Source: Cucumis sativus (taxonomy: Eukaryota > Streptophyta > Magnoliopsida > Cucurbitales > Cucurbitaceae). From it: a stretch of DNA of 64,000 nt. The position numbers and the translations under genes were made by a program. The notes under the pieces were generated by a model. That model worked only from the letters and a program-made list of their open reading frames with translations. It did not search any database and had not been told where the DNA came from. Positions 1 to 64,000 of the stretch are shown here, piece by piece; the first letter of the stretch is position 1, and each line of letters opens with the position of its first letter. The stretch lies in NCBI RefSeq assembly GCF_000004075.3, contig NC_026660.2, positions 372,001 to 436,000 of the forward strand, in the 5' to 3' direction.

Positions 1-84
1 CAAATTAACAATAAAAAATGAGTTAAAGTTGATAGAATTTTTGGGGTCATCTAATTGATATTATTAGTTTTTTTTTATAAAGAA

Positions 85-93
85 AAACCCTAA
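85..93 (+). promoter_or_regulatory. telo-box upstream of the small conserved gene
   Basis: A perfect AAACCCTAA telo-box lies just upstream of the probable leader of the + strand gene that starts at 704. In plants this motif is common in promoters of ribosomal-protein, ribosome-biogenesis and cell-cycle genes. The match is exact, but the motif is short and promoter function is inferred from position only. Confidence 0.4.
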
Positions 94-703
94 ATTTCTT
101 TTGGATTAAATAGTAATTGAGATTTATTGAATAGTGAAATGCTTATTCAAACCTGATTTTTGATACCCTTCTTCTTGCCTTTCTTCCTCCATCCCTTTGC
201 ACACTCGTTGGCCTGACCCCTATCCCTCTCCGGCTACTACGTACTTCCCTTGTCGAACCAAATCCTGGACCCGCCGGGAAGGAGGTCGACACCCGCGAAC
301 ACCCCTCAGCTACCCTCTCACTCCCGCCGCGACATACCACCGGTAAATTTTTTCAAATCCTTAGGGACTATTGCATCGATTCGGTTTATAATTCCGCTCA
401 ACTAGTTCTGAAAGACCGTATTTCTGTTTATAGGTTTCGGATTAGTAAGAATTCTAGTGCCCTAAAGATTCGTATATGGCCCCTTGCGTGAGTGCTCGTA
501 TGTTGTTTGTTTGAGTGCTTTATAATTTACTTTCCTAATAAATGTGGAGTTGATAAAATAATATGCTATAATTGTTACTTAGGGTTGACATGCTTGTATT
601 GAAGTGTATATTGCCTTCTGCAGAAATCCTTACAATTTCATTGTGGATCGTCGTTCTTTGCGACAGGTTTGAAGTGGGAGTAGCAAGCGCATTGAGCAGT
701 AAC

Positions 704-1962
704 ATGGAGAGGCCGCAGAAATCTAGACCTCCCGAACTTATTAAGTTGAATGATGCAGCGAAATTGGTAATCACTTAAAAGTTTCTTTGGTCACTTTGTC
801 ATGGTTTTGTTCACATTCCTGTTCTTCTTTGCTGTCGGGTTTTGCGGCTAGGATTTTTATGCACCTTGATTTACATTTGCCCCATTATTATGCACCTTCA
901 TCATGGTATGCTTTTGGGTTTGATGGTGATTTAATTGTTTTGTGTTCCGCTTTTGCTCGATAAAATGTTAAATCTTTTACCCTGGATTAGATAGCCTTTT
1001 ATGGAGTAAAGTAAACTTAGCACTCTAAACTCTTTGGATTGCAACATGAACGAAAGGTTGGTAATTAAAAGGTGTTCGCATTTGAGGTCCGTTTTGAAGT
1101 GAAATACTGAGCCTTTCCAATGAAGAGTTAGAACTTGGATATTTTCTAGGAAAGGAGAAAATTATATGGAAATGCAAATTACAAGAATTGGATGAGAAAT
1201 TCAATTGAAAGGAAAAGGATTTCCTTGAACTTGTCACTGAATGCTTTGCGACAGTCATTCTTAAAGGATGTATTTAGAGGTGTGTGTCTACTTATAGGTC
1301 TTGCTTTCCCTGGTTATGGTCAATATTGTGAAGGTAAGAAAATGTTGGAGATGACATCGAGATGTGAAGGGTTGGGATGCACTCCTCGTTCCTAACTTTG
1401 GAATGATTTTTCATCTTCTTCCCTATGTTTGTGGATTAGAATCGGTGGGATTTTGCATCACGATGTGGTGCATAAAGACTTGTCCTGATATTTGACAAAC
1501 TGAATATCCATCTTACGTGCAGGCAGCGCAGTTGATGAGCAAGATGACTAATTCCGAGTGGAAAGAAACTGGAGTTGATAGTGAATCAACTGCGATTGAA
1601 CCCGAGATGCGACCTCCTAGGTCAGTATACAACGAACCTGTTTATTGTATGCCTCACACTAAGCTGTTTACTAACTCTAGACCTGTTCCTCTAGACTTGG
1701 ACTTGGAGCCAAAGTAACACGCCATTTCAGAAATGGACCGTCTAATGACCCACTTGATAGAAAACTATATGCAAAATTAGATGCTGGGAAAAAACAAGCA
1801 GCTAGAAAGATGTCGGAGGATACTCCCATACTTAACACTAAAGATGACAACGATGACGACGACGATGAAGAAGAAGAGAGTAGAACTGCCATCTTCAGTA
1901 AGAAGCGAGCACCAAAGCCAGTAACTATGCCTCCTTTGCAGGGGAAGAAAAAGAGAAGGTAA
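704..1962 (+). CDS. small charged conserved protein of unknown function, possibly nucleolar
   Basis: The coding exons are 704-766, 1523-1620 and 1695-1962. They join in frame to 142 residues beginning MERPQKSRPPEL. A leader intron probably runs from the GT at 343 to the AG at 666, so the mRNA would start upstream of 340. The middle carries a PPRLGLGAKV segment followed by SNDPLDRKLYAKLDAGKK. The last third has an acidic run of Asp/Glu (about residues 105-117) and the protein ends in a basic GKKKRR tail. I recognise this as a conserved plant protein type but cannot name a function. The acidic and basic tracts plus the upstream telo-box would fit a nucleolar or ribosome-assembly protein; that is inference. 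The start was chosen because it is the first ATG after the leader intron and opens the conserved-looking frame. An alternative acceptor 14 nt upstream (AG at 1679-1680) would truncate the product. Confidence 0.7.
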
Positions 1963-3540
1963 CTTTTGCGGATAGGGAATATCGATTATGGAACAGGTTG
2001 TCTCCAAAGGTATTTAATTAGTTCCTAAGAAAGTACCAAATTAATCGAAAATACTGGGTAAGCGATGATATCTCATCAATATCCTTTTGTAGAATACAAC
2101 CTTGAAATCTTTCTTGAGGCTGACTTTTCATAGTTATAGAGGTCGAATTGTTTTGATATCAAATTATAATGTTCCAACTTGCAAGTTCTATAAAATTGCT
2201 ACCCTACAATTTTGGTTTAAAAGGTACTTTACCCATATGGTTGTTAACTTAGTTTCATTTTTTTCCCTGACCAGACTCATATTTCTGTTGGTATGATTAA
2301 ACTTTATTGGTATATCCATGCCAATATGGCATAATTTAACCTGAAAATGATAAAGTGACATGTGAGGCAGCTCTTGAAATTTACTTGTAACTATTGTTAA
2401 GCCCTCATTCTTCAATATTGGAAGATTGTTACTCTTTTGTTCTTCTTGTTGGGAGGGAAATCTCTCATCCATTTCCCTTGATTTTTTACTTGTTTGATAA
2501 CACAAAATTTCCCAAGATTAATTTTCAATTATTTAATATTAAAATTGAGTAAAGCATAAATGGCATATGAAGTATATTCTTGGGGAGGACATGGGTTTAT
2601 TTTATACATAGAGATAACGACATTGGTTATATTATGTGAGACAAAAAGTCAATTATTATCCTTTTATGAATTGTTCTAGATAAAAATAATCATATATTAA
2701 TGTTCATGATTACCTATTTGGATTTTTTTAGTATACTTTAAAATTATTTTAACAATCGTGTTAATGAGATGCTATACAGTTGCCCATATACATCCAATCC
2801 AAAGTATTAAAAAAAATTGGATTGAAAACTAAACATTTACTTTTTTTTCTAATTTTTTCCATCCCCTTTATTTGTTATATTTATGTTAATATAAATTTTA
2901 GAATATGGTAGTTGTGGTTTGTGGTTTGAATTAATTGTTCTAAAAAAAGAGTAGACCTAATTAAAATTACTCGTATTTTAGTTATAAGTTATATTTAGTA
3001 AACTTTAAACGTTTATTGTATATACAATATTTATAACCTATGTAAGAAAATATAGATTTCAAGTTTACGGACAAAAACTAATTTAAGAAAAGGATTTGAC
3101 AAAAATAAGTGTCAAAGTTAGGAAGAATTAGACTCAAGATATAAAATGGGATACTCAATGTATTTAATGACCTGTGAACTACTAGACCAATGACGATTCC
3201 TTTGAAGTATATCTGATAAAACATAATTTATATATTTTAGATGGACAATGTAAACCAAATCATTTACATTATTATTATCATTTGTTTATATTTTCATATT
3301 ATTTTCGGAATAAAGTTGCTAAAGACTTTATTTTTATTATTTGTATATGAGAAGTATATTGCCAAAATATATATACAAATTTGATGTATAAACTTTTAAT
3401 ATAAGAATTAATATTGGTAGAGAGAACGTAGATGTGAACGAAAGATATATACGTTTTTGTTGTACGTCATTGTATATTATTTTGTTTGATGTTAACGTCA
3501 TCGTATTAAGACCGTATTCTTCAAATTTTAAATATTAACA
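1963..3540. other. AT-rich intergenic spacer
   Basis: This region lies between the small conserved gene and the leader of the U-box gene. It has very high AT content and scattered short open frames with no recognisable domain. It should contain the 3' end of the first gene and the promoter of the next. I see no RNA gene and no clear mobile element. Confidence 0.6.
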
Positions 3541-3590
3541 CAGCTGACTTCTTCTTCTCCTTCTACTTCGTCCTCAAGCAATCGATTGCA

Positions 3591-3692
3591 ATGGCGAGAG
3601 AAAGAGAAGTGGACCGAGTAAAGTTTCTCATCAAATTGCTTCTTCTTCTTCTTCTTCTTCTTCTACATCATCATCATCATCCCATTTTATAA
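3591..3692 (+). promoter_or_regulatory. upstream ORF with Leu and His runs in the U-box gene leader
   Basis: A 33-codon ORF starts at the ATG at 3591 and stops at 3690-3692, about 325 nt before the main start at 4018. Its sequence includes a CTT microsatellite, giving a run of eight leucines, and then a CAT run giving five histidines. Shorter upstream ATGs follow around 3870-3965, so the leader is crowded with potential uORFs. Whether the mRNA begins upstream of 3591 cannot be read from the sequence. An intron inside the leader (donor near 3868, acceptor near 3947) is also possible. Confidence 0.35.
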
Positions 3693-4017
3693 TCACTTTC
3701 TCACCTCTAACATTCTTTCAAATCCATCGCTACAGAGTCTCTCACCACTCACCATTTCCTTCATCCATTCACTTCCCTTATTCTTGTTATTACGAGAGAA
3801 TCCAATCTGGGTTCCGTTTCATTTATAACTTCATTCAGATACTCGTCGAAGTGTGATCAGAAAAAGGGTATGTGGGGGAAATAATGAAGTGAACTGAGAA
3901 ATGTAGAAACGTTCTATGAAATGGCTGATTGTGTGTGTTTATTCAGAAACTGAAAGATATTGAGTGGGGTTTTTCCTGTTTTGAGTTTGAGAAAGGTTTG
4001 CTGATTGTATACGAATT

Positions 4018-7000
4018 ATGGCTGGTAGTAGTGGAGAAGATTTGGTTTATGTGGCTGTGGGAAATGATATAAACGAGTGTAAATTGAATTTGGTTTATGC
4101 TATAAAGCACTCGGGTGGGAGGAGGATTTGCATCCTTCATGTTCATGAACCAGCAAAGTTCATTCCAATCTGTAAGGCTCGTAAACAAATTTCAATATGT
4201 TCACTTAATTTTGCTCAACCGTGTGATGATTTTCATTGCTTTTGGTGGACACAAGTTAAGATATTACTCTTTTCTGTTGATATCTTTTGCATACTAACTA
4301 AGATGTTTTTGACTTTTTCTTGAGTGGACAGCTATGAAAGTTGTTTCTAAAATACAACTTTTTATAGATTAATACGAGGAAGTATATCCTAATTCAACGT
4401 TAGAAATTCTTGAGACTAGTAGTATCGTAATATGATATCAGATTAGGATCTTTTCTATGTTTAAATTTCTGTATTTGTTTTTTGCTCTCCATATCAAGAA
4501 GAAGAGTTAATCCAGCAGTTTCATTAACTAAAATAAAGTTCGCTCCCAGATGTTTATGGAATGAATGAAATTGAACACTTGTATGAATTGGAGTATTTCT
4601 TAGAGTTGTTTGAGATAATAGCTAGAGTTGACTCACTATTAGTAGCTTGATTATGGAAACATCTGATTAATTTTTTCTGAACTCTCTCATCAAGTGGGAA
4701 CAAAATTTTTGGCAAGTTCAATGAAAGAAGAGGAAGTAAATGCATATCGCGAACTTGAGAGGCAGGATGCTGATAAGATTCTCGATGTATTTCTTCTCCT
4801 CTGTCACCAAGCTGGGGTAAATATCCATTGTTCTCTCTCTCTTTTAATATTCTTTCACTGGTCATTGAACTAAATTGGGTTTTAGGATCCGGGTTTAAGT
4901 AAATAGTTAAATGTCTCTCTTAAATATACAATGTGAGAGTCATTTTTTGGCTTTTTGATGATATCAACAAGTTAACCGGTTAAACAAGGAATGATTTTGA
5001 ATTTCATTTGGGATTTGCCCCATTTGTTCTTCTATTCACTAATGTCTTACTTCAGGCTCGGGCAGAGAAACTTTATTTTGAATCCGACAAAATTAAGAAG
5101 GGAATTGTCGAACTTGTCTCGCTTCATGGAATTAGAAGCCTTGTTATGGGTGCAGCAGCAGATAAGTATTACTCAAGGTACACTCTAGCTACTTGTATTT
5201 TCTTTTCCACGTATATCTTTTTCATCTCTAAAAGTAAAGGGTATCATTTTATTTCCTTTGTACTTTTTTGTTATTCCATTTGCACACACCATGCACTCTG
5301 CTCTGCATATGGTCCACAGCTGAAAACTCGGATGAAATGATGGTTAAAAGTAAAAAAAAGTACAAAAATTAGGAGGGGAGATGAAAATAAATGTAAATAA
5401 TATTAGTTGAAGGAAATTAAGAGGACAATTTTTTTTTTTGATAAACGTAACACTTCATTTAGTTTGTTGCTGTTTTGGTTTTGGCATAGCAGTCATTAGT
5501 CTATAATTAAGCGAATAAGAGGACGATGATAGCTACTTAGTTGCCCTTTAAACAGGATATACCGATTACTGATCAACAATATTACAAGTTTTTAATAGCT
5601 TAATCATTGTGAGGTTATCAGTCTTTGGGATGGTTCAGGGTTGGAAGTAAGGTGACATCAAATAGTTAATTAAATCGACGAGAATACATCATATCTTGAT
5701 GATGATGGTTTATCTTTTCTGATGTCACAGAAAAATGACAAAAATCAGATCGAGGAAAGCTATGTATGTTCACCTGAATGCAGCAGCTTCCTGTCAAATT
5801 CAGTTTGTTTGCAAAGGGCAGTTAATTCGCATTAGGTTTGTTCTCCTTAATCTGTTTTCACACTGTATGTCATCAGTCCCAAATGGTCAAATATTGGCAT
5901 GTTGTGGAGAACGAATATCCTAACTTCTGATCAATTCTTGAACTTCTGGCTAATTCGTGTGGTCCTTAAACTTTGGTCAATTCGTATGGCAATATGGCTA
6001 ATGATCAGCAGGAGACTTATAGAACTGTTATTGATTGCATACTTATTGTTTTAAGATAGAAATTTAGTCGTCTGACAACTAATGCAAACACTACACATAA
6101 ATAGGGAAGCTTGTCCACAGGAAACTCATGCAGATATCTCACCATCATCACCTCAGTCACAGAACATCAATGGGGTAAGTTGGAGAACAGAGCAGTTTGG
6201 CCTATTTAATGGGAGAATAAGCAACAGTCCAACAATTGTTATGGAAAGGCTTACGATTTCAGAGACCATTTCAAATGCTAGTGGGAGCCCTTTTGAACGT
6301 TCATATGCAACAAGTCCTTCTAGTGGATATATGGATGTTGCATCTTCCAGGACTGAGGAAGATGCCTATGGACTAGGATTAAATTCTCCTCTTCTGTTGA
6401 CAAATTTTGCTACCAAAACTTCTCCTCCTCATTTTTCGGTATGCTTCTGAGTATCAGTCAAAGACATTGCTTTATGCTTTACATTCAAAATTTTAGCTTT
6501 GATCCGTGGACTTTTTCTAGGCCAGAAAATGAATAAGTGGACAGGGAACACAGTGTTTTTATTTTGGCCTTTCTGTTTTTCAGGGATTCCAGCAAGATGG
6601 AAGTGCTGATGATAGTCTTTATATTCAACTTGAAAAGGCGATAGCTGATGCAGCAAACGCCAGGCGAGAAGCCTTTAGAGAGGCATTGAAGCGAGCAAAA
6701 GCTGAAAAAGAACTTGACGAAGCTATTTGCTGGGTAACTCTCATGTCAACTGTTGTGTAGTCTGATCTTATTCATTTATTATGCACATATTGTATTATCA
6801 ATCAATTGTGTTGTTGCGACTTGTAGTCTTTTAGATATTATAAGTCTTGGATTAGGGTGTTCTTATTTCATCAAGTTGTAGTCAGCATGCAAATATGGAA
6901 CATCTATGATCTCATATGGTTTTCATTATATATTCAGGCTAAAGTTTCTGAAACCTTGTATGCTGAAGAGTCAAGAGGAAGGAAAGACGCTGAAGAAGAG

Positions 7001-10000
7001 CTGTCAAAAGAAAGAGAAGAACTTGACGATGTGAAAAACCAAGTAAATGAAATGATGAAGGAGCTCCAAATTGCCCGAAATAACGGATTAAAATTAGAGA
7101 ACCAAATTGCACAATCTGATGAGATGGTGAAGGAGTTGGAGCAGAAGATCCTCTCAGCCATAGAACTGCTGCATAATTACAAAAATGATCGAGATGAATT
7201 GCTGAAGCAACGAGATGAAGCACTCAAAGAATTGGATGACATAAGGACAAGACAAGTAGAGGCCATGTCTCAACATAGTGCTCAACTAATCTCCGAATTC
7301 TCATTCTCAGAAATTGTAGAAGCGACCCGGAAATTTGATCCCTCCCTCAAGATTGTAACGGATGCAAATGGAAGCATGTATAAAGGCCTGCTGTATAACA
7401 CTGAGGTTTCCATAAAAATGCTCTGTTCTCATAACTTGCAGAATCCAGTAGACTTTCAACGTGAGGTATGAATAGCTTGATGCCTTCTAATCTTTCTGAT
7501 GAGTTAAAATATTTATTGTCATATATTTTTGCAGCTTGATGAATCAACTTTGAAGTTCCATAAATTCTACTAGGATCGTCTATCTCTTCTTTTTAAGAGA
7601 ATTCAAATGTTTGAGATGAATATTAATTTTTGCTTATGGAAATTTCTTTCATTTATTTCTTTAAGTTGTAGATATAAAAATAATAAATCTAATTGTGTTG
7701 AAGCATTTAACACAAGTCATTAATTCAAACCAGTATAGCTTTAACATATAGTTACATTAACTGATTAATTAACTAATATTAATTGAATTAATTAGTTTTC
7801 AAATATGATTACAAGTTTGTATATTGCTTTGTTAAGTCAGTCACCCATCAATCCAAAAACTTGAGTTGATAGACTATGGTAAATTAGATTATAGCAATAC
7901 TTCAATACTCTGACCCATGCTTTCACATTTAAGAAAAAAAGGAAATTTGTAGGAGGAAACTAATATTATTGTGGAAAAAAATTGACATTACAATAATTTG
8001 AATACAAGACCTCCTATTATGCTATTATGTTAAATCACATCAATTCAAAAAGTTTTGTGGTGATTTTGTGATACAGTTAGGTCCCAAATAAGAATAGAAG
8101 TCTAGAAGAATCCCATGTCAAGTCAATATCAAACATTTCCTTAACATATATTGTTTTATATGTTAGGTCGATGCATTGAGTAAGCTTAGGCATCCCAATA
8201 TTGCCACGCTCATTGGAGTCTGTCCCGAGGCTTGTATTCTTGTTTATGACTATTTTCCGAATGGAAATTTAGAAGATAGGCTAGCTTGCAAGGACAATTC
8301 TTCTCCGTTATCATGGAAAACTCGGATACTTATTGCTACACAGTTATGCTCAGCTCTTATATTTATTCATTCGAATAAAATTTGCAAGACCGTTCATGGT
8401 GACATGAAGCCTTCCAATATACTATTGGATGCAAACTATGTTCCTAAACTTGCAGGATTTGGAACTTGTCATTTTTTGACTCATGATGAAAAGTTGAGTT
8501 ACAATGAGAATTTATCTGTCGGATATGATGCGAAGAGGAATCATGAATTCCCTCTCACAACAGAGTTGGACATTTATTCATTTGGCACGGTATTACTAAG
8601 TTTGTTAACTGGAAAATCATACTTGAGGATGAAAGAAGATGTCCAGATCGCCATAAAGAAACGAAAATTGAAAGATGTATTGGATCCACGAGCAGGGGAC
8701 TGGCCGTTCGTGCAGGCTGAACAGTTAGCCCAGTTGGCATTGAGGTGTTGTGATACAGATAGTATGTACAGGCCAGACCTTGTGTCTGATGTGTGGAGAG
8801 TACTTGAGCCAATGAGGGCTTCTTGTGGAGGTTCACTATCAGTATGCCTAAGCTTTGGGGACCAGCAAGTGCAACCTCCTCCTTATTTCATATGTCCTAT
8901 TTTTCAGGTTAGTTAAATGCACAGTCCTCTCTTTATTGGCTCTTTATTCTTGCTTTGATGGCGTTTTAGTTAAAGAATATGTGTGAATGCAAATTTCTGT
9001 CCTGTCTCGTGTACGTTTCTTTCACTATTACTGCCACTCTTTTGTATATTTTTCTATGAACCCTCTTAGCTAACTGAAAGCTATCTTGAGTTGATTTTTT
9101 AGTCCTCTCCATGACTCTGGCTGTTTCTTAATACAGTTCTTTCATGGGGCCTTGGTTTAAATATACTGTTTGTACCAATACTTCCTACTTCTATGCTTTC
9201 TTTTTTTTCAGTTCTTAAAATTTAAGAAATCTTCTATTTTGGTATCTAAATTTTTAGAATCTCAATTTCAGTCCTAGAAATTAGCATCTTTCAGCCACTG
9301 TATTAGTTAATTTAGACTGACCTAACATCATCATTCACTGGACTTAATACTTCTTAGAGGCTAATTATTCTCCAAACATTAAATGATGAAATTGTTGAAT
9401 CCGCTAGATAGGGAGTGATTAAAACTTAAATGTGCAAGGCCCATTCGGAAATCATTTCATTTTTACTTCTTTTTTTCAAAGTTGCATTCTTAATGCAATT
9501 TTTTTAAAAAAAGTTAGGTTTTGAAAACTAATTTTTTTAGTTTTCAAAATTAGACTTGGTTTTAAAAAACATGAGTAAAAAGAGGATACCAAAGTAAGAG
9601 ATTTGCGGATAGAAAAATGTATGTATAGGATTTTTTAAAAGAAAAAACATAATAGTTACCAAAGGGGACCTTAGAGATCCTTACCATAAAAAAATTCTAG
9701 ATGTCGGAAGAGAAATGAAAATAGTATTTGAGTTTGGTTATTTCACTAGAAAATACATATTCTATGTACAATATCCAATACATCTAATAATGGATTAATA
9801 TTTCCACTCCCTCTATTGGCAAATACTCAGGAAGTCATGGAGGATCCTCATGTTGCAGCGGACGGGTTTACCTACGAGGCAGAGGCTTTGAGAGGATGGT
9901 TGGACAGTGGGCACGACACTTCACCGATGACAAACCTAAGGCTCGATCACCAAAACCTCGTCCCTAACCGTGCTCTTCGTTCTGTAATTCAAGAATGGTT

Positions 10001-10016
10001 GCAACAGCACCAGTAA
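4018..10016 (+). CDS. U-box domain protein with USP, coiled-coil and kinase-like domains (PUB33-type)
   Basis: There are nine exons: 4018-4171, 4695-4816, 5056-5177, 5731-5835, 6105-6438, 6584-6733, 6938-7465, 8167-8907 and 9831-10016. They join to 813 residues, near the usual length of this plant E3 family (about 800-850). The order is typical. A universal-stress-protein-like domain covers residues 8-165 (YVAVGNDINE, LVMGAAADKYYSR), then comes a Ser-rich linker, then a long coiled coil (about 290-445). The kinase-like domain starts at FSFSEIVEATRKF (450), and a C-terminal U-box (about 740-813) starts YFICPIFQEVMEDP. The U-box should recruit an E2 for ubiquitin transfer. In the kinase-like part the Lys of VSIK (489) and the HGDMKPSN loop (582-589) are present. 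DFG reads GFG (Gly602), however, and no APE motif is recognisable, so catalysis is doubtful. The assignment as a U-box/kinase-like protein is firm; the exact family member is not. Confidence 0.93.
9430..9670. repeat. dispersed MITE-like repeat, copy in the U-box gene's last intron
   Basis: This stretch contains 'gttttgaaaactaa' and 'cttggttttaaaaaacatga', the second followed by 'gtaaaaa'. Related strings recur near 30760, 58380 and 62470 in this window. It looks like an abundant non-coding, terminally AT-rich MITE-type repeat lying in the last intron. Its ends and target-site duplication could not be defined by eye. Confidence 0.5.
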
Positions 10017-10949
10017 GTCCATTAATTCAGTTTGGTGCTATGTTTCTTTCTGTTGTACATTATTAATGTTTGCCATTCCAAAAGTAGGGGGAAAAGAAAA
10101 GGGAAATATAGAAAGAGAGAGACATATATGAAAAGGGAAAGAATAGAGAAATGTAAAGAGATAAGATTAAGATATAGAAAAAGAAATGAACTATTTGAAT
10201 AATATGTTTCCTTTTTGTTTGTGGTGGGTTCCTAAAGTTTAGAGAATGAATCTGCTACCATCCTTTTTGCTATTGGGTAGCAATAGTACAGAAAAGTAAG
10301 TCCATTCAGTTCCATCTCATTGTACATGAAAGTGTGAATTAATACATATTACATACATGTCTGTTCCTTATATTTCAAAGGATTACTTAATATATAGATC
10401 AGTTCAAGCCAGTTGTCCATTATACAACATGCTATTTTGCATAATTCCATTCACCTTCCAATGAAATGAAATCAATTATTCAATGTTGGCTTTATCATTT
10501 CTTCTAATTCTATATTGCGTAAATAGATTGGAGAGAGAATCATCTTGCTGGGAAACTTACAGAAATGATTTTTCACTTCTAATCAAATCACATCCAAATA
10601 ATAAAGATATAATAATCAAATTGTAGCTTTGAATATTTTCTTTTCCTTTCCTAGAGCTCTAGCCTATCAAATCAAACAAAGAATATACATGTAGCAAGTG
10701 AAGCGTGACGAGACAAATAAATAGGCAATTAGAATAACAAAAACGAAAATACAAATAACAAAAAGTTCAATTAAGTAGTCTCTCGTGAGAAATGAGATAT
10801 TTTGGTAATCTTACAAGTGGCTGACCCTTATCATAAGCCCATTCCTCATAGACCAACTATCGTTTTATCCGTACAAAAGTCCCTATAGTCTCATAGTGGA
10901 GAGCTCATTTTCACACAGCAAAACTCTCTAATACATAAAATTAACTCCG

Positions 10950-11278
10950 CACGTGGGATTCCTTGAATAAGAAGGGCACATGTGCGGATTGGACATGAGG
11001 TTGAAAAGAAAACCATGTGGTGTCCCTACATTTGTGCCGTACGGCTTCAACTATTTACAAAAACGAACCAAATCAGATGCCCCCAGCTTCATCCAACTTC
11101 GACACGTGTATCCTTTCCCATTTGCTACCATTCTCATCATTTCTACCCTCTAATCAAAATACAACACGTGTTGAGTTATACGTGGAGTTGGTTGCACGTC
11201 GGGTCGGGCCGGAATTATATTTCCTTCTCCCAATTTGTTTTTTTCGTACGGCTAAATACGGAGGTTGGAAACACGTCC
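10950..11278. promoter_or_regulatory. cluster of ACGT-core motifs (G-box/ABRE-like)
   Basis: Six ACGT cores fall within about 330 nt: CACGTGGG at 10950, ACACGTGT at 11102, AACACGTGTT at 11163, TACGTGG at 11179, GCACGTC at 11194 and ACACGTCC at 11271. ACGT cores are binding sites for plant bZIP and bHLH factors (ABRE/G-box). The block is richer in GC than its surroundings, as active plant promoters often are. No gene start is recognisable immediately on either side, so what it might control is unknown. Confidence 0.4.
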
Positions 11279-14151
11279 AGCCGGTAGCCAGTCACCGGCT
11301 TCCATGTTCCCTAACGCGCTTCTACTTTTTATACCCGAGCGTGGCTTTCACACTCAATGTTTTTTTCTTCACTTTTTTTTTAAGTCAGTATTAAATTAAA
11401 ATTAAAAAGGTCAATTTTTTTCTTCCAATAACTTAATATTCCTTTACCTAATACTTCTTCTTTTTTTCTTTTAATTTAGTGTTTTGTATCTGTTTAAATT
11501 TTAATTCATAAGATTATAATAATATGTGTTTGGAGTCTAAATTACTATAATATATTCCGATAATGAAATAGTTTAACACTCCGATAAAAAATAAAAACAT
11601 GATTAATATAAAATAATAAAGATCGTAGCAAATGAAATTTTAAACAATGTCGGATTTACAAAATGAATTATTATAGTAAATATATGAACTATTATCACAT
11701 AAAATTTTGATTCATAATTTAAATTAATTAGTTTATAAATCTATTTAAGACAATCGTAAAATTTACCTAATTTTTTTATTAAATGTAAATATAAATTGGT
11801 ACAATTATTAACTTACGCATTAAAAATGTTAATTTTTCTTAGTAATTATTTTTAAAAGGTTTTTTTTTTTCATTGGTTGAAATTAAAAAAAAAAATTGTA
11901 TTGGATGCATTAATTATTTATTTGTCACATCAAATGTAAAGAATTTAGTCCCACTTCTCTTCCATCAAATAAAAACAATCTCAAACTTCACTCAATTATG
12001 TATATATATTTATATATACACACATATATTGAATTGTTTTATTTATTTTGTTATTGTGTAATGAAATTTGGATCGTTTTTGGGAGAGTGATCGATGAGTT
12101 TAGATTGTACTGTAACCCAAAATTTATTACTGAATTGACGTTTTTTTATTCGATTTATAATATCAAATTCATTTTTTCTATACCGTCTTTAATTCAACCC
12201 TCTTTTTTTCACTAGTTTCACTCTTCATGATTTCATTTTTTTCGTTCTACTCTATATTAATTTTTCATGCATTCCAATACTCTCCGAATTTTGAGTAATT
12301 CGATTACATTCTAACCCTTCAGTTACAATTTACATCGAAGTAATGGTCATTTAGGTTGCTTGTAATTATTGTTTGATTAAAATACTTGATAGTTTTTTAC
12401 CTAAGACATTCACCAATATCAATCAAATATTGGGTTATATTCCATTGATTAAGACATTGGTGTGTCCCATTTTTAATCTTTTAGATTAAGTTAATGAACA
12501 ACACTCTTCCACCAATAAATTAATTGTTTTAGTGTACACTTTCTACTAATATTTTTAAAAATCAAGTCAAAATTTGAAAACAAAATAAAACGAGTTCTAA
12601 ATTAGACTATTAATTAAACTACTTTACTTAACATACATAAAATCGATGGTAAGAAAAATGAAACGGTGATATACTTATTTTTCACAAATGAAAAAAAAAG
12701 TTTAAATAGTTATCCAACAAGTTTGAAAGTATCCATTTTCACGTCTTAAATGTAATATTAAAAACATTGCATGTTTTCGGTTCCACCTAACAATAAATTT
12801 TGAAAAATAAGAAGAATGCGATAACCTAACTAAATAAATAAAAAAAGATGTTAAGAATGGATTAGGTTAGGAAGTAGTTTAAGTCCAATACACATTAGAG
12901 ATTAAGGTAATACAAAACTGCCTAAGCTTTTAATTTAATTAAAGTGGTTTGTGCTTATTCATAAGAATTATTGAAGTACATAATTATTTAATTTTTGTCT
13001 CTAACAAGTAATAAAATAAACAATTCTTTATAACAAAATACGCAAAATAAATAATCACTTTGAAAATTAACCAAATTAATTACAAAATATAACAAAATTT
13101 CAAATAATATTAATGATATAAATTGATAGTGATTGAGAGATGGGTAGAAGTCTATCAATGTTTAATCAATAAGTTATGAATTTTTATTATATTTATATAT
13201 ATTTTCAGTAGATTAAACCAATTAACAAAACTCTTTAACAATCAAAAGTATTTTTTAATTATAAAATGCGCAAATTGATCCAACTACAAAGTCTACTGGA
13301 TACATATTTGATTCAACAATCTTTTGCACGGAACAAACTCACACCTAACAGTGATATAACACAATTAGTTATTTTTTAAGTCAATCACATGACTCGTGTG
13401 ACTTAATTTTGACAACTCTATAATCAAAACAATTCAATCAATTCTATAAATATCTTTACCAATTTTTAAAAAAGATTAAACGATATTGGTTTGAAAGAAT
13501 CAAACACTCAACATATTCACCAAATTTTAAATTATGCTGGATTTACGTTAGCTTAATTAAAGTCGAGTAATTAAGAAACAAACGAGTACCTAAAAATACA
13601 ACTACGAGTAGATAGGAAACATTTGGTGTAACTTTAAAAGGAGTGTCTAATTAATACTTGAGTGATACTCAAATTAAAACATGGAGTAGCTTTTGAATGG
13701 TGATGTGATTAGAGATGAATTATCAAAACTCTTTTAAGAACAATCAATAATGGAAATTAAATTTAAGTGAAAGGAATAAGAAAAGAAAAGTTATTATCCA
13801 TATATAAATCAAATCATGAATGGTGAAAAGTACAATAATGGAGGTCGTGAGCTTGGGAAAAGGACAATAATGGAGTCAGCTACTCTGCAATTTCTCCCAC
13901 GCTATGGTGACGCGTGTATCATACGGATAAACAGCAACGGCTATGGATTCATTTCTCTCTCAAAAACCCCACAAAAGTTTAATCGAAGAAGGAAAGAAAG
14001 AAACCAGTTCAATTCAACGGTTCTTGTAGACGGCGTTTTCTATTCGTTTTTCTTTCACTTATGGCCATAACGACGATGACCCAATAGAAAATCAAAGTAA
14101 AGTCTGAAGTTTGAAGCGATCTCTTTCTCTCTCTTTGTTTTTTTTTTTTCT

Positions 14152-14181
14152 CCTTCTTCTTCTTCTTCTTCTTCTTCTTCT
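14152..14181 (+). repeat. CTT microsatellite in the SPPL gene leader
   Basis: A run of CTT triplets sits about 100 nt before the start codon at 14285, in the probable 5' leader. CT-rich leaders are common in plant mRNAs. Length polymorphism is likely. Confidence 0.8.
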
Positions 14182-14284
14182 CTTGTAGCTTCCTGTGAGC
14201 TTCTTCGATAAACTGTAAAAAGAAAACCCTATTTCTTGCTTTGGATCTTGGAATTGGAATCGGTTTTGGGGTTGTTGGGCCGTG

Positions 14285-17200
14285 ATGAATTCGCGGGGAG
14301 ATGTGATTACTACGGTACTTTTGGGTTTGATGCTGAGTTTGAGCTTGGTTTCAGCTGGGGATATAGTTCATCAGGACAGTGTTGCACCTACACGTCCTGG
14401 TTGTGAGAATAACTTCGTTCTGGTTAGTACTTGTGGTTCTTCTCTACTGCTGTTTTTTTTTTCTTTTAAAAAGTTCACTTAATTGGAGGTTTCAATTTGA
14501 ATTTCTTGTTCTTGGTACTTGAATTGTGTGGATTTGATGGTTGGAAAATCTGGGTATTTGCTTATTTGGCTATAAGTAAATTGGACGAACCCCTTCAGAG
14601 AAAGCGGGCTTAATTGAAGAAATGAAAAGTTGGGACTTGATGGTTTCGTGGTTTGTTTGTGATTTATGTGTCTGGTTTAGTTAGCTTATAGAGCTTCTTC
14701 ATTCAATTATTCCCTCTCTGTTTCTCTCCGTCTCTTAAATGTTTTTTATGATTCATCTTCTTCTTGTTTCTCAATTATTCCCTCAAATGTTTTTGATGAT
14801 TCATTTTTGCTCTTGTCTATTTGGCTGCTAACATGGTAACAAGAAACGAAATAAAACGATGCTTGTTTTCTATGCTGTCTTGTTATATGTATATACTGGC
14901 TGAGAACTAGAGTTAAGATAGATTCAATGGACGGAGATTCGAGGTAGAATTGATTTTTTGTTCAAACAGTGATGACTTTGAGGATGGTACTCAGTTTCTC
15001 CTACAATTATATCTGTGGCGATTTCATGTTGTAGTTCATTGATTTTCTGTTAAGGTGAAAGTCCCTACTTGGGTCAATGGTGTAGAAGCCACTGAATATG
15101 TTGGTGTTGGTGCACGATTTGGCCCATCCTTAGAATCAAAGGAGAAACATGCCACCCGCACTAGAGTTGCTCTGGCGGATCCTCCTGATTGTTGCAGTAT
15201 GCCCAGAAATAAGGTAAGATTTTCTGATATCTATTTTCCTTAATTTAGATATTAATAAGAAGTATGACTTGAAACATACATCGTATTGGTTGTTGGTTTT
15301 TTGTGTTGATGCATCTAAAGTTAAGTATACTTTAAAGTTCCATTAATTTGAAGTTGAAATGTTTGGTGTGCTTGTAGCTGGCTGGAGAGGTCATTTTGGT
15401 ACTTCGTGGAAATTGTAGTTTCACAAGTAAGGCAAATATTGCAGAGGGTGCTAATGCTTCAGCCATCCTTATCATTAATAACAGTAAAGGTATCAACATT
15501 TTCTTTTCTTATCATTCTTGTTATATTAAGCCATTGATGACAAAAGGATCTGAACAAACTATGACTAGAAATTTATGCATATCACTCTGCTACAAGAACT
15601 TTTGAGATAACTTTTTTTTTACAACGGTTGCAACAAGTTGTGGATATCTCTCATGCTCTTGTTAGTATTTTTACTATTTCAGTGCTTCAAAAACTGACCA
15701 AGAATTTATTTATGAAATGAGCATAACTTTCATACTCCTCAATGAAAGTTCCGTTTCCTATCTAAGAAAAAAAAAATTCGGGTAGGTAGTTCATACTCTA
15801 TTTATGTATAAATGCTTTTCTTTTATTTATCTCAATGAAAACAATTTCTCTAAGAGTCCTTATACTTTAGCTAGCTTGTTGTAAATTGTACGATTGAAAC
15901 TATGTTAGGTACCTAGATAAGAATATTAGTATTAAGTGGTATAAGGTAATTAGATGGAAAGGTATGCTCAAGAGGGAGGGTTCTCAAGTACCTTGAACTT
16001 GGATTATCTTGTATTTCTTCATAGTTATATTTCAATATATTCAGATCCGGTTCTTGTTAGGAAGTCTCCTAACAAACTACTGTGGTTTGCTTAACGTCAG
16101 CCTCTTTTCTGTCTTTTTTAGTTTAGATTTTTGTTGCCATTTGCAAGTTGTTGAATCTTTGGCCTACCATATCTGATATCACTTCTATAGTCCTTTCAAG
16201 TCCGTTTGGTTGATGAACGTTATTTTTCATAATTTTGTAACTGATAGAATGGTTCAACTGTCCATTCTGGAGTTTAGTTCTTAAATTCTTGTAAAAATCT
16301 ATTAAAAATTCTTTTTTGTTTTTTAAAAAATACAATTCCTTTTTTTTGTTCAGAACTTTTCAAGATGGTCTGTGAGGAGAATGAAACTGATGTAACCATA
16401 GGCATACCTGCTGTTATGCTCCCTCAAGATGCTGGTGAAAGCTTACAGAAGGATTTGAAGAGCAATATCTCAGGTGTGCATTTAATTTTGACCAATCTTG
16501 TGGTTAGCAATTCTTTTGTGTTTTATTCCCCCTTATATTCCATTTTAATCAATTTTAGTGCGAACTTACTTGTATTTCAGTATCTGTGCAACTTTATTCC
16601 CCGCTTCGACCAGTAGTAGATGTTGCAGAAGTATTTTTATGGCTTATGGCTGTTGGTACTGTCTTGTTGGCCTCTTATTGGTCTGCATGGACTGCAAGAG
16701 AAGTGGCTATCGAGCAAGATAAGCTGTTGAAGGTCCTATAGCTCTTCTCCAAATCTGTCTATTATTTCACATGAGTTTCTCCTTGGGTACTCCGTACTGG
16801 GTACTTTCTGAATAGTTGACGGACTTTACTCCATCTGCAGGATGGTTCAGATGAATTGCTGCAGATGGAAGCAACTGGTTCCAGTGGTTACATAGATATT
16901 AACACTACAGCAGCAATTCTATTTGTCGTGATTGCTTCATGTTTCTTGGTTATGCTCTACAAACTAATGTCTGCCTGGTTTCTTGATGTTCTGGTGGTTC
17001 TGTTTTGCATTGGCGGTGCAGAGGTTTGCCTATTCTTCTCTTTATTCTGGATGTTTAGATGGACAACTTGCTTTGTATCAATAAAAAAATTGTCTATGAA
17101 ATCTTGTGGATGTTGTGATGTCCAAAATTGAATCAATTTATTTTATTCACCAGTAAATTGTTTGAAGATGTCAGAATCTTCAAATGTTTGATCATCAATT

Positions 17201-20200
17201 AACAGGTACAAAAGAATTCCTCATAAAAAAAGAAAATTAAAATAATTTAACTTGTAGATGTTTTGAAGAACTTTTCTATAATTTAATTGCTTGAAAGTTT
17301 ATCTCTATGTGGTTGTATTTGTTGTTCATACTTTTTTTTTCTCTTCTGGGAGTTTGTATCTTTTAAACCTTTATTATTTTTCAGTACACTAACGAGAAGT
17401 TGTTTCTTGTTTTATATTTTTTAAAAAAGATATTTTAACAAATTTAAAATTTCAACTGGTGTGATGGGACTGAACCTCAGAATATCTATGTTCTCTAACA
17501 GGGACTACAAACTTGCTTGGTGGCTTTGTTATCATGGTACGTATCTTCCCTCACTTGTGCATGGTTCAATTTTTATAACTGCTTTGCTTAAGGAAGAAGA
17601 AGAAAGGAGTGTAGGTTCTCTCTCTCTCTCGTTTGGCATGCTATATTTTTTGTGAGCGTTTTGATATCAGCTTTGTGTAAACATGTGATATTTATTTTTG
17701 CATGGTTAGATTACTCTATAAAACTTATAGTTGAAAGATAAACGATAATGAAATTACAAGATAAACCAAGTTTTCGAGGTACTTAGACCCTCCCAATGTT
17801 AAGGTCTCTCTCAAATCCTATATCACTCACCAAAATATTGTTTGTCCTTCCCCATCCCCACTCCATCTATTTTTTTAAAAAAACCATCTATTTAAAACAA
17901 AAAATCTAAAAAACTTCCTAAATAATTACTAATATATCTTTATAATATTCCAATCAGCATACCTATCAGATACAATAAATAACGAATTAATGTTCAAATT
18001 AATTAATACCATTCAAATAATTATATAATTTAACTATGTACTAAAAACATATAATGTATTTCTATGGGTATCTGGGAAAAGAAAAGATGACATTTTGAAG
18101 TTTTTTGAATTTTTCCATAATATATATCTCTTTAATTTTTTAGTGGGATGAAACTGATGGCATAAGAACTATAGTTTCAGATGGTTTGAACATGCTGCTG
18201 AGTCATATATCAAAGTACCCTTCTTTGGAGCGGTGTCACATCTTACGTTGGCAGTTTCTCCTTTCTGCATATCATTCGCTGTTCTTTGGGCTTGTTACCG
18301 CAAAAGATCTTTTGCTTGGATAGGCCAAGATATCCTTGTAAGAAATCGCTATTTTCATTCTTCCAATTTGCTTGCTTTGTTGCCTTTTCATTTACATCTA
18401 AAATTTTCCCAAGTTGAGCCTCGAAAATTAGTCATCACTTATATTATTTAAAAATATATATTTTATTAAAAAATTTAATTTCAGAATAATACTCAATGCT
18501 CGAGTATTTATTCAGTTGTGATTTGCTCTCTTATCAACTTGATGTATAAATTTTTTACACCTTTCTTGGTATGGTTTGACTGGAGATTTTGTCTTCCTCC
18601 CTGCTCTTTAGTGTTCATTCTTCAGTAGAAGTTTAGTTGAAAAATCATCTGGTTTAACAGTGCATATCTTCTGAACTGGGACAACTCGTGGGTTTTCTTC
18701 TATAGCGGAAGCTATTTAGATCGAATAGGAAATTGAGGAAGAAAGTATTTTTCTGGGAGGATAAGTAAAAGCAGTTCATAATACAAGAGGATAAAATTAA
18801 GTTTACATAACCCTTTTGTATGCCCTTGAATTTTTTTGTATTTTTCTTGATGAAAGCTCGGTTTTTCCAGAAGAAAATTAAATTTACATAACCCATAGGA
18901 TTATGCTAAGGGTTGAATGGTAATTTAGCATGGTATTAAAGTAGGATGTTTTGTGTTTGAAATCATGTAACTTAGTTTCATCTCCTTCGCAGTTAATATA
19001 GACAACCACTTGTGCCCTTGTTCTAAATTCTAATTCCACAATTGCAAGTGAGTAAGAGTGTTAAAGTATTGATATAACATTCAATTAATAATAACTCATA
19101 AGTTTAAGCTTTTGGATTGAGTGTGATTTAACAATATGATATTGGAGACACACACTTACGGGAACGGGGTTAGAAGGATGTAGAACTCCCATGCATGAGC
19201 TTGGAAGAAGGAAGAGTGTGGCTTAAGAAGAGAAAAGAAAAGTTCTTGAACTCACTTCATCGTACTCCTTTTTAATTGGAAGTGGTCTAGTTTCTACTGC
19301 ATTTCAGCCTCTAAGATGTAGTGCCATGTTTATTTTGTCCTCCACATCATCCATCAAACTCCATGTTCCTTGCAGCGTACCTTTAGCACTACCTCTAAAG
19401 TCTAATCTCACTTCGGTAGATTTCCCAATCCTACCCTTACTCTGGTCTTTGGTCGCTTGTTTTTTCCACTCCTTTAAGAGTTTGTACTTTGTGTCTTTGA
19501 ACCTTTTTTATTTCTTCATTTTTTAAAATTATTATTATTAATACTTCTATTTATAGAAAAGTTTATTTTCTAAAAAAGTAATCAATTATTGTGATAATTC
19601 AAATTCTGAGAGTATATTTGGTCACCCCTTTTCTGTAATTATACATCTAAAAGAAAAATGATCTGGTCATGGTTATATGCCTCTTTGCGCCAACATTTTC
19701 GTGGATTGGTTCTTCTTCTAGTACTTTATTTCAGTGATGTTCAAGCTGCATTTTAGTCCCAAAGATTTGAATACTTTTAAAAAAGATGATAATTGATTCT
19801 CTTTCTAATATAAGAATATTTATGTCTCTTTGTTTCTGTTTTATAAACTTGAGACGATAAATTACAGATTTCTAAGAGACACTTCTATTAATAATTTAGT
19901 CGAAAAAATAATCTGCAAGCTCTGTGGTTTTAAATAACTTTCTTTTGTGGTTAATAATTCGGAACCTACCTATGGTTTGAAATGATTATCTTCTAGGTAT
20001 GTAATAGCTCTTTCACTATCCTAGGCTTTAATTTAGATACTTAAATATTAGAGACCCACATTAATGTTACAGTTCCATGCTTATATTTAGTTTGAGTTAT
20101 ATCACATTTACAAGATCCACTCATTTGTTTGATGTGATTTCTTTAAAATTTCATTGAAATGACTTCCTGTTCCCACTTTTATTCAGGGTATTGCGCTCAT

Positions 20201-21782
20201 AGTTACAGTCCTCCAGATTGTTCGAGTTCCTAATCTCAAGGTAATTTTTACAAAAATAAATAAAATTGTTTTAATTGTTGTCTACTATCTATAATTAACT
20301 TTGAGATCACAAGCAACTTCACATATATCAAATATAAGTGTCAATGTTACCATATCTTTTCTAGAAAGTGTTTTGCCCAACTAAATTTAAACTTAGGATC
20401 AGCTTTTTGTTATTTTATGCCTAGAAAATCCTTTTATTTTGCTAAATACCAGCTCTAAACCGTTGTGTGTACATCTAACAATGTTGTTGAAAATTCCCTT
20501 AGACTGATTTTTGGAATACGAGCATATAATTGGAAATTTTAGAAGAAAATGAACACTGGGTCTGGGTCTCCAATTCTAAGTATTCAATTTGTTCTCTGTT
20601 ATCAGGTTGGGACGGTGCTCCTCAGCTGTGCCTTCTTATATGACATATTTTGGGTATTTGTATCAAAATGGTGGTTCCACGAGAGTGTTATGATAGTGGT
20701 AAGTTGCTTGTTAAAGCCATCCCCATTTTCCATTGTTTTTCATACGCAATATTATTTGTTTTGAGACCTTGTCTTATTGTTGGGAATTCCAGGTTGCTCG
20801 TGGAGATAAGAGTGGAGAAGATGGTATTCCCATGTTGCTAAAGATTCCACGGATGTTTGATCCTTGGGGAGGGTACAGCATTATCGGATTTGGTGATATT
20901 ATCTTGCCAGGACTTTTAGTTGCATTTTCACTAAGGTGAAAGAAAGCTACAAGTACAACCTTTTCTTTTTGTTCCTACATTTAGGATTCAAGTAAGTTTG
21001 ACTTCAGTAGGTCAATATTAAACTGTCAAATTGGGCAACTTGGTGGTCTCAACTCAAAATATATGCCCACGCTCTCTCTCTCTGAACACACTGTCATCAG
21101 AAACTGTTGTACCATGCGGATAATTCCTAGCAATAGTACCCACTTGCATATGAAAATCTCTGCAAGTTCTTTTAATTGGAATGCAAGAGTTCTGATGCAA
21201 GTCACTCGTCCCTGGAACTAAATGGTGGATTGCCTCATTTGTGCAGATATGATTGGCTTGCAAAAAAGAAACTCCGGGCAGGTTACTTCGTCTGGGCAAT
21301 GACTGCTTATGGCACAGGTTTGTTAAACACTACCTGTTTTTCTTCTTTTTTTTTTTTTTCTGGAATCCTTTAGGGCTTTATCTTTCTTTTGTTGCTCGTT
21401 TGTGTTCTTCCTGTAATTTCGATAGGACACAACAAAAACCTGGGAGTAAACATTCAAAAGTTGATATTCTGAAGTTGGTCTTTGTTCATTTTGCATTTTA
21501 GGCCTACTCATCACTTATGTAGCTTTGAATTTAATGGATGGACATGGGCAACCAGCTTTGTTATACATTGTTCCTTTCACCCTTGGTAAGTAGCACGGTT
21601 CAATAACCGGATCTGCGATCCTACCCAACAAATCTAATTTGCTAAGAAAAACGATTGATTTGCTTGCAGGCACATTTTTGACTCTGGGAAAGCAAAGAAG
21701 GGATCTTAAGATTCTTTGGACAAGAGGAGAACCAGAAAGGCCTTGTCCACACATCCAACTCCAACCCTCATCTCAACATTAA
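14285..21782 (+). CDS. signal peptide peptidase-like intramembrane aspartyl protease with PA domain (SPPL2/4 type)
   Basis: There are fourteen exons: 14285-14422, 15055-15213, 15378-15489, 16354-16473, 16581-16732, 16841-17023, 17502-17536, 18175-18337, 20187-20240, 20606-20698, 20793-20935, 21247-21317, 21502-21585 and 21670-21782. They give 539 residues, matching plant SPPL2-5 (about 540). A hydrophobic signal peptide (about 1-24, ending VSAGD) is followed by a lumenal protease-associated domain (about 60-175, including [12 protein letters not shown]). About nine membrane spans follow. The presenilin-type catalytic motifs are all present: LYDIFWVF (YD), GFGDIILPG (GxGD) and QPALLYIVP (PAL). 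The enzyme should cut type II membrane proteins within the bilayer in the endomembrane system. Exon 8 uses the acceptor AG at 18173-18174, because the nearby AG at 18179-18180 would create a stop. ATG 14285 is the first start that opens the signal peptide. Confidence 0.95.
18930..19145. repeat. decayed retrotransposon/LTR-like remnant in SPPL intron 8
   Basis: The intron from 18338 to 20186 is by far the longest of this gene. It contains 'tggtattaaagtaggatg' at about 18933, resembling the TGGTATCAGAGC primer-binding site of Copia elements. It also contains 'taagcttttggattgagtg' with 'gatttaacaatatgatattgg' at about 19107-19144, which resembles the paired repeats at 44042 and 44236. Assignment to an LTR family is inference. 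Confidence 0.35.
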
Positions 21783-24700
21783 AAGGAACAACAGTAAGTA
21801 ACTTTGCAATCATAACCAACACCTGTTGTAATAGTAATACCAACTGTTATTAGGAGCACAAAGAACTTAGAGAACTCTTTTTCTTTCTTTTTTACCTTTC
21901 TTAGGCTGTAGATGACTTCCCTCGTGTAATTGATAAAAGCCTTTTTTTTTCCTTTTTTCCTTTTTTCAAACTATATATATACTTAACATAGAAAAAACAC
22001 TCTTGTTTTCGAGCTGCTGTCTCTGCAGTTCTGTTACTCCTCGTGTTAATGTGATGTTTTACTGCTGAGAATCTAAAGTTTTTTTTGTTTCTTTTTGGAA
22101 ATTCAACGCTTACACCAAAGTAAAGTAAGTAGTAGAGATGCTCTCAAACATGTAGCTCACTAATTATCCCAACATGGCCGTATTCGAGAGCATTTTTCAG
22201 TAACTGTTTCTAAATTTACAAAATATGTTTAGAAAGTCAATTCAAACGGACACTTAATCGATGGTGACATTTTGGCTAAACAAATTATTTATTAAATCAT
22301 CAATAATTATTTTTCATTTTACTTTCATTTACATCTTTCTTACGTTCACGAAATTTTGTTATTTTTTGTAATAACTATTCCTTTTAATAAATGTCAAAAC
22401 TGTTTAAAATATTTACGTAATATAACAAAATTATAGGTTCTATTATTGATAGATTTCTATTAATTTCTTTTAATGTCACAAATAGACACTAAAAACATTA
22501 ATAATTTTTAACAAACATAGATAATTTTTTGTCAGTGTTGATTAATGTTATCGATAGATATTGATAAATTTTATTAGTCCTCCAACGAATTGAGCTAAGG
22601 CGTGAGGTCAAGCATAAGGGTTTGGGCTCCTCCACGATCTTATTGGAGCACTTAAGAGCAGTTTTGGTATGATTTGGCTCTCTCATTCTCATTGAGGGTT
22701 GATTATATCGTTTGGTCCAAAATTATCTATAACAAATATATTCAACTAAAATATTTTAACATTATCATATTTTAATAAAAAAAGAAAAATCTAAAGTATT
22801 AATATTCTAAAACTTCATAGACGAAAGCCGAATAAAATTAATAATTAAAAAAGTTTAATATTTCGTTATTCATGTCAACCCATATTTTTCAACAAAATAC
22901 TCACATATTTCACATTGTTATTCACGTCAACTACTCAAATAACTTTTCTACGATTACTACGATTATTACTAACTCAACTCAACTCTGTTTTTTTTTTCAT
23001 ACTCATGTTTTAGAATTTCAATTATGACATATAAAAGGAAAAAAGTTATAAGATAAATTACAAATAGGAAACATTATACAATTAATTAAATTTGGACTCA
23101 CAACATGCATCAATAATTTGATGAACATTGAGATGTGATGTGTTAGATTATTGTCAAATATAGTCTCACACATACACTAATTTCCATGATTTGTTAGCTT
23201 GTTGAGTCTAAATTTCTACAAATTACATTCTTTTCCATACACTTTCTATATATATATATATGCAGTGGATTCGACCTAACTCAACAAATTGACTAGATTA
23301 TATTTCTTACCATTTATTTTCTAATTATTGGAGTTTCAACCCTAACAAACAACATTAACATAATGTAGATTTGCATACCCAAACAAAATGTAGAAAATTG
23401 ACTTAAGGAAGAACATAGAATCATTGTAAGATTTCTTGGAAAAGTATCCAAAAGTCATTTTGTGGAGCCAATTTGGAATAATATTAAAAGAGTGGGTCAC
23501 CCATTTTATCAAAACTTCAACTACTCCTTACTAATTTATTGTATTAACCAAACCTTCAACTTCCCAACCATATATTACTTCCCTAAGTTTCCCTCTCAAC
23601 TTTTCTCTTTTCTCTATCTCTCATTTTTGTTTGTCTACTTTTTCCAAACTTACCTATACTTATATATAAACTCGTCTCTCTTCACTCTATCAACTTTCAA
23701 GAACGCTGTTTATTAAATTTTATGTCTAATACGTCTTTGACATATTTTAAATGGTTAAAAACTAACCGAATTGTAAACTCTTATTTTTTTTGTTTGATTG
23801 ACTTGTTTTGTACTTCAACCATCGCGAAAAGAAGTGATTACATTGATTAAATTTTTTACTTTTTAATAGTAGTGATTAAGTTGATTAAGATAATGCAACT
23901 CTTTGCAAATTTACGAACTCGTTTTCTTATAGTATTAAGATAGGCCAAAGTAAAAGAGTAATATTAAGTTGCACCTATGTTCGTGTTCTCATCCTTTCTG
24001 TGCATACTAAAAAATATTTTTTGATAATTTATATTCTAAAAATATAATAGATTTTTTTTTTATTTCCACTCCTAAACTCATTAAATGATAAAATTTATTA
24101 TACTTGAATGCATTATTCTAAATAATAAATAAATATGTTTGTGAGTAATTGATATAATAAATTTATGAAAATCATTTTAAAATGACTCAAAATCAATTTA
24201 ACATTTAAACTTTTTTTTGTAAGAAAATGATTTTGAATAATGATTAAATATTTAAGAAAATGATTAAAAAACATAAATTCAAAAAATACCTCTTAAATAT
24301 ACAATAAATAGAAGAAGTTCAAAACTCAATCTTTCTCCCTCACAATTAAACATATTGTTAAGGTTGCCATATAGTTTTTTTCATTATCTTTGAATGAATT
24401 CATGGTTTGTTGTTGTTTATGATATTAAAAAAAAGAGAAAGATATAGAGATCCTTATATTAATTGTAAAAAGTATATCTCTTTAAAAAAATAATGAACTG
24501 AAAAAAGGAAATAAAAGCCACTAACCACCAAAATCAATTATGAACAAATTTAATAGCCAACTAAAAGCAACAACATCCAATCTCAAAATGCATCCACATG
24601 AAACTGTACAATTATTCAAACCAAATTTAATTTCAAAATAGTGACTGGAAAGTGATTAGAGAGATCTCCATTGTTTCCGTTTAGGTAGAAATGAAAGAAT

Positions 24701-25814
24701 AGGCGAATTTTTCTCATTTTACGAAAACGAAAGGTGTGTATTCTTCGTCTTTATCGTATTCATAACTTCATTTTATTGTCATGTGTATTTAATTTAATTG
24801 GTTTTAACTAAATAGGCGATAATTTTCCTATGGAAATTCGATATTGCTGTGAGAATTTTTCATTACGAGTAGAAATAGAGACGAGGAAGAAGTCATCGTG
24901 ACTTTACACCATCTGAATTTTTTCTAGTATTTGGTACTACCAAGCTCTCTTTCGCACTATAAGTTTGCTTTTATGAAGTTCGTATTAAAGTCAAGTTAGT
25001 CCTACTTTATTTATAAAAACTCATTTGACGTGGCAGATAGTATATAGATTAATAGATTAATTTTTCATCTAACTTTTGTGAGGACTTGAATTAATGTATC
25101 AAAAAAGGACTTTAACATAAGAATTGCAACTAAAAATTACAACGTAAACAAATAGAAAAACCATATTAGTTTTAGAACAATAATGGTTGCTTACCATGGT
25201 TATACTTATCAAACAAAATAGATTCAATTAGTTGATCGTAAATCCACGATTGATTTGTGTGTTATTTCTATTTGTTATTAATAGAGAGTGGAACATATGT
25301 TGTGAAAACAAATATGACTATTTACAATAATATATTTGTTAAAACAAGATTGACAAAAAAAGTAAAGATAAATAAGAATGAAAAATCAAATAAGAGATTA
25401 TGGAATCGTCTCAACAATCTAAACCCTAATATAAAAAAAAAGGAAATTCGTCTAAACTAAGATGGCATTAAGGATATGTGTATATATATATATGGTGACA
25501 ATGAAAGTAGAATTAATATATGAAATAAAAAGTGAGAAAACAATAAATATTAAGTGTATTGAATTTGCCAACCATTGCCTCCAACAACCCCAACTGTCCT
25601 TCACCAAAAGAAGAAATCCTTTTTCAAATGAAACTTTCAATTATTTCTTCTCATTTATAATCTCACCTTCCCATTTATTTTTTCCCACAAACACAAATTT
25701 AATACTAATCAAAACCCATCACTCAAATGCCTCTTCCTCTTCTTCCTAAATTCCGATTCTCCTAAATTCACTCTCACACCGTTGTTTGCCGTCCTGTCTC
25801 CACCGGAAACCGCC
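21783..25814. other. AT-rich intergenic spacer between SPPL and GPAT genes
   Basis: About 4 kb contains the 3' end of the SPPL gene, then poly-A/T tracts and short 'gatagatattgataaa'-type motifs near 22,450-22,580 that recur elsewhere in the window. No convincing coding frame or RNA gene is visible. The final 250 nt should include the promoter and leader of the acyltransferase gene. Confidence 0.55.
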
Positions 25815-28800
25815 ATGGCCACTCAGAATAAACCCTCCAAATTTCGCTCAATTACCAGTTGCTCCGGCACGGAGTACGAGTCCATTGCTGCCGATCTCGA
25901 TGGAACGCTACTCATTTCTAGTAGTTCTTTTCCCTACTTCATGCTCGTGGCGATTGAAGCCGGTAGCCTTCTTCGTGGCCTCATTCTGTTGCTTTCGCTT
26001 CCGATTGTGATAATCGCTTACTTGTTCGTGTCTGAAGCTATTGGAATCCAGATCCTCATTTTCATCTCCTACGCTGGCCTCAAAGTTCGCGATATTGAAC
26101 TCGTCTCCCGCGCTGTCTTGCCTAGGTAAGATCTAGACTCAATCGGTTATTACAGAAATCAAGCTATTGATCTTATATAGGTTCTTCAGGAAACTGTGAG
26201 CCATGTGTTTTCATTTGTTGATCGTATTATTATACTTTTTTCTATCTCCAAATGGAAGGAACCGAAGTTCAACTATAGTAGTTAAGTGCTTAATCTGTTT
26301 TGAAGTTGGAGGTTTCTATCTCCGTTCAGAAGTTTCGTTTATAATTTTAAGAATGAAAGAAAATTAAATATCACAGAACAGCAAAATATGCTAATATGCT
26401 TTTATTTACAACCTCAATACTAAAACTGTGCCATTAAAACTCTTCGAATTTAAGAGTGCATTTCTTAGACTGATAATGGATGGAAATTTTGTGGAGGTTT
26501 TACGCGGCGGATGTGAGGGCAGAGAGTTTTGAAGTGTTCAGCAAATGTAAGAGAAAAGTGGTGGTGACGGCAAATCCAACGATTATGGTGGAGCCATTTG
26601 TAAAGGATTTTCTCGGGGGAGACAAAGTTTTAGGAACAGAAATCGAAGTGAACCCTAAGACGAAAAAGGCCACCGGGTTCGTCAAGAAACCAGGAGTTAT
26701 GGTCAGCAAATTGAAGAGATCGGCTATTTTGAAAGAGTTCGGTGAAAATTTGCCGGATCTTGGCATCGGCGATCGCTCTTCCGATCACGATTTCATGTCC
26801 ATTTGCAAGGTACGCCCCTCATTATTCTCCATTTAATTTCTCAGCCCTAACTATATTTAGGGTTTATTAACCTATGCATTGGATATATAATATGTTTGTT
26901 TAATTACTATTCGAGTATGTAATTAACATTGTAATTAATATAAAAGAATTTTAAAATTTGGAAACTAACACACCTCTTAGCATAGATTATAGATCTATTA
27001 ATGATCGTGTTTATGATCATTTATGAGAGTATTAATTTTGGTATATAAATTCACTAGTTGTGTTGGTTTTTAATTTTAAAAAATTAAGCATATCTGGCTA
27101 ATTAAATGTTATAACAACATATCCTTTTCAAATTATTTTATTTCTGTCTAACTTCGTTAAGATTGAACAATTAATGATACTCTCAAAATCAATTTTATAA
27201 AACTATATGATATAGATCCTATCTTATTAGCTAAAAAGAAAACACAAATAGAAATGAGGTTCATAAATGCTTGAGAATCATGGACTTGTAGGCATCGAAT
27301 TGAATCTCAAAGGACCCACCAATGTAAAGTCTGCCCATCCCCCTAATCTCTCATATCCACCTCATGGGTTGCAACTTTTTAACAAAATTGAGTGGTTCAA
27401 ATTAAAGTCTTTAATACAAAAAAGAAAAAGAAAAATACTTTGACATTTTTATTTATTTATTTATTTATAATACTTTATATTAATGTAGCCCTCTCTATTA
27501 ATAGATCAACCAGAGGAATGAATGCATACCAACCGAAGCAGAAAGTAGATTAATTAATATTAGTGGCTCCAGTTTTTTATTTATTTATATTTTCTAATCA
27601 ATATTACAAATATACATTTAAAATATTTTATTAGTATATGAGATGTGATAAAATTAAAATCACCTTTAACAAACAATTAAATAAAATCAAGCATATAGTA
27701 ATATTTTTAATAATTTTAAATATTTGAAATATAGTAAAATCTTGATAGTGGTCCATTAATGATAAACTTATATTATTAATAGACTTTGATAATTTTTGTT
27801 ATTATGTTTTCTATGTCTAACTACCTTGAAAAATAACAGAAGCTCTGTATAATATTATTTTCATCTGATTTACAACTCCCAGAACATAATTAAATTTGTC
27901 AAAATTAATTAGGGTACTAATTTATATGGAAGATTATATAGGTTTGATTCAGATGATCTCATCTCCTTACTTGGAACACGAACAATACATAGTCTTACTG
28001 ATGATCTGGCTTATTAATTCCGTATTATTCATTATCTATATTGCAAAATTCAATGGAATCTTGCTAAATATTCAGGGAAGTATTGTTGTTGAAATAGTAA
28101 TATATATAAACTTTGTTGTGCGTTGGGATACTTTTGCAGGAAGGGTATATGGTGCCCCGTAGCAAAACAGCAAAGCCAGTTCCACTAGATCAACTTAAGA
28201 GCAAGATCATCTTCCATGACGGCCGCCTAGTCCAGCGTCCCGACCCTCTCAACGCTCTCATCACCTTCATATGGCTCCCCTTCGGCTTCATCCTCTCCAT
28301 CATCCGCGTCTACTTCAATCTCCCCCTCCCCGAGCGAATTGTCCGCTTCACCTACGAGCTCCTCGGCATCCATCTCCGCATCCGTGGCAACCCTCCTCCT
28401 CCCCCATCTCCCGGAACTCCTGGCAACCTCTATGTCTGCAACCACCGCACCGCCCTTGACCCCATTGTAATTGCCATTGCCCTCGGCCGCAAGGTCTCAT
28501 GCGTCACCTACAGCGTCTCCCGCCTCTCTCGCTTTCTCTCCCCCATACCCGCCATTGCCCTCACTCGTGACCGTGCTGCCGATGCTGCTCGCATTACCGA
28601 ACTCCTCCAGCATGGGGACCTCGTTGTCTGCCCCGAAGGAACGACGTGTCGTGAGCCGTTCCTCCTACGGTTCAGCGCACTGTTTGCAGAGATGAGTGAT
28701 AGAATTGTCCCAGTTGCAGTGAACTGCAAGCAGAGTATGTTCTACGGGACGACAGTGAGAGGAGTGAAGTTCTGGGATGCGTATTACTTCTTCATGAATC

Positions 28801-29018
28801 CGAGGCCGGTGTACGAGGTGCAGTTCCTGGACCGGTTGCCAGAGGAGATGACGTGCAAGGGAGGAGGGAAGACATCGATCGAGGTGGCAAATAATGTGCA
28901 GAGGATGCTGGGGAGTGTGTTAGGGTTTGAATGCACAACGCTGACGAGGAAGGACAAGTACATGTTGCTTGGAGGGAATGATGGGAAGGTAGAATCTATG
29001 TACAATGCCAAGAAGTAA
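25815..29018 (+). CDS. glycerol-3-phosphate sn-2 acyltransferase, GPAT4/6/8 (cutin) clade
   Basis: The exons are 25815-26125, 26497-26809 and 28140-29018, giving 500 residues; Arabidopsis GPAT6 is of the same size and similar sequence. The N-terminal HAD-like phosphatase domain keeps DLDGTLL (27-33) and GDRSSDHDF (195-203). Hydrophobic segments lie at about 40-90 and 246-265. The acyltransferase blocks are NHRTALDP (309-316), EGTTCREPF (374-382) and IVPVAVN (397-403). Known GPAT4/6/8 enzymes transfer omega-oxidised acyl groups from CoA to the sn-2 position of glycerol-3-phosphate, then dephosphorylate to 2-monoacylglycerol, the cutin precursor. GPAT5/7 (suberin) lack the key phosphatase residues. 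Because those residues are present here, a cutin-type bifunctional enzyme at the ER is the best call. ATG 25815 fits the family N-terminus; an in-frame ATG at 25782 would add 11 residues. The neighbouring CYP86A gene is convergent and acts one step earlier. Confidence 0.95.
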
Positions 29019-31770
29019 TAATGTAATGTAACAACGAAATCATAATATTTGATTTTAGAGGGATATTAATATTGGCAAAACTCAACTACTCAACTGAGAT
29101 GTGGGATTTGTTTGTGTGTTTGGGATTTTGGTTAAGAAAACACTGAAAAATGTATTGTAGGTTTTAGCCATATAGATGATATGTTTTTGCACTAAAGTTG
29201 GTCCAAGGATTTCATAATAACTATAATCAATGTTTTTTCTTATGCTTTTCTTCTAATTTGGTTTAATTCATTTTAACCTTTTTTTTTTCCCCTTAATTCT
29301 TAATTACGTGGGGTTGAGGAGATATTAGTTTTTAGTTTTTGAAAATTAAGATTATAAACTCTCTCAATTTTTAATATTTTTAGTTTTTATTTATTTATTT
29401 CTTATCGGTATTCCAGCTAAAAATACAATTTTTATACTAATAAATGTAAATCAGGTAAGAAATTGAAAAAAAAAAAAAAACTTAATTTACAAAATCCAAA
29501 ACCAAAAAAAAAACAAAATAGCTTTATTATTGTTTAACCTAAACTTTTGTTCATAACCCTAAACCCTACAAATCAAACCCTTTCTCTTATTTAATTTATG
29601 GTTCCACCATTTGTACGAAGTTAATTAAATCACACCTACATTTGTGGAAGGAGGAAGAAATGTGAAATTTGGTTGATGATGAGAGAGGTTTAAAATATAT
29701 AAAAGTGTGTGTTTTTTAGTTTCTTAGGGTTTTATATATAAAATCACTTACACACTTTTTAACCTAAAGATGAGTAATAATTGAGAGAGCACAATGCCAC
29801 AACCTCCTTTCTTGTCTTAGCTTCTTGCCCCTATTGTATTTCTAAGTAAAACCTCCAAACTTAAGTATTAAAATTAGATAAACCATATATAATATTATAT
29901 CAATGCAACCTTTATTGATGATTTCACATCTTCTCTTCAGTCCACACTATCTTAAACTCATGTGTGTCTATATCTATATGTATATAGTTTCAATGTTTTA
30001 TACCTCACCGTATGGGTAAAAATATTTTGTATCATATTGACTGACAACAACAAACATTGTCTTGTTAGCTTAAGAATGAAAAAAAACACACACACGAACC
30101 TCGACTCGACATGCCACGTTCTCTCTGCAAGAATCCAATGATTCCATTGTATAGTTGATATACATAAATATGGATATACAATATATAGAGAAATATATAT
30201 ATAGAGAGAGAGAGTTAAAAAAGAAGAAATTATATTTAAGAAAGTTGGTAGGAATAATGTGTGTGTGGCCGCTGGTACATTACATATAATTCCTACTCCC
30301 TCTTGCCCTTATTTAAGACACCTTTTAATAAAAGAGAATACAATGATACCATCAAATAGGGGTTGGGTTCTACATTTTCCTTATTATTTAATTATACTAC
30401 AATTTTCATTTTAGAAATTTTACTTCTTTTATATATAGTTTACCTCTAAACATGATTAGTAGTAGTACAAATTTTGTTTCAAGTTTTTCGTTTTTAAATT
30501 TTGTTTCACTAAAAAGTGTAAGAGTAAATTAGTGTTTGGAAACTTTTTTCCGCTTTCTTGTTCATTTTCCAAATAATAATGCTTGAAAATATGAAGTTTT
30601 TGAAAAGTTTTGAAAACTTACTTTTGCTTTTGTCAATCAGATTTTAATTATTCAATCAACTTCAAGTCACTCTCGATATATAGCATACAAGAACGAAAAA
30701 AAAAAAATCCTAATTAATAACGTCATTTGTTTTTTTATTTTTTATATATCTATAAATTTGTTTTAGTTTTGGTTTTTGAAAACTAAATTTATAAACATTG
30801 CATCCACACCTATAACTTTATTTATTTCATTGTTCACTTTCTAACCATTCTCTTAAAACCCAAACTAAAAAAATAAGTCCAACACTTTTTTTTTACTAAA
30901 AAAATCTATTTTTTCTCTTCATGTGTATTTTAAAAGGTTGACCCTATAAATTTTAGGAGGAAACAAGTCATTAAAACAGAACACCAAAGGACCTACAATT
31001 GTTAGTATTTCTTTTAAAAGATTTAATTCTTACAAAAAAAAAAAAAAAAACTCATTAAAAAAGTATATAAAGGAATTAATGTTTATAAGATTATTTAATA
31101 TTCAAAATAAAAAATAAAGTAGTTAACCAAATGAAAGCATGATTTTTGAAAGACTTTTCCAGATTTGAAATTTGACTAATAAAAACTGGAAACAAAAACA
31201 ATAATAAAAATTGAATTAATAATAAGAAGATATATTGTGAAGCTCATGAAATTAAATAACATTAAAAACTGAAATGAAAATGCAGATGAAGGTTAGGAAA
31301 AGAGAAAAAGAAAAGGTAGGATAGATACATAAAGACAAATGAGTTGATTAAGTTGATAAAAAATCAACCTCAGTATAGAAATAAAAATTTGCTAAGAACA
31401 ATTATTACAGAAAAGAAAAAAAGGGAAAAAGAAAAACATTCAACCCATTTTTAATAAAAACAAACATGAATTAAATGGCTATTTTTAAATTTAAAAAAAG
31501 AAAAAGAAAAAGAAAAAAGATCCCATTAATTCCCACTACACCTCTCTCCCCCCCACCCTTACATGACCGACTTTCATCACAGTCATGGTAATTTTATCCC
31601 TTTTCCCTTCAATCCCGTGTAATGAAAGACACTTTAAATACCTGACCGGCGCGTGTTCCCCATTCGCCGTTGCTTGGGTCCACCTCATATATAAAAATAT
31701 ATTTTTTATTATATTTTTATAAATTAACCTCTCTTAACTTTACCGAACCACCAATCACGCCCTTACCATT
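29019..31770. other. convergent spacer between GPAT and CYP86A genes
   Basis: 2.75 kb separates the two stop codons. It holds both 3' ends, poly-A/T tracts, a TA/GA microsatellite at about 30,197-30,215, and fragments of the dispersed 'gttttgaaaactaa' repeat (about 29,325-29,400 and 30,720-30,890). No further gene is visible between the two. Confidence 0.7.
30720..30890. repeat. dispersed MITE-like repeat, copy between GPAT and CYP86A
   Basis: This copy includes 'tttggtttttgaaaactaaa', 'tttataaacattgcatccac' and 'tctcttaaaacccaaactaa', the same vocabulary as the copies near 9540, 58380 and 62470. A partial copy is seen near 29,325. It is non-coding, and its ends are not resolved. Confidence 0.45.
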
Positions 31771-33414
31771 CTACTTCATTCCGTTACATCCTCCGTTACA
31801 ATTCACAACCGTGATTAACGGACTATCTTTCCCTTGCGAATTCCCGTATTTGCCCCTCATACTCTCCACAATTCCCTCCAAATTCCTCTTGTGAATGTTC
31901 ACCTTCAGTCCGTACTTCATAAACAGCGTCAATGACATTTTTTGTTCCACTTTGTGCCCCGCCGCTACTGTCAGCCGGTGCCGGAGTAGCACAGCTGCTG
32001 CTATCGACTTCATTTGTAAATACGCTAAGTCCTTCCCTAGGCAGATTCTTGGCCCTGCATTGAACGATACGAATTTGTACGGATCATACGCTATGAATTT
32101 CGTTCCATCCGCTGTTAACCATCGCTCAGGACGGAATTCGAGGCAGTCTTCTCCCCATGTCGACTTCATTCTTCCGGTGGAATAGATTGAATACGTTACC
32201 GATGATCCCGCCGGAACGAAGGTTCCGTCCGGCAGAATGTCGTCGGCGACGACGTGTTTGGAATCTTCTGGTACCGACGGGTAGAGTCTTAGGGTTTCGG
32301 TGAGAGCGGCTTTGAGATAAATCAGACGGTCGATCTCTTCGAATTCTAAAGGTTCATCGAGCCATGATTGGATGTTGTTTCCACGTGTCTCGATGAGAAC
32401 CGTGCAGATCTCACGGAGGATTTTTTCTTCAATGAGTGGGTTTAATGTTACCAACCAGAAAAACCAGCTCAGCGCTACGGATGACGTGTCACGTCCAGCT
32501 AGGATGAAATTAAGCGCCACATGGCGAAGAAACGCGTTGGAGTAATTACCATCCTTTTTCTTCATGAACCGTGAGAGTAAATCATCGTGTGGTGTGGAGT
32601 CCTTAGGCTGATTCAGCAACTCCAGCTTACGTGAATCAATCACACTAGATAAATACTCCTCAATATGAACTAAACTCCGGCTCAAGCTGACTTCCATCCC
32701 TAGCCGAAGCCACTTTTTGAATTTCCAAAGCACTTCCGGTAGAATAAACCGTTGCAACGAAGCTTCCGTGGCTCGATCGAAAGCCATAGCAAAGCCATTT
32801 TCGGGGAAACCGGGGGCACAAGTCATTGGATCTTTTCCAAAAGCCAAACCACAAATATTATCAAAAGTAAGACGTAATAGTACATCTTGAAGATCAATGG
32901 GGTGAGAATTCAACTCAGCTTCTTTGAGAATAGGGCAAAATCGCAACTTAATAGCGCGGCTAACCCAACGAGCCATGGCTTGACGAAGAGTCCTGGTAGT
33001 AAATTCCAAAGCAGCAGTTTTTCTTTGGAAAAGCCAGGTATCACCGTCGGAGTTAAAAATGCCTTGACCAAGCAACTCGTGAAAAACAGCTTGCCAGGTG
33101 GGGCCTTTGGGGTAATTATCGAATCGGGTCTTGAGAATATGTTCGAGATTTCTCGGGTCACACGTGACAGTAACGAGGCCTTGCTTTTTAGCGAAGAAAG
33201 GGAAAGCCCAGATGCAGGTTTGGTAGGTGCCGCCACAGGCGCGGAGGTTATCGGAGATCCAATCATGCAACCGGTCGCAATTTTCGATTAACCCAGGGAG
33301 GCTGCCGAGCAACGGCCACATTTGAGGGCCTTTTAACGACCGTGAAATGAAAGTAAACCAAAGAAGATACGCCGTTACTGCTGTTACTATAACTAAAGCG
33401 AATCCCACGTCCAT
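31771..33414 (-). CDS. cytochrome P450, CYP86A-type fatty acid omega-hydroxylase
   Basis: A single uninterrupted frame of 547 residues, the usual CYP86A length, runs from ATG 33412-33414 to TAG 31771-31773. An N-terminal membrane anchor (about 4-23) is followed by a full P450 domain: I-helix AGRDTSS (306-312), K-helix ETLR (373-376), FRPERW (427-432) and the heme loop [10 protein letters not shown] (451-460) with Cys458 as the thiolate ligand. CYP86A enzymes at the ER hydroxylate the terminal carbon of C16/C18 fatty acids for cutin and related polyesters. The frame stays open upstream to 33822, but a TATA-like box at 33687-33693 lies between that ATG and the chosen start. The region is low complexity, and the family N-terminus begins at MDVGFALV. 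The convergent neighbour is a GPAT that would use its products. The CYP86A subfamily is confident; the member is not resolved. Confidence 0.95.
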
Positions 33415-33624
33415 CTTTCTTGCAAGATTTTTTTTCTGTTTTCTGTTTTTTGTTTTTGTTTTTCTTTCGTTTTTGCTGTTTGGGTTGGTGAGAAAATGTG
33501 GATCAGATAAGATGTGAAGAGGAGAAAAAGATTCTAACTTTCTTAGTATGAATGTTGAAGAAATGTGGGAAAATGGGTTATTCACAAAAATGAAAAAAAA
33601 AAAATTGTAGAGAGGAAAAGAATG

Positions 33625-33816
33625 GAAGAAGAAGAAGAAGAAGAAGAAGAGAGAAGACACAAGAAAAGGGTTTAAGAAGAAGTAGGTTTTATAGTTGAAA
33701 TGGCATTGAAGGCCAATTACTAAAGCCAGACTGTTTTTTTTTTTCCTTCTATTTTTTAGTGAATATATTGAGTATGTGTTTTCTCTCTCTAAGAGTGAGA
33801 GAGAGAGAGAGAGAGG
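33625..33816. repeat. GAA and GA microsatellites in the CYP86A leader and promoter
   Basis: A GAA run at about 33,625-33,650 (CTT in the mRNA sense, in the leader) and a GA run at about 33,794-33,816 (CT in gene sense, upstream of the TATA box) flank the probable transcription start. GA/CT tracts near plant start sites can bind BPC/GAGA factors; that role is inference. Confidence 0.7.
33687..33693 (-). promoter_or_regulatory. TATA box of the CYP86A gene
   Basis: On the minus strand this reads TATAAAA, about 275 nt before the start codon. It predicts transcription starting near 33,655-33,660 and a CT/CTT-rich leader of about 240 nt. It also argues against the longer open frame being used. Confidence 0.45.
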
Positions 33817-36408
33817 AAACACACCTAATTATGCAGAAAGGAGGAGGAGGGTGTTAAATTGGAGCATTGAATGAAGAGGCCAAATTTAATGGGTTTAGTT
33901 GAGGAACTAAGGGCCAACTACACATATACCACAACACAACACCATGGAAATAAGAGATTTTGTAAAACAAAAGTTAAGTTACCAACTTTTACTAAACTCT
34001 TTTTGATTTCTAATTAACTTAATAAAATAATCACTCAATAACCATATATGTCTATGGCAAATTACCTAATATATATATATATGTGTCAATTATTCCTATA
34101 TGGTTTAGTAGATATGAGAGTACAATTATTAATAAGAAAAGCTTCCCTGGTTTGATCAACTTTTCATATTTATTCAACTAAAAGAATTAGAAGAAATGGT
34201 ATTGGAGGGCATCCCAAAATCTACCAACTAAAACAAACATAGTTCAATTGGTATAGAATATTATAGAATATTTGAAGAGGTTGATGTTATTCATATATAA
34301 ATATAATGACTATTTTTTTGTTTTAAGAAAAAAGAAAGGAAGAAATATATTATTTTGAGTACTTGAAAACAATATGATTATTTAAAAATAAAAGAATGAA
34401 AAAAGATAGAAAAAAATGAATGGAAATGAGGTTTATCATGTGGGCTATAGGTAATGGTTGGTTGAGCCATAACACACCAAACTAAAATCAACCATTTATA
34501 CCTTTACTTTTCCTCGTGAATTAAACTCTTTTTTTTTCTTTTCTTTCTTTCTTATAAATATATTATTTTGTTTTAATTTGGGAAAATATGTTGGGGCTAT
34601 CCATTTATTGTATTTCTGTAGATTATTATTATAAATATAATGATAAATATTATGTGGGGCTACAAAAGTATAGTATAATTGAGACAAAAATATATTATGA
34701 ATTATTGGGTTAGTAGTTAGTGTGTAGTTATGGTTAAATCAATTATTATATACGAGTTTATTTAATTACAAGTTATTACCTTATACCCCTAGCTGGTTAA
34801 CCATTACCTTACCCCAAATCTTTCTTTATTATTAACTTAATTATTTACTATTCGTGATTATCCCTTTTCTCCATTTATTGATTATTTCAAACATATATGA
34901 TATTTGAGGAGGACTTTTTTGAGTTCAAACTTCTCTTTTTAAGTTCAATACAATCATCTAATTGATAGGGGTGTGTTTAAACTTACTTAATAACCCCAAC
35001 AATACTTACTCTATACTCATCTTCCAAGCCAACCAAGGTTAGGAATGTAGTTGAAGTAGTCCCGAGGAAGTTGAGAAAACTCCAACCCAGTTCAAGAGAA
35101 CCGTACGTGTTATCAACTAATAAATATTTCATGCAAAGATGAAGGTGGAGGGGGTTGACTTTGTTGATCTGCAAAGGAACATAGTTTTGAATGTTATTAT
35201 TAAAGTTGAAAAAGAGGGATAAAACTATGTGCTAAGTAAGAGATGAGAGTAAAAAGTCAAAGGGAAATAAAAGCCAATTGAAAATAGTAAATTTAGTTAT
35301 TACTATAAAAGACTGTTTTTCTTTTAATATATATCTTTGTTTTCTCGAGGCAGAGTGTTAATATTATTGTGAATATATATGAAGAAAACAGAGCGTCAAA
35401 CCTAATATATTGTTCCATTCATTTTTGCTTTTGCATTTCCTTTTACTCTCTTCCACGTGTCTGCATGTGCATGCATTCAATTTCAAGGTCAAATTTTGTA
35501 TTCAATGAAGCCATTACATTACATTATATTATATATGTATATGTGTGTGTGTGTGATTTTTCAATCATAGTTATTATATATAATTATCGTTGGAGTGGAT
35601 TTATCTCTTCATAATCATAATATATATGGGATATAATTAAGTTTGAAGTATTTCTTTTTCTCTATTCAGCTTAATTATATAGAATTGACGATTAAAAAAA
35701 ATAAGAAAAAGTCATTTAGGTGTCCCTTTGGATTTATATAGTTTTGATTTGGTATTTTCGATTTTCAAATGAAGAATATATATTGTGTGTATTTGATTGG
35801 TTGCAAAGTTTGACTTTTGAGATAGTGTGATGAATAGTAAAATATGTTAAAGATATAAGACAATATAGCCAACCATAAAGAAAAAATGTAAATTCAAATT
35901 TAAAAAAAAATGATTGTAAACAACAATATTGAATAGGATGGTAGACAAAACAATCACATATCTTCTATAAAAGAATCATCAATATATCACATTGTGGGTA
36001 AAATGAAAGCATTTGAATTAATATACTGTATAAATACAAAGAATAAAAATAATGGCTGAGATTCACTAGTGAGTTCAGCGGTGCAAGGGGTGTTGGGTGG
36101 TGGTGTCGGCTGAAGGAGAGAAAGATGGATTTCGGACGTGTCGTTGATGAAAAGTCTCGTCGTTTCTGACATGTGTGAGAGATGGAGAGAAATTGTTAGC
36201 AGAATGGAAGAAAAATCGAGAAGGAGGGTCGACGCGTGGATATTCCATAAAGAAGAAGAGGAGGATGAGGTAGAGAAAGGGTTTTGAAGATGTTTTATTT
36301 AAATAAATAAATTATTTAATGTTTTTAGAATTAGAAAAAAATCTAATTTTAATAAACTTTTGATTTAAATAATAAATTATTTTTTTGTATATTTTATGAC
36401 ACCAAATA

Positions 36409-36551
36409 ACTGTCACGGAAAATAAAATTAGAAAAATTACGTATTTTTATGTCAAAAATGCGTTTTTTTTAGCTTTTTTGACAGTTTTTTCTTTTCTCCT
36501 TTCAGTTTGGAATGTATATAACCGTGATAGTAAGTAGTTTTTCTTGTAGTG
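36409..36551. mobile_element. possible CACTA (En/Spm-like) transposon end
   Basis: The segment ends 'ttcttgtagtg', which on the minus strand reads CACTACAAGAA, the typical terminal inverted repeat start of plant CACTA elements. Inside it, 'ctgtcacgg' near 36,413 and 'ccgtgatag' near 36,521 form a near-perfect inverted pair, as subterminal repeats do. I did not find the matching opposite terminus, so this may be a solo end or a heavily rearranged copy. Confidence 0.4.
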
Positions 36552-38667
36552 ATTGCGTATGATTAAGTTGTTTTTAATTCAACATTTTAAGTTTTGGTGA
36601 ATAATTAGAGTTAAAATTTGAGAGAGATTGAATAGGAGAGCAAATACTCGTCTTTATCGTTTGTCAATTTGTGATTGAGTTTTGGATTCCAAAACGTGGT
36701 TTAATTAAGTAAAAGGAATGACTAATGAAGAAGCAGATCAAGTCGACTAAACCAACTAAGAATTTAATTGTTTAAAGCATTTTAGTTTATAAACTCAAAT
36801 AAGAGAAGGTGCATACTACTAAAATAACAATTTCACCAAAAAGTATAACCAAAATCATATTTTAAATAAGCAAATATACCCTTTTTCTTCAAAATTGTAA
36901 TAGGTAAGCTAACCTATGTTTTCTTCTTTATTTTGTTTTTTAGAATATGGTATTTTATGTTCAAAATTTCATAGCTATAGCTATAACCATATTTAATTGA
37001 TATTTACTACTCAATTTAGACCATAGTTTACATCTCTAAAAAAATCCAATTAAACACCAATTATATATTTATTAGTACATATATAGGATCAATATAATTT
37101 CAATTTAACCCATACTTACAATTGTGAGATCTTATTTCATGAATTGCAATCTTTAATGAGGTTAATTATTTATTCGAGGACCATCATTTGATCATTAATT
37201 AAGGTCTGATTATTTGAAATTTTGAAATAAAAAGATTAAGAGGGTTAATTAATTAGATTGGTGGTTTGATTAACAACCCAAACAAAATTTGACACCAAAG
37301 TTAGAGTAGATAAAGTTGCAAACTCCAAATTGATTTGATTATGTAATTAATTAATTGGAAAATTGAATGACGATGATAATTAATTATTTAAATATTGAGA
37401 TCTCTTTTGTATATTAAAAGATAAAAGAATAAAATAATTAATTAGAGTCAAACTTAGGAATCCCAATTTATTCAGACATTGGCCTTTCGTGCACACAAGA
37501 TTATTATCCAATTTTGTTGTAAAAGTTAGGTAAAGATTAATCATTAATTAGAAATCCTATAATATAAATGCTTTCTAGTTTTGATTATATTTGCAATTCA
37601 TAATATAAAGTCTTATTGACCAATAATTTCCTTTTAACACTAATTACCAAACTAATTAAACATCCTTTGATTTGTCCCAAAAGAGAGAAAAAAAGGATTT
37701 CTTAGTGAGATATGTTGTATGCTTCTTAAGTCCTAAATTAAGAAATTATATTAAGGTGTTCTTTTTTAAAAAATTAAAAAATCTATTAGTGATGGAGAAA
37801 TAATAACAAATAACATTAATTATTTTTTTAAAAGAATAAATAAACTAACACTCTAAAAAGTATATATAACGTGATTTTGATATCTAATGAGTATATTTTG
37901 TCAACAACAACGTCGTTGATTTTGGCTCGTTCGTTCTTATATACACGCCACTTAATATAGACATTCATGATCAACTCATATCTATACCTTTATGACTCAT
38001 GCATCATTTAATTTACGATATGTGTTTTGATACCTCACGTAAGAGATTTATTAATTCATCAAAATTACTTTATAGTTACTTTAGTGAGAAAAATGTGTGT
38101 TGGTTAACACTAATAGATTGTCGTATAGAATGGGAAAAAATTCACTGGCTAAGTTATAAAAATATTGAAAAAGAAACTACTGAATTTATTTAAAATTTGA
38201 ATTTAGTGAAAATAAAAAGGAAAAAAAACGAGAGATTAGTACAAGAACAAACATGTTAGGTAAAAAGCACTTCAAGAATATAGAGAGAAGTTTATTGTTC
38301 TTCTAATATGTTATCTATTTTACCATCTCTTGGAAGCACTCCTCATTTGATCAATTTACTCTCAGGTCACCTCGGTCGAGCTAACACTTATTTTTATATA
38401 GTTCATCCTAATGTCTAATCACAAGTTTACATGTGATAAACTTTTTTCAAAGTAGTGTATGTATGTAGGTATGTATGCATATATATAAAATTTCTCTATA
38501 TTTTATTGATGGAATGTATATAAGAGATAGATGTACCTCGACATTGTTTTTTGCTTATATATATCCTACTTGAAACTTAGTTGTTCATATTCTTATGTTC
38601 TTTTATACTTTATGATTGTTTCAAAATGACTCTTTCAACAACTTTGTCGTTAAAATGAAGTTGAATA

Positions 38668-38782
38668 AGAGGTTTGTGGTCAAGTGAGTTAGTTTAGCTT
38701 GGACGTAATTGACATGCACTTCCTCCTTTGAAATCGGAGGTTTGATAATTCACTTTTGTAATTGTTATACTAAAAAAAAAAA
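38668..38782 (+). repeat. SINE-like dispersed repeat with A-tail
   Basis: The segment reads 'agtgagttagtttagcttgg', then 'gaaatcggaggtttgataat', and ends in an A-run at 38,772-38,782. The first part resembles a pol III A box and 'ggaggtttgataa' resembles a decayed B box (GGTTCGAATCC). That layout fits a tRNA-derived SINE. Target-site duplications were not resolved. Confidence 0.4.
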
Positions 38783-41700
38783 GTAGATGTGGGGGAGTGA
38801 CTTGTAAAATATAGTTGATTGTACATCAATTATATATCTTTACACTTTAAGATATGTTTCAATTATGCTTTTGAATTTTAGGGGGTAGGGTTACAAAATT
38901 GTAACGCTCCTAGTTTACGAAAGACACGTGAATAAACAAATATCACATTTGAATGAGAGATTCTAAAGATTTGAAATTATTAGATAGAAAAGGTTTAAAA
39001 GAATATTTAAAGTTATTATGTATACCAACAAGATGCACTTTTCTTTTCGTTGATCCGATCATAAGAACTTAAAATTTAAGCATACTTAGCTTGGAGCAAT
39101 TCTCTTGAAAAAAAATTTATAGGTCGCAGATGACACATGAAAATGTCAGAATCATTGAGTGTCAAATTCTCTGATGAGAGAAAAGTCAAGTTATGAAAAG
39201 AAGAATAAGCAGACAATAGAGAGACTTTCATTGAGAACAAAAATATGTTAATGAGAGAAAATATGTAAACGAGGGGTCGTTTGAAAATAAAAAATGAAAA
39301 GAAATAATTCACAAATGGAAGAGATATATCAACAAAAATAAAAGATTATGTGAACTTTTGTTAATTGATCTTAAATTTCAACTATCATTTTTGTAGTGTT
39401 CTTACCCTTAACGTTTATATAAAACGATAAATTTTACTTTAATCCTAACTTCATATCATAATGTCGTTTCAAAAGAGATGAAAAGAATGATACCTTTTAA
39501 AGATCATCATCACATCATCTTTACTGTAGTCTAAAAAACAACTTAAATTTTAAAACAACAACAATATAACTAAACTATAACAAAAAAAAAAAAAAAAAAG
39601 AATCAATCAAGTAAATAATATATATTTTAAAGTTTAAAGACATTATTAAAACTAACACGTACACACCACTATTTTCATAACACATTTGTAACTTTTTTTA
39701 ATCTTTTGTCATAACATAAAAGTCGATTGAAAGAAAGTAATATCACAAAACAAATTCAATATATAAAAGGCAAAAACATTTGTTTGAAGTTGAAGAGTAT
39801 TATTGAAACTTATCCAAATTTTTGGAATACTAATTCGGTATAATTTAACCAATATATTATTTATTATTGCACGAATATCGAGTCTAGATTATGGTCGCAA
39901 AGAAGATGTCTTTAGTGATCAAGAATAAACAATAACTCTTAAGGAAACCTACTTGAAAATGGTTGGATGAGACTTGTAATGAATTATGATATGTCTTATT
40001 TAATTGCTTTATTTCTTTCTTGAGACAAAATGCTTCTATTTCTTAAAATTATTTCACCTATTTATTAAAAGTCACATTCATATATATAAAAAAAGAAATG
40101 GATATTTGAGAATTGAAGGAAACAAACAAGTATATGAATTAGTGATGATAAACTTTTGTTGCACATTAAATAATATTATATAGGTTCTATCTTTATTTGA
40201 TTCAAACATTTACTTGTTTCTTAATAGAAACCAAATTATTGAGATAAAATTCTGCTCACTATTAACCCAACACTAACAATATTCAACTACCCAACAAAAT
40301 AATATTAAACTAAACATTAAATACTAAAGCAGATAAAATGTTATCATCAATGGTAAACTAAATTCATATTGTCACGGTGAAATATTAATTCAAAAGGGGT
40401 ACAAATTCAGCTCTTCAACTTATGGATGTATAATAATACTAATGATAATAATTGATTAATTAAAAAGGAAAAAAGATGTTCAAATATTTTCCAGACAACC
40501 CTTTTAGATGTGAAGGGCTTTAAAAGCACACAAGGTAGCTATGAGTTTGACAAAATTGAAAATATCTACACAAATCAGTAAAACAAAATTGACATTTTAC
40601 TACCCACAATATAATATTCAATACACTTTAAAACTTTGAACAAAATAATTAAAACCATTATTTCTTCCCATACACAATATAACTAAAGGGCTCTCCCATG
40701 ATGGAACCTCATTTTTTTTTCCTACATCCAATCAGAGAAGAAATTAACTTGGGTATCAACATCAATGTCATTAATAGCATTTCATATAGCTCAGTAGTAA
40801 CAAAATAAAGCAGTTCACAAAAGAACTTCAATGCAAGATGGGTAAAGAAAGCAATGCATTAAATGAAACAGCGTTATATTTTTGTCAAAGAGGCAAAAAA
40901 AAAAAAGAATAGTTACCAATAGATTTTCATGGACAGTAGGTTCCAACTTTTGGAAGATGGAGCCAAAAAGGGGGCAACATTTTTGAACAACTGATAATTA
41001 AAGTACATATCTACTTCCTTGAAAAGGTAGGTGAAAGTCTAATCTCTCTTCCCATTCTCTTTTAATATATTCTCAACTGCTGCCGACGGTTTTGAGAGCC
41101 AAAAGGAATAGAATAGGTGACCTAAGACATTGCTAAAATAATCCACAGTTTTTTCTTTTTCTCATATCTCTCTGTTTTTGAAGCCATACAGCAATAGCTG
41201 GTAACTAACCAGCATCAATGATTTTCCAACCATGGAAAGTTGTTTCTAGATGAATATTCATGTTTTCAACACATGATATTTTATGGTCTAATGCTTTTAA
41301 AAAGAACCCCCACCCCCACATCACACATTTCTAAATTAAAATAAGAAGCTTCTGAAAAGTATTGTATTTTACGACCTTACTTGACAAGATCTGGTCGAAA
41401 GGTTGTACAACTGTATCCTTAGAGTTATAAGAAAGTACTGTATTTTTCTTCTTTTGTGTATTAGATGCAGTCCATTTCTTCTCTCAAGTACGTCATTGAG
41501 CCATTGTTGTGCCGCCGAGTCCACCGGATAAGTTGTTGACGCTACTTGCTGTGAAAGAATGAACCATGTTCAAAGGAGGATGATATTGGAAGAGCTTTCA
41601 GTATTACAAATTAAAGTTCCATCAATAATACATTAGGTAACATTTAATGAACCATTGTAAAGCAAGGTGGACAATGGGAAGATTCCATTCATCAATAATA

Positions 41701-43167
41701 GATTAGAGAACATGTAAGCAAATACAACAAACTATAGTGAGCTTAGGTACAGATTAAATTACTCAGCATCAATATCACAACCGTAAAAATTGACAAGCAA
41801 GCTAAATTTAGAGATTGTACAAGGATGGAATGACCTACTTGGCTCAAATTTCTTTTCCTTTACATCGTTTACTAAAAGTTGAGTAGTCCATGTACTAAAA
41901 TGTCACCATGACATTCTATCGTCAGTGGGAGCTTTTGTAAGTTTGTAAGTATTATTAAAAAAGAGAATTAGATTCATTTAGACTAAGTATAAACTTTTAG
42001 TTATTAGTCAATATCATTTCTTAAATATAGTTAAATTCCTAGTTAGCATATTTTCTTGTATTACATTTGCGTTAATTTGGTCCTTTTTTTAATACAAAAA
42101 ATTTTCCTCCCATCAAAGCCAAGACCCTTGTCTTCAGAAACCCTAGCTACTATTCTTTAGTTACTACTAAAACCCTAGTCCACGCACACAGTTATCCTTT
42201 CGACAACATCAACCAGATCTTTGGAACCCTAGCCAACACCATCTCAAGAGGCTGCAAATAAACTTCTTTGAGAACACCAAGGACGAAAGCATTCTTGACA
42301 CTTGAAGTTGATAAATCAGGTCAACCTGATTTACAGCTTAAAAAAAACACGCAATATTCAACCTGTTTGGCATTGAACTTAGGAACTTAAGGTTTTGTAA
42401 TGAAGCTCTTTTGGCGATAGGATGAAATTGTTGGGGTGTATGTGGTTTTCTGTATGTGTGTATTTTCCCTTTTTGACTCCTTTTGGGAGTTTATTTCTCA
42501 AACTGATCTTATCATAACAGTGGAAGTTGTTTCTATCAAAAAAGGAGAAGGGAGCCTCAACACACAAAAAAGAGAGCCTTTGGGTGCCCTACAGTATTTA
42601 CGCTCTAATGTAAAACTTGCTCCGCAAAGAATTTCACTTTCAAAAAGTGAATTAAAGTTGACTATTCTAAAGAAGGCATATTCTTATCACAACAGAAATA
42701 CGTAATTGGCTTATTTTCTAAAACAGGAAAGCTCTGTAGCAAACCAATGTGAAACTCAATCAAAATCAAAATCATAGATTATGTGCCATCAAAAAGAGTC
42801 CTCCAATAAATAAGGAAGTTTACCATAGGTTAGTTAATTAGATATATCTCTCTTATACAAGATCAAATGTTGTTTATGTTGTGGGGGTGGTAATTCAATT
42901 TATGCATAACCCAAAGGAAGTTCACGTTAAAGCAGTGTATCAGATACCTCGTGATTTAAAGAACTTCATGATGGAATCCAATAACTAATAGAATAGAACT
43001 TCTAGATTCAATCTGATCTAGATTACACACACTAATATGATCAAATACTACAAATGAAACTATCTTCTGTTATCCTATCTCTCAAGGAAGAACAGAGACC
43101 CTTTTCCTTCACAATTTCTAACTACCTTTCCCGCCCACACTTATTCTTTATTTATACTAACCTAACT

Positions 43168-43193
43168 CACACGTGTTACTCTACACACGTGTT
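43168..43193. promoter_or_regulatory. pair of CACACGTGTT motifs
   Basis: Two identical CACACGTGTT strings lie 16 nt apart (starts 43,168 and 43,184), each containing a palindromic G-box core. No gene start is recognisable nearby. They may belong to an old retroelement LTR promoter, since LTR-like repeats lie 0.9 kb downstream. Confidence 0.3.
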
Positions 43194-44041
43194 GTGCCAC
43201 TACCCTTCTTTCCTCTCCTACTATATTGATATAGTACTGGGGGTCTATGACTTCAATGAGAGAGAATTGTTGCTTAAGAAAATTGAGAAACTCAATTTAG
43301 AAGTTGATACATAGGTGAACTATGCAGGTTCAATAGATGCTAGAAATCGAGCTTGTTGGGGCTATTGTACTTTCCTCAGTAGAAATTTGGTTACATGGAG
43401 AGTAGAATGCAAAAATGTAGTCACAAGATCGAGTTCAAAACCAAAATTTTCCTCAACACCGAAAATTTTCTTTTATTAAGACTGGAAGTTGAGAAAGTCT
43501 CTGTATATTAAAATAATCTCTGGTCTAGTTTGATATGTTTACCAAAGAATCAGTAAAAAGTGATTAAAATAAAAAAACTTTTTACAACTGCAGTCTTCAT
43601 GATATAGGCAGATGATACCTTCATAACAGTGGATGACAAAAGAGAGATATTCAAAGTATAAAGTATGCTATCAACTCAATTGAAATCAAAGAGCTACAAA
43701 GTTTAAGATAGTTTTTGGGATTGGAGTGGGAGGACTCAAGGACAGTATTTTAATTTTTTAGAGGAAGTACATCCTCCCAGAGACGTGAAATCTTGGTCTA
43801 GACCTACTGAAAACACTTGAGAATCCAAACCCAGTACAACACCGAAGTGAATAAGTTATTCCAGTTTATTAGGGCATGAATCAAAGACATGTAAGAATGT
43901 TAAAGTATCTCTTACAGACTAGACCAAACAATGCATATATTTTGCTCAGATTGTTGGCCCGTTTATAAATAGTCCATGCATAATCTTGGGCATATGAACA
44001 AAATTTTGAAATACTTAACCACACTCATTGGATTGTGTTGG

Positions 44042-44296
44042 ATTATATTAAATTTACTTTCACCTATCAACTTAAGCTTTTGGGTCACTTAATGATTTAA
44101 GATAGTATAAGAGCAAGTTGCTTTAGGATGTCCTGAGTTCAAGCCCTTGCAACTTTATTACCTCCCAATTTAATGTTAATTTCACTTGTTGGACCTTTCT
44201 TAATATTTCAAGTCCACAAGTAAGGGGAGTGGAATATTATATTAAATTTATTCTCACCTACCAGCTTAAACTTTTGGATCAATTGATGATTTAAGA
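44042..44296. repeat. two 61-nt direct repeats with primer-binding-site-like motif
   Basis: Copies at 44,042-44,102 and 44,236-44,296 align over their full 61 nt with about ten differences; both begin 'attatattaaattta' and end 'gatttaaga'. 'tagtataagagca' follows the first copy directly, close to the TGGTATCAGAGC primer-binding site used by Copia elements (complementary to initiator Met tRNA). This suggests LTR-derived sequence. A third relative lies near 19,107. Confidence 0.5.
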
Positions 44297-44853
44297 AGTA
44301 GTCACCCAAAAGAAACTGATAGAACACTATTTGGATGCTTGTTGGGGTAGAGAAAGAACTAATCTGCTCCAATATTTTAGACAACTTGCTTACTTGGAGA
44401 AACAAAAGGCAAGCAATTGGAACATCAAACACTTGCTTTGGGAATTCTTTTTTCTTTTAAATATTTGTGAGTGGTTAAGCCAACTTACGCACATTTCAAG
44501 TGTTCAACTAATCTTATGAGATAACTACATTATATTTAGTTACCAAGAAAATTTGAAGGATATGAAATCCTTTAGTGACCAATATTGTTTAAACATTCCC
44601 TATAAGCCCTTTATTATTTATATTGGTACGTGGGTAGTTCACTTGCTCTTTGAATAGTGAAAGGATGCGAATTCAGAAGCATTTGAAGGTACTAGAGATT
44701 AAGATTCAAAATTTAATCATAATTGTTGAATATCCCATGAGTTTCTTTGACATCCAAATGTTGCAAAGTCAAACAAATTGTCTAATGAGATTAGCTGAGA
44801 TACACACAAGCAAATCGAAATACTTACAAAAAGTTTTAGAAAATCAAAAATCG

Positions 44854-45060
44854 ATTTTGTTTTGTGATAGTTAATTAGCAATCAAGATATCACAAAAAAT
44901 CTCATCCATCACGGCAAAACAAAGCACATTGAGATAAATCGTTAATCCACAAGCATGTGGACTCAGCGACATCTCCCACAAAATTGATGACATTCTCACT
45001 AAAGCATCAATGAAGACAAGTTTTGAAGAATTCAACTTCAAGTTTGGCTTACATTCTACA
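44854..45060 (+). pseudogene. decayed Ty1/Copia RNase H fragment
   Basis: The + strand frame starting at 44,854 reads ILFCDS, a stop, LAIKISQ, and later DDILTKASMKTSFEEFNFK and FGLHS. This follows the end of Copia polyproteins: the CDN catalytic segment, then the D(I/F)TKAL motif, then the terminal KLG segment. At least two in-frame stops (after CDS and after STLR) show that it is dead. It lies 0.6 kb downstream of LTR-like repeats, which supports an old Copia insertion. Confidence 0.55.
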
Positions 45061-45386
45061 TACAATCTAGCTTGGCTAAGCCAATCAATATCCTTTCCCA
45101 ATTATAGTTAGATTACTTACTTAAAAATTCTGAAGTATTATATTTTATCAATGGCCACCAGTTTGGTCTTTTCTTGAATTTTTTTATTAAAATAAAATAA
45201 TAATGATAATGATATAATTCTCTTCCTTACAAAACTACAACTGTCGGGTGCCCGGAAATCATGCTTTCATGAAAGATATTCAAAGAATTACTTACATAAT
45301 AATGCAAAGCAACAATACCTTCTTGGCACCAGAATCTGGAATCTGGATTCTTTTGACATGTTACGAATAAATTTCTTTGTCACATT

Positions 45387-47608
45387 TTATCTTCTGTACA
45401 TGTACTTCGACAGAGGGAACTTAATACTCCTTGCCACCTGATGATCAGGTTGTACAGAAATCAGATATAAACAAATAATACTCAAAACCAATGAGGAACA
45501 GAAAAATATTGGTTTAATCAGTTTTTTCTTCTTTTGTCTTTCTTTAAACGAGAAACCTGATTAGACACACGAACACATATATATTACCTTCAAAGCCATA
45601 TCTTCAGACACTGTAGAGCGGTATCGAGTTGACCCTTCTAGTGGGCAACTTCCTCCTTTGACCACAAAGTTCGCATTGCAGAGACTGGAAAGTTGCAGAA
45701 GAACATCAGACATGAGTTCACTATCCTCATTTTGACTGTCCATTGCAACATTTCCTTGGTCATCTTCAAGTGAGATTTCTGCCACAGACGTAATGCACTG
45801 AAATATTGCAAGCAATCGCTCCAATGGAAAAGTTCCTGGTCCTTTCATAAGCAACTCCTGTTCACAAATTTCCTTCTGCTCGATTGATTTTTCAGATGGC
45901 CTAAAGCATTGTAACAAATTACCTAAGCTATTAAACTGAAAAAAAGGCTGTTTTACATGAACTAGATGTATCCCACAAAAAACATAAGAGCCAGAAGCTT
46001 CAAGCTTGAAAAAATTTCTGTTAAACATCAAAATAGAACCTCTCCAACAAGAGAGATGATAATCTTCATCTTTTATATAAGCAAAAAGAAAGTCGACTGG
46101 GCTGTAAAAGTAATGATGGGGATTTCTAGGATAACCTTAACATCATAACTGAATATAAATTCACAAGTAATCCTCACCCAAAGAGTAACAATAAATAAAT
46201 GATATCCTGCATAAGTTAACTCATTTTTTTTTCTATTAAGGAAACACTTGTGAATAAAAAGATTGAAATGTTACCTCTTCTTTCTTTTTCTACTGCTAGA
46301 GCCCCCAGTTGAATCAAACAGTGATGCATCAAGTGTAGCTGGGTTTCTTGAAGCAAGAAATGCTGAAAGAAGAAGATATTTTGCAGAAGTTGACATGTGA
46401 AAATCCAAATGCTCAGAAGAGTCACACCCACCAAACTTCTTACTACCAGCTTTTCTCTTTGCTTCCTTCAAATTATTAACCTCAGAAGGTGGAGATGAAA
46501 TTTTAAATATCTGATTCAAGGCAGGGGAGATATGTGGCTGAAAACGACTGAAACGTGCCCTCTTGCTGGACTCGTTGGGAACGTCGTTCAGATCATCTGA
46601 AGCTTCACAGTATGTTTTATACAATGATGAAAACGCTATGGATAGCTCATTCACGTGTCTAGTAATTCTATAGAATGGCCCCAATACAACACTGTTTCAC
46701 AAGATAAAAAAGCACGTTTAATGAGAAATTCAGAGAATGCAAACTTGTTCATACTTTAGGAGAGAATGGACTTTTTACCTCAAAAAGGAAGAATACATCT
46801 CTTGATTGGTTTGATTCCTTATAAAAATTTTACGAAGATCATCTTCTGTGTACTCAGAGAAATAAACAGGGATGGGATCCAAGTAACCCATATTTGAATA
46901 GTATGTATCAGGAGAAGTATTACTGATGAAGAGAAATCCAACCTCATTCATGTTTAAAACTTCATGGAGATTAAACAGAAAGGGCAATATGCTTGAACTC
47001 TTGTCCCAGTCTCTAACAAGTTCCAAGTTGTCAAAAATCAGGTAGATCATATGTCCATGCCCTTGTCCAGTCAACTTCTTGGTGCCTATCTTTCCTGGGT
47101 TCCCCTGGAGAGTTTTTACAACTTTAACTAAGGCTTCACGTAGAGAGTTAACAAAATCTGATGTTTTTTCACAGCGTTTTGCACTCAAATATCCATTGTC
47201 TGCATCTTTTTCGTGAAGTAATAACTGATTCAAGATAGACTCAAATAGAGTTCGCAAACTATAACATGTACGACAGCTCGAGTAGACAAAAGGACGATTG
47301 AGATGACGAAATATTTGTAGAATGACACTGGTTTTTCCCGTTGACGTGCCACCATAGACAAAGAGGGGAAGCATGGGAGAATTCAGGGGACCTAAAAGGT
47401 TAAGGAGTTCAAGAATTTGAGTATGACGTCCAGGAAAATTAGACAGGAGATCTTCCTTACTAATGTTATCTTCTCCAAAAACGAGATCATTAAAAGTTGG
47501 AATATGTGGACCACATTTCTTCTTTATTTCACCAGAATCCCTTAGAACAGCAGCTGAAGAGGACCGGGTTGTCCTCCTGGTAGCTTTGGTGTCTTCTTCT
47601 TTCGACAT
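45387..47608 (-). CDS. ORC5: origin recognition complex subunit 5
   Basis: Four exons in gene order: 47608-46779, 46691-46275, 45900-45588 and 45437-45387. They join in frame to 536 residues, matching plant ORC5 (about 530-540). ORC5 is an AAA+ subunit of the six-part complex that marks replication origins in the nucleus and loads the MCM helicase with CDC6 and CDT1. The Walker A motif YGGTSTGKTS is at 85-94 and the Walker B-like LIFDN at 190-194. A basic linker (SSRKRKKR) ends exon 2, and the plant-typical C-terminus SIKFPLSKYMYRR is reached through the short last exon. An open frame that continues exon 3 upstream into intron 2 (to 46,031) is intron read-through, not coding. The start MSKEEDTKATRRTTRSS fits the family. 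Confidence 0.95.
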
Positions 47609-47913
47609 TCTTCAAAGTTCCTACAGCAGCTGAAAAAATCTGAAGATTCAAGAAGAAAAATTTGAGTCTAATCTTCGTCAAACACTTAAAAAAAAGTAGT
47701 GTTTCACAATCATTTTCCCAACATATTTAGAACACCAATGACTAAAAATGTCATAATACTAAACTAAGCACTTCAAAAAAAAAAAATCTTTAAAAAGTTC
47801 TAGAACAGGCTGTACCCGTGTCTTTGAGTGCTAAAGATACAATGGCACCAGTAAGGGCGTAAATTGCATATCTTTTAACATTGTCCAAGAATTCCTCAAC
47901 CAAAGGGCCTTCA

Positions 47914-47933
47914 GGGCCCAAAGCCTAAACCCT
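47914..47933 (-). promoter_or_regulatory. site II and telo-box-like motifs upstream of ORC5
   Basis: GGGCCCA (47,914-47,920; TGGGCCC on the gene strand, a TCP site II core) lies next to TAAACCCT (47,926-47,933, telo-box-like), about 310 nt upstream of the ORC5 start. This pair is characteristic of plant genes expressed in dividing cells, including replication and ribosomal genes. Function is inferred from known motif behaviour. Confidence 0.45.
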
Positions 47934-50007
47934 TTTTCCGTCGCAACCAATCAGAAACAGGGCAAGAATGCCCACCGAGACGGCTCGATTGTCTTGATTT
48001 CCCACTTGGGGTTGCTTCGATTGTCTTGAAATCCGATGGGTGAGGGATTTCTAAGGGAAATCGAATGAAGAGGAACAGAGAGAAAAGCCGAAGATCGTAG
48101 CCCTAGCCGGAGAAAAACGGAGAGGAACGGGACATACGAAGAAGGAAGAGAGAAGACAGTCGTAGCCGGAGAAGAGAGAAACGAAAGACGGAGAGAAAAA
48201 GTGAAACAGAGACAGATAGAAAAAAACGAGGGAAAACTTTGTTTTTTCTTTTTTTTTTTTTCTCACAAATTCTTTACTTACTCAAACACGTTCGTTTTGA
48301 TAAATTAGAAATCGAAAACGGAATATTACTATTACGTTTCTAACCTAATTTTTTTAAAGTTTCATTTAATAAATAATATTTATATTATTTTGAGTTCAAT
48401 CAAATATTTTAATTAACCCAAGTTTTAACATAATCCAACGCCTTCTGTTATTCTTACACTCTTAGTGCTTGGAGTGCAAAACACATATTGATATTTGTCA
48501 CATCGCTTAGTCTAAAGCTCAAACGAAGCAGCACCAAAAAGAATATGAATACCAACACTACTGATTTTGTAACACCTCAATAGTCATCAACATTTCAACG
48601 ATCAAGTCAAAACGTGATTGTTTCAATCATCAACGAGTACAATATTGTCTCACCTTTGAAGACCTCAAATAATTTTATTTTAAAAATAGTTTTGTTAATA
48701 AAATAAAAAGATTACTATTTTATTTTTCAAACAAATTTTCCTTAACGACAAAAGAAACTCATGTGAGAATACACTTTAACCTAAAAATGCATTATCCATA
48801 AAAAAAGATGGAGTGATACAAATACTAAATCATAAGCATTCTTGTTCAATGTAGAATTTTATTACCAATGTCTTAACCAAGTTGTAACTTCCTTAAACTT
48901 AACCCACGAATAACTTTTACCGTACTACAATTCAACTAAAGACAATTAATAAGATCAAACAAATAATTTCTGATTAAAAATTTGATATAAACTTAGCCAA
49001 CCTTTAGCTCAATTGACAATATTACGCATATAACAATCGATTTTACTCAAAAAAACATGTATGGTTGAAGCCTTGCATAAAATATATTTACATATTTATT
49101 GAACCATAGAAATCAACAACGATAAAAGTTATATAATAACAAATTGCATGCTAACATAAACAATAAGATCTTGCAACTCCAACGTGATTTATTAAATACA
49201 ATGCAACAAAATAATAAACTCTATACAGAAATAATTAGAGTTTCTACCTACTGGTGAGTAAACAAGTTTTTCCCAATTGTATCCCAGAAATAGAACAAGT
49301 GGCAGAAAAGAAAAGAGTTGTGCCAAAGTATATGCATATACTAAAAATTGGAGAATGAAGGTGAAAATTTTGAAATAGTATGACTACTATTGTTGAGTAT
49401 AATAGTTCTGAGTACGTTTCTTCCATCAGTTTTGTTTTGTGGCTTATAGCTTGCGTTCCAAAGCCTCTATGTTGTTAGAGATTAGATTGTGTCTGTCCCT
49501 CCCCCTTCTCGCTCAACTACAAGATCCTTTTTCGTGCTTTGAGTACAACGAACTCTACCATCCAAAGTAACACAGGCATTTCACGACAGGGGACTCGATT
49601 TTATTAATTGCAACTAATTTCTCTTTTTATATCTAAATCAAAATCTCAAGACTACAATTATGTATTTGGTTCTTGGATAAATCAAAATCGTCAAACACCT
49701 CGAACACACACAAAACTTTTCCAAACAAGAGTTGGAGAGGAGCACAGCATAAGCTAGGCTGAGACTAGCCGCTATTTTGCCTTTCTAAACCAAATCTGCG
49801 ACATCTTCCTACCATAAGACAGCCACTATCCTGTGAGTTAAAATTGCATTGAGTCAGCATCAGTCTGGTGATATAAATGCAAGATTGAGCAGATTCACAC
49901 TCCACCATGCAGATACCATTCAATCAAATATCAACCATGAAAACTGAAAAGGTAAGGTCTCGATAATGTGAAAACGAATTAAACGAGTAGTAGAAACTAA
50001 TACAAGT

Positions 50008-50120
50008 CCATCACTAATAGACAGATTGAAGAAGTCTATCAACAATAATATTAGTGATACAAACTTATATAAGTCAATCAATGATAGAGGTTGATAAACG
50101 TCTATTAGTGTCTATCAATG
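50008..50120. repeat. 'tctatcaa / tgatag' satellite-like repeat segment
   Basis: Related units alternate over about 110 nt: 'actaatagacagattg', 'aagtctatcaacaataat', 'agtcaatcaatgatagag', 'acgtctattagtgtctatca'. Similar fragments occur near 13,120, 22,450-22,570 and 27,745. In my experience this vocabulary is frequent in Cucumis DNA. It is non-coding. Confidence 0.45.
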
Positions 50121-50429
50121 CTAAAATTTCTTTAAGATTTCTCTAAGAAAGAGGGTTGTTTCACTCCCAAAAACAGTTTTTACATGTGTGGCACCAAATT
50201 ATTTTGCACAGATGACCCAGGTTAGAAATGAAACACATGAAAGGAAATACTACTGCTTTGCCTTCAAAAAGAAAACCGAGGAGTAGCCAAATAACAAAAA
50301 AGCATGGAATCTTTTGAAAGGGAAAAAAATTCACTAAAAATAATGAAAAGAGACTAATGTTAAAAAACTTAATAATTTATTTTGTAGTTAAATAAAATTG
50401 GCATTTGAATGTAAATCCACACCTTAAAT

Positions 50430-52817
50430 TTAAATAACTTGCTTCTCCTGCACCCAGACGGGAGACTTGTTATTTTCATGGCCTTCTTTGTCCCGAGGCT
50501 TGGGTTTCCCAGCTTGCCTTGATTCTGGTTTCCAATTAGCTTTTGTCAAAGATTGACCTAATAATTTAGCTATATCTGTTGCCATCACCTCAACCTTCTT
50601 AACATAGGGAAAAGTTTCTTCCTTGAAGTGTTGGGACAGCCAAAGATACATAGACAATACTTGATGCTTCGATTCAAGATCCAATAGCTCCGAATCACTC
50701 CGAGCAGAACCTTTTGGCATGCCCATTGCAATGCTCACAGGAACATTGTGACTATACGATGAAGCAAACCTCAAAAGATGGTACATTGCCTTCGGATCTC
50801 TAACATTAACAGGGGCAAAACAAAAGTTATAACGATCTTCTAGAGATAGTCCTGAGACCTTCTCCAACATGTTTGCAACTTTCTTTATATTGTCATGCCG
50901 ACACAAAAAGTAAGAACCATCTAGTCGACAATTTTCACTAAATTTTTGCAATAGCTCGGCGAATGCAACTTTAGAGATTTGCCCTGCAAATAGCTCAACT
51001 TGTTCAAAGGAAGGAAACAGACCAATTTTCTTAACTTCATCGAAAGGTTGTTTCAAACATTCAATCAAGTAATCAAGATCATCCAAACAGAATGTGGTTG
51101 TAAGTCCATCAGGATAGCGACTTCCTCTGCGCCCTGCTCTCCCAGCAATCTGCTTAACCTGTGAAGCAGGAACAGGCACAATCTTGTCCCCATTGAACTT
51201 TGCAAGATTGTAAAACACGACTCTCCCAATATTAAGATTTAGACCCATTCCCACTGCATCACTAGCGACAAGCACATCAAATTCATTATCTTGATCGTTA
51301 AACAAACTTGCTTGATGTCTTCGAGTCTCCGGTGGTAAAGATCCATAAATAACACAACATCGATGCTTGGTGAATTTCTCAATCGCCAACTTAACCTCAA
51401 ATATCTCCCTTCTTGAAAAGGCAACGATACAATCACCAGATCTAACATTTTTAAAATCACCCAAAAGTGTTTTAGCTTCAACAACCAATGGCTTAAACCT
51501 CTCATAGTGTTGTTCATGCAACTCATCACCAGTTTCGGAACAGATCTTTCGAACAACATTTAGAACACTAGGATCCCCACATAAGTGGATCTCATCAGCC
51601 TTCAATCCAAGCAAGGCCCTCGTCCATGCATATCCTCTACAAGGATCTGACATCATCTGAATCTCATCGATGACAGCAATCTCATATAGATCTTCTGTTG
51701 ACACCATTTCAACTGTACAGGCGATATGACTAGAAAATGGTAGAAGCTTCTTTTCTTGACCTGTGAGAAGACTACAATAGACACCATGAGCATTCACCTT
51801 ATCAAACACCTCCATGGCCAATAACCTAAGAGGACTGCAATAAATCCCTTTCTTTGCTTCCATAAACCTCTGCAAAGCATTGTAAGTTTTACCACTATTA
51901 GTTGGACCACAATGGTATATAATTTTACGCTTCATTGCTCGTGCAAATGGAAACCAGGTGTGTGGCTTAGTAAGATCAGCTGATTTAACCATACTTTGAA
52001 ATCGCTTAATCTCATCTGGAAACTCTACTAAACAATATTCAACAAATATTGGAAAAAGGAATTTGACTGCATCATCTGAAGGACCAAGAAACACCAAATA
52101 TTTGACAACGTCAGTAGAACATTTCTTAAGGAAAAAGTTTCGAAACTTACTGACAGCTGTTGGAAAAAATGACATGCCAATATAAATACCAAGAGCCTGA
52201 TTGCTAGCCCAACCAGAATGGAGAAAGTAGTGAAATATCTCTTGAAGAATTAACCAATTAGAAAGTTCTACCTTTGAACCACCCATTTCAACACTACGAA
52301 GCTCACTGTATAGTTCAACAGGATCACATGATTTGATGGTCTCATAGTTCCTCAGTTTTGATGACCTTAGGTCACTGTCACCATTTTTTGAATCATCCAC
52401 AATGGAACCACAAATACTATCCCCAATGCATCCATCCTCACCAGTAACCATCATCGAATCATTCTCAAAGCAAACATTCTTTCCAACATCTGCATCATAC
52501 CCCCCAACTTCTACCACATTTGAACTGCTTACACCATTACCATCTTTGTTGTCTGCTTCGGGCCCCACAGGGATTGAGATTCGTCTTAAATTGAAACTAC
52601 TAAAAACTCCAAACCTTGATCTCTGAGAAAGCAATCTAAACCAAACTTGGTTCACAGTGGTTGAGAAAGGACGCACTGGATTACTTTGGAGAATTTTATG
52701 ATCATCATATTGTCCAACAGAATGTAACAATCGGTTCCCTGTAAAAATCCTAAACCGGGAGGCAGATTTTCTTGAAGAGGAAATCCTTAAGAGAGTAGTT
52801 GCAGGGCCTCTGAACAT
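50430..52817 (-). CDS. SUV3-like ATP-dependent RNA helicase, probably mitochondrial
   Basis: One uninterrupted frame of 795 residues runs from ATG 52,815-52,817 to TAA at 50,430. This is near the length of the long plant SUV3-like proteins (about 780). The N-terminus is rich in Arg and Ser and poor in acidic residues over the first 80, as expected of an organelle-targeting presequence. Helicase motifs: CGPTNSGKT (motif I, 303-311), DEIQ (motif II, 384-387), [10 protein letters not shown] (motif V, 518-527) and [10 protein letters not shown] (motif VI, 556-565). SUV3 helicases unwind RNA in the mitochondrial degradation and surveillance machinery. The Lys- and charge-rich tail (last 40 residues) resembles the family's basic C-terminus. 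The coding region has no introns, but a leader intron is likely (separate entry). The family is firm; mitochondrial rather than plastid targeting is inferred. Confidence 0.93.
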
Positions 52818-52840
52818 TGTTTAATTCCAAAATTGCCAAT

Positions 52841-53527
52841 CTGGATAGAAAATTCAAATTTTCAAGACGTAAAAAAAAAAAAAAAAACCAAGACCAAATC
52901 AGCACTGCCATATTTCAAACACCAAAAGAAATATCTCGATTTCATAATCAAAAACTTTGATCTTAGGATCAAATGTCTCAATCTTACCACTTATCAGAAA
53001 TCAAGGGTAGTGTGTATTTCACTTCTTGTTGACAGAATAAAAAGACCATATTCTTCGGTATGCCATACATGCAAACAGAACCAAAATAAGCTGGATAGAA
53101 ATGTTGGGCTCATAACGTTGTACCTTAGAACATAACCCAAATTTGATTTCACGTTTTTTGACACTTTAAGCCCATTCCTAAATTTTGCTTCTTGAACAGA
53201 GAAAAAAAATACAAGAAGTTAAGCTAGTAAAATTATTTAAATAGTGACACAAACTCACTGAACATCGAACCACCAAATCAATTATAGTTCACAGTTAAGA
53301 AAACAGGGGAAATGCAAAAGTAACAAAATTTCGAATCAAACAAATTGAGAAAGATGGGAAACGGTAGAGAATATCAAATAAAAAGAATAAAAATGGGTAC
53401 AGAGAGAGCACAAACCAAATAAATTACCAAGAAAAAAAATCGATTTTACCGATATGTTAAGGAGAAAGGAGAGTGGTATCGCGAGCGGATGGTGGTCCGG
53501 TGGACTGAGTATAATGTAAAACCTTAC
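52841..53527 (-). other. probable leader intron of the SUV3-like gene
   Basis: On the minus strand a good donor (GAG|GTAAGG, exon edge at 53,528) and an acceptor (CTATCCAG|ATTGG, exon resuming at 52,840) bracket AT-rich sequence. The acceptor lies just 23 nt before the start codon. The upstream exon (about 53,528-53,640) is GC-rich, as expected of a transcription start region. Placement is by splice-site appearance only. Confidence 0.5.
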
Positions 53528-53639
53528 CTCTTTCTCCAGCTAGCTCTCTCCCCGTAGCTGCTCCTCCGCTTTCTATCTCGACGCCGACCGACGCACCCAG
53601 CAGCCGTGTTCTATGGAAACGTTTCGGCACAGCCCCGCC

Positions 53640-55310
53640 TCCTTTCTATTCTCTACATCTTTACAACTTTTTCCTTGTATAAAAAGACCGGTTTTAAGTA
53701 TGGCTGTACAAACCGGTCCGGTCTAATCCTTTTTTTTTTCTTTTTTCCTTTTGCTTCTTTTTTTTCTTTTTTTTTTTTAAAAAAATCAGTTTATTAATTT
53801 AAAGGTTAATTGATCCATGCTATTTTGAGACTAAATTCTAAGTTTTAATTATATTCTTTATGGTTTGATAACAAAAATTTAACAGTGTTCGTTAGTCTAA
53901 ATGATTTGATCATTTAAATTTAAATTCTAGCCGTAGATTATTTGAATTTAGTTTTAGTTTTCTCTAAATCACGGACATCAAAGTTGTAATTGAAGACTAC
54001 GTTTTAACTTTTATTCTCACTTCACTACCTTAATAGGGCAAGAATCATCGGACAACTTTTTTGTGTTCTAATTTTGTGTAACATATAACAAAATGAATAA
54101 AAAAAATTGAGTAAGATAATGATAATTCATACTCGTCCATCTCTTAAATGAATAGGATAATTTTGAGTAAGATAAAAGGTATCTAAAATCTTTCACTTAA
54201 ATACAAGAGATTAAAACGTAGGATAAGAAAGAGGAAAGAAATTAACTTGTTGTTCAACTTAGTAAAAATTCAATCTTCCTATTAATTTAATAACGAAGTA
54301 ATATTAATATTTTTAAAAAATGATATAGAAGATGCCTAAAAATCTAATTTTTTTTAACTGAAGATAAAGTTGTGTAAAACATAATAGTGATCGAGTGCAA
54401 CCATCTCAACTCGAAATCAATGAATCAAGCTAATAGTCATTCAATTATTAACTCATGAAGGGAGAATGGTATTCGTCAATCAACCAAACTAATCCATGAG
54501 TTTAACATGGCCATATTTTTGCAAAATAAAAGAAATCATTTATTGATATTGATATCAAAACTGCCCAAAGAAAAAACAAAATCATGCACAAACCAAGCTA
54601 ACGGTAAACAAGTCTCTCCAATTGACACCTCTTCCCCATTTTGCAAGTCTCACATCGTGTCATATGAGTAGGTTTAATTCAACATGGAGGTCGTTTTTTT
54701 ATAAGAATACACAACCTACACCGTTTTATACATATATTTGTTATCAAACTCATATATCAAAACATGTTAGACAAAGCACAATAAAAATATATATATATAT
54801 ATATATATTGTAAGAACTCATGCATCAAGTTGTATTAGAGTTTACTTGAAATACCACATTAAACTAGGTAATTGTCTTTACAAATCTATAAAGAACATAA
54901 AATTAGTTGGAAGTATGAATAAAAGCATCTATCAATACATTTAACACATTTTCAAATGCAAAAAGTTAAACACTAATTTAAAAATTAATGGTTAAATTTG
55001 ATAAATTTATACTAAAGATAAAAAAAAAAAAAGGATCTATTAATCTCAACAATATATTAGCTTTAATTTATGGGAAAGGAAATGAAAGAGCAACACCCAC
55101 TAGAAACGTGGCACATTATGATTGGAATTAGAGTAAAAAGAAGGGACCCACAAAGAAAGATATTTTTTCAAACGAGTTTCTTAGTTTACGATGGCGGGTA
55201 AGCGAGAAAGAGAAATAACAACAAAAAGTGAAAAAGGGAAAAGGAAAGAGAACAATTTGAGTCTTCTATCTATTATCCGAGCGATTGGTCGGTGAGAAGC
55301 CAAGAAGAAG
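53640..55310. other. divergent promoter spacer between the SUV3-like and HAD genes
   Basis: The two genes are transcribed away from each other. The spacer is AT-rich with pyrimidine tracts at 53,730-53,780. It has an AT dinucleotide run at 54,787-54,808. The last 250 nt, rich in 'gaaagagaa', form the HAD gene leader or promoter. No extra gene is seen. Confidence 0.6.
54787..54808. repeat. AT dinucleotide microsatellite
   Basis: An uninterrupted AT run of about 22 nt lies between the SUV3-like and HAD genes. It is likely to vary in length between individuals. Confidence 0.85.
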
Positions 55311-58300
55311 ATGGGGGATCTCTACGCTTTGGACTTCGATGGAGTTCTCTGCGATAGCTGCGGTGAAAGCTCTCTTTCTGCTGTTAAGGTTCTTCTCTCC
55401 CACTTTTCATTAATCTAAAACCACTAATTTCACTCAAAACGAGTTAATACGACTCTACTATGCTAATGGGTAATGATTCATTCAATTCAATGATGTGGGG
55501 TTCTGAGTTATGGATGGACTGGAGGCGTTTATTGTTTATTCTGCAATTGGATAGGCGTTCGAATGTAGACTGACTTGTTTTTCAAGAGGGTAATTTATGG
55601 GTTGATTGGTTGTGCTTTAGGCTGCCAAGGTAAGATGGCCTGGACTGTTCGATGAGGTGGAATCCAGTTTGGAGAATTGGATTGTGGATCAGATGTACAC
55701 AGTGAGTCTGTTGTTTCCCTTTAATTGTTTCAATCTGTTTTTTTTTTTTCTTGATATTTTCTTAATCCAAAAGACGCTGAATCTATCTCTTATACAAGTA
55801 TGTGAAAATATGTATAGTGGGTTTGATGCACATTTTGTTTTTTCGTTCTCTTATTAAAAATGATTCTGTATGTGTAGTCTGTAATTCAGAAATATTAAAT
55901 TTTGTTGGTCAAAATTTGAAAACTTGAATAAAGGGGAAAAATGTTTCTATGTTTTAAATATAGTTCAGTCTTTTTAAAGATTGAAAGACATAAAAGCAAG
56001 TAAAAACAGCCCCGAAACAATTTTAAGACCACAAATAGAGAACTACCTTTTAAAACCCCTGAAACACCTCTCAGTTTTCGTTCTCATATCTACACCCAGC
56101 TTATAACCCTTGCTACTCATTGTCAGAAACCCTGCATACTTCATAGGCATACAAAAAACTTGTAATGTTTAAGGGTTATTTTTTCTTGTATTAAAGAGAG
56201 AGAAGCCTCAAGAAGTTTTATTAGCAGAAATAAGTTATCGATAAAACATCGTTAATATGACTAATATCCTGTAATGTGGTAGGTCCGCCCTGTGGTTGAA
56301 ACTGGATATGAGAATTTATTGCTGGTGAGGTTGCTGTTGGAGATGAGATTACCCTCAATTAGGAAGTCTTCGGTGGGTATATTTGCCCACAGCTCTGCTT
56401 CAGTTTATAAAATCAATTCTGTTGACATTCTTAGGAAATATTGCGGACACTATATTTATTTTTTCAATTAGAAAGGTTGCAGAAGGGCTCACAGTTCATG
56501 GAATATTGGAGAATTGGTCAAAACTCAAACCAGTTATCATGGAAGAATGGGGAGAGAATAGAGATGCTCTCATTGACCTTTTTGGAAAGGTTAGAGATCA
56601 ATGGATTGACGAGGACTTGGCAACTTGGATCGGTGCAAATAGGTACTTTGGACAGGCTTTTCAATTGGATTAAATATCTTACTTCAAAATAATGATGGTT
56701 AAAGCCACAATAGGAGTTTGAGCACTGCTTTTTTATAGCTTTTGTTTCCTTTATTTGTGGTCCAATATCTTTGTTGTCCAAATGACCTTCTTTAGCGAGG
56801 GGGAGGAAGGCTGAGGTGTTGGGAGTTAATGAATCTTTAAGCATTTAAAATTAACAAAAAAATTTAAGCTGAAGCCACGGAAGACACAACTATGGAAATG
56901 TTCGAGTCTCGTTCAATTACTTGCCTCAAGTATCTGTTATTCATCAAGAGGATGATACACGAGTCTTGCTACTCTTTTTTATGTAGTCATCACTTGCTTA
57001 ACAGTATTCTAGAATAATTTCAGGCTTGTCCAGATGGGATAGTCCAAAAGTTAACTCCTACTCATGAAATCATGTTACTTTACCCAAAATGATATTTAAT
57101 ATATCCGAGCTCTTCTTGAAGCTTCACAGTAAGGAAATGTGAATTTTGAGTTCCAATTGTTCTAGCCTTTTCTTTTTCCTCCTGTTATATGAGTTGTGAG
57201 TGAATTAAATTATGTTGACTCCCTTCATTTCTCTCTAATGAGAGGATCGTATCGAGGAAATGAAAGGTCCTGACATATGGGCACTCACTCTTGGTCAAGA
57301 CTGTCATACTGTCAATTATCATAGCATTTGCTTAACATCCTTTACAGATTTTATCCAGGTGTTTCTGATGCTCTGAAGTTCGCAAGCTCAAGGATATACA
57401 TAGTTACCACAAAGCAGGTTTGGTCCACACCTGACCCGTATCTTTACGAAGGGTGACCAACCTTTTCAGGTTACAGAAAATTAGTTCACGGAAATGCACC
57501 TTCTCATCTCATATTGTACTCTTATCTTTTCTTGATGCAGGGTCGATTTGCCGATGCTCTACTACGTGAACTTGCTGGAGTGACCATACCTCCTGAAAGA
57601 ATATATGGTCTAGGGACGGGGTTAGTACATTACTCCAGCGTAATCTTCACTAAAATGTAGTTTTTTGCCACAAAATGTATTTTGCCCTAACTTGTTTGAC
57701 ATATCATGAAAATCCATTCCCTCTTTTCTTCTCGATGATTTCAGCCCAAAGGTAGAAGTTTTAAAGATGCTTCAAAAGATGCCTGAGCACCAAGGATTGA
57801 AACTGCAGTAAGATATATGACATCACATTTTCACCCATTATTCATATCATTAGCCTTCATAACTGCCATTATAGATGTGTTACTCCCCCTGATTTTTTCT
57901 CTCCCTTTGACTAATTATCAAAAAGAAAGTGTTTGTATGTATGTGTGAGAGAGAGAAAACTAAGAATAGTTGTGCTTTGAATGTGGCCAGCTTTGTGGAA
58001 GATCGGTTGGCTACGCTAAAGAATGTCATCAAAGAGTCAGAATTAGATGGGTGGAATATATATCTGGGTACACCTCCTCCCTCTTTCAGTCTTTTCTTTT
58101 ACACATTATTTTCTTCTCTGCTGTACCTGGTCCCTTTATTTTAATCCCTTCGTTCTTTTGAGAATGTTTTAGACGATGGGTAAGAATCCACTAAGCAGAC
58201 GTATATAACCAAGAACAAAGGAATGACACTTACTGCCCCTCTAATTTATCCTAGATCTAAAAAATTACCATCCATTTCGATTGGCATCGTTTGTGAATAA

Positions 58301-58628
58301 AATAATTGAATTCTTAGCCAAAATTAAAAACAAAGATATGATTTTAAAAACTACTTTTTTTTCTTTCTTCACAACTTAGCTTGGTTTTTAAAAACATTAG
58401 TAAAAATAAATAACTGAGTTGGAAAGATTGTTTAAAAGTTTAATGTTCAAAAGCCAAATAACTGTCGGGCTAAAATCGGACGTGGGCATTCGTTTGGTGA
58501 TCAATAATTTTGAGTTATTGCTAACAGTGGATTGGGGATATAACACACAAAAAGAGAGAGAAGAAGCAGCAGCGATTAAAAGGATTCAACTTCTTCAGCT
58601 ATCTGATTTCAGTACCAAGCTCAAGTAA
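55311..58628 (+). CDS. HAD-superfamily hydrolase, conserved plant family (At2g45990-like)
   Basis: There are nine exons: 55311-55388, 55621-55701, 56283-56372, 56476-56642, 57348-57417, 57541-57620, 57745-57807, 57991-58067 and 58528-58628. They total 268 residues, close to the Arabidopsis counterpart as I remember it. All four HAD motifs are present: DFDGVLCDS (I, 8-16), IYIVTTKQ (II), GPKVEVLK (III, Lys) and FVEDRLATL (IV). The nucleophile would be Asp8 and the acid/base Asp10, so a phosphatase or related hydrolase activity is expected. The substrate is unknown. There is no clear signal peptide or membrane segment. The first donor (AAG|GTTCTT) is weak, but the join to GCTGCCAAGGTAAG keeps frame and gives the conserved SLSAVKAAKVRWP segment. 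In the seventh intron the reading frame stays open for a while, but only the spliced product matches the family. Confidence 0.92.
58255..58410. repeat. dispersed MITE-like repeat, copy in the last HAD intron
   Basis: This copy contains 'cttggtttttaaaaacatta' followed by 'gtaaaaa' at 58,379-58,405, closely matching 9,554-9,580. The preceding 'ttgaattcttagccaaaatt' and 'ttttaaaaactacttttttt' fit the same element. It lies wholly in the intron between exons 8 and 9. Confidence 0.5.
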
Positions 58629-61429
58629 CACTCTTCATTTTTCCCAGTTGACATTGATGTATCCTTTTTGCAGATGAATGCTATTCCTGATTATTTATCT
58701 AAGACATAATTTGAATTGATATTCATATTTAATAATTATATTTTCTTTTACCCTTTCTTATTCTATCATTCTAACAACTCTATCTCTACTTTAGTTAAGG
58801 TAATGAGTTATTCTACTCAAAATTTCTATCTCATTCGTGGTGGAAGGAAATTTAATATTTAATATTTTGTTTAGTTCAATAGGGGAGTGAAGGGATTTGT
58901 TCATCTGTGACCTTTTTGATCAATTATGTTATATTAGTTTAGCTTTGCTAGAGAGGATGGTTTTAGATTTAGAGTTTAACGTTTGAAACTTATAGTTTTG
59001 TTGGATAAACACACTGACTATAAGAAAATATACGTATGCTCTCCCAATCCATTTTCTAACATACCTTCCATAAACTTCTATACTTTCAAACACAGACAAA
59101 TTTAATAAAGACTTAAAGATCTTGAATCTACTCAACTTTATACTCTTTATATAATGATACTAGTAGCTAGTTCATCTTATAGACCTAGGTACAAGTTCTA
59201 GTTCTTCAAAATTTATGGAACAACCATGACTTTTAAAACCATTTTCTTTAACTACTAAACTTATATTACATGCTTGAGGAGTTATGAAACAAAAACCATT
59301 CAGTGTGATAATATTGTCTCATTAAATCTGCAAGGAAAAGATGACGTTGAAGTTGTTAAATAAAATACCATACTAATTACTAATAACAAACTCGTTTCAT
59401 AATAAAATGTAATACAAAGCAGTGAATGGGTTGTAAATGAAGTATTAACATGATAAAAACCCAACAAAAAACTTCACATGTGAGAGTCCACTCCACAGAA
59501 CAATCCTAATCAAACTTGGAGTTTGCTGCAAATAGAGAAACAAACAACCAAAATTGACAAAAAGAAAAAGAAAAAAAAAGGGGAGAATGAAAAGGCAAAA
59601 CAAAAGTACAAAATGAGAAAGTTTGGTCCTCTTTCAATCTTTTTCAATCCAATTTTGTAGCTTTGCTTTTCAGTACCCATTCTTGAACTCAAAGGCCAAC
59701 CCCTTTCTCTCCCTCTTTCAACTCAAAAGTTTGGCTTTTCTTTTCTTCTTCTTCCTCCTTAGGAACACTCACAGATAGGGGTATGAAGAGAAATTTCTAA
59801 ATCTGATTTTGTGATTTAGAACAATCTCTCTTAAACTAACTATTTCATTTGTGAAATTAAATTTATTTAAATAAAAAGGGGAAAGTAATGGATCAAATTG
59901 AAAGTTCACACCAACCTCAATCAAAGAACGCCATAGTTTTATTAACCAAATTAAACTTTCTTTGACCATTTGGTCTTCAAGAATCAGCGGCCATCACAAC
60001 ATACACTGAATGTGACGTTTAAAGAAATTACAAAAATGGTTTTGAATTGTTTAAGTAACAAGATTGAATTGATTTCCACAATCGGCTCTCTTCCCTGTTT
60101 TGTTTGAGAATGGAAAGAAAAAGTGTTTAAGGAAAAAATCTAAGAAAATAAGATTAGGACAAATAAAGTGTATAAAAATATATATCTATATACATATGGT
60201 AAAGCTCTATGGCCATCAGAGTGTGGGCCAACTCGTCTCCCCATTCATGCATCTTCTAAGTCCAAAGATTCCTTTCACTAAAGTTTCAAACCCAAATTCC
60301 GTATACTCTCTACCAATGGCAACTAAGATCAAATAATCATTCATGTATTAAAATAATAATAACATCATACATCAACTTTTATTATTGTATTTTAAAATCG
60401 TCATCTTTTAAATTTTGCTCTTGTATGTACATATATTATTTATAGATTTTAATCTACATATATTTAAGAACTGAACGTATAATTTACAATGTGTTATAGA
60501 GTATAGATTGAGTTGATAATAATACTTACAATTGTATTTTAGCATGAACATATTTGATTTAAAATTTGAGTTTAAGAAATATGTAATTATTTTAAATGAT
60601 AAAATTATTTAAAATATAATATGATGTCATGTGATAGATGATATGTTATTGTATTTATAAATATGTTCATTTAGCTATGGTTGAAAACAACAAGAAAAAA
60701 AATACTTTTGGAGAATAATCTTTTTTGAGTGATTAAGTGTTAATTATCTATTCTTAATTTGTAGAATTAATAGAATTGTCATAATGTTCGAGCTAGCCTT
60801 CTACCTCACTTCCACTTTGTTACCGTCGACTATTATATATCGTCCTTTATCGAATGGCAACCACAAAATACATACTATCGAAACTTTTGACAACTATCTA
60901 CAATGATCTCCACTAGTAACCAACTCCAACGACCACTACCAAGAACCAAACCATAAACATGAGTTAGAAACTTCGACAACCACCATCATCATCGACGACC
61001 ATCTCCAATCACTAACACAAACTTCAACAGAGACAACTCAAACAACTTTATTAGTGGTTCGTATTTGTAATTAAAAACACTTATGATATATAGAGATGAA
61101 GCACTTTTTTTGAATCTTAGGGGTTTGTCTATTAAATCTTTGTTAATAACCGGTTTGGACCAAAACTTTCAAAATGAACAATTTTAATATATATATTAAA
61201 CAGTTATATGAAATTGAGTGAAAAATAATAAAAAATAATGAACGAATTGTAAAGGGAGAGGCGGCAATGGCCAATGAGAGTGAGAGGATCTCTCCTCCAG
61301 TACAAAAAGCCCGAGAGCAATCGATTGAGTACCATCATTCCCTCTCCAATTTCATCTTCTTCTCTCTCCAATTTCATCTTCTTCTCTCTTAATTTCTCCT
61401 AACAAGCAGCGGTCCTGTAATCCACATCA
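58629..61429. other. spacer between the HAD and cyanoalanine synthase genes
   Basis: About 2.8 kb of AT-rich DNA. A less AT-rich, CA-rich low-complexity stretch at 60,840-61,050 is built from imperfect 'caacaacca / ccaacgacca' units. The final 170 nt, with 'cttcttctctctccaatttc' duplicated in tandem at about 61,340-61,390, form the leader of the next gene. No RNA gene or coding frame is recognised. Confidence 0.6.
60840..61050. repeat. CA/ACC-rich low-complexity segment
   Basis: The segment has many imperfect units such as 'caactccaacgaccactacc' and 'cgacaaccaccatcatcatc'. It contrasts with the surrounding A/T-only sequence and codes for nothing recognisable. Its origin, minisatellite decay or transposon internal sequence, is unclear. 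Confidence 0.4.
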
Positions 61430-63753
61430 ATGGCCGCCGCTGCTTTGAGGACTTTGGTGAAGCAGAAGGCGGGGATTTCATCGGACGGTTGTTCGACGGT
61501 CAGGAAATTCTTCTCCACTCAAACAGTTTTTGAATCTTCTTCTTCTTTTGCTCAGAGACTTAGAGATCTGCCTAAGGATCTTCCTGGAACTAGTGTTAGA
61601 CGAGATGCTGCTCATGTAAGTTCCTCGATTCTTCTTTCTTTTTACACTTGGATTCCTCTTTCAAATTGCTCGTTTATATCATTTTTACACTTTCGACCAT
61701 CAACTCCGATTATTCTTTCTTCCATTTTGTTTCAAATTGGAATTTAGTTTTGTACTACCGTAGATTATTTTTTACTATAGAGAAAAAGTAAAAAGATATG
61801 GAAGAAATTTAAAAAAATAAAATAAAATAAATATAACAATTATTATTTATTAAAAAGAAGCAAGGTGATTCAATTAGTAAGCAAATTTTTTTTCTTAGTT
61901 CATTCAATTATTCTTAATTTTAGTCATTTGAAGTTAATTATTTCTCAGATTTAATTAAATAATAATAACTTTTACTTAGAAAAACACACCTTAAAAGCAA
62001 ATCTACAAAAGTGAAAACTGCTCCTGCCTAAACTTATGCATATTTAAAAAAAAAAATTAATAATGAATTTAACCTTCCACCTTCCATATAGAACGTTGTA
62101 TCAATTATTATTATCAAGTTAAGCTTATTTTCTCGGTTTGGTGTTATTTGATTCTTGTGACAAGATAATGTGTAATAAACTATAAAACAGAGTTTTTTTT
62201 TAATCTTATTTATTGGATCTATGTTTTGACTACATAACATTGAATTTTTTTTTTAAAAAAAGAGGTGACAGAGAAGTCTGATTTCGTTTTTAAATTCATT
62301 GAATTTAGAGAATATATCTCTTGTTATTCGTCAGAACCTAAGATTACTATTTTTTTATTTATTATTTTACTGTTTTTCAAATTTATGTTTGCTATTCTTT
62401 TTCCTATTTTTCTTACTATTGGTTTGTTAAGGAACATTTGGATTCTTAAGTAAAAACTAATTTTAATTTTGGCATAGTTTTTTAAAACATTAATAAAAAA
62501 GAACAACAAAACAAAACAAAACAAAGGAGCTTAAGGTGAAATGATGGGTGGAATAGTATACAGTTTAACTTTTGAAACAAAAAGAAAATTAAAGACTAAA
62601 AAGAGGTTGAGTCTTTTAAATTTAAAAACTACATAGACGTAATAGTAAAATTTAGAATAATATTGTCTAGAATTTAACCTTAGTATCTCAATGCCCATAT
62701 CAGTAGATAAATTGTAATGTTGTTCTAAATCTTCATTTTCAAACTCAAATTGTCAGCTCATTGGGAAAACTCCATTGGTATATCTTAACAAAGTCACCGA
62801 GGGCTGTGGAGCTTACATAGCTGTTAAGCAAGAAATGATGCAGCCTACTTCCAGCATCAAAGACAGGTAGAGCCACTCTTTTCATAATGCATTCTCTTCT
62901 CAATATCTTTGATCGCTTTCATTTATATAATATGTTCTGTTTCCTTTTGTCATCAGACCGGCCTTCGCGATGATCAATGATGCTGAAAAGAAAGGCCTGA
63001 TTACTCCTGGAAAGGTCAGCTTTATCAACTCATAGACTACAAAATTTTACTAAAAATTTTTCTTTTCTGAACTTTGTTTTACGATATAGACGACTTTAAT
63101 TGAGCCAACGTCGGGAAATATGGGCATCAGTATGGCATTTATGGCTACCCTGAAAGGCTACAAAATGGTTCTAACCATGCCTTCTTATACAAGCTTGGAG
63201 AGGAGAGTTACAATGAGAGCATTTGGAGCTGAGTTGATTTTAACGGATCCAACTAAAGGCATGGGAGGTACTGTCAAAAAGGCTTATGATCTTTTGGAAT
63301 CCACACCTGATGGTTTCATGCTCCAACAATTCGCGAACCCTGCCAATACTCAGGTACCTAACAAAGTCCATTTTCCTTAGTTAATTTCTAGGCAGTTCTT
63401 CGAAAGCACGACGAAAAGGCGCTGGTAGATATATGGTTGACCTGAAGATGGGTTTTTTCATTAAAAAAATTGAACTAACAGGTGCATTTTGAAACCACTG
63501 GGCCTGAGATTTGGGAAGATACAAATGGACAAGTTGACATTTTTGTGATGGGAATAGGCAGTGGAGGGACTGTCTCTGGAGTAGGACAGTATTTGAAATC
63601 CCGAAATCCCAATGTTAAGGTATGTGATTATGTGATGAAGTTTTGGTGAACATAGATTAGAGTTTCTTATTAATGGTTGATGTTTTGGTTCATTACTGAA
63701 GATTTATGGAGTGGAGCCTGCTGAAAGTAATGTACTGAATGGCGGTAAACCAG
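61430..63753 (+). CDS. beta-cyanoalanine synthase / cysteine synthase, mitochondrial (5' part)
   Basis: Visible exons are 61430-61615, 62757-62866, 62957-63014, 63090-63353, 63482-63619 and 63702-63753. They give about 269 residues in frame before the window ends inside an intron; the family is about 370 residues, so roughly 100 C-terminal residues are missing. This is a fold-type II PLP enzyme. TSSIKDRPA carries the Schiff-base lysine (Lys97), PTSGNMGIS is the substrate loop, and [10 protein letters not shown] binds the PLP phosphate. [12 protein letters not shown], rather than the EPCSSVKDRIG of ordinary O-acetylserine lyases, marks the CAS branch, which turns cysteine plus cyanide into cyanoalanine and sulfide. 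The Ser/Arg-rich N-terminus (about 1-40) looks like a mitochondrial presequence. In plants the enzyme detoxifies cyanide released during ethylene synthesis. Confidence 0.93.
62270..62505. repeat. dispersed MITE-like repeat, copy in intron 1 of the cyanoalanine synthase gene
   Basis: This copy contains 'ggaacatttggattcttaag' and then 'ttggcatagttttttaaaac' followed by 'attaataaaaa', the same core seen at 9,554 and 58,379 but more diverged. It lies inside the 1.1-kb first intron. Confidence 0.4.
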
Positions 63754-64000
63754 GTATGATCACAATGGTTTTTCAAGAAAAAGTTTCCGACTTCTTTTAA
63801 AAATGGGTTAAGAAATCAGCAATCAAAAATAGAAAAATAATTGATTCATAGATTTATGTGGTTCACTACCAGTGTTAGCTGTGACCATGACAAAAGGAGA
63901 GAGCAATTTTATTATTAAATAGAAAAAAATCAAATTATAAATAAAGAAACAGATCTAGGATTAGAGAGTTTACACAGTGCACTCCACTACACTACGTAAA

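Follow-up and report, generated by a model that had tools for sequence, protein, structure and literature searches.

Why should two enzymes that act in succession in cutin synthesis be encoded next to each other in the cucumber genome? Within the window analysed here, a stretch of 64,000 nucleotides from Cucumis sativus (contig NC_026660.2), a putative glycerol-3-phosphate acyltransferase (GPAT) gene and a putative CYP86A gene lie tail to tail at 25815..33414. A sequence-only reading had drawn attention to this pair as a candidate for an arrangement not previously described, and had offered a small metabolic cluster, shared chromatin control or chance as explanations. The observation itself is confirmed. 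As for its origin, we consider it probable that the two genes are local copies of ancestral GPAT4/8 and CYP86A neighbours that belong, together with a signal peptide peptidase-like (SPPL) gene, to a block conserved in angiosperms, and that their closeness was passively inherited.

Results

Two complete genes in convergent order

The first gene (25815..29018, + strand) has a coding sequence of three exons, 25815-26125, 26497-26809 and 28140-29018, joined across two GT-AG introns; this was the sole solution within the splice-site ranges searched, and it gives a product of 500 aa with no internal stops. The product combines the HAD-like N-terminal domain and the acyltransferase domain that characterise land-plant GPAT4/6/8 proteins (Pfam HAD_RAM2_N, PF23270, E = 2.3e-59; HAD, PF12710, 1.2e-21; Acyltransferase, PF01553, 3.4e-08). 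Both phosphatase motifs, DxDxT and GDxxxD, are intact (DLDGT at residue 27, GDRSSDHDF at residue 195), and so are the acyltransferase blocks (NHRTALD at 309, PEGT at 373 and VPVAV at 398). To our knowledge, the two phosphatase motifs are missing from GPAT5/7. The best reading of the gene is a GPAT4/8-type sn-2 glycerol-3-phosphate acyltransferase/phosphatase rather than a GPAT6, an assignment based on genome neighbours and presumed Arabidopsis sequences and not on a tree. Identity to what we take to be AtGPAT4 extends to 394 of 500 residues, as against 315 of 496 for what we take to be AtGPAT6, and an SPPL gene lies nearby, as at the sesame GPAT4 locus; these leads, short of a tree, make GPAT6 the less likely identity. 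The Arabidopsis couple that had been cited as precedent, CYP86A4 and GPAT6, is therefore a poor fit to a locus where the neighbour appears GPAT4/8-like; moreover, Arabidopsis GPAT6 (At2g38110) lies far from CYP86A4. Published names are in conflict here: PMC5913721 gives At1g01610 as GPAT6 and At4g01950 as GPAT4, and labels At2g38110 GPAT3, whereas At1g01610 is GPAT4 in PMC6617593 and in a sesame table. With regard to gene structure, one paper reports a single intron in most of GPAT1-8 and three in Arabidopsis GPAT4 and 8.

The second gene (31771..33414, - strand) is a single exon running from an ATG at 33414 to a stop codon ending at 31771, and encodes 547 aa that match the Pfam p450 model (E = 6.6e-60). 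The heme-loop cysteine, the ExxR motif and the I-helix threonine are all present, with AGRDTS in the I-helix (306), ETLR (373), PERW (429) and a ten-residue heme loop (451). By sequence, the nearest solved structures are plant LUT5-type P450s and CYP4B1. Members of the CYP86A subfamily are recognised by more than 55% identity to other members, and 415 of 538 residues (77%) are identical to a sequence that we take to be CYP86A2. We regard the gene as CYP86A-type, a predicted fatty acid omega-hydroxylase, a name derived from neighbours in other genomes and presumed Arabidopsis sequences and not from a tree. Might one or both genes be non-functional, or belong to some other subfamily, so that the cutin reading fails? 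The library models do name only P450 and HAD/acyltransferase domains, which leaves the finer assignment to presumed Arabidopsis sequences and neighbours, but both reading frames are open over their full length, the splice sites are regular and the catalytic motifs are those expected, which makes this extremely improbable.

The two genes converge, with 2,752 bp between their stop codons. The intervening stretch (29019..31770) is AT-rich (GC 26.8%) and contains no recognised gene: its longest ATG-initiated ORF is only 50 aa, its longest stop-to-stop ORF (116 aa, - strand) lacks a Pfam match, and neither Rfam at the gathering score nor ARAGORN found an RNA or tRNA gene anywhere in the 64-kb window. 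Splice and ORF, Pfam and motif data thus uphold the identities, completeness, order and spacing originally proposed for the pair.

Further upstream, on the + strand, lie an SPPL gene of several exons (15378..20924 from first to last matched fragment; one match to the PA domain and two to Peptidase_A22B, all fragmentary) and the protein kinase and U-box exons of a PUB-type kinase gene (8167..9980; Pkinase and U-box Pfam matches). The latter gene presumably begins near 3991-6238, where joining the upstream ORFs is our assumption, as is its membership of the conserved block; Pfam gave no informative match for these ORFs. Also recognised in the window were ORC5, a SUV3-like helicase, a cysteine-synthase-like gene and a DUF3245 fragment; FRO2, PIP1 and an AT4G00370-like transporter were not. 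Repeats beyond the P450 (33900-45500) comprise a single direct repeat of 61 nt and a single, weak inverted pair, and a Pfam scan of 9 of the 14 stop-to-stop ORFs of at least 70 aa returned a single sub-threshold match. A plant metabolic gene cluster is, as a working definition, at least three non-homologous pathway genes side by side. With two cutin genes among those recognised, the locus falls short of such a cluster, in a scan of 30 ORFs or proteins that a small or split third pathway gene could escape.

Linkage of the two families in other species

Plant genes do shuffle, and on that general ground the adjacency could be a coincidence that arose in this lineage alone. However, when we simulated random order among 30,000 genes, about 0.07-0.2% of the genomes placed a CYP86A directly beside a GPAT4/6/8 gene, and about 0.4-1% had the two within five genes of each other (with copy numbers assumed to be 4x3 and 6x5). 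In addition, the link recurs elsewhere, as read from published locus numbers and tables. In PMC13408256, CYP86A4 (64473392-64475747) and GPAT4 (64476239-64478855) are consecutive on Brassica napus A09 (BnaA09G0695600ZS and 0695700ZS), and the mapping table places FRO2, CYP86A4, GPAT4 and PIP1-3 in one 49-kb interval. The same two families are thus adjacent there as well, with about 0.5 kb between gene models rather than 2.75 kb, but flanked by FRO2 and PIP1-3, neither of which we recognise in the window.

In poplar, a GPAT8-like gene (Potri.014G085500) and a CYP86A4-like gene (Potri.014G085800) are similarly linked by locus number, although with two locus numbers in between (PMC9102228). Four separate SlGPAT4 (Solyc01g094700) from CYP86A68 (Solyc01g094750) in tomato, again unlike the adjacency seen here; one of the two papers treats these as suberin genes and the other as cutin genes (PMC10808073, PMC5526902). 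In rice, Os01g0854800 (P450 86A7-2) and Os01g0855000 (GPAT) likewise stand a few locus numbers apart, and their MSU numbers both occur in one QTL table; this is probably the same kind of pair. The rice GPAT is filed in the GPAT6 subclade (PMC5913721), a label to be used cautiously given that the same source conflicts on GPAT4/GPAT6 names; in view of this placement, the rice pair may not be the same by descent. Sesame deviates, with GPAT4 in the block but no CYP86A listed; SPPL4 lies two gene numbers from GPAT4, FRO2 is also in the block, as in B. napus, and the run has no U-box gene.

Strict adjacency among the species compared is therefore confined to cucumber and B. napus, and the expectation that orthologues be linked in other genomes holds in B. 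napus, poplar, tomato and probably rice, but not for the sesame block as listed. In light of this recurrence and the low random frequency, a chance origin in this lineage alone is very improbable and no longer a live option, and the suggestion of an undescribed arrangement does not stand as worded. In open-access literature, a paper examined for a prior description of the pair uses none of the terms cluster, collinear and synteny, and a search by cucurbit locus prefixes found no paper, results that do not establish absence from print. Cucumber is not alone in having the pair, which looks like old inherited order rather than a new arrangement. A listing of duplicate pairs classes CYP86A4/CYP86A2 as alpha and CYP86A4/CYP86A8 as beta, so that the locus has been copied by genome duplications. 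With FRO2, PIP1 and the AT4G00370-like transporter unrecognised in the window, and the sesame run without a U-box gene, homology of the block rests on SPPL and the pair.

Expression and promoters of the linked partners

A fresh coincidence being unlikely does not amount to selection, because inheritance explains the adjacency equally well. Nonetheless, linkage might have been kept by selection, as a two-gene metabolic module under joint chromatin control or for the co-inheritance of compatible alleles. The recurrent linkage speaks for such a module, and some expression data do too: the two tomato partners share their restriction to one edge of the exodermal trajectory (PMC10808073, PMC5526902) and both rise after feruloyl glyceride, and both poplar partners are induced in wounded bark (PMC9102228). 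In the peel of a cucumber mutant, a CYP86A2-named gene and CsGPAT4, which may or may not be linked, are among 28 cuticle genes that are down.

On the other hand, cuticle genes at other loci respond likewise in the same data sets. In leaves of a glossy B. napus line, CYP86A4 is up 4.32-fold while the adjacent GPAT4 does not change significantly; of 12 rice samples, 10 have a reading of zero for the P450 whereas every one shows expression of the GPAT. Sesame, as noted, retains GPAT4 without a listed CYP86A, and unrelated neighbours are retained in the block too. The anticipated sharing of expression, which along with a common chromatin domain would mark a metabolic gene cluster, is thus seen in tomato and poplar, fails in B. 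napus leaves and is weak, if there at all, in rice.

The 1.5-kb stretches upstream of the two cucumber genes have few words in common, namely six of 12 bases, all AT-rich, in a comparison made without a control; this, too, argues against a module. We also searched both stretches and the gap for seven patterns (L1-box, ATML1, GCC/SHN-like, DRE, two MYB-like and one HD-like), with 200 mononucleotide shuffles per stretch and 21 tests in all. Only the MYB-like MACCWAM stood out from its shuffles. It occurs 11 times in the gap (shuffle mean 2.3, reached in 0 of 200), five times upstream of the P450 (mean 1.3, 3 of 200); the GPAT upstream stretch has three (mean 1.6, 47 of 200). Across the window as a whole, dinucleotide-preserving shuffles averaged 84.9 against 109 observed, a count reached in 4 of 100. 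The richest 2-kb bin starts at 28001 (10 occurrences), but the bin from 12001 has 8, and those from 36001 and 52001 have 6 each. The excess in the gap is relative to mononucleotide shuffles, and we do not take MACCWAM as evidence of a shared promoter signal.

Taken together, we regard a module held by selection as unlikely. We are equally doubtful of its bolder form, in which CYP86A and GPAT4/8(/6) make up a very old polyester module, perhaps predating the monocot-eudicot split, that was copied by genome duplication and held together for co-expression in barrier tissues.

Discussion

The biochemical logic that makes the pair attractive is sound. The P450 would omega-hydroxylate C16/C18 fatty acids at the ER; CoA activation would follow, and the GPAT would then acylate glycerol-3-phosphate at sn-2 with the hydroxy- or dicarboxy-acyl group. 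The phosphatase domain of the same protein would release 2-monoacylglycerol, which would be exported to build cutin (and suberin). Most likely, each is driven by its own promoter and answers to regulators common to unlinked cuticle genes, and an old gene order carried through whole-genome duplications would suffice without a cluster mechanism. Retention of the unrelated SPPL and FRO2 in the block is what passive synteny predicts, and the lack of a joint response in B. napus leaves fits a passive link too. Keeping in mind that selection would also produce linkage in four species of distant orders and joint expression in tomato and poplar, we favour passive inheritance.

Even a passive link matters for mapping. 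The rapeseed interval qCWA9.1 contains both genes, so that position by itself does not tell which of the two underlies a cuticle trait there; that study turned to sequence and expression (PMC13408256). If the link were instead selected, metabolic gene pairing would reach from specialised compounds to a polymer that serves land plants as a structural barrier, and breeders would have a two-gene target for cuticle and suberin traits. An old selected module would count among the most ancient metabolic gene pairs that plants have kept.

How does the locus compare with known gene groupings of the cuticle? The wheat W1 / barley Cer-cqu beta-diketone wax locus is a true biosynthetic cluster. It brings genes of a cuticle pathway together, as here, but its enzymes and its product differ from those of the GPAT/CYP86A pair.

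A convergent GPAT-CYP86A pair

The window is flowering-plant nuclear DNA, judged from its gene content. The GPAT gene, a predicted sn-2 acyltransferase/phosphatase gene on the + strand (ATG 25815, end 29018; exons 25815-26125, 26497-26809 and 28140-29018), encodes 500 aa and has a single open splice solution with GT-AG introns within the splice-site ranges searched. The P450 gene is a single exon on the - strand, running from 33414 to 31771 and encoding 547 aa, and the two stop codons face each other 2,752 bp apart, exactly where the sequence-only reading had put the pair, with starts at 25815 and 33414. The longest ATG ORF in this gap is 50 aa, and the one long stop-to-stop ORF there (116 aa) has no Pfam match. 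The window as a whole gave no Rfam hit at gathering score and no tRNA.

Pfam places RAM2-like HAD, general HAD and acyltransferase domains in the GPAT protein, where phosphatase motifs and acyltransferase blocks are also found; the P450 has the I-helix, ExxR, PERW and heme loop signatures. The sequence-only reading had picked out a real feature and the right pathway. Among solved structures, the top sequence matches of the P450 are plant LUT5-type P450s and CYP4B1, with no CYP86A-named structure among the best 60 of 168 matches. Compared with Arabidopsis reference sequences, the P450 is 77% identical to CYP86A2, and GPAT is identical at 394/500 positions to GPAT4 versus 315/496 to GPAT6. The subfamily names GPAT4/8 and CYP86A are putative and stand on these comparisons and on gene neighbourhood, the two weaker legs of the assignment.

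Both proteins would most likely work in series at the ER: CYP86A would carry out omega-hydroxylation, a LACS would activate the product with CoA, and GPAT would perform sn-2 transfer and dephosphorylation, giving monoacylglycerols for cutin or suberin. The order CYP86A, LACS, GPAT is established pathway knowledge, here applied to predicted proteins. Because the genes are convergent, with upstream regions on opposite outer sides, the DNA gives no hint of a shared promoter; any cis effect on the pair would have to go via a common chromatin domain.

Neighbouring genes and block history

Upstream of GPAT, the + strand also carries an SPPL-type signal peptide peptidase gene (15378-20924; PA and A22B fragments), preceded by a kinase/U-box gene (8167-9980, +). 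Arabidopsis gene order would put the latter in the conserved block; AT4G00370 is PHT4;4. In Arabidopsis, At1g01600 (CYP86A4) adjoins At1g01610 (GPAT4) on convergent strands, and At4g00360 (CYP86A2) and At4g00400 (GPAT8) are separated by a few genes. For the consecutive sesame genes SIN_1009954-1009961, the best Arabidopsis hits are SPPL4, SK21, GPAT4, the major facilitator AT4G00370, an SNF2 protein, UBC5, RHB1A and FRO2; the U-box gene is absent from this run. The hits spread over Arabidopsis chromosomes 1, 2, 3 and 4, the pattern that genome duplications of a single ancestral block would leave. A Brassica P450 study pairs CYP86A4 with CYP86A2 as alpha duplicates and with CYP86A8 as beta duplicates, and the names of At1g01610, At4g00360 and At1g01600 are backed by the literature (PMC6617593 is one source). 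In B. oleracea, the BAC ends that match At1g01600 and those that match At1g01610 map to C8a, weak evidence because the C8a label also spans matches from At1g04 to At1g07.

Elsewhere in the window, a fragment at 1696-1947 (+) matches DUF3245 (E 2.1e-08). Between the P450 and ORC5-like genes, 33900-45500 is about 12 kb of AT-rich sequence without a recognised gene; it contains a 61-nt direct repeat (44042 and 44236), and nine ORFs scanned there gave no match above cut-off. Beyond it lie the ORC5-like origin recognition complex gene (45588-47611, -; AAA_16 and ORC5_C matches) and an open frame of 796 aa with SUV3/DExH18-type RNA helicase domains (50430-52820, -). Fragments starting MGDLYALDFDGVLCDSCGESS at 55296-57621 (+) resemble a plant HAD-family protein; the two that were scanned (55296-55400 and 56473-56670) have no Pfam match. 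A cysteine synthase-like gene spans 61430-63640 (+), its fragment 63102-63344 matching cysteine synthase models; fragment 61430-61612, which has no Pfam match, is tentatively joined to it. A homologue of Arabidopsis CYSC1 (At3g61440) at this place would suit the duplicated block.

GPAT-CYP86A linkage in other species

Five species had usable locus numbers (B. napus, poplar, tomato, rice and sesame), and four of them show the GPAT-CYP86A link, in a sample that is not random, the tomato, rice and Arabidopsis numbers having been looked up as already known loci. The literature consulted comprised PMC10808073, PMC5526902, PMC11049243, PMC5913721, PMC6692341, PMC6620220, PMC8066911 and PMC3276173, and further PMC9102228, PMC6617593, PMC9437717, PMC5604286, PMC13408256, PMC10818446 and PMC10750367. 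CYP86A4 and GPAT4 of B. napus are consecutively numbered within a nine-gene interval of 49 kb (PMC13408256), and the pairs are Potri.014G085800 and Potri.014G085500 in poplar (PMC9102228) and Solyc01g094750 and Solyc01g094700 in tomato (PMC10808073, PMC5526902). For sesame, the consecutive numbers 1009951-1009961 include GPAT4 and no listed CYP86A; an unannotated CYP86A is possible because the table gives genes with variants and their best Arabidopsis hits. Rice Os01g0854800 corresponds to LOC_Os01g63540. The former is named P450 86A7-2, and the latter, a P450, shares one QTL table with LOC_Os01g63580, that is Os01g0855000, a GPAT put in the GPAT6 subclade (PMC5913721). The linked rice GPAT is filed under GPAT6, whereas its linked counterparts in eudicots go by the names GPAT4 or GPAT8. 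This points either to two links of separate origin or to an older arrangement followed by differential loss.

The sequence-only reading had proposed the arrangement as a candidate for an undescribed one. This is too strong, since public locus numbers show GPAT-CYP86A neighbours, and PMC13408256 tabulates both side by side; treatment of the pair as a cluster was not met in the passages surveyed. The simplest account of the pair is passive inheritance of an old block. Selection for linkage of GPAT and CYP86A is possible. The evidence on joint expression is mixed. In tomato, expression of SlGPAT4 and of the linked CYP86A is confined to the same exodermal-trajectory edge, as is that of several suberin genes elsewhere (PMC10808073), and feruloyl glyceride raises both genes among many others; the poplar pair is induced during wound suberisation, along with genes at other loci (PMC9102228). 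In B. napus leaves of a glossy line, CYP86A4 rises 4.32-fold and the adjoining GPAT4 does not change significantly (PMC13408256). The rice P450 stands at 0 FPKM in 10 of 12 samples, whereas all 12 show expression of its linked GPAT; the two genes peak in pre-emergence inflorescence. Two further cases are uninformative on linkage: the 28 cuticle genes with lowered expression in a cucumber glossy line include CsGPAT4 and a gene named CYP86A2, and ATT1 (CYP86A2) and GPAT4 of Arabidopsis, which lie on different chromosomes, increase jointly in seed (PMC6617593). Joint expression is therefore neither constant in linked pairs nor special to them.
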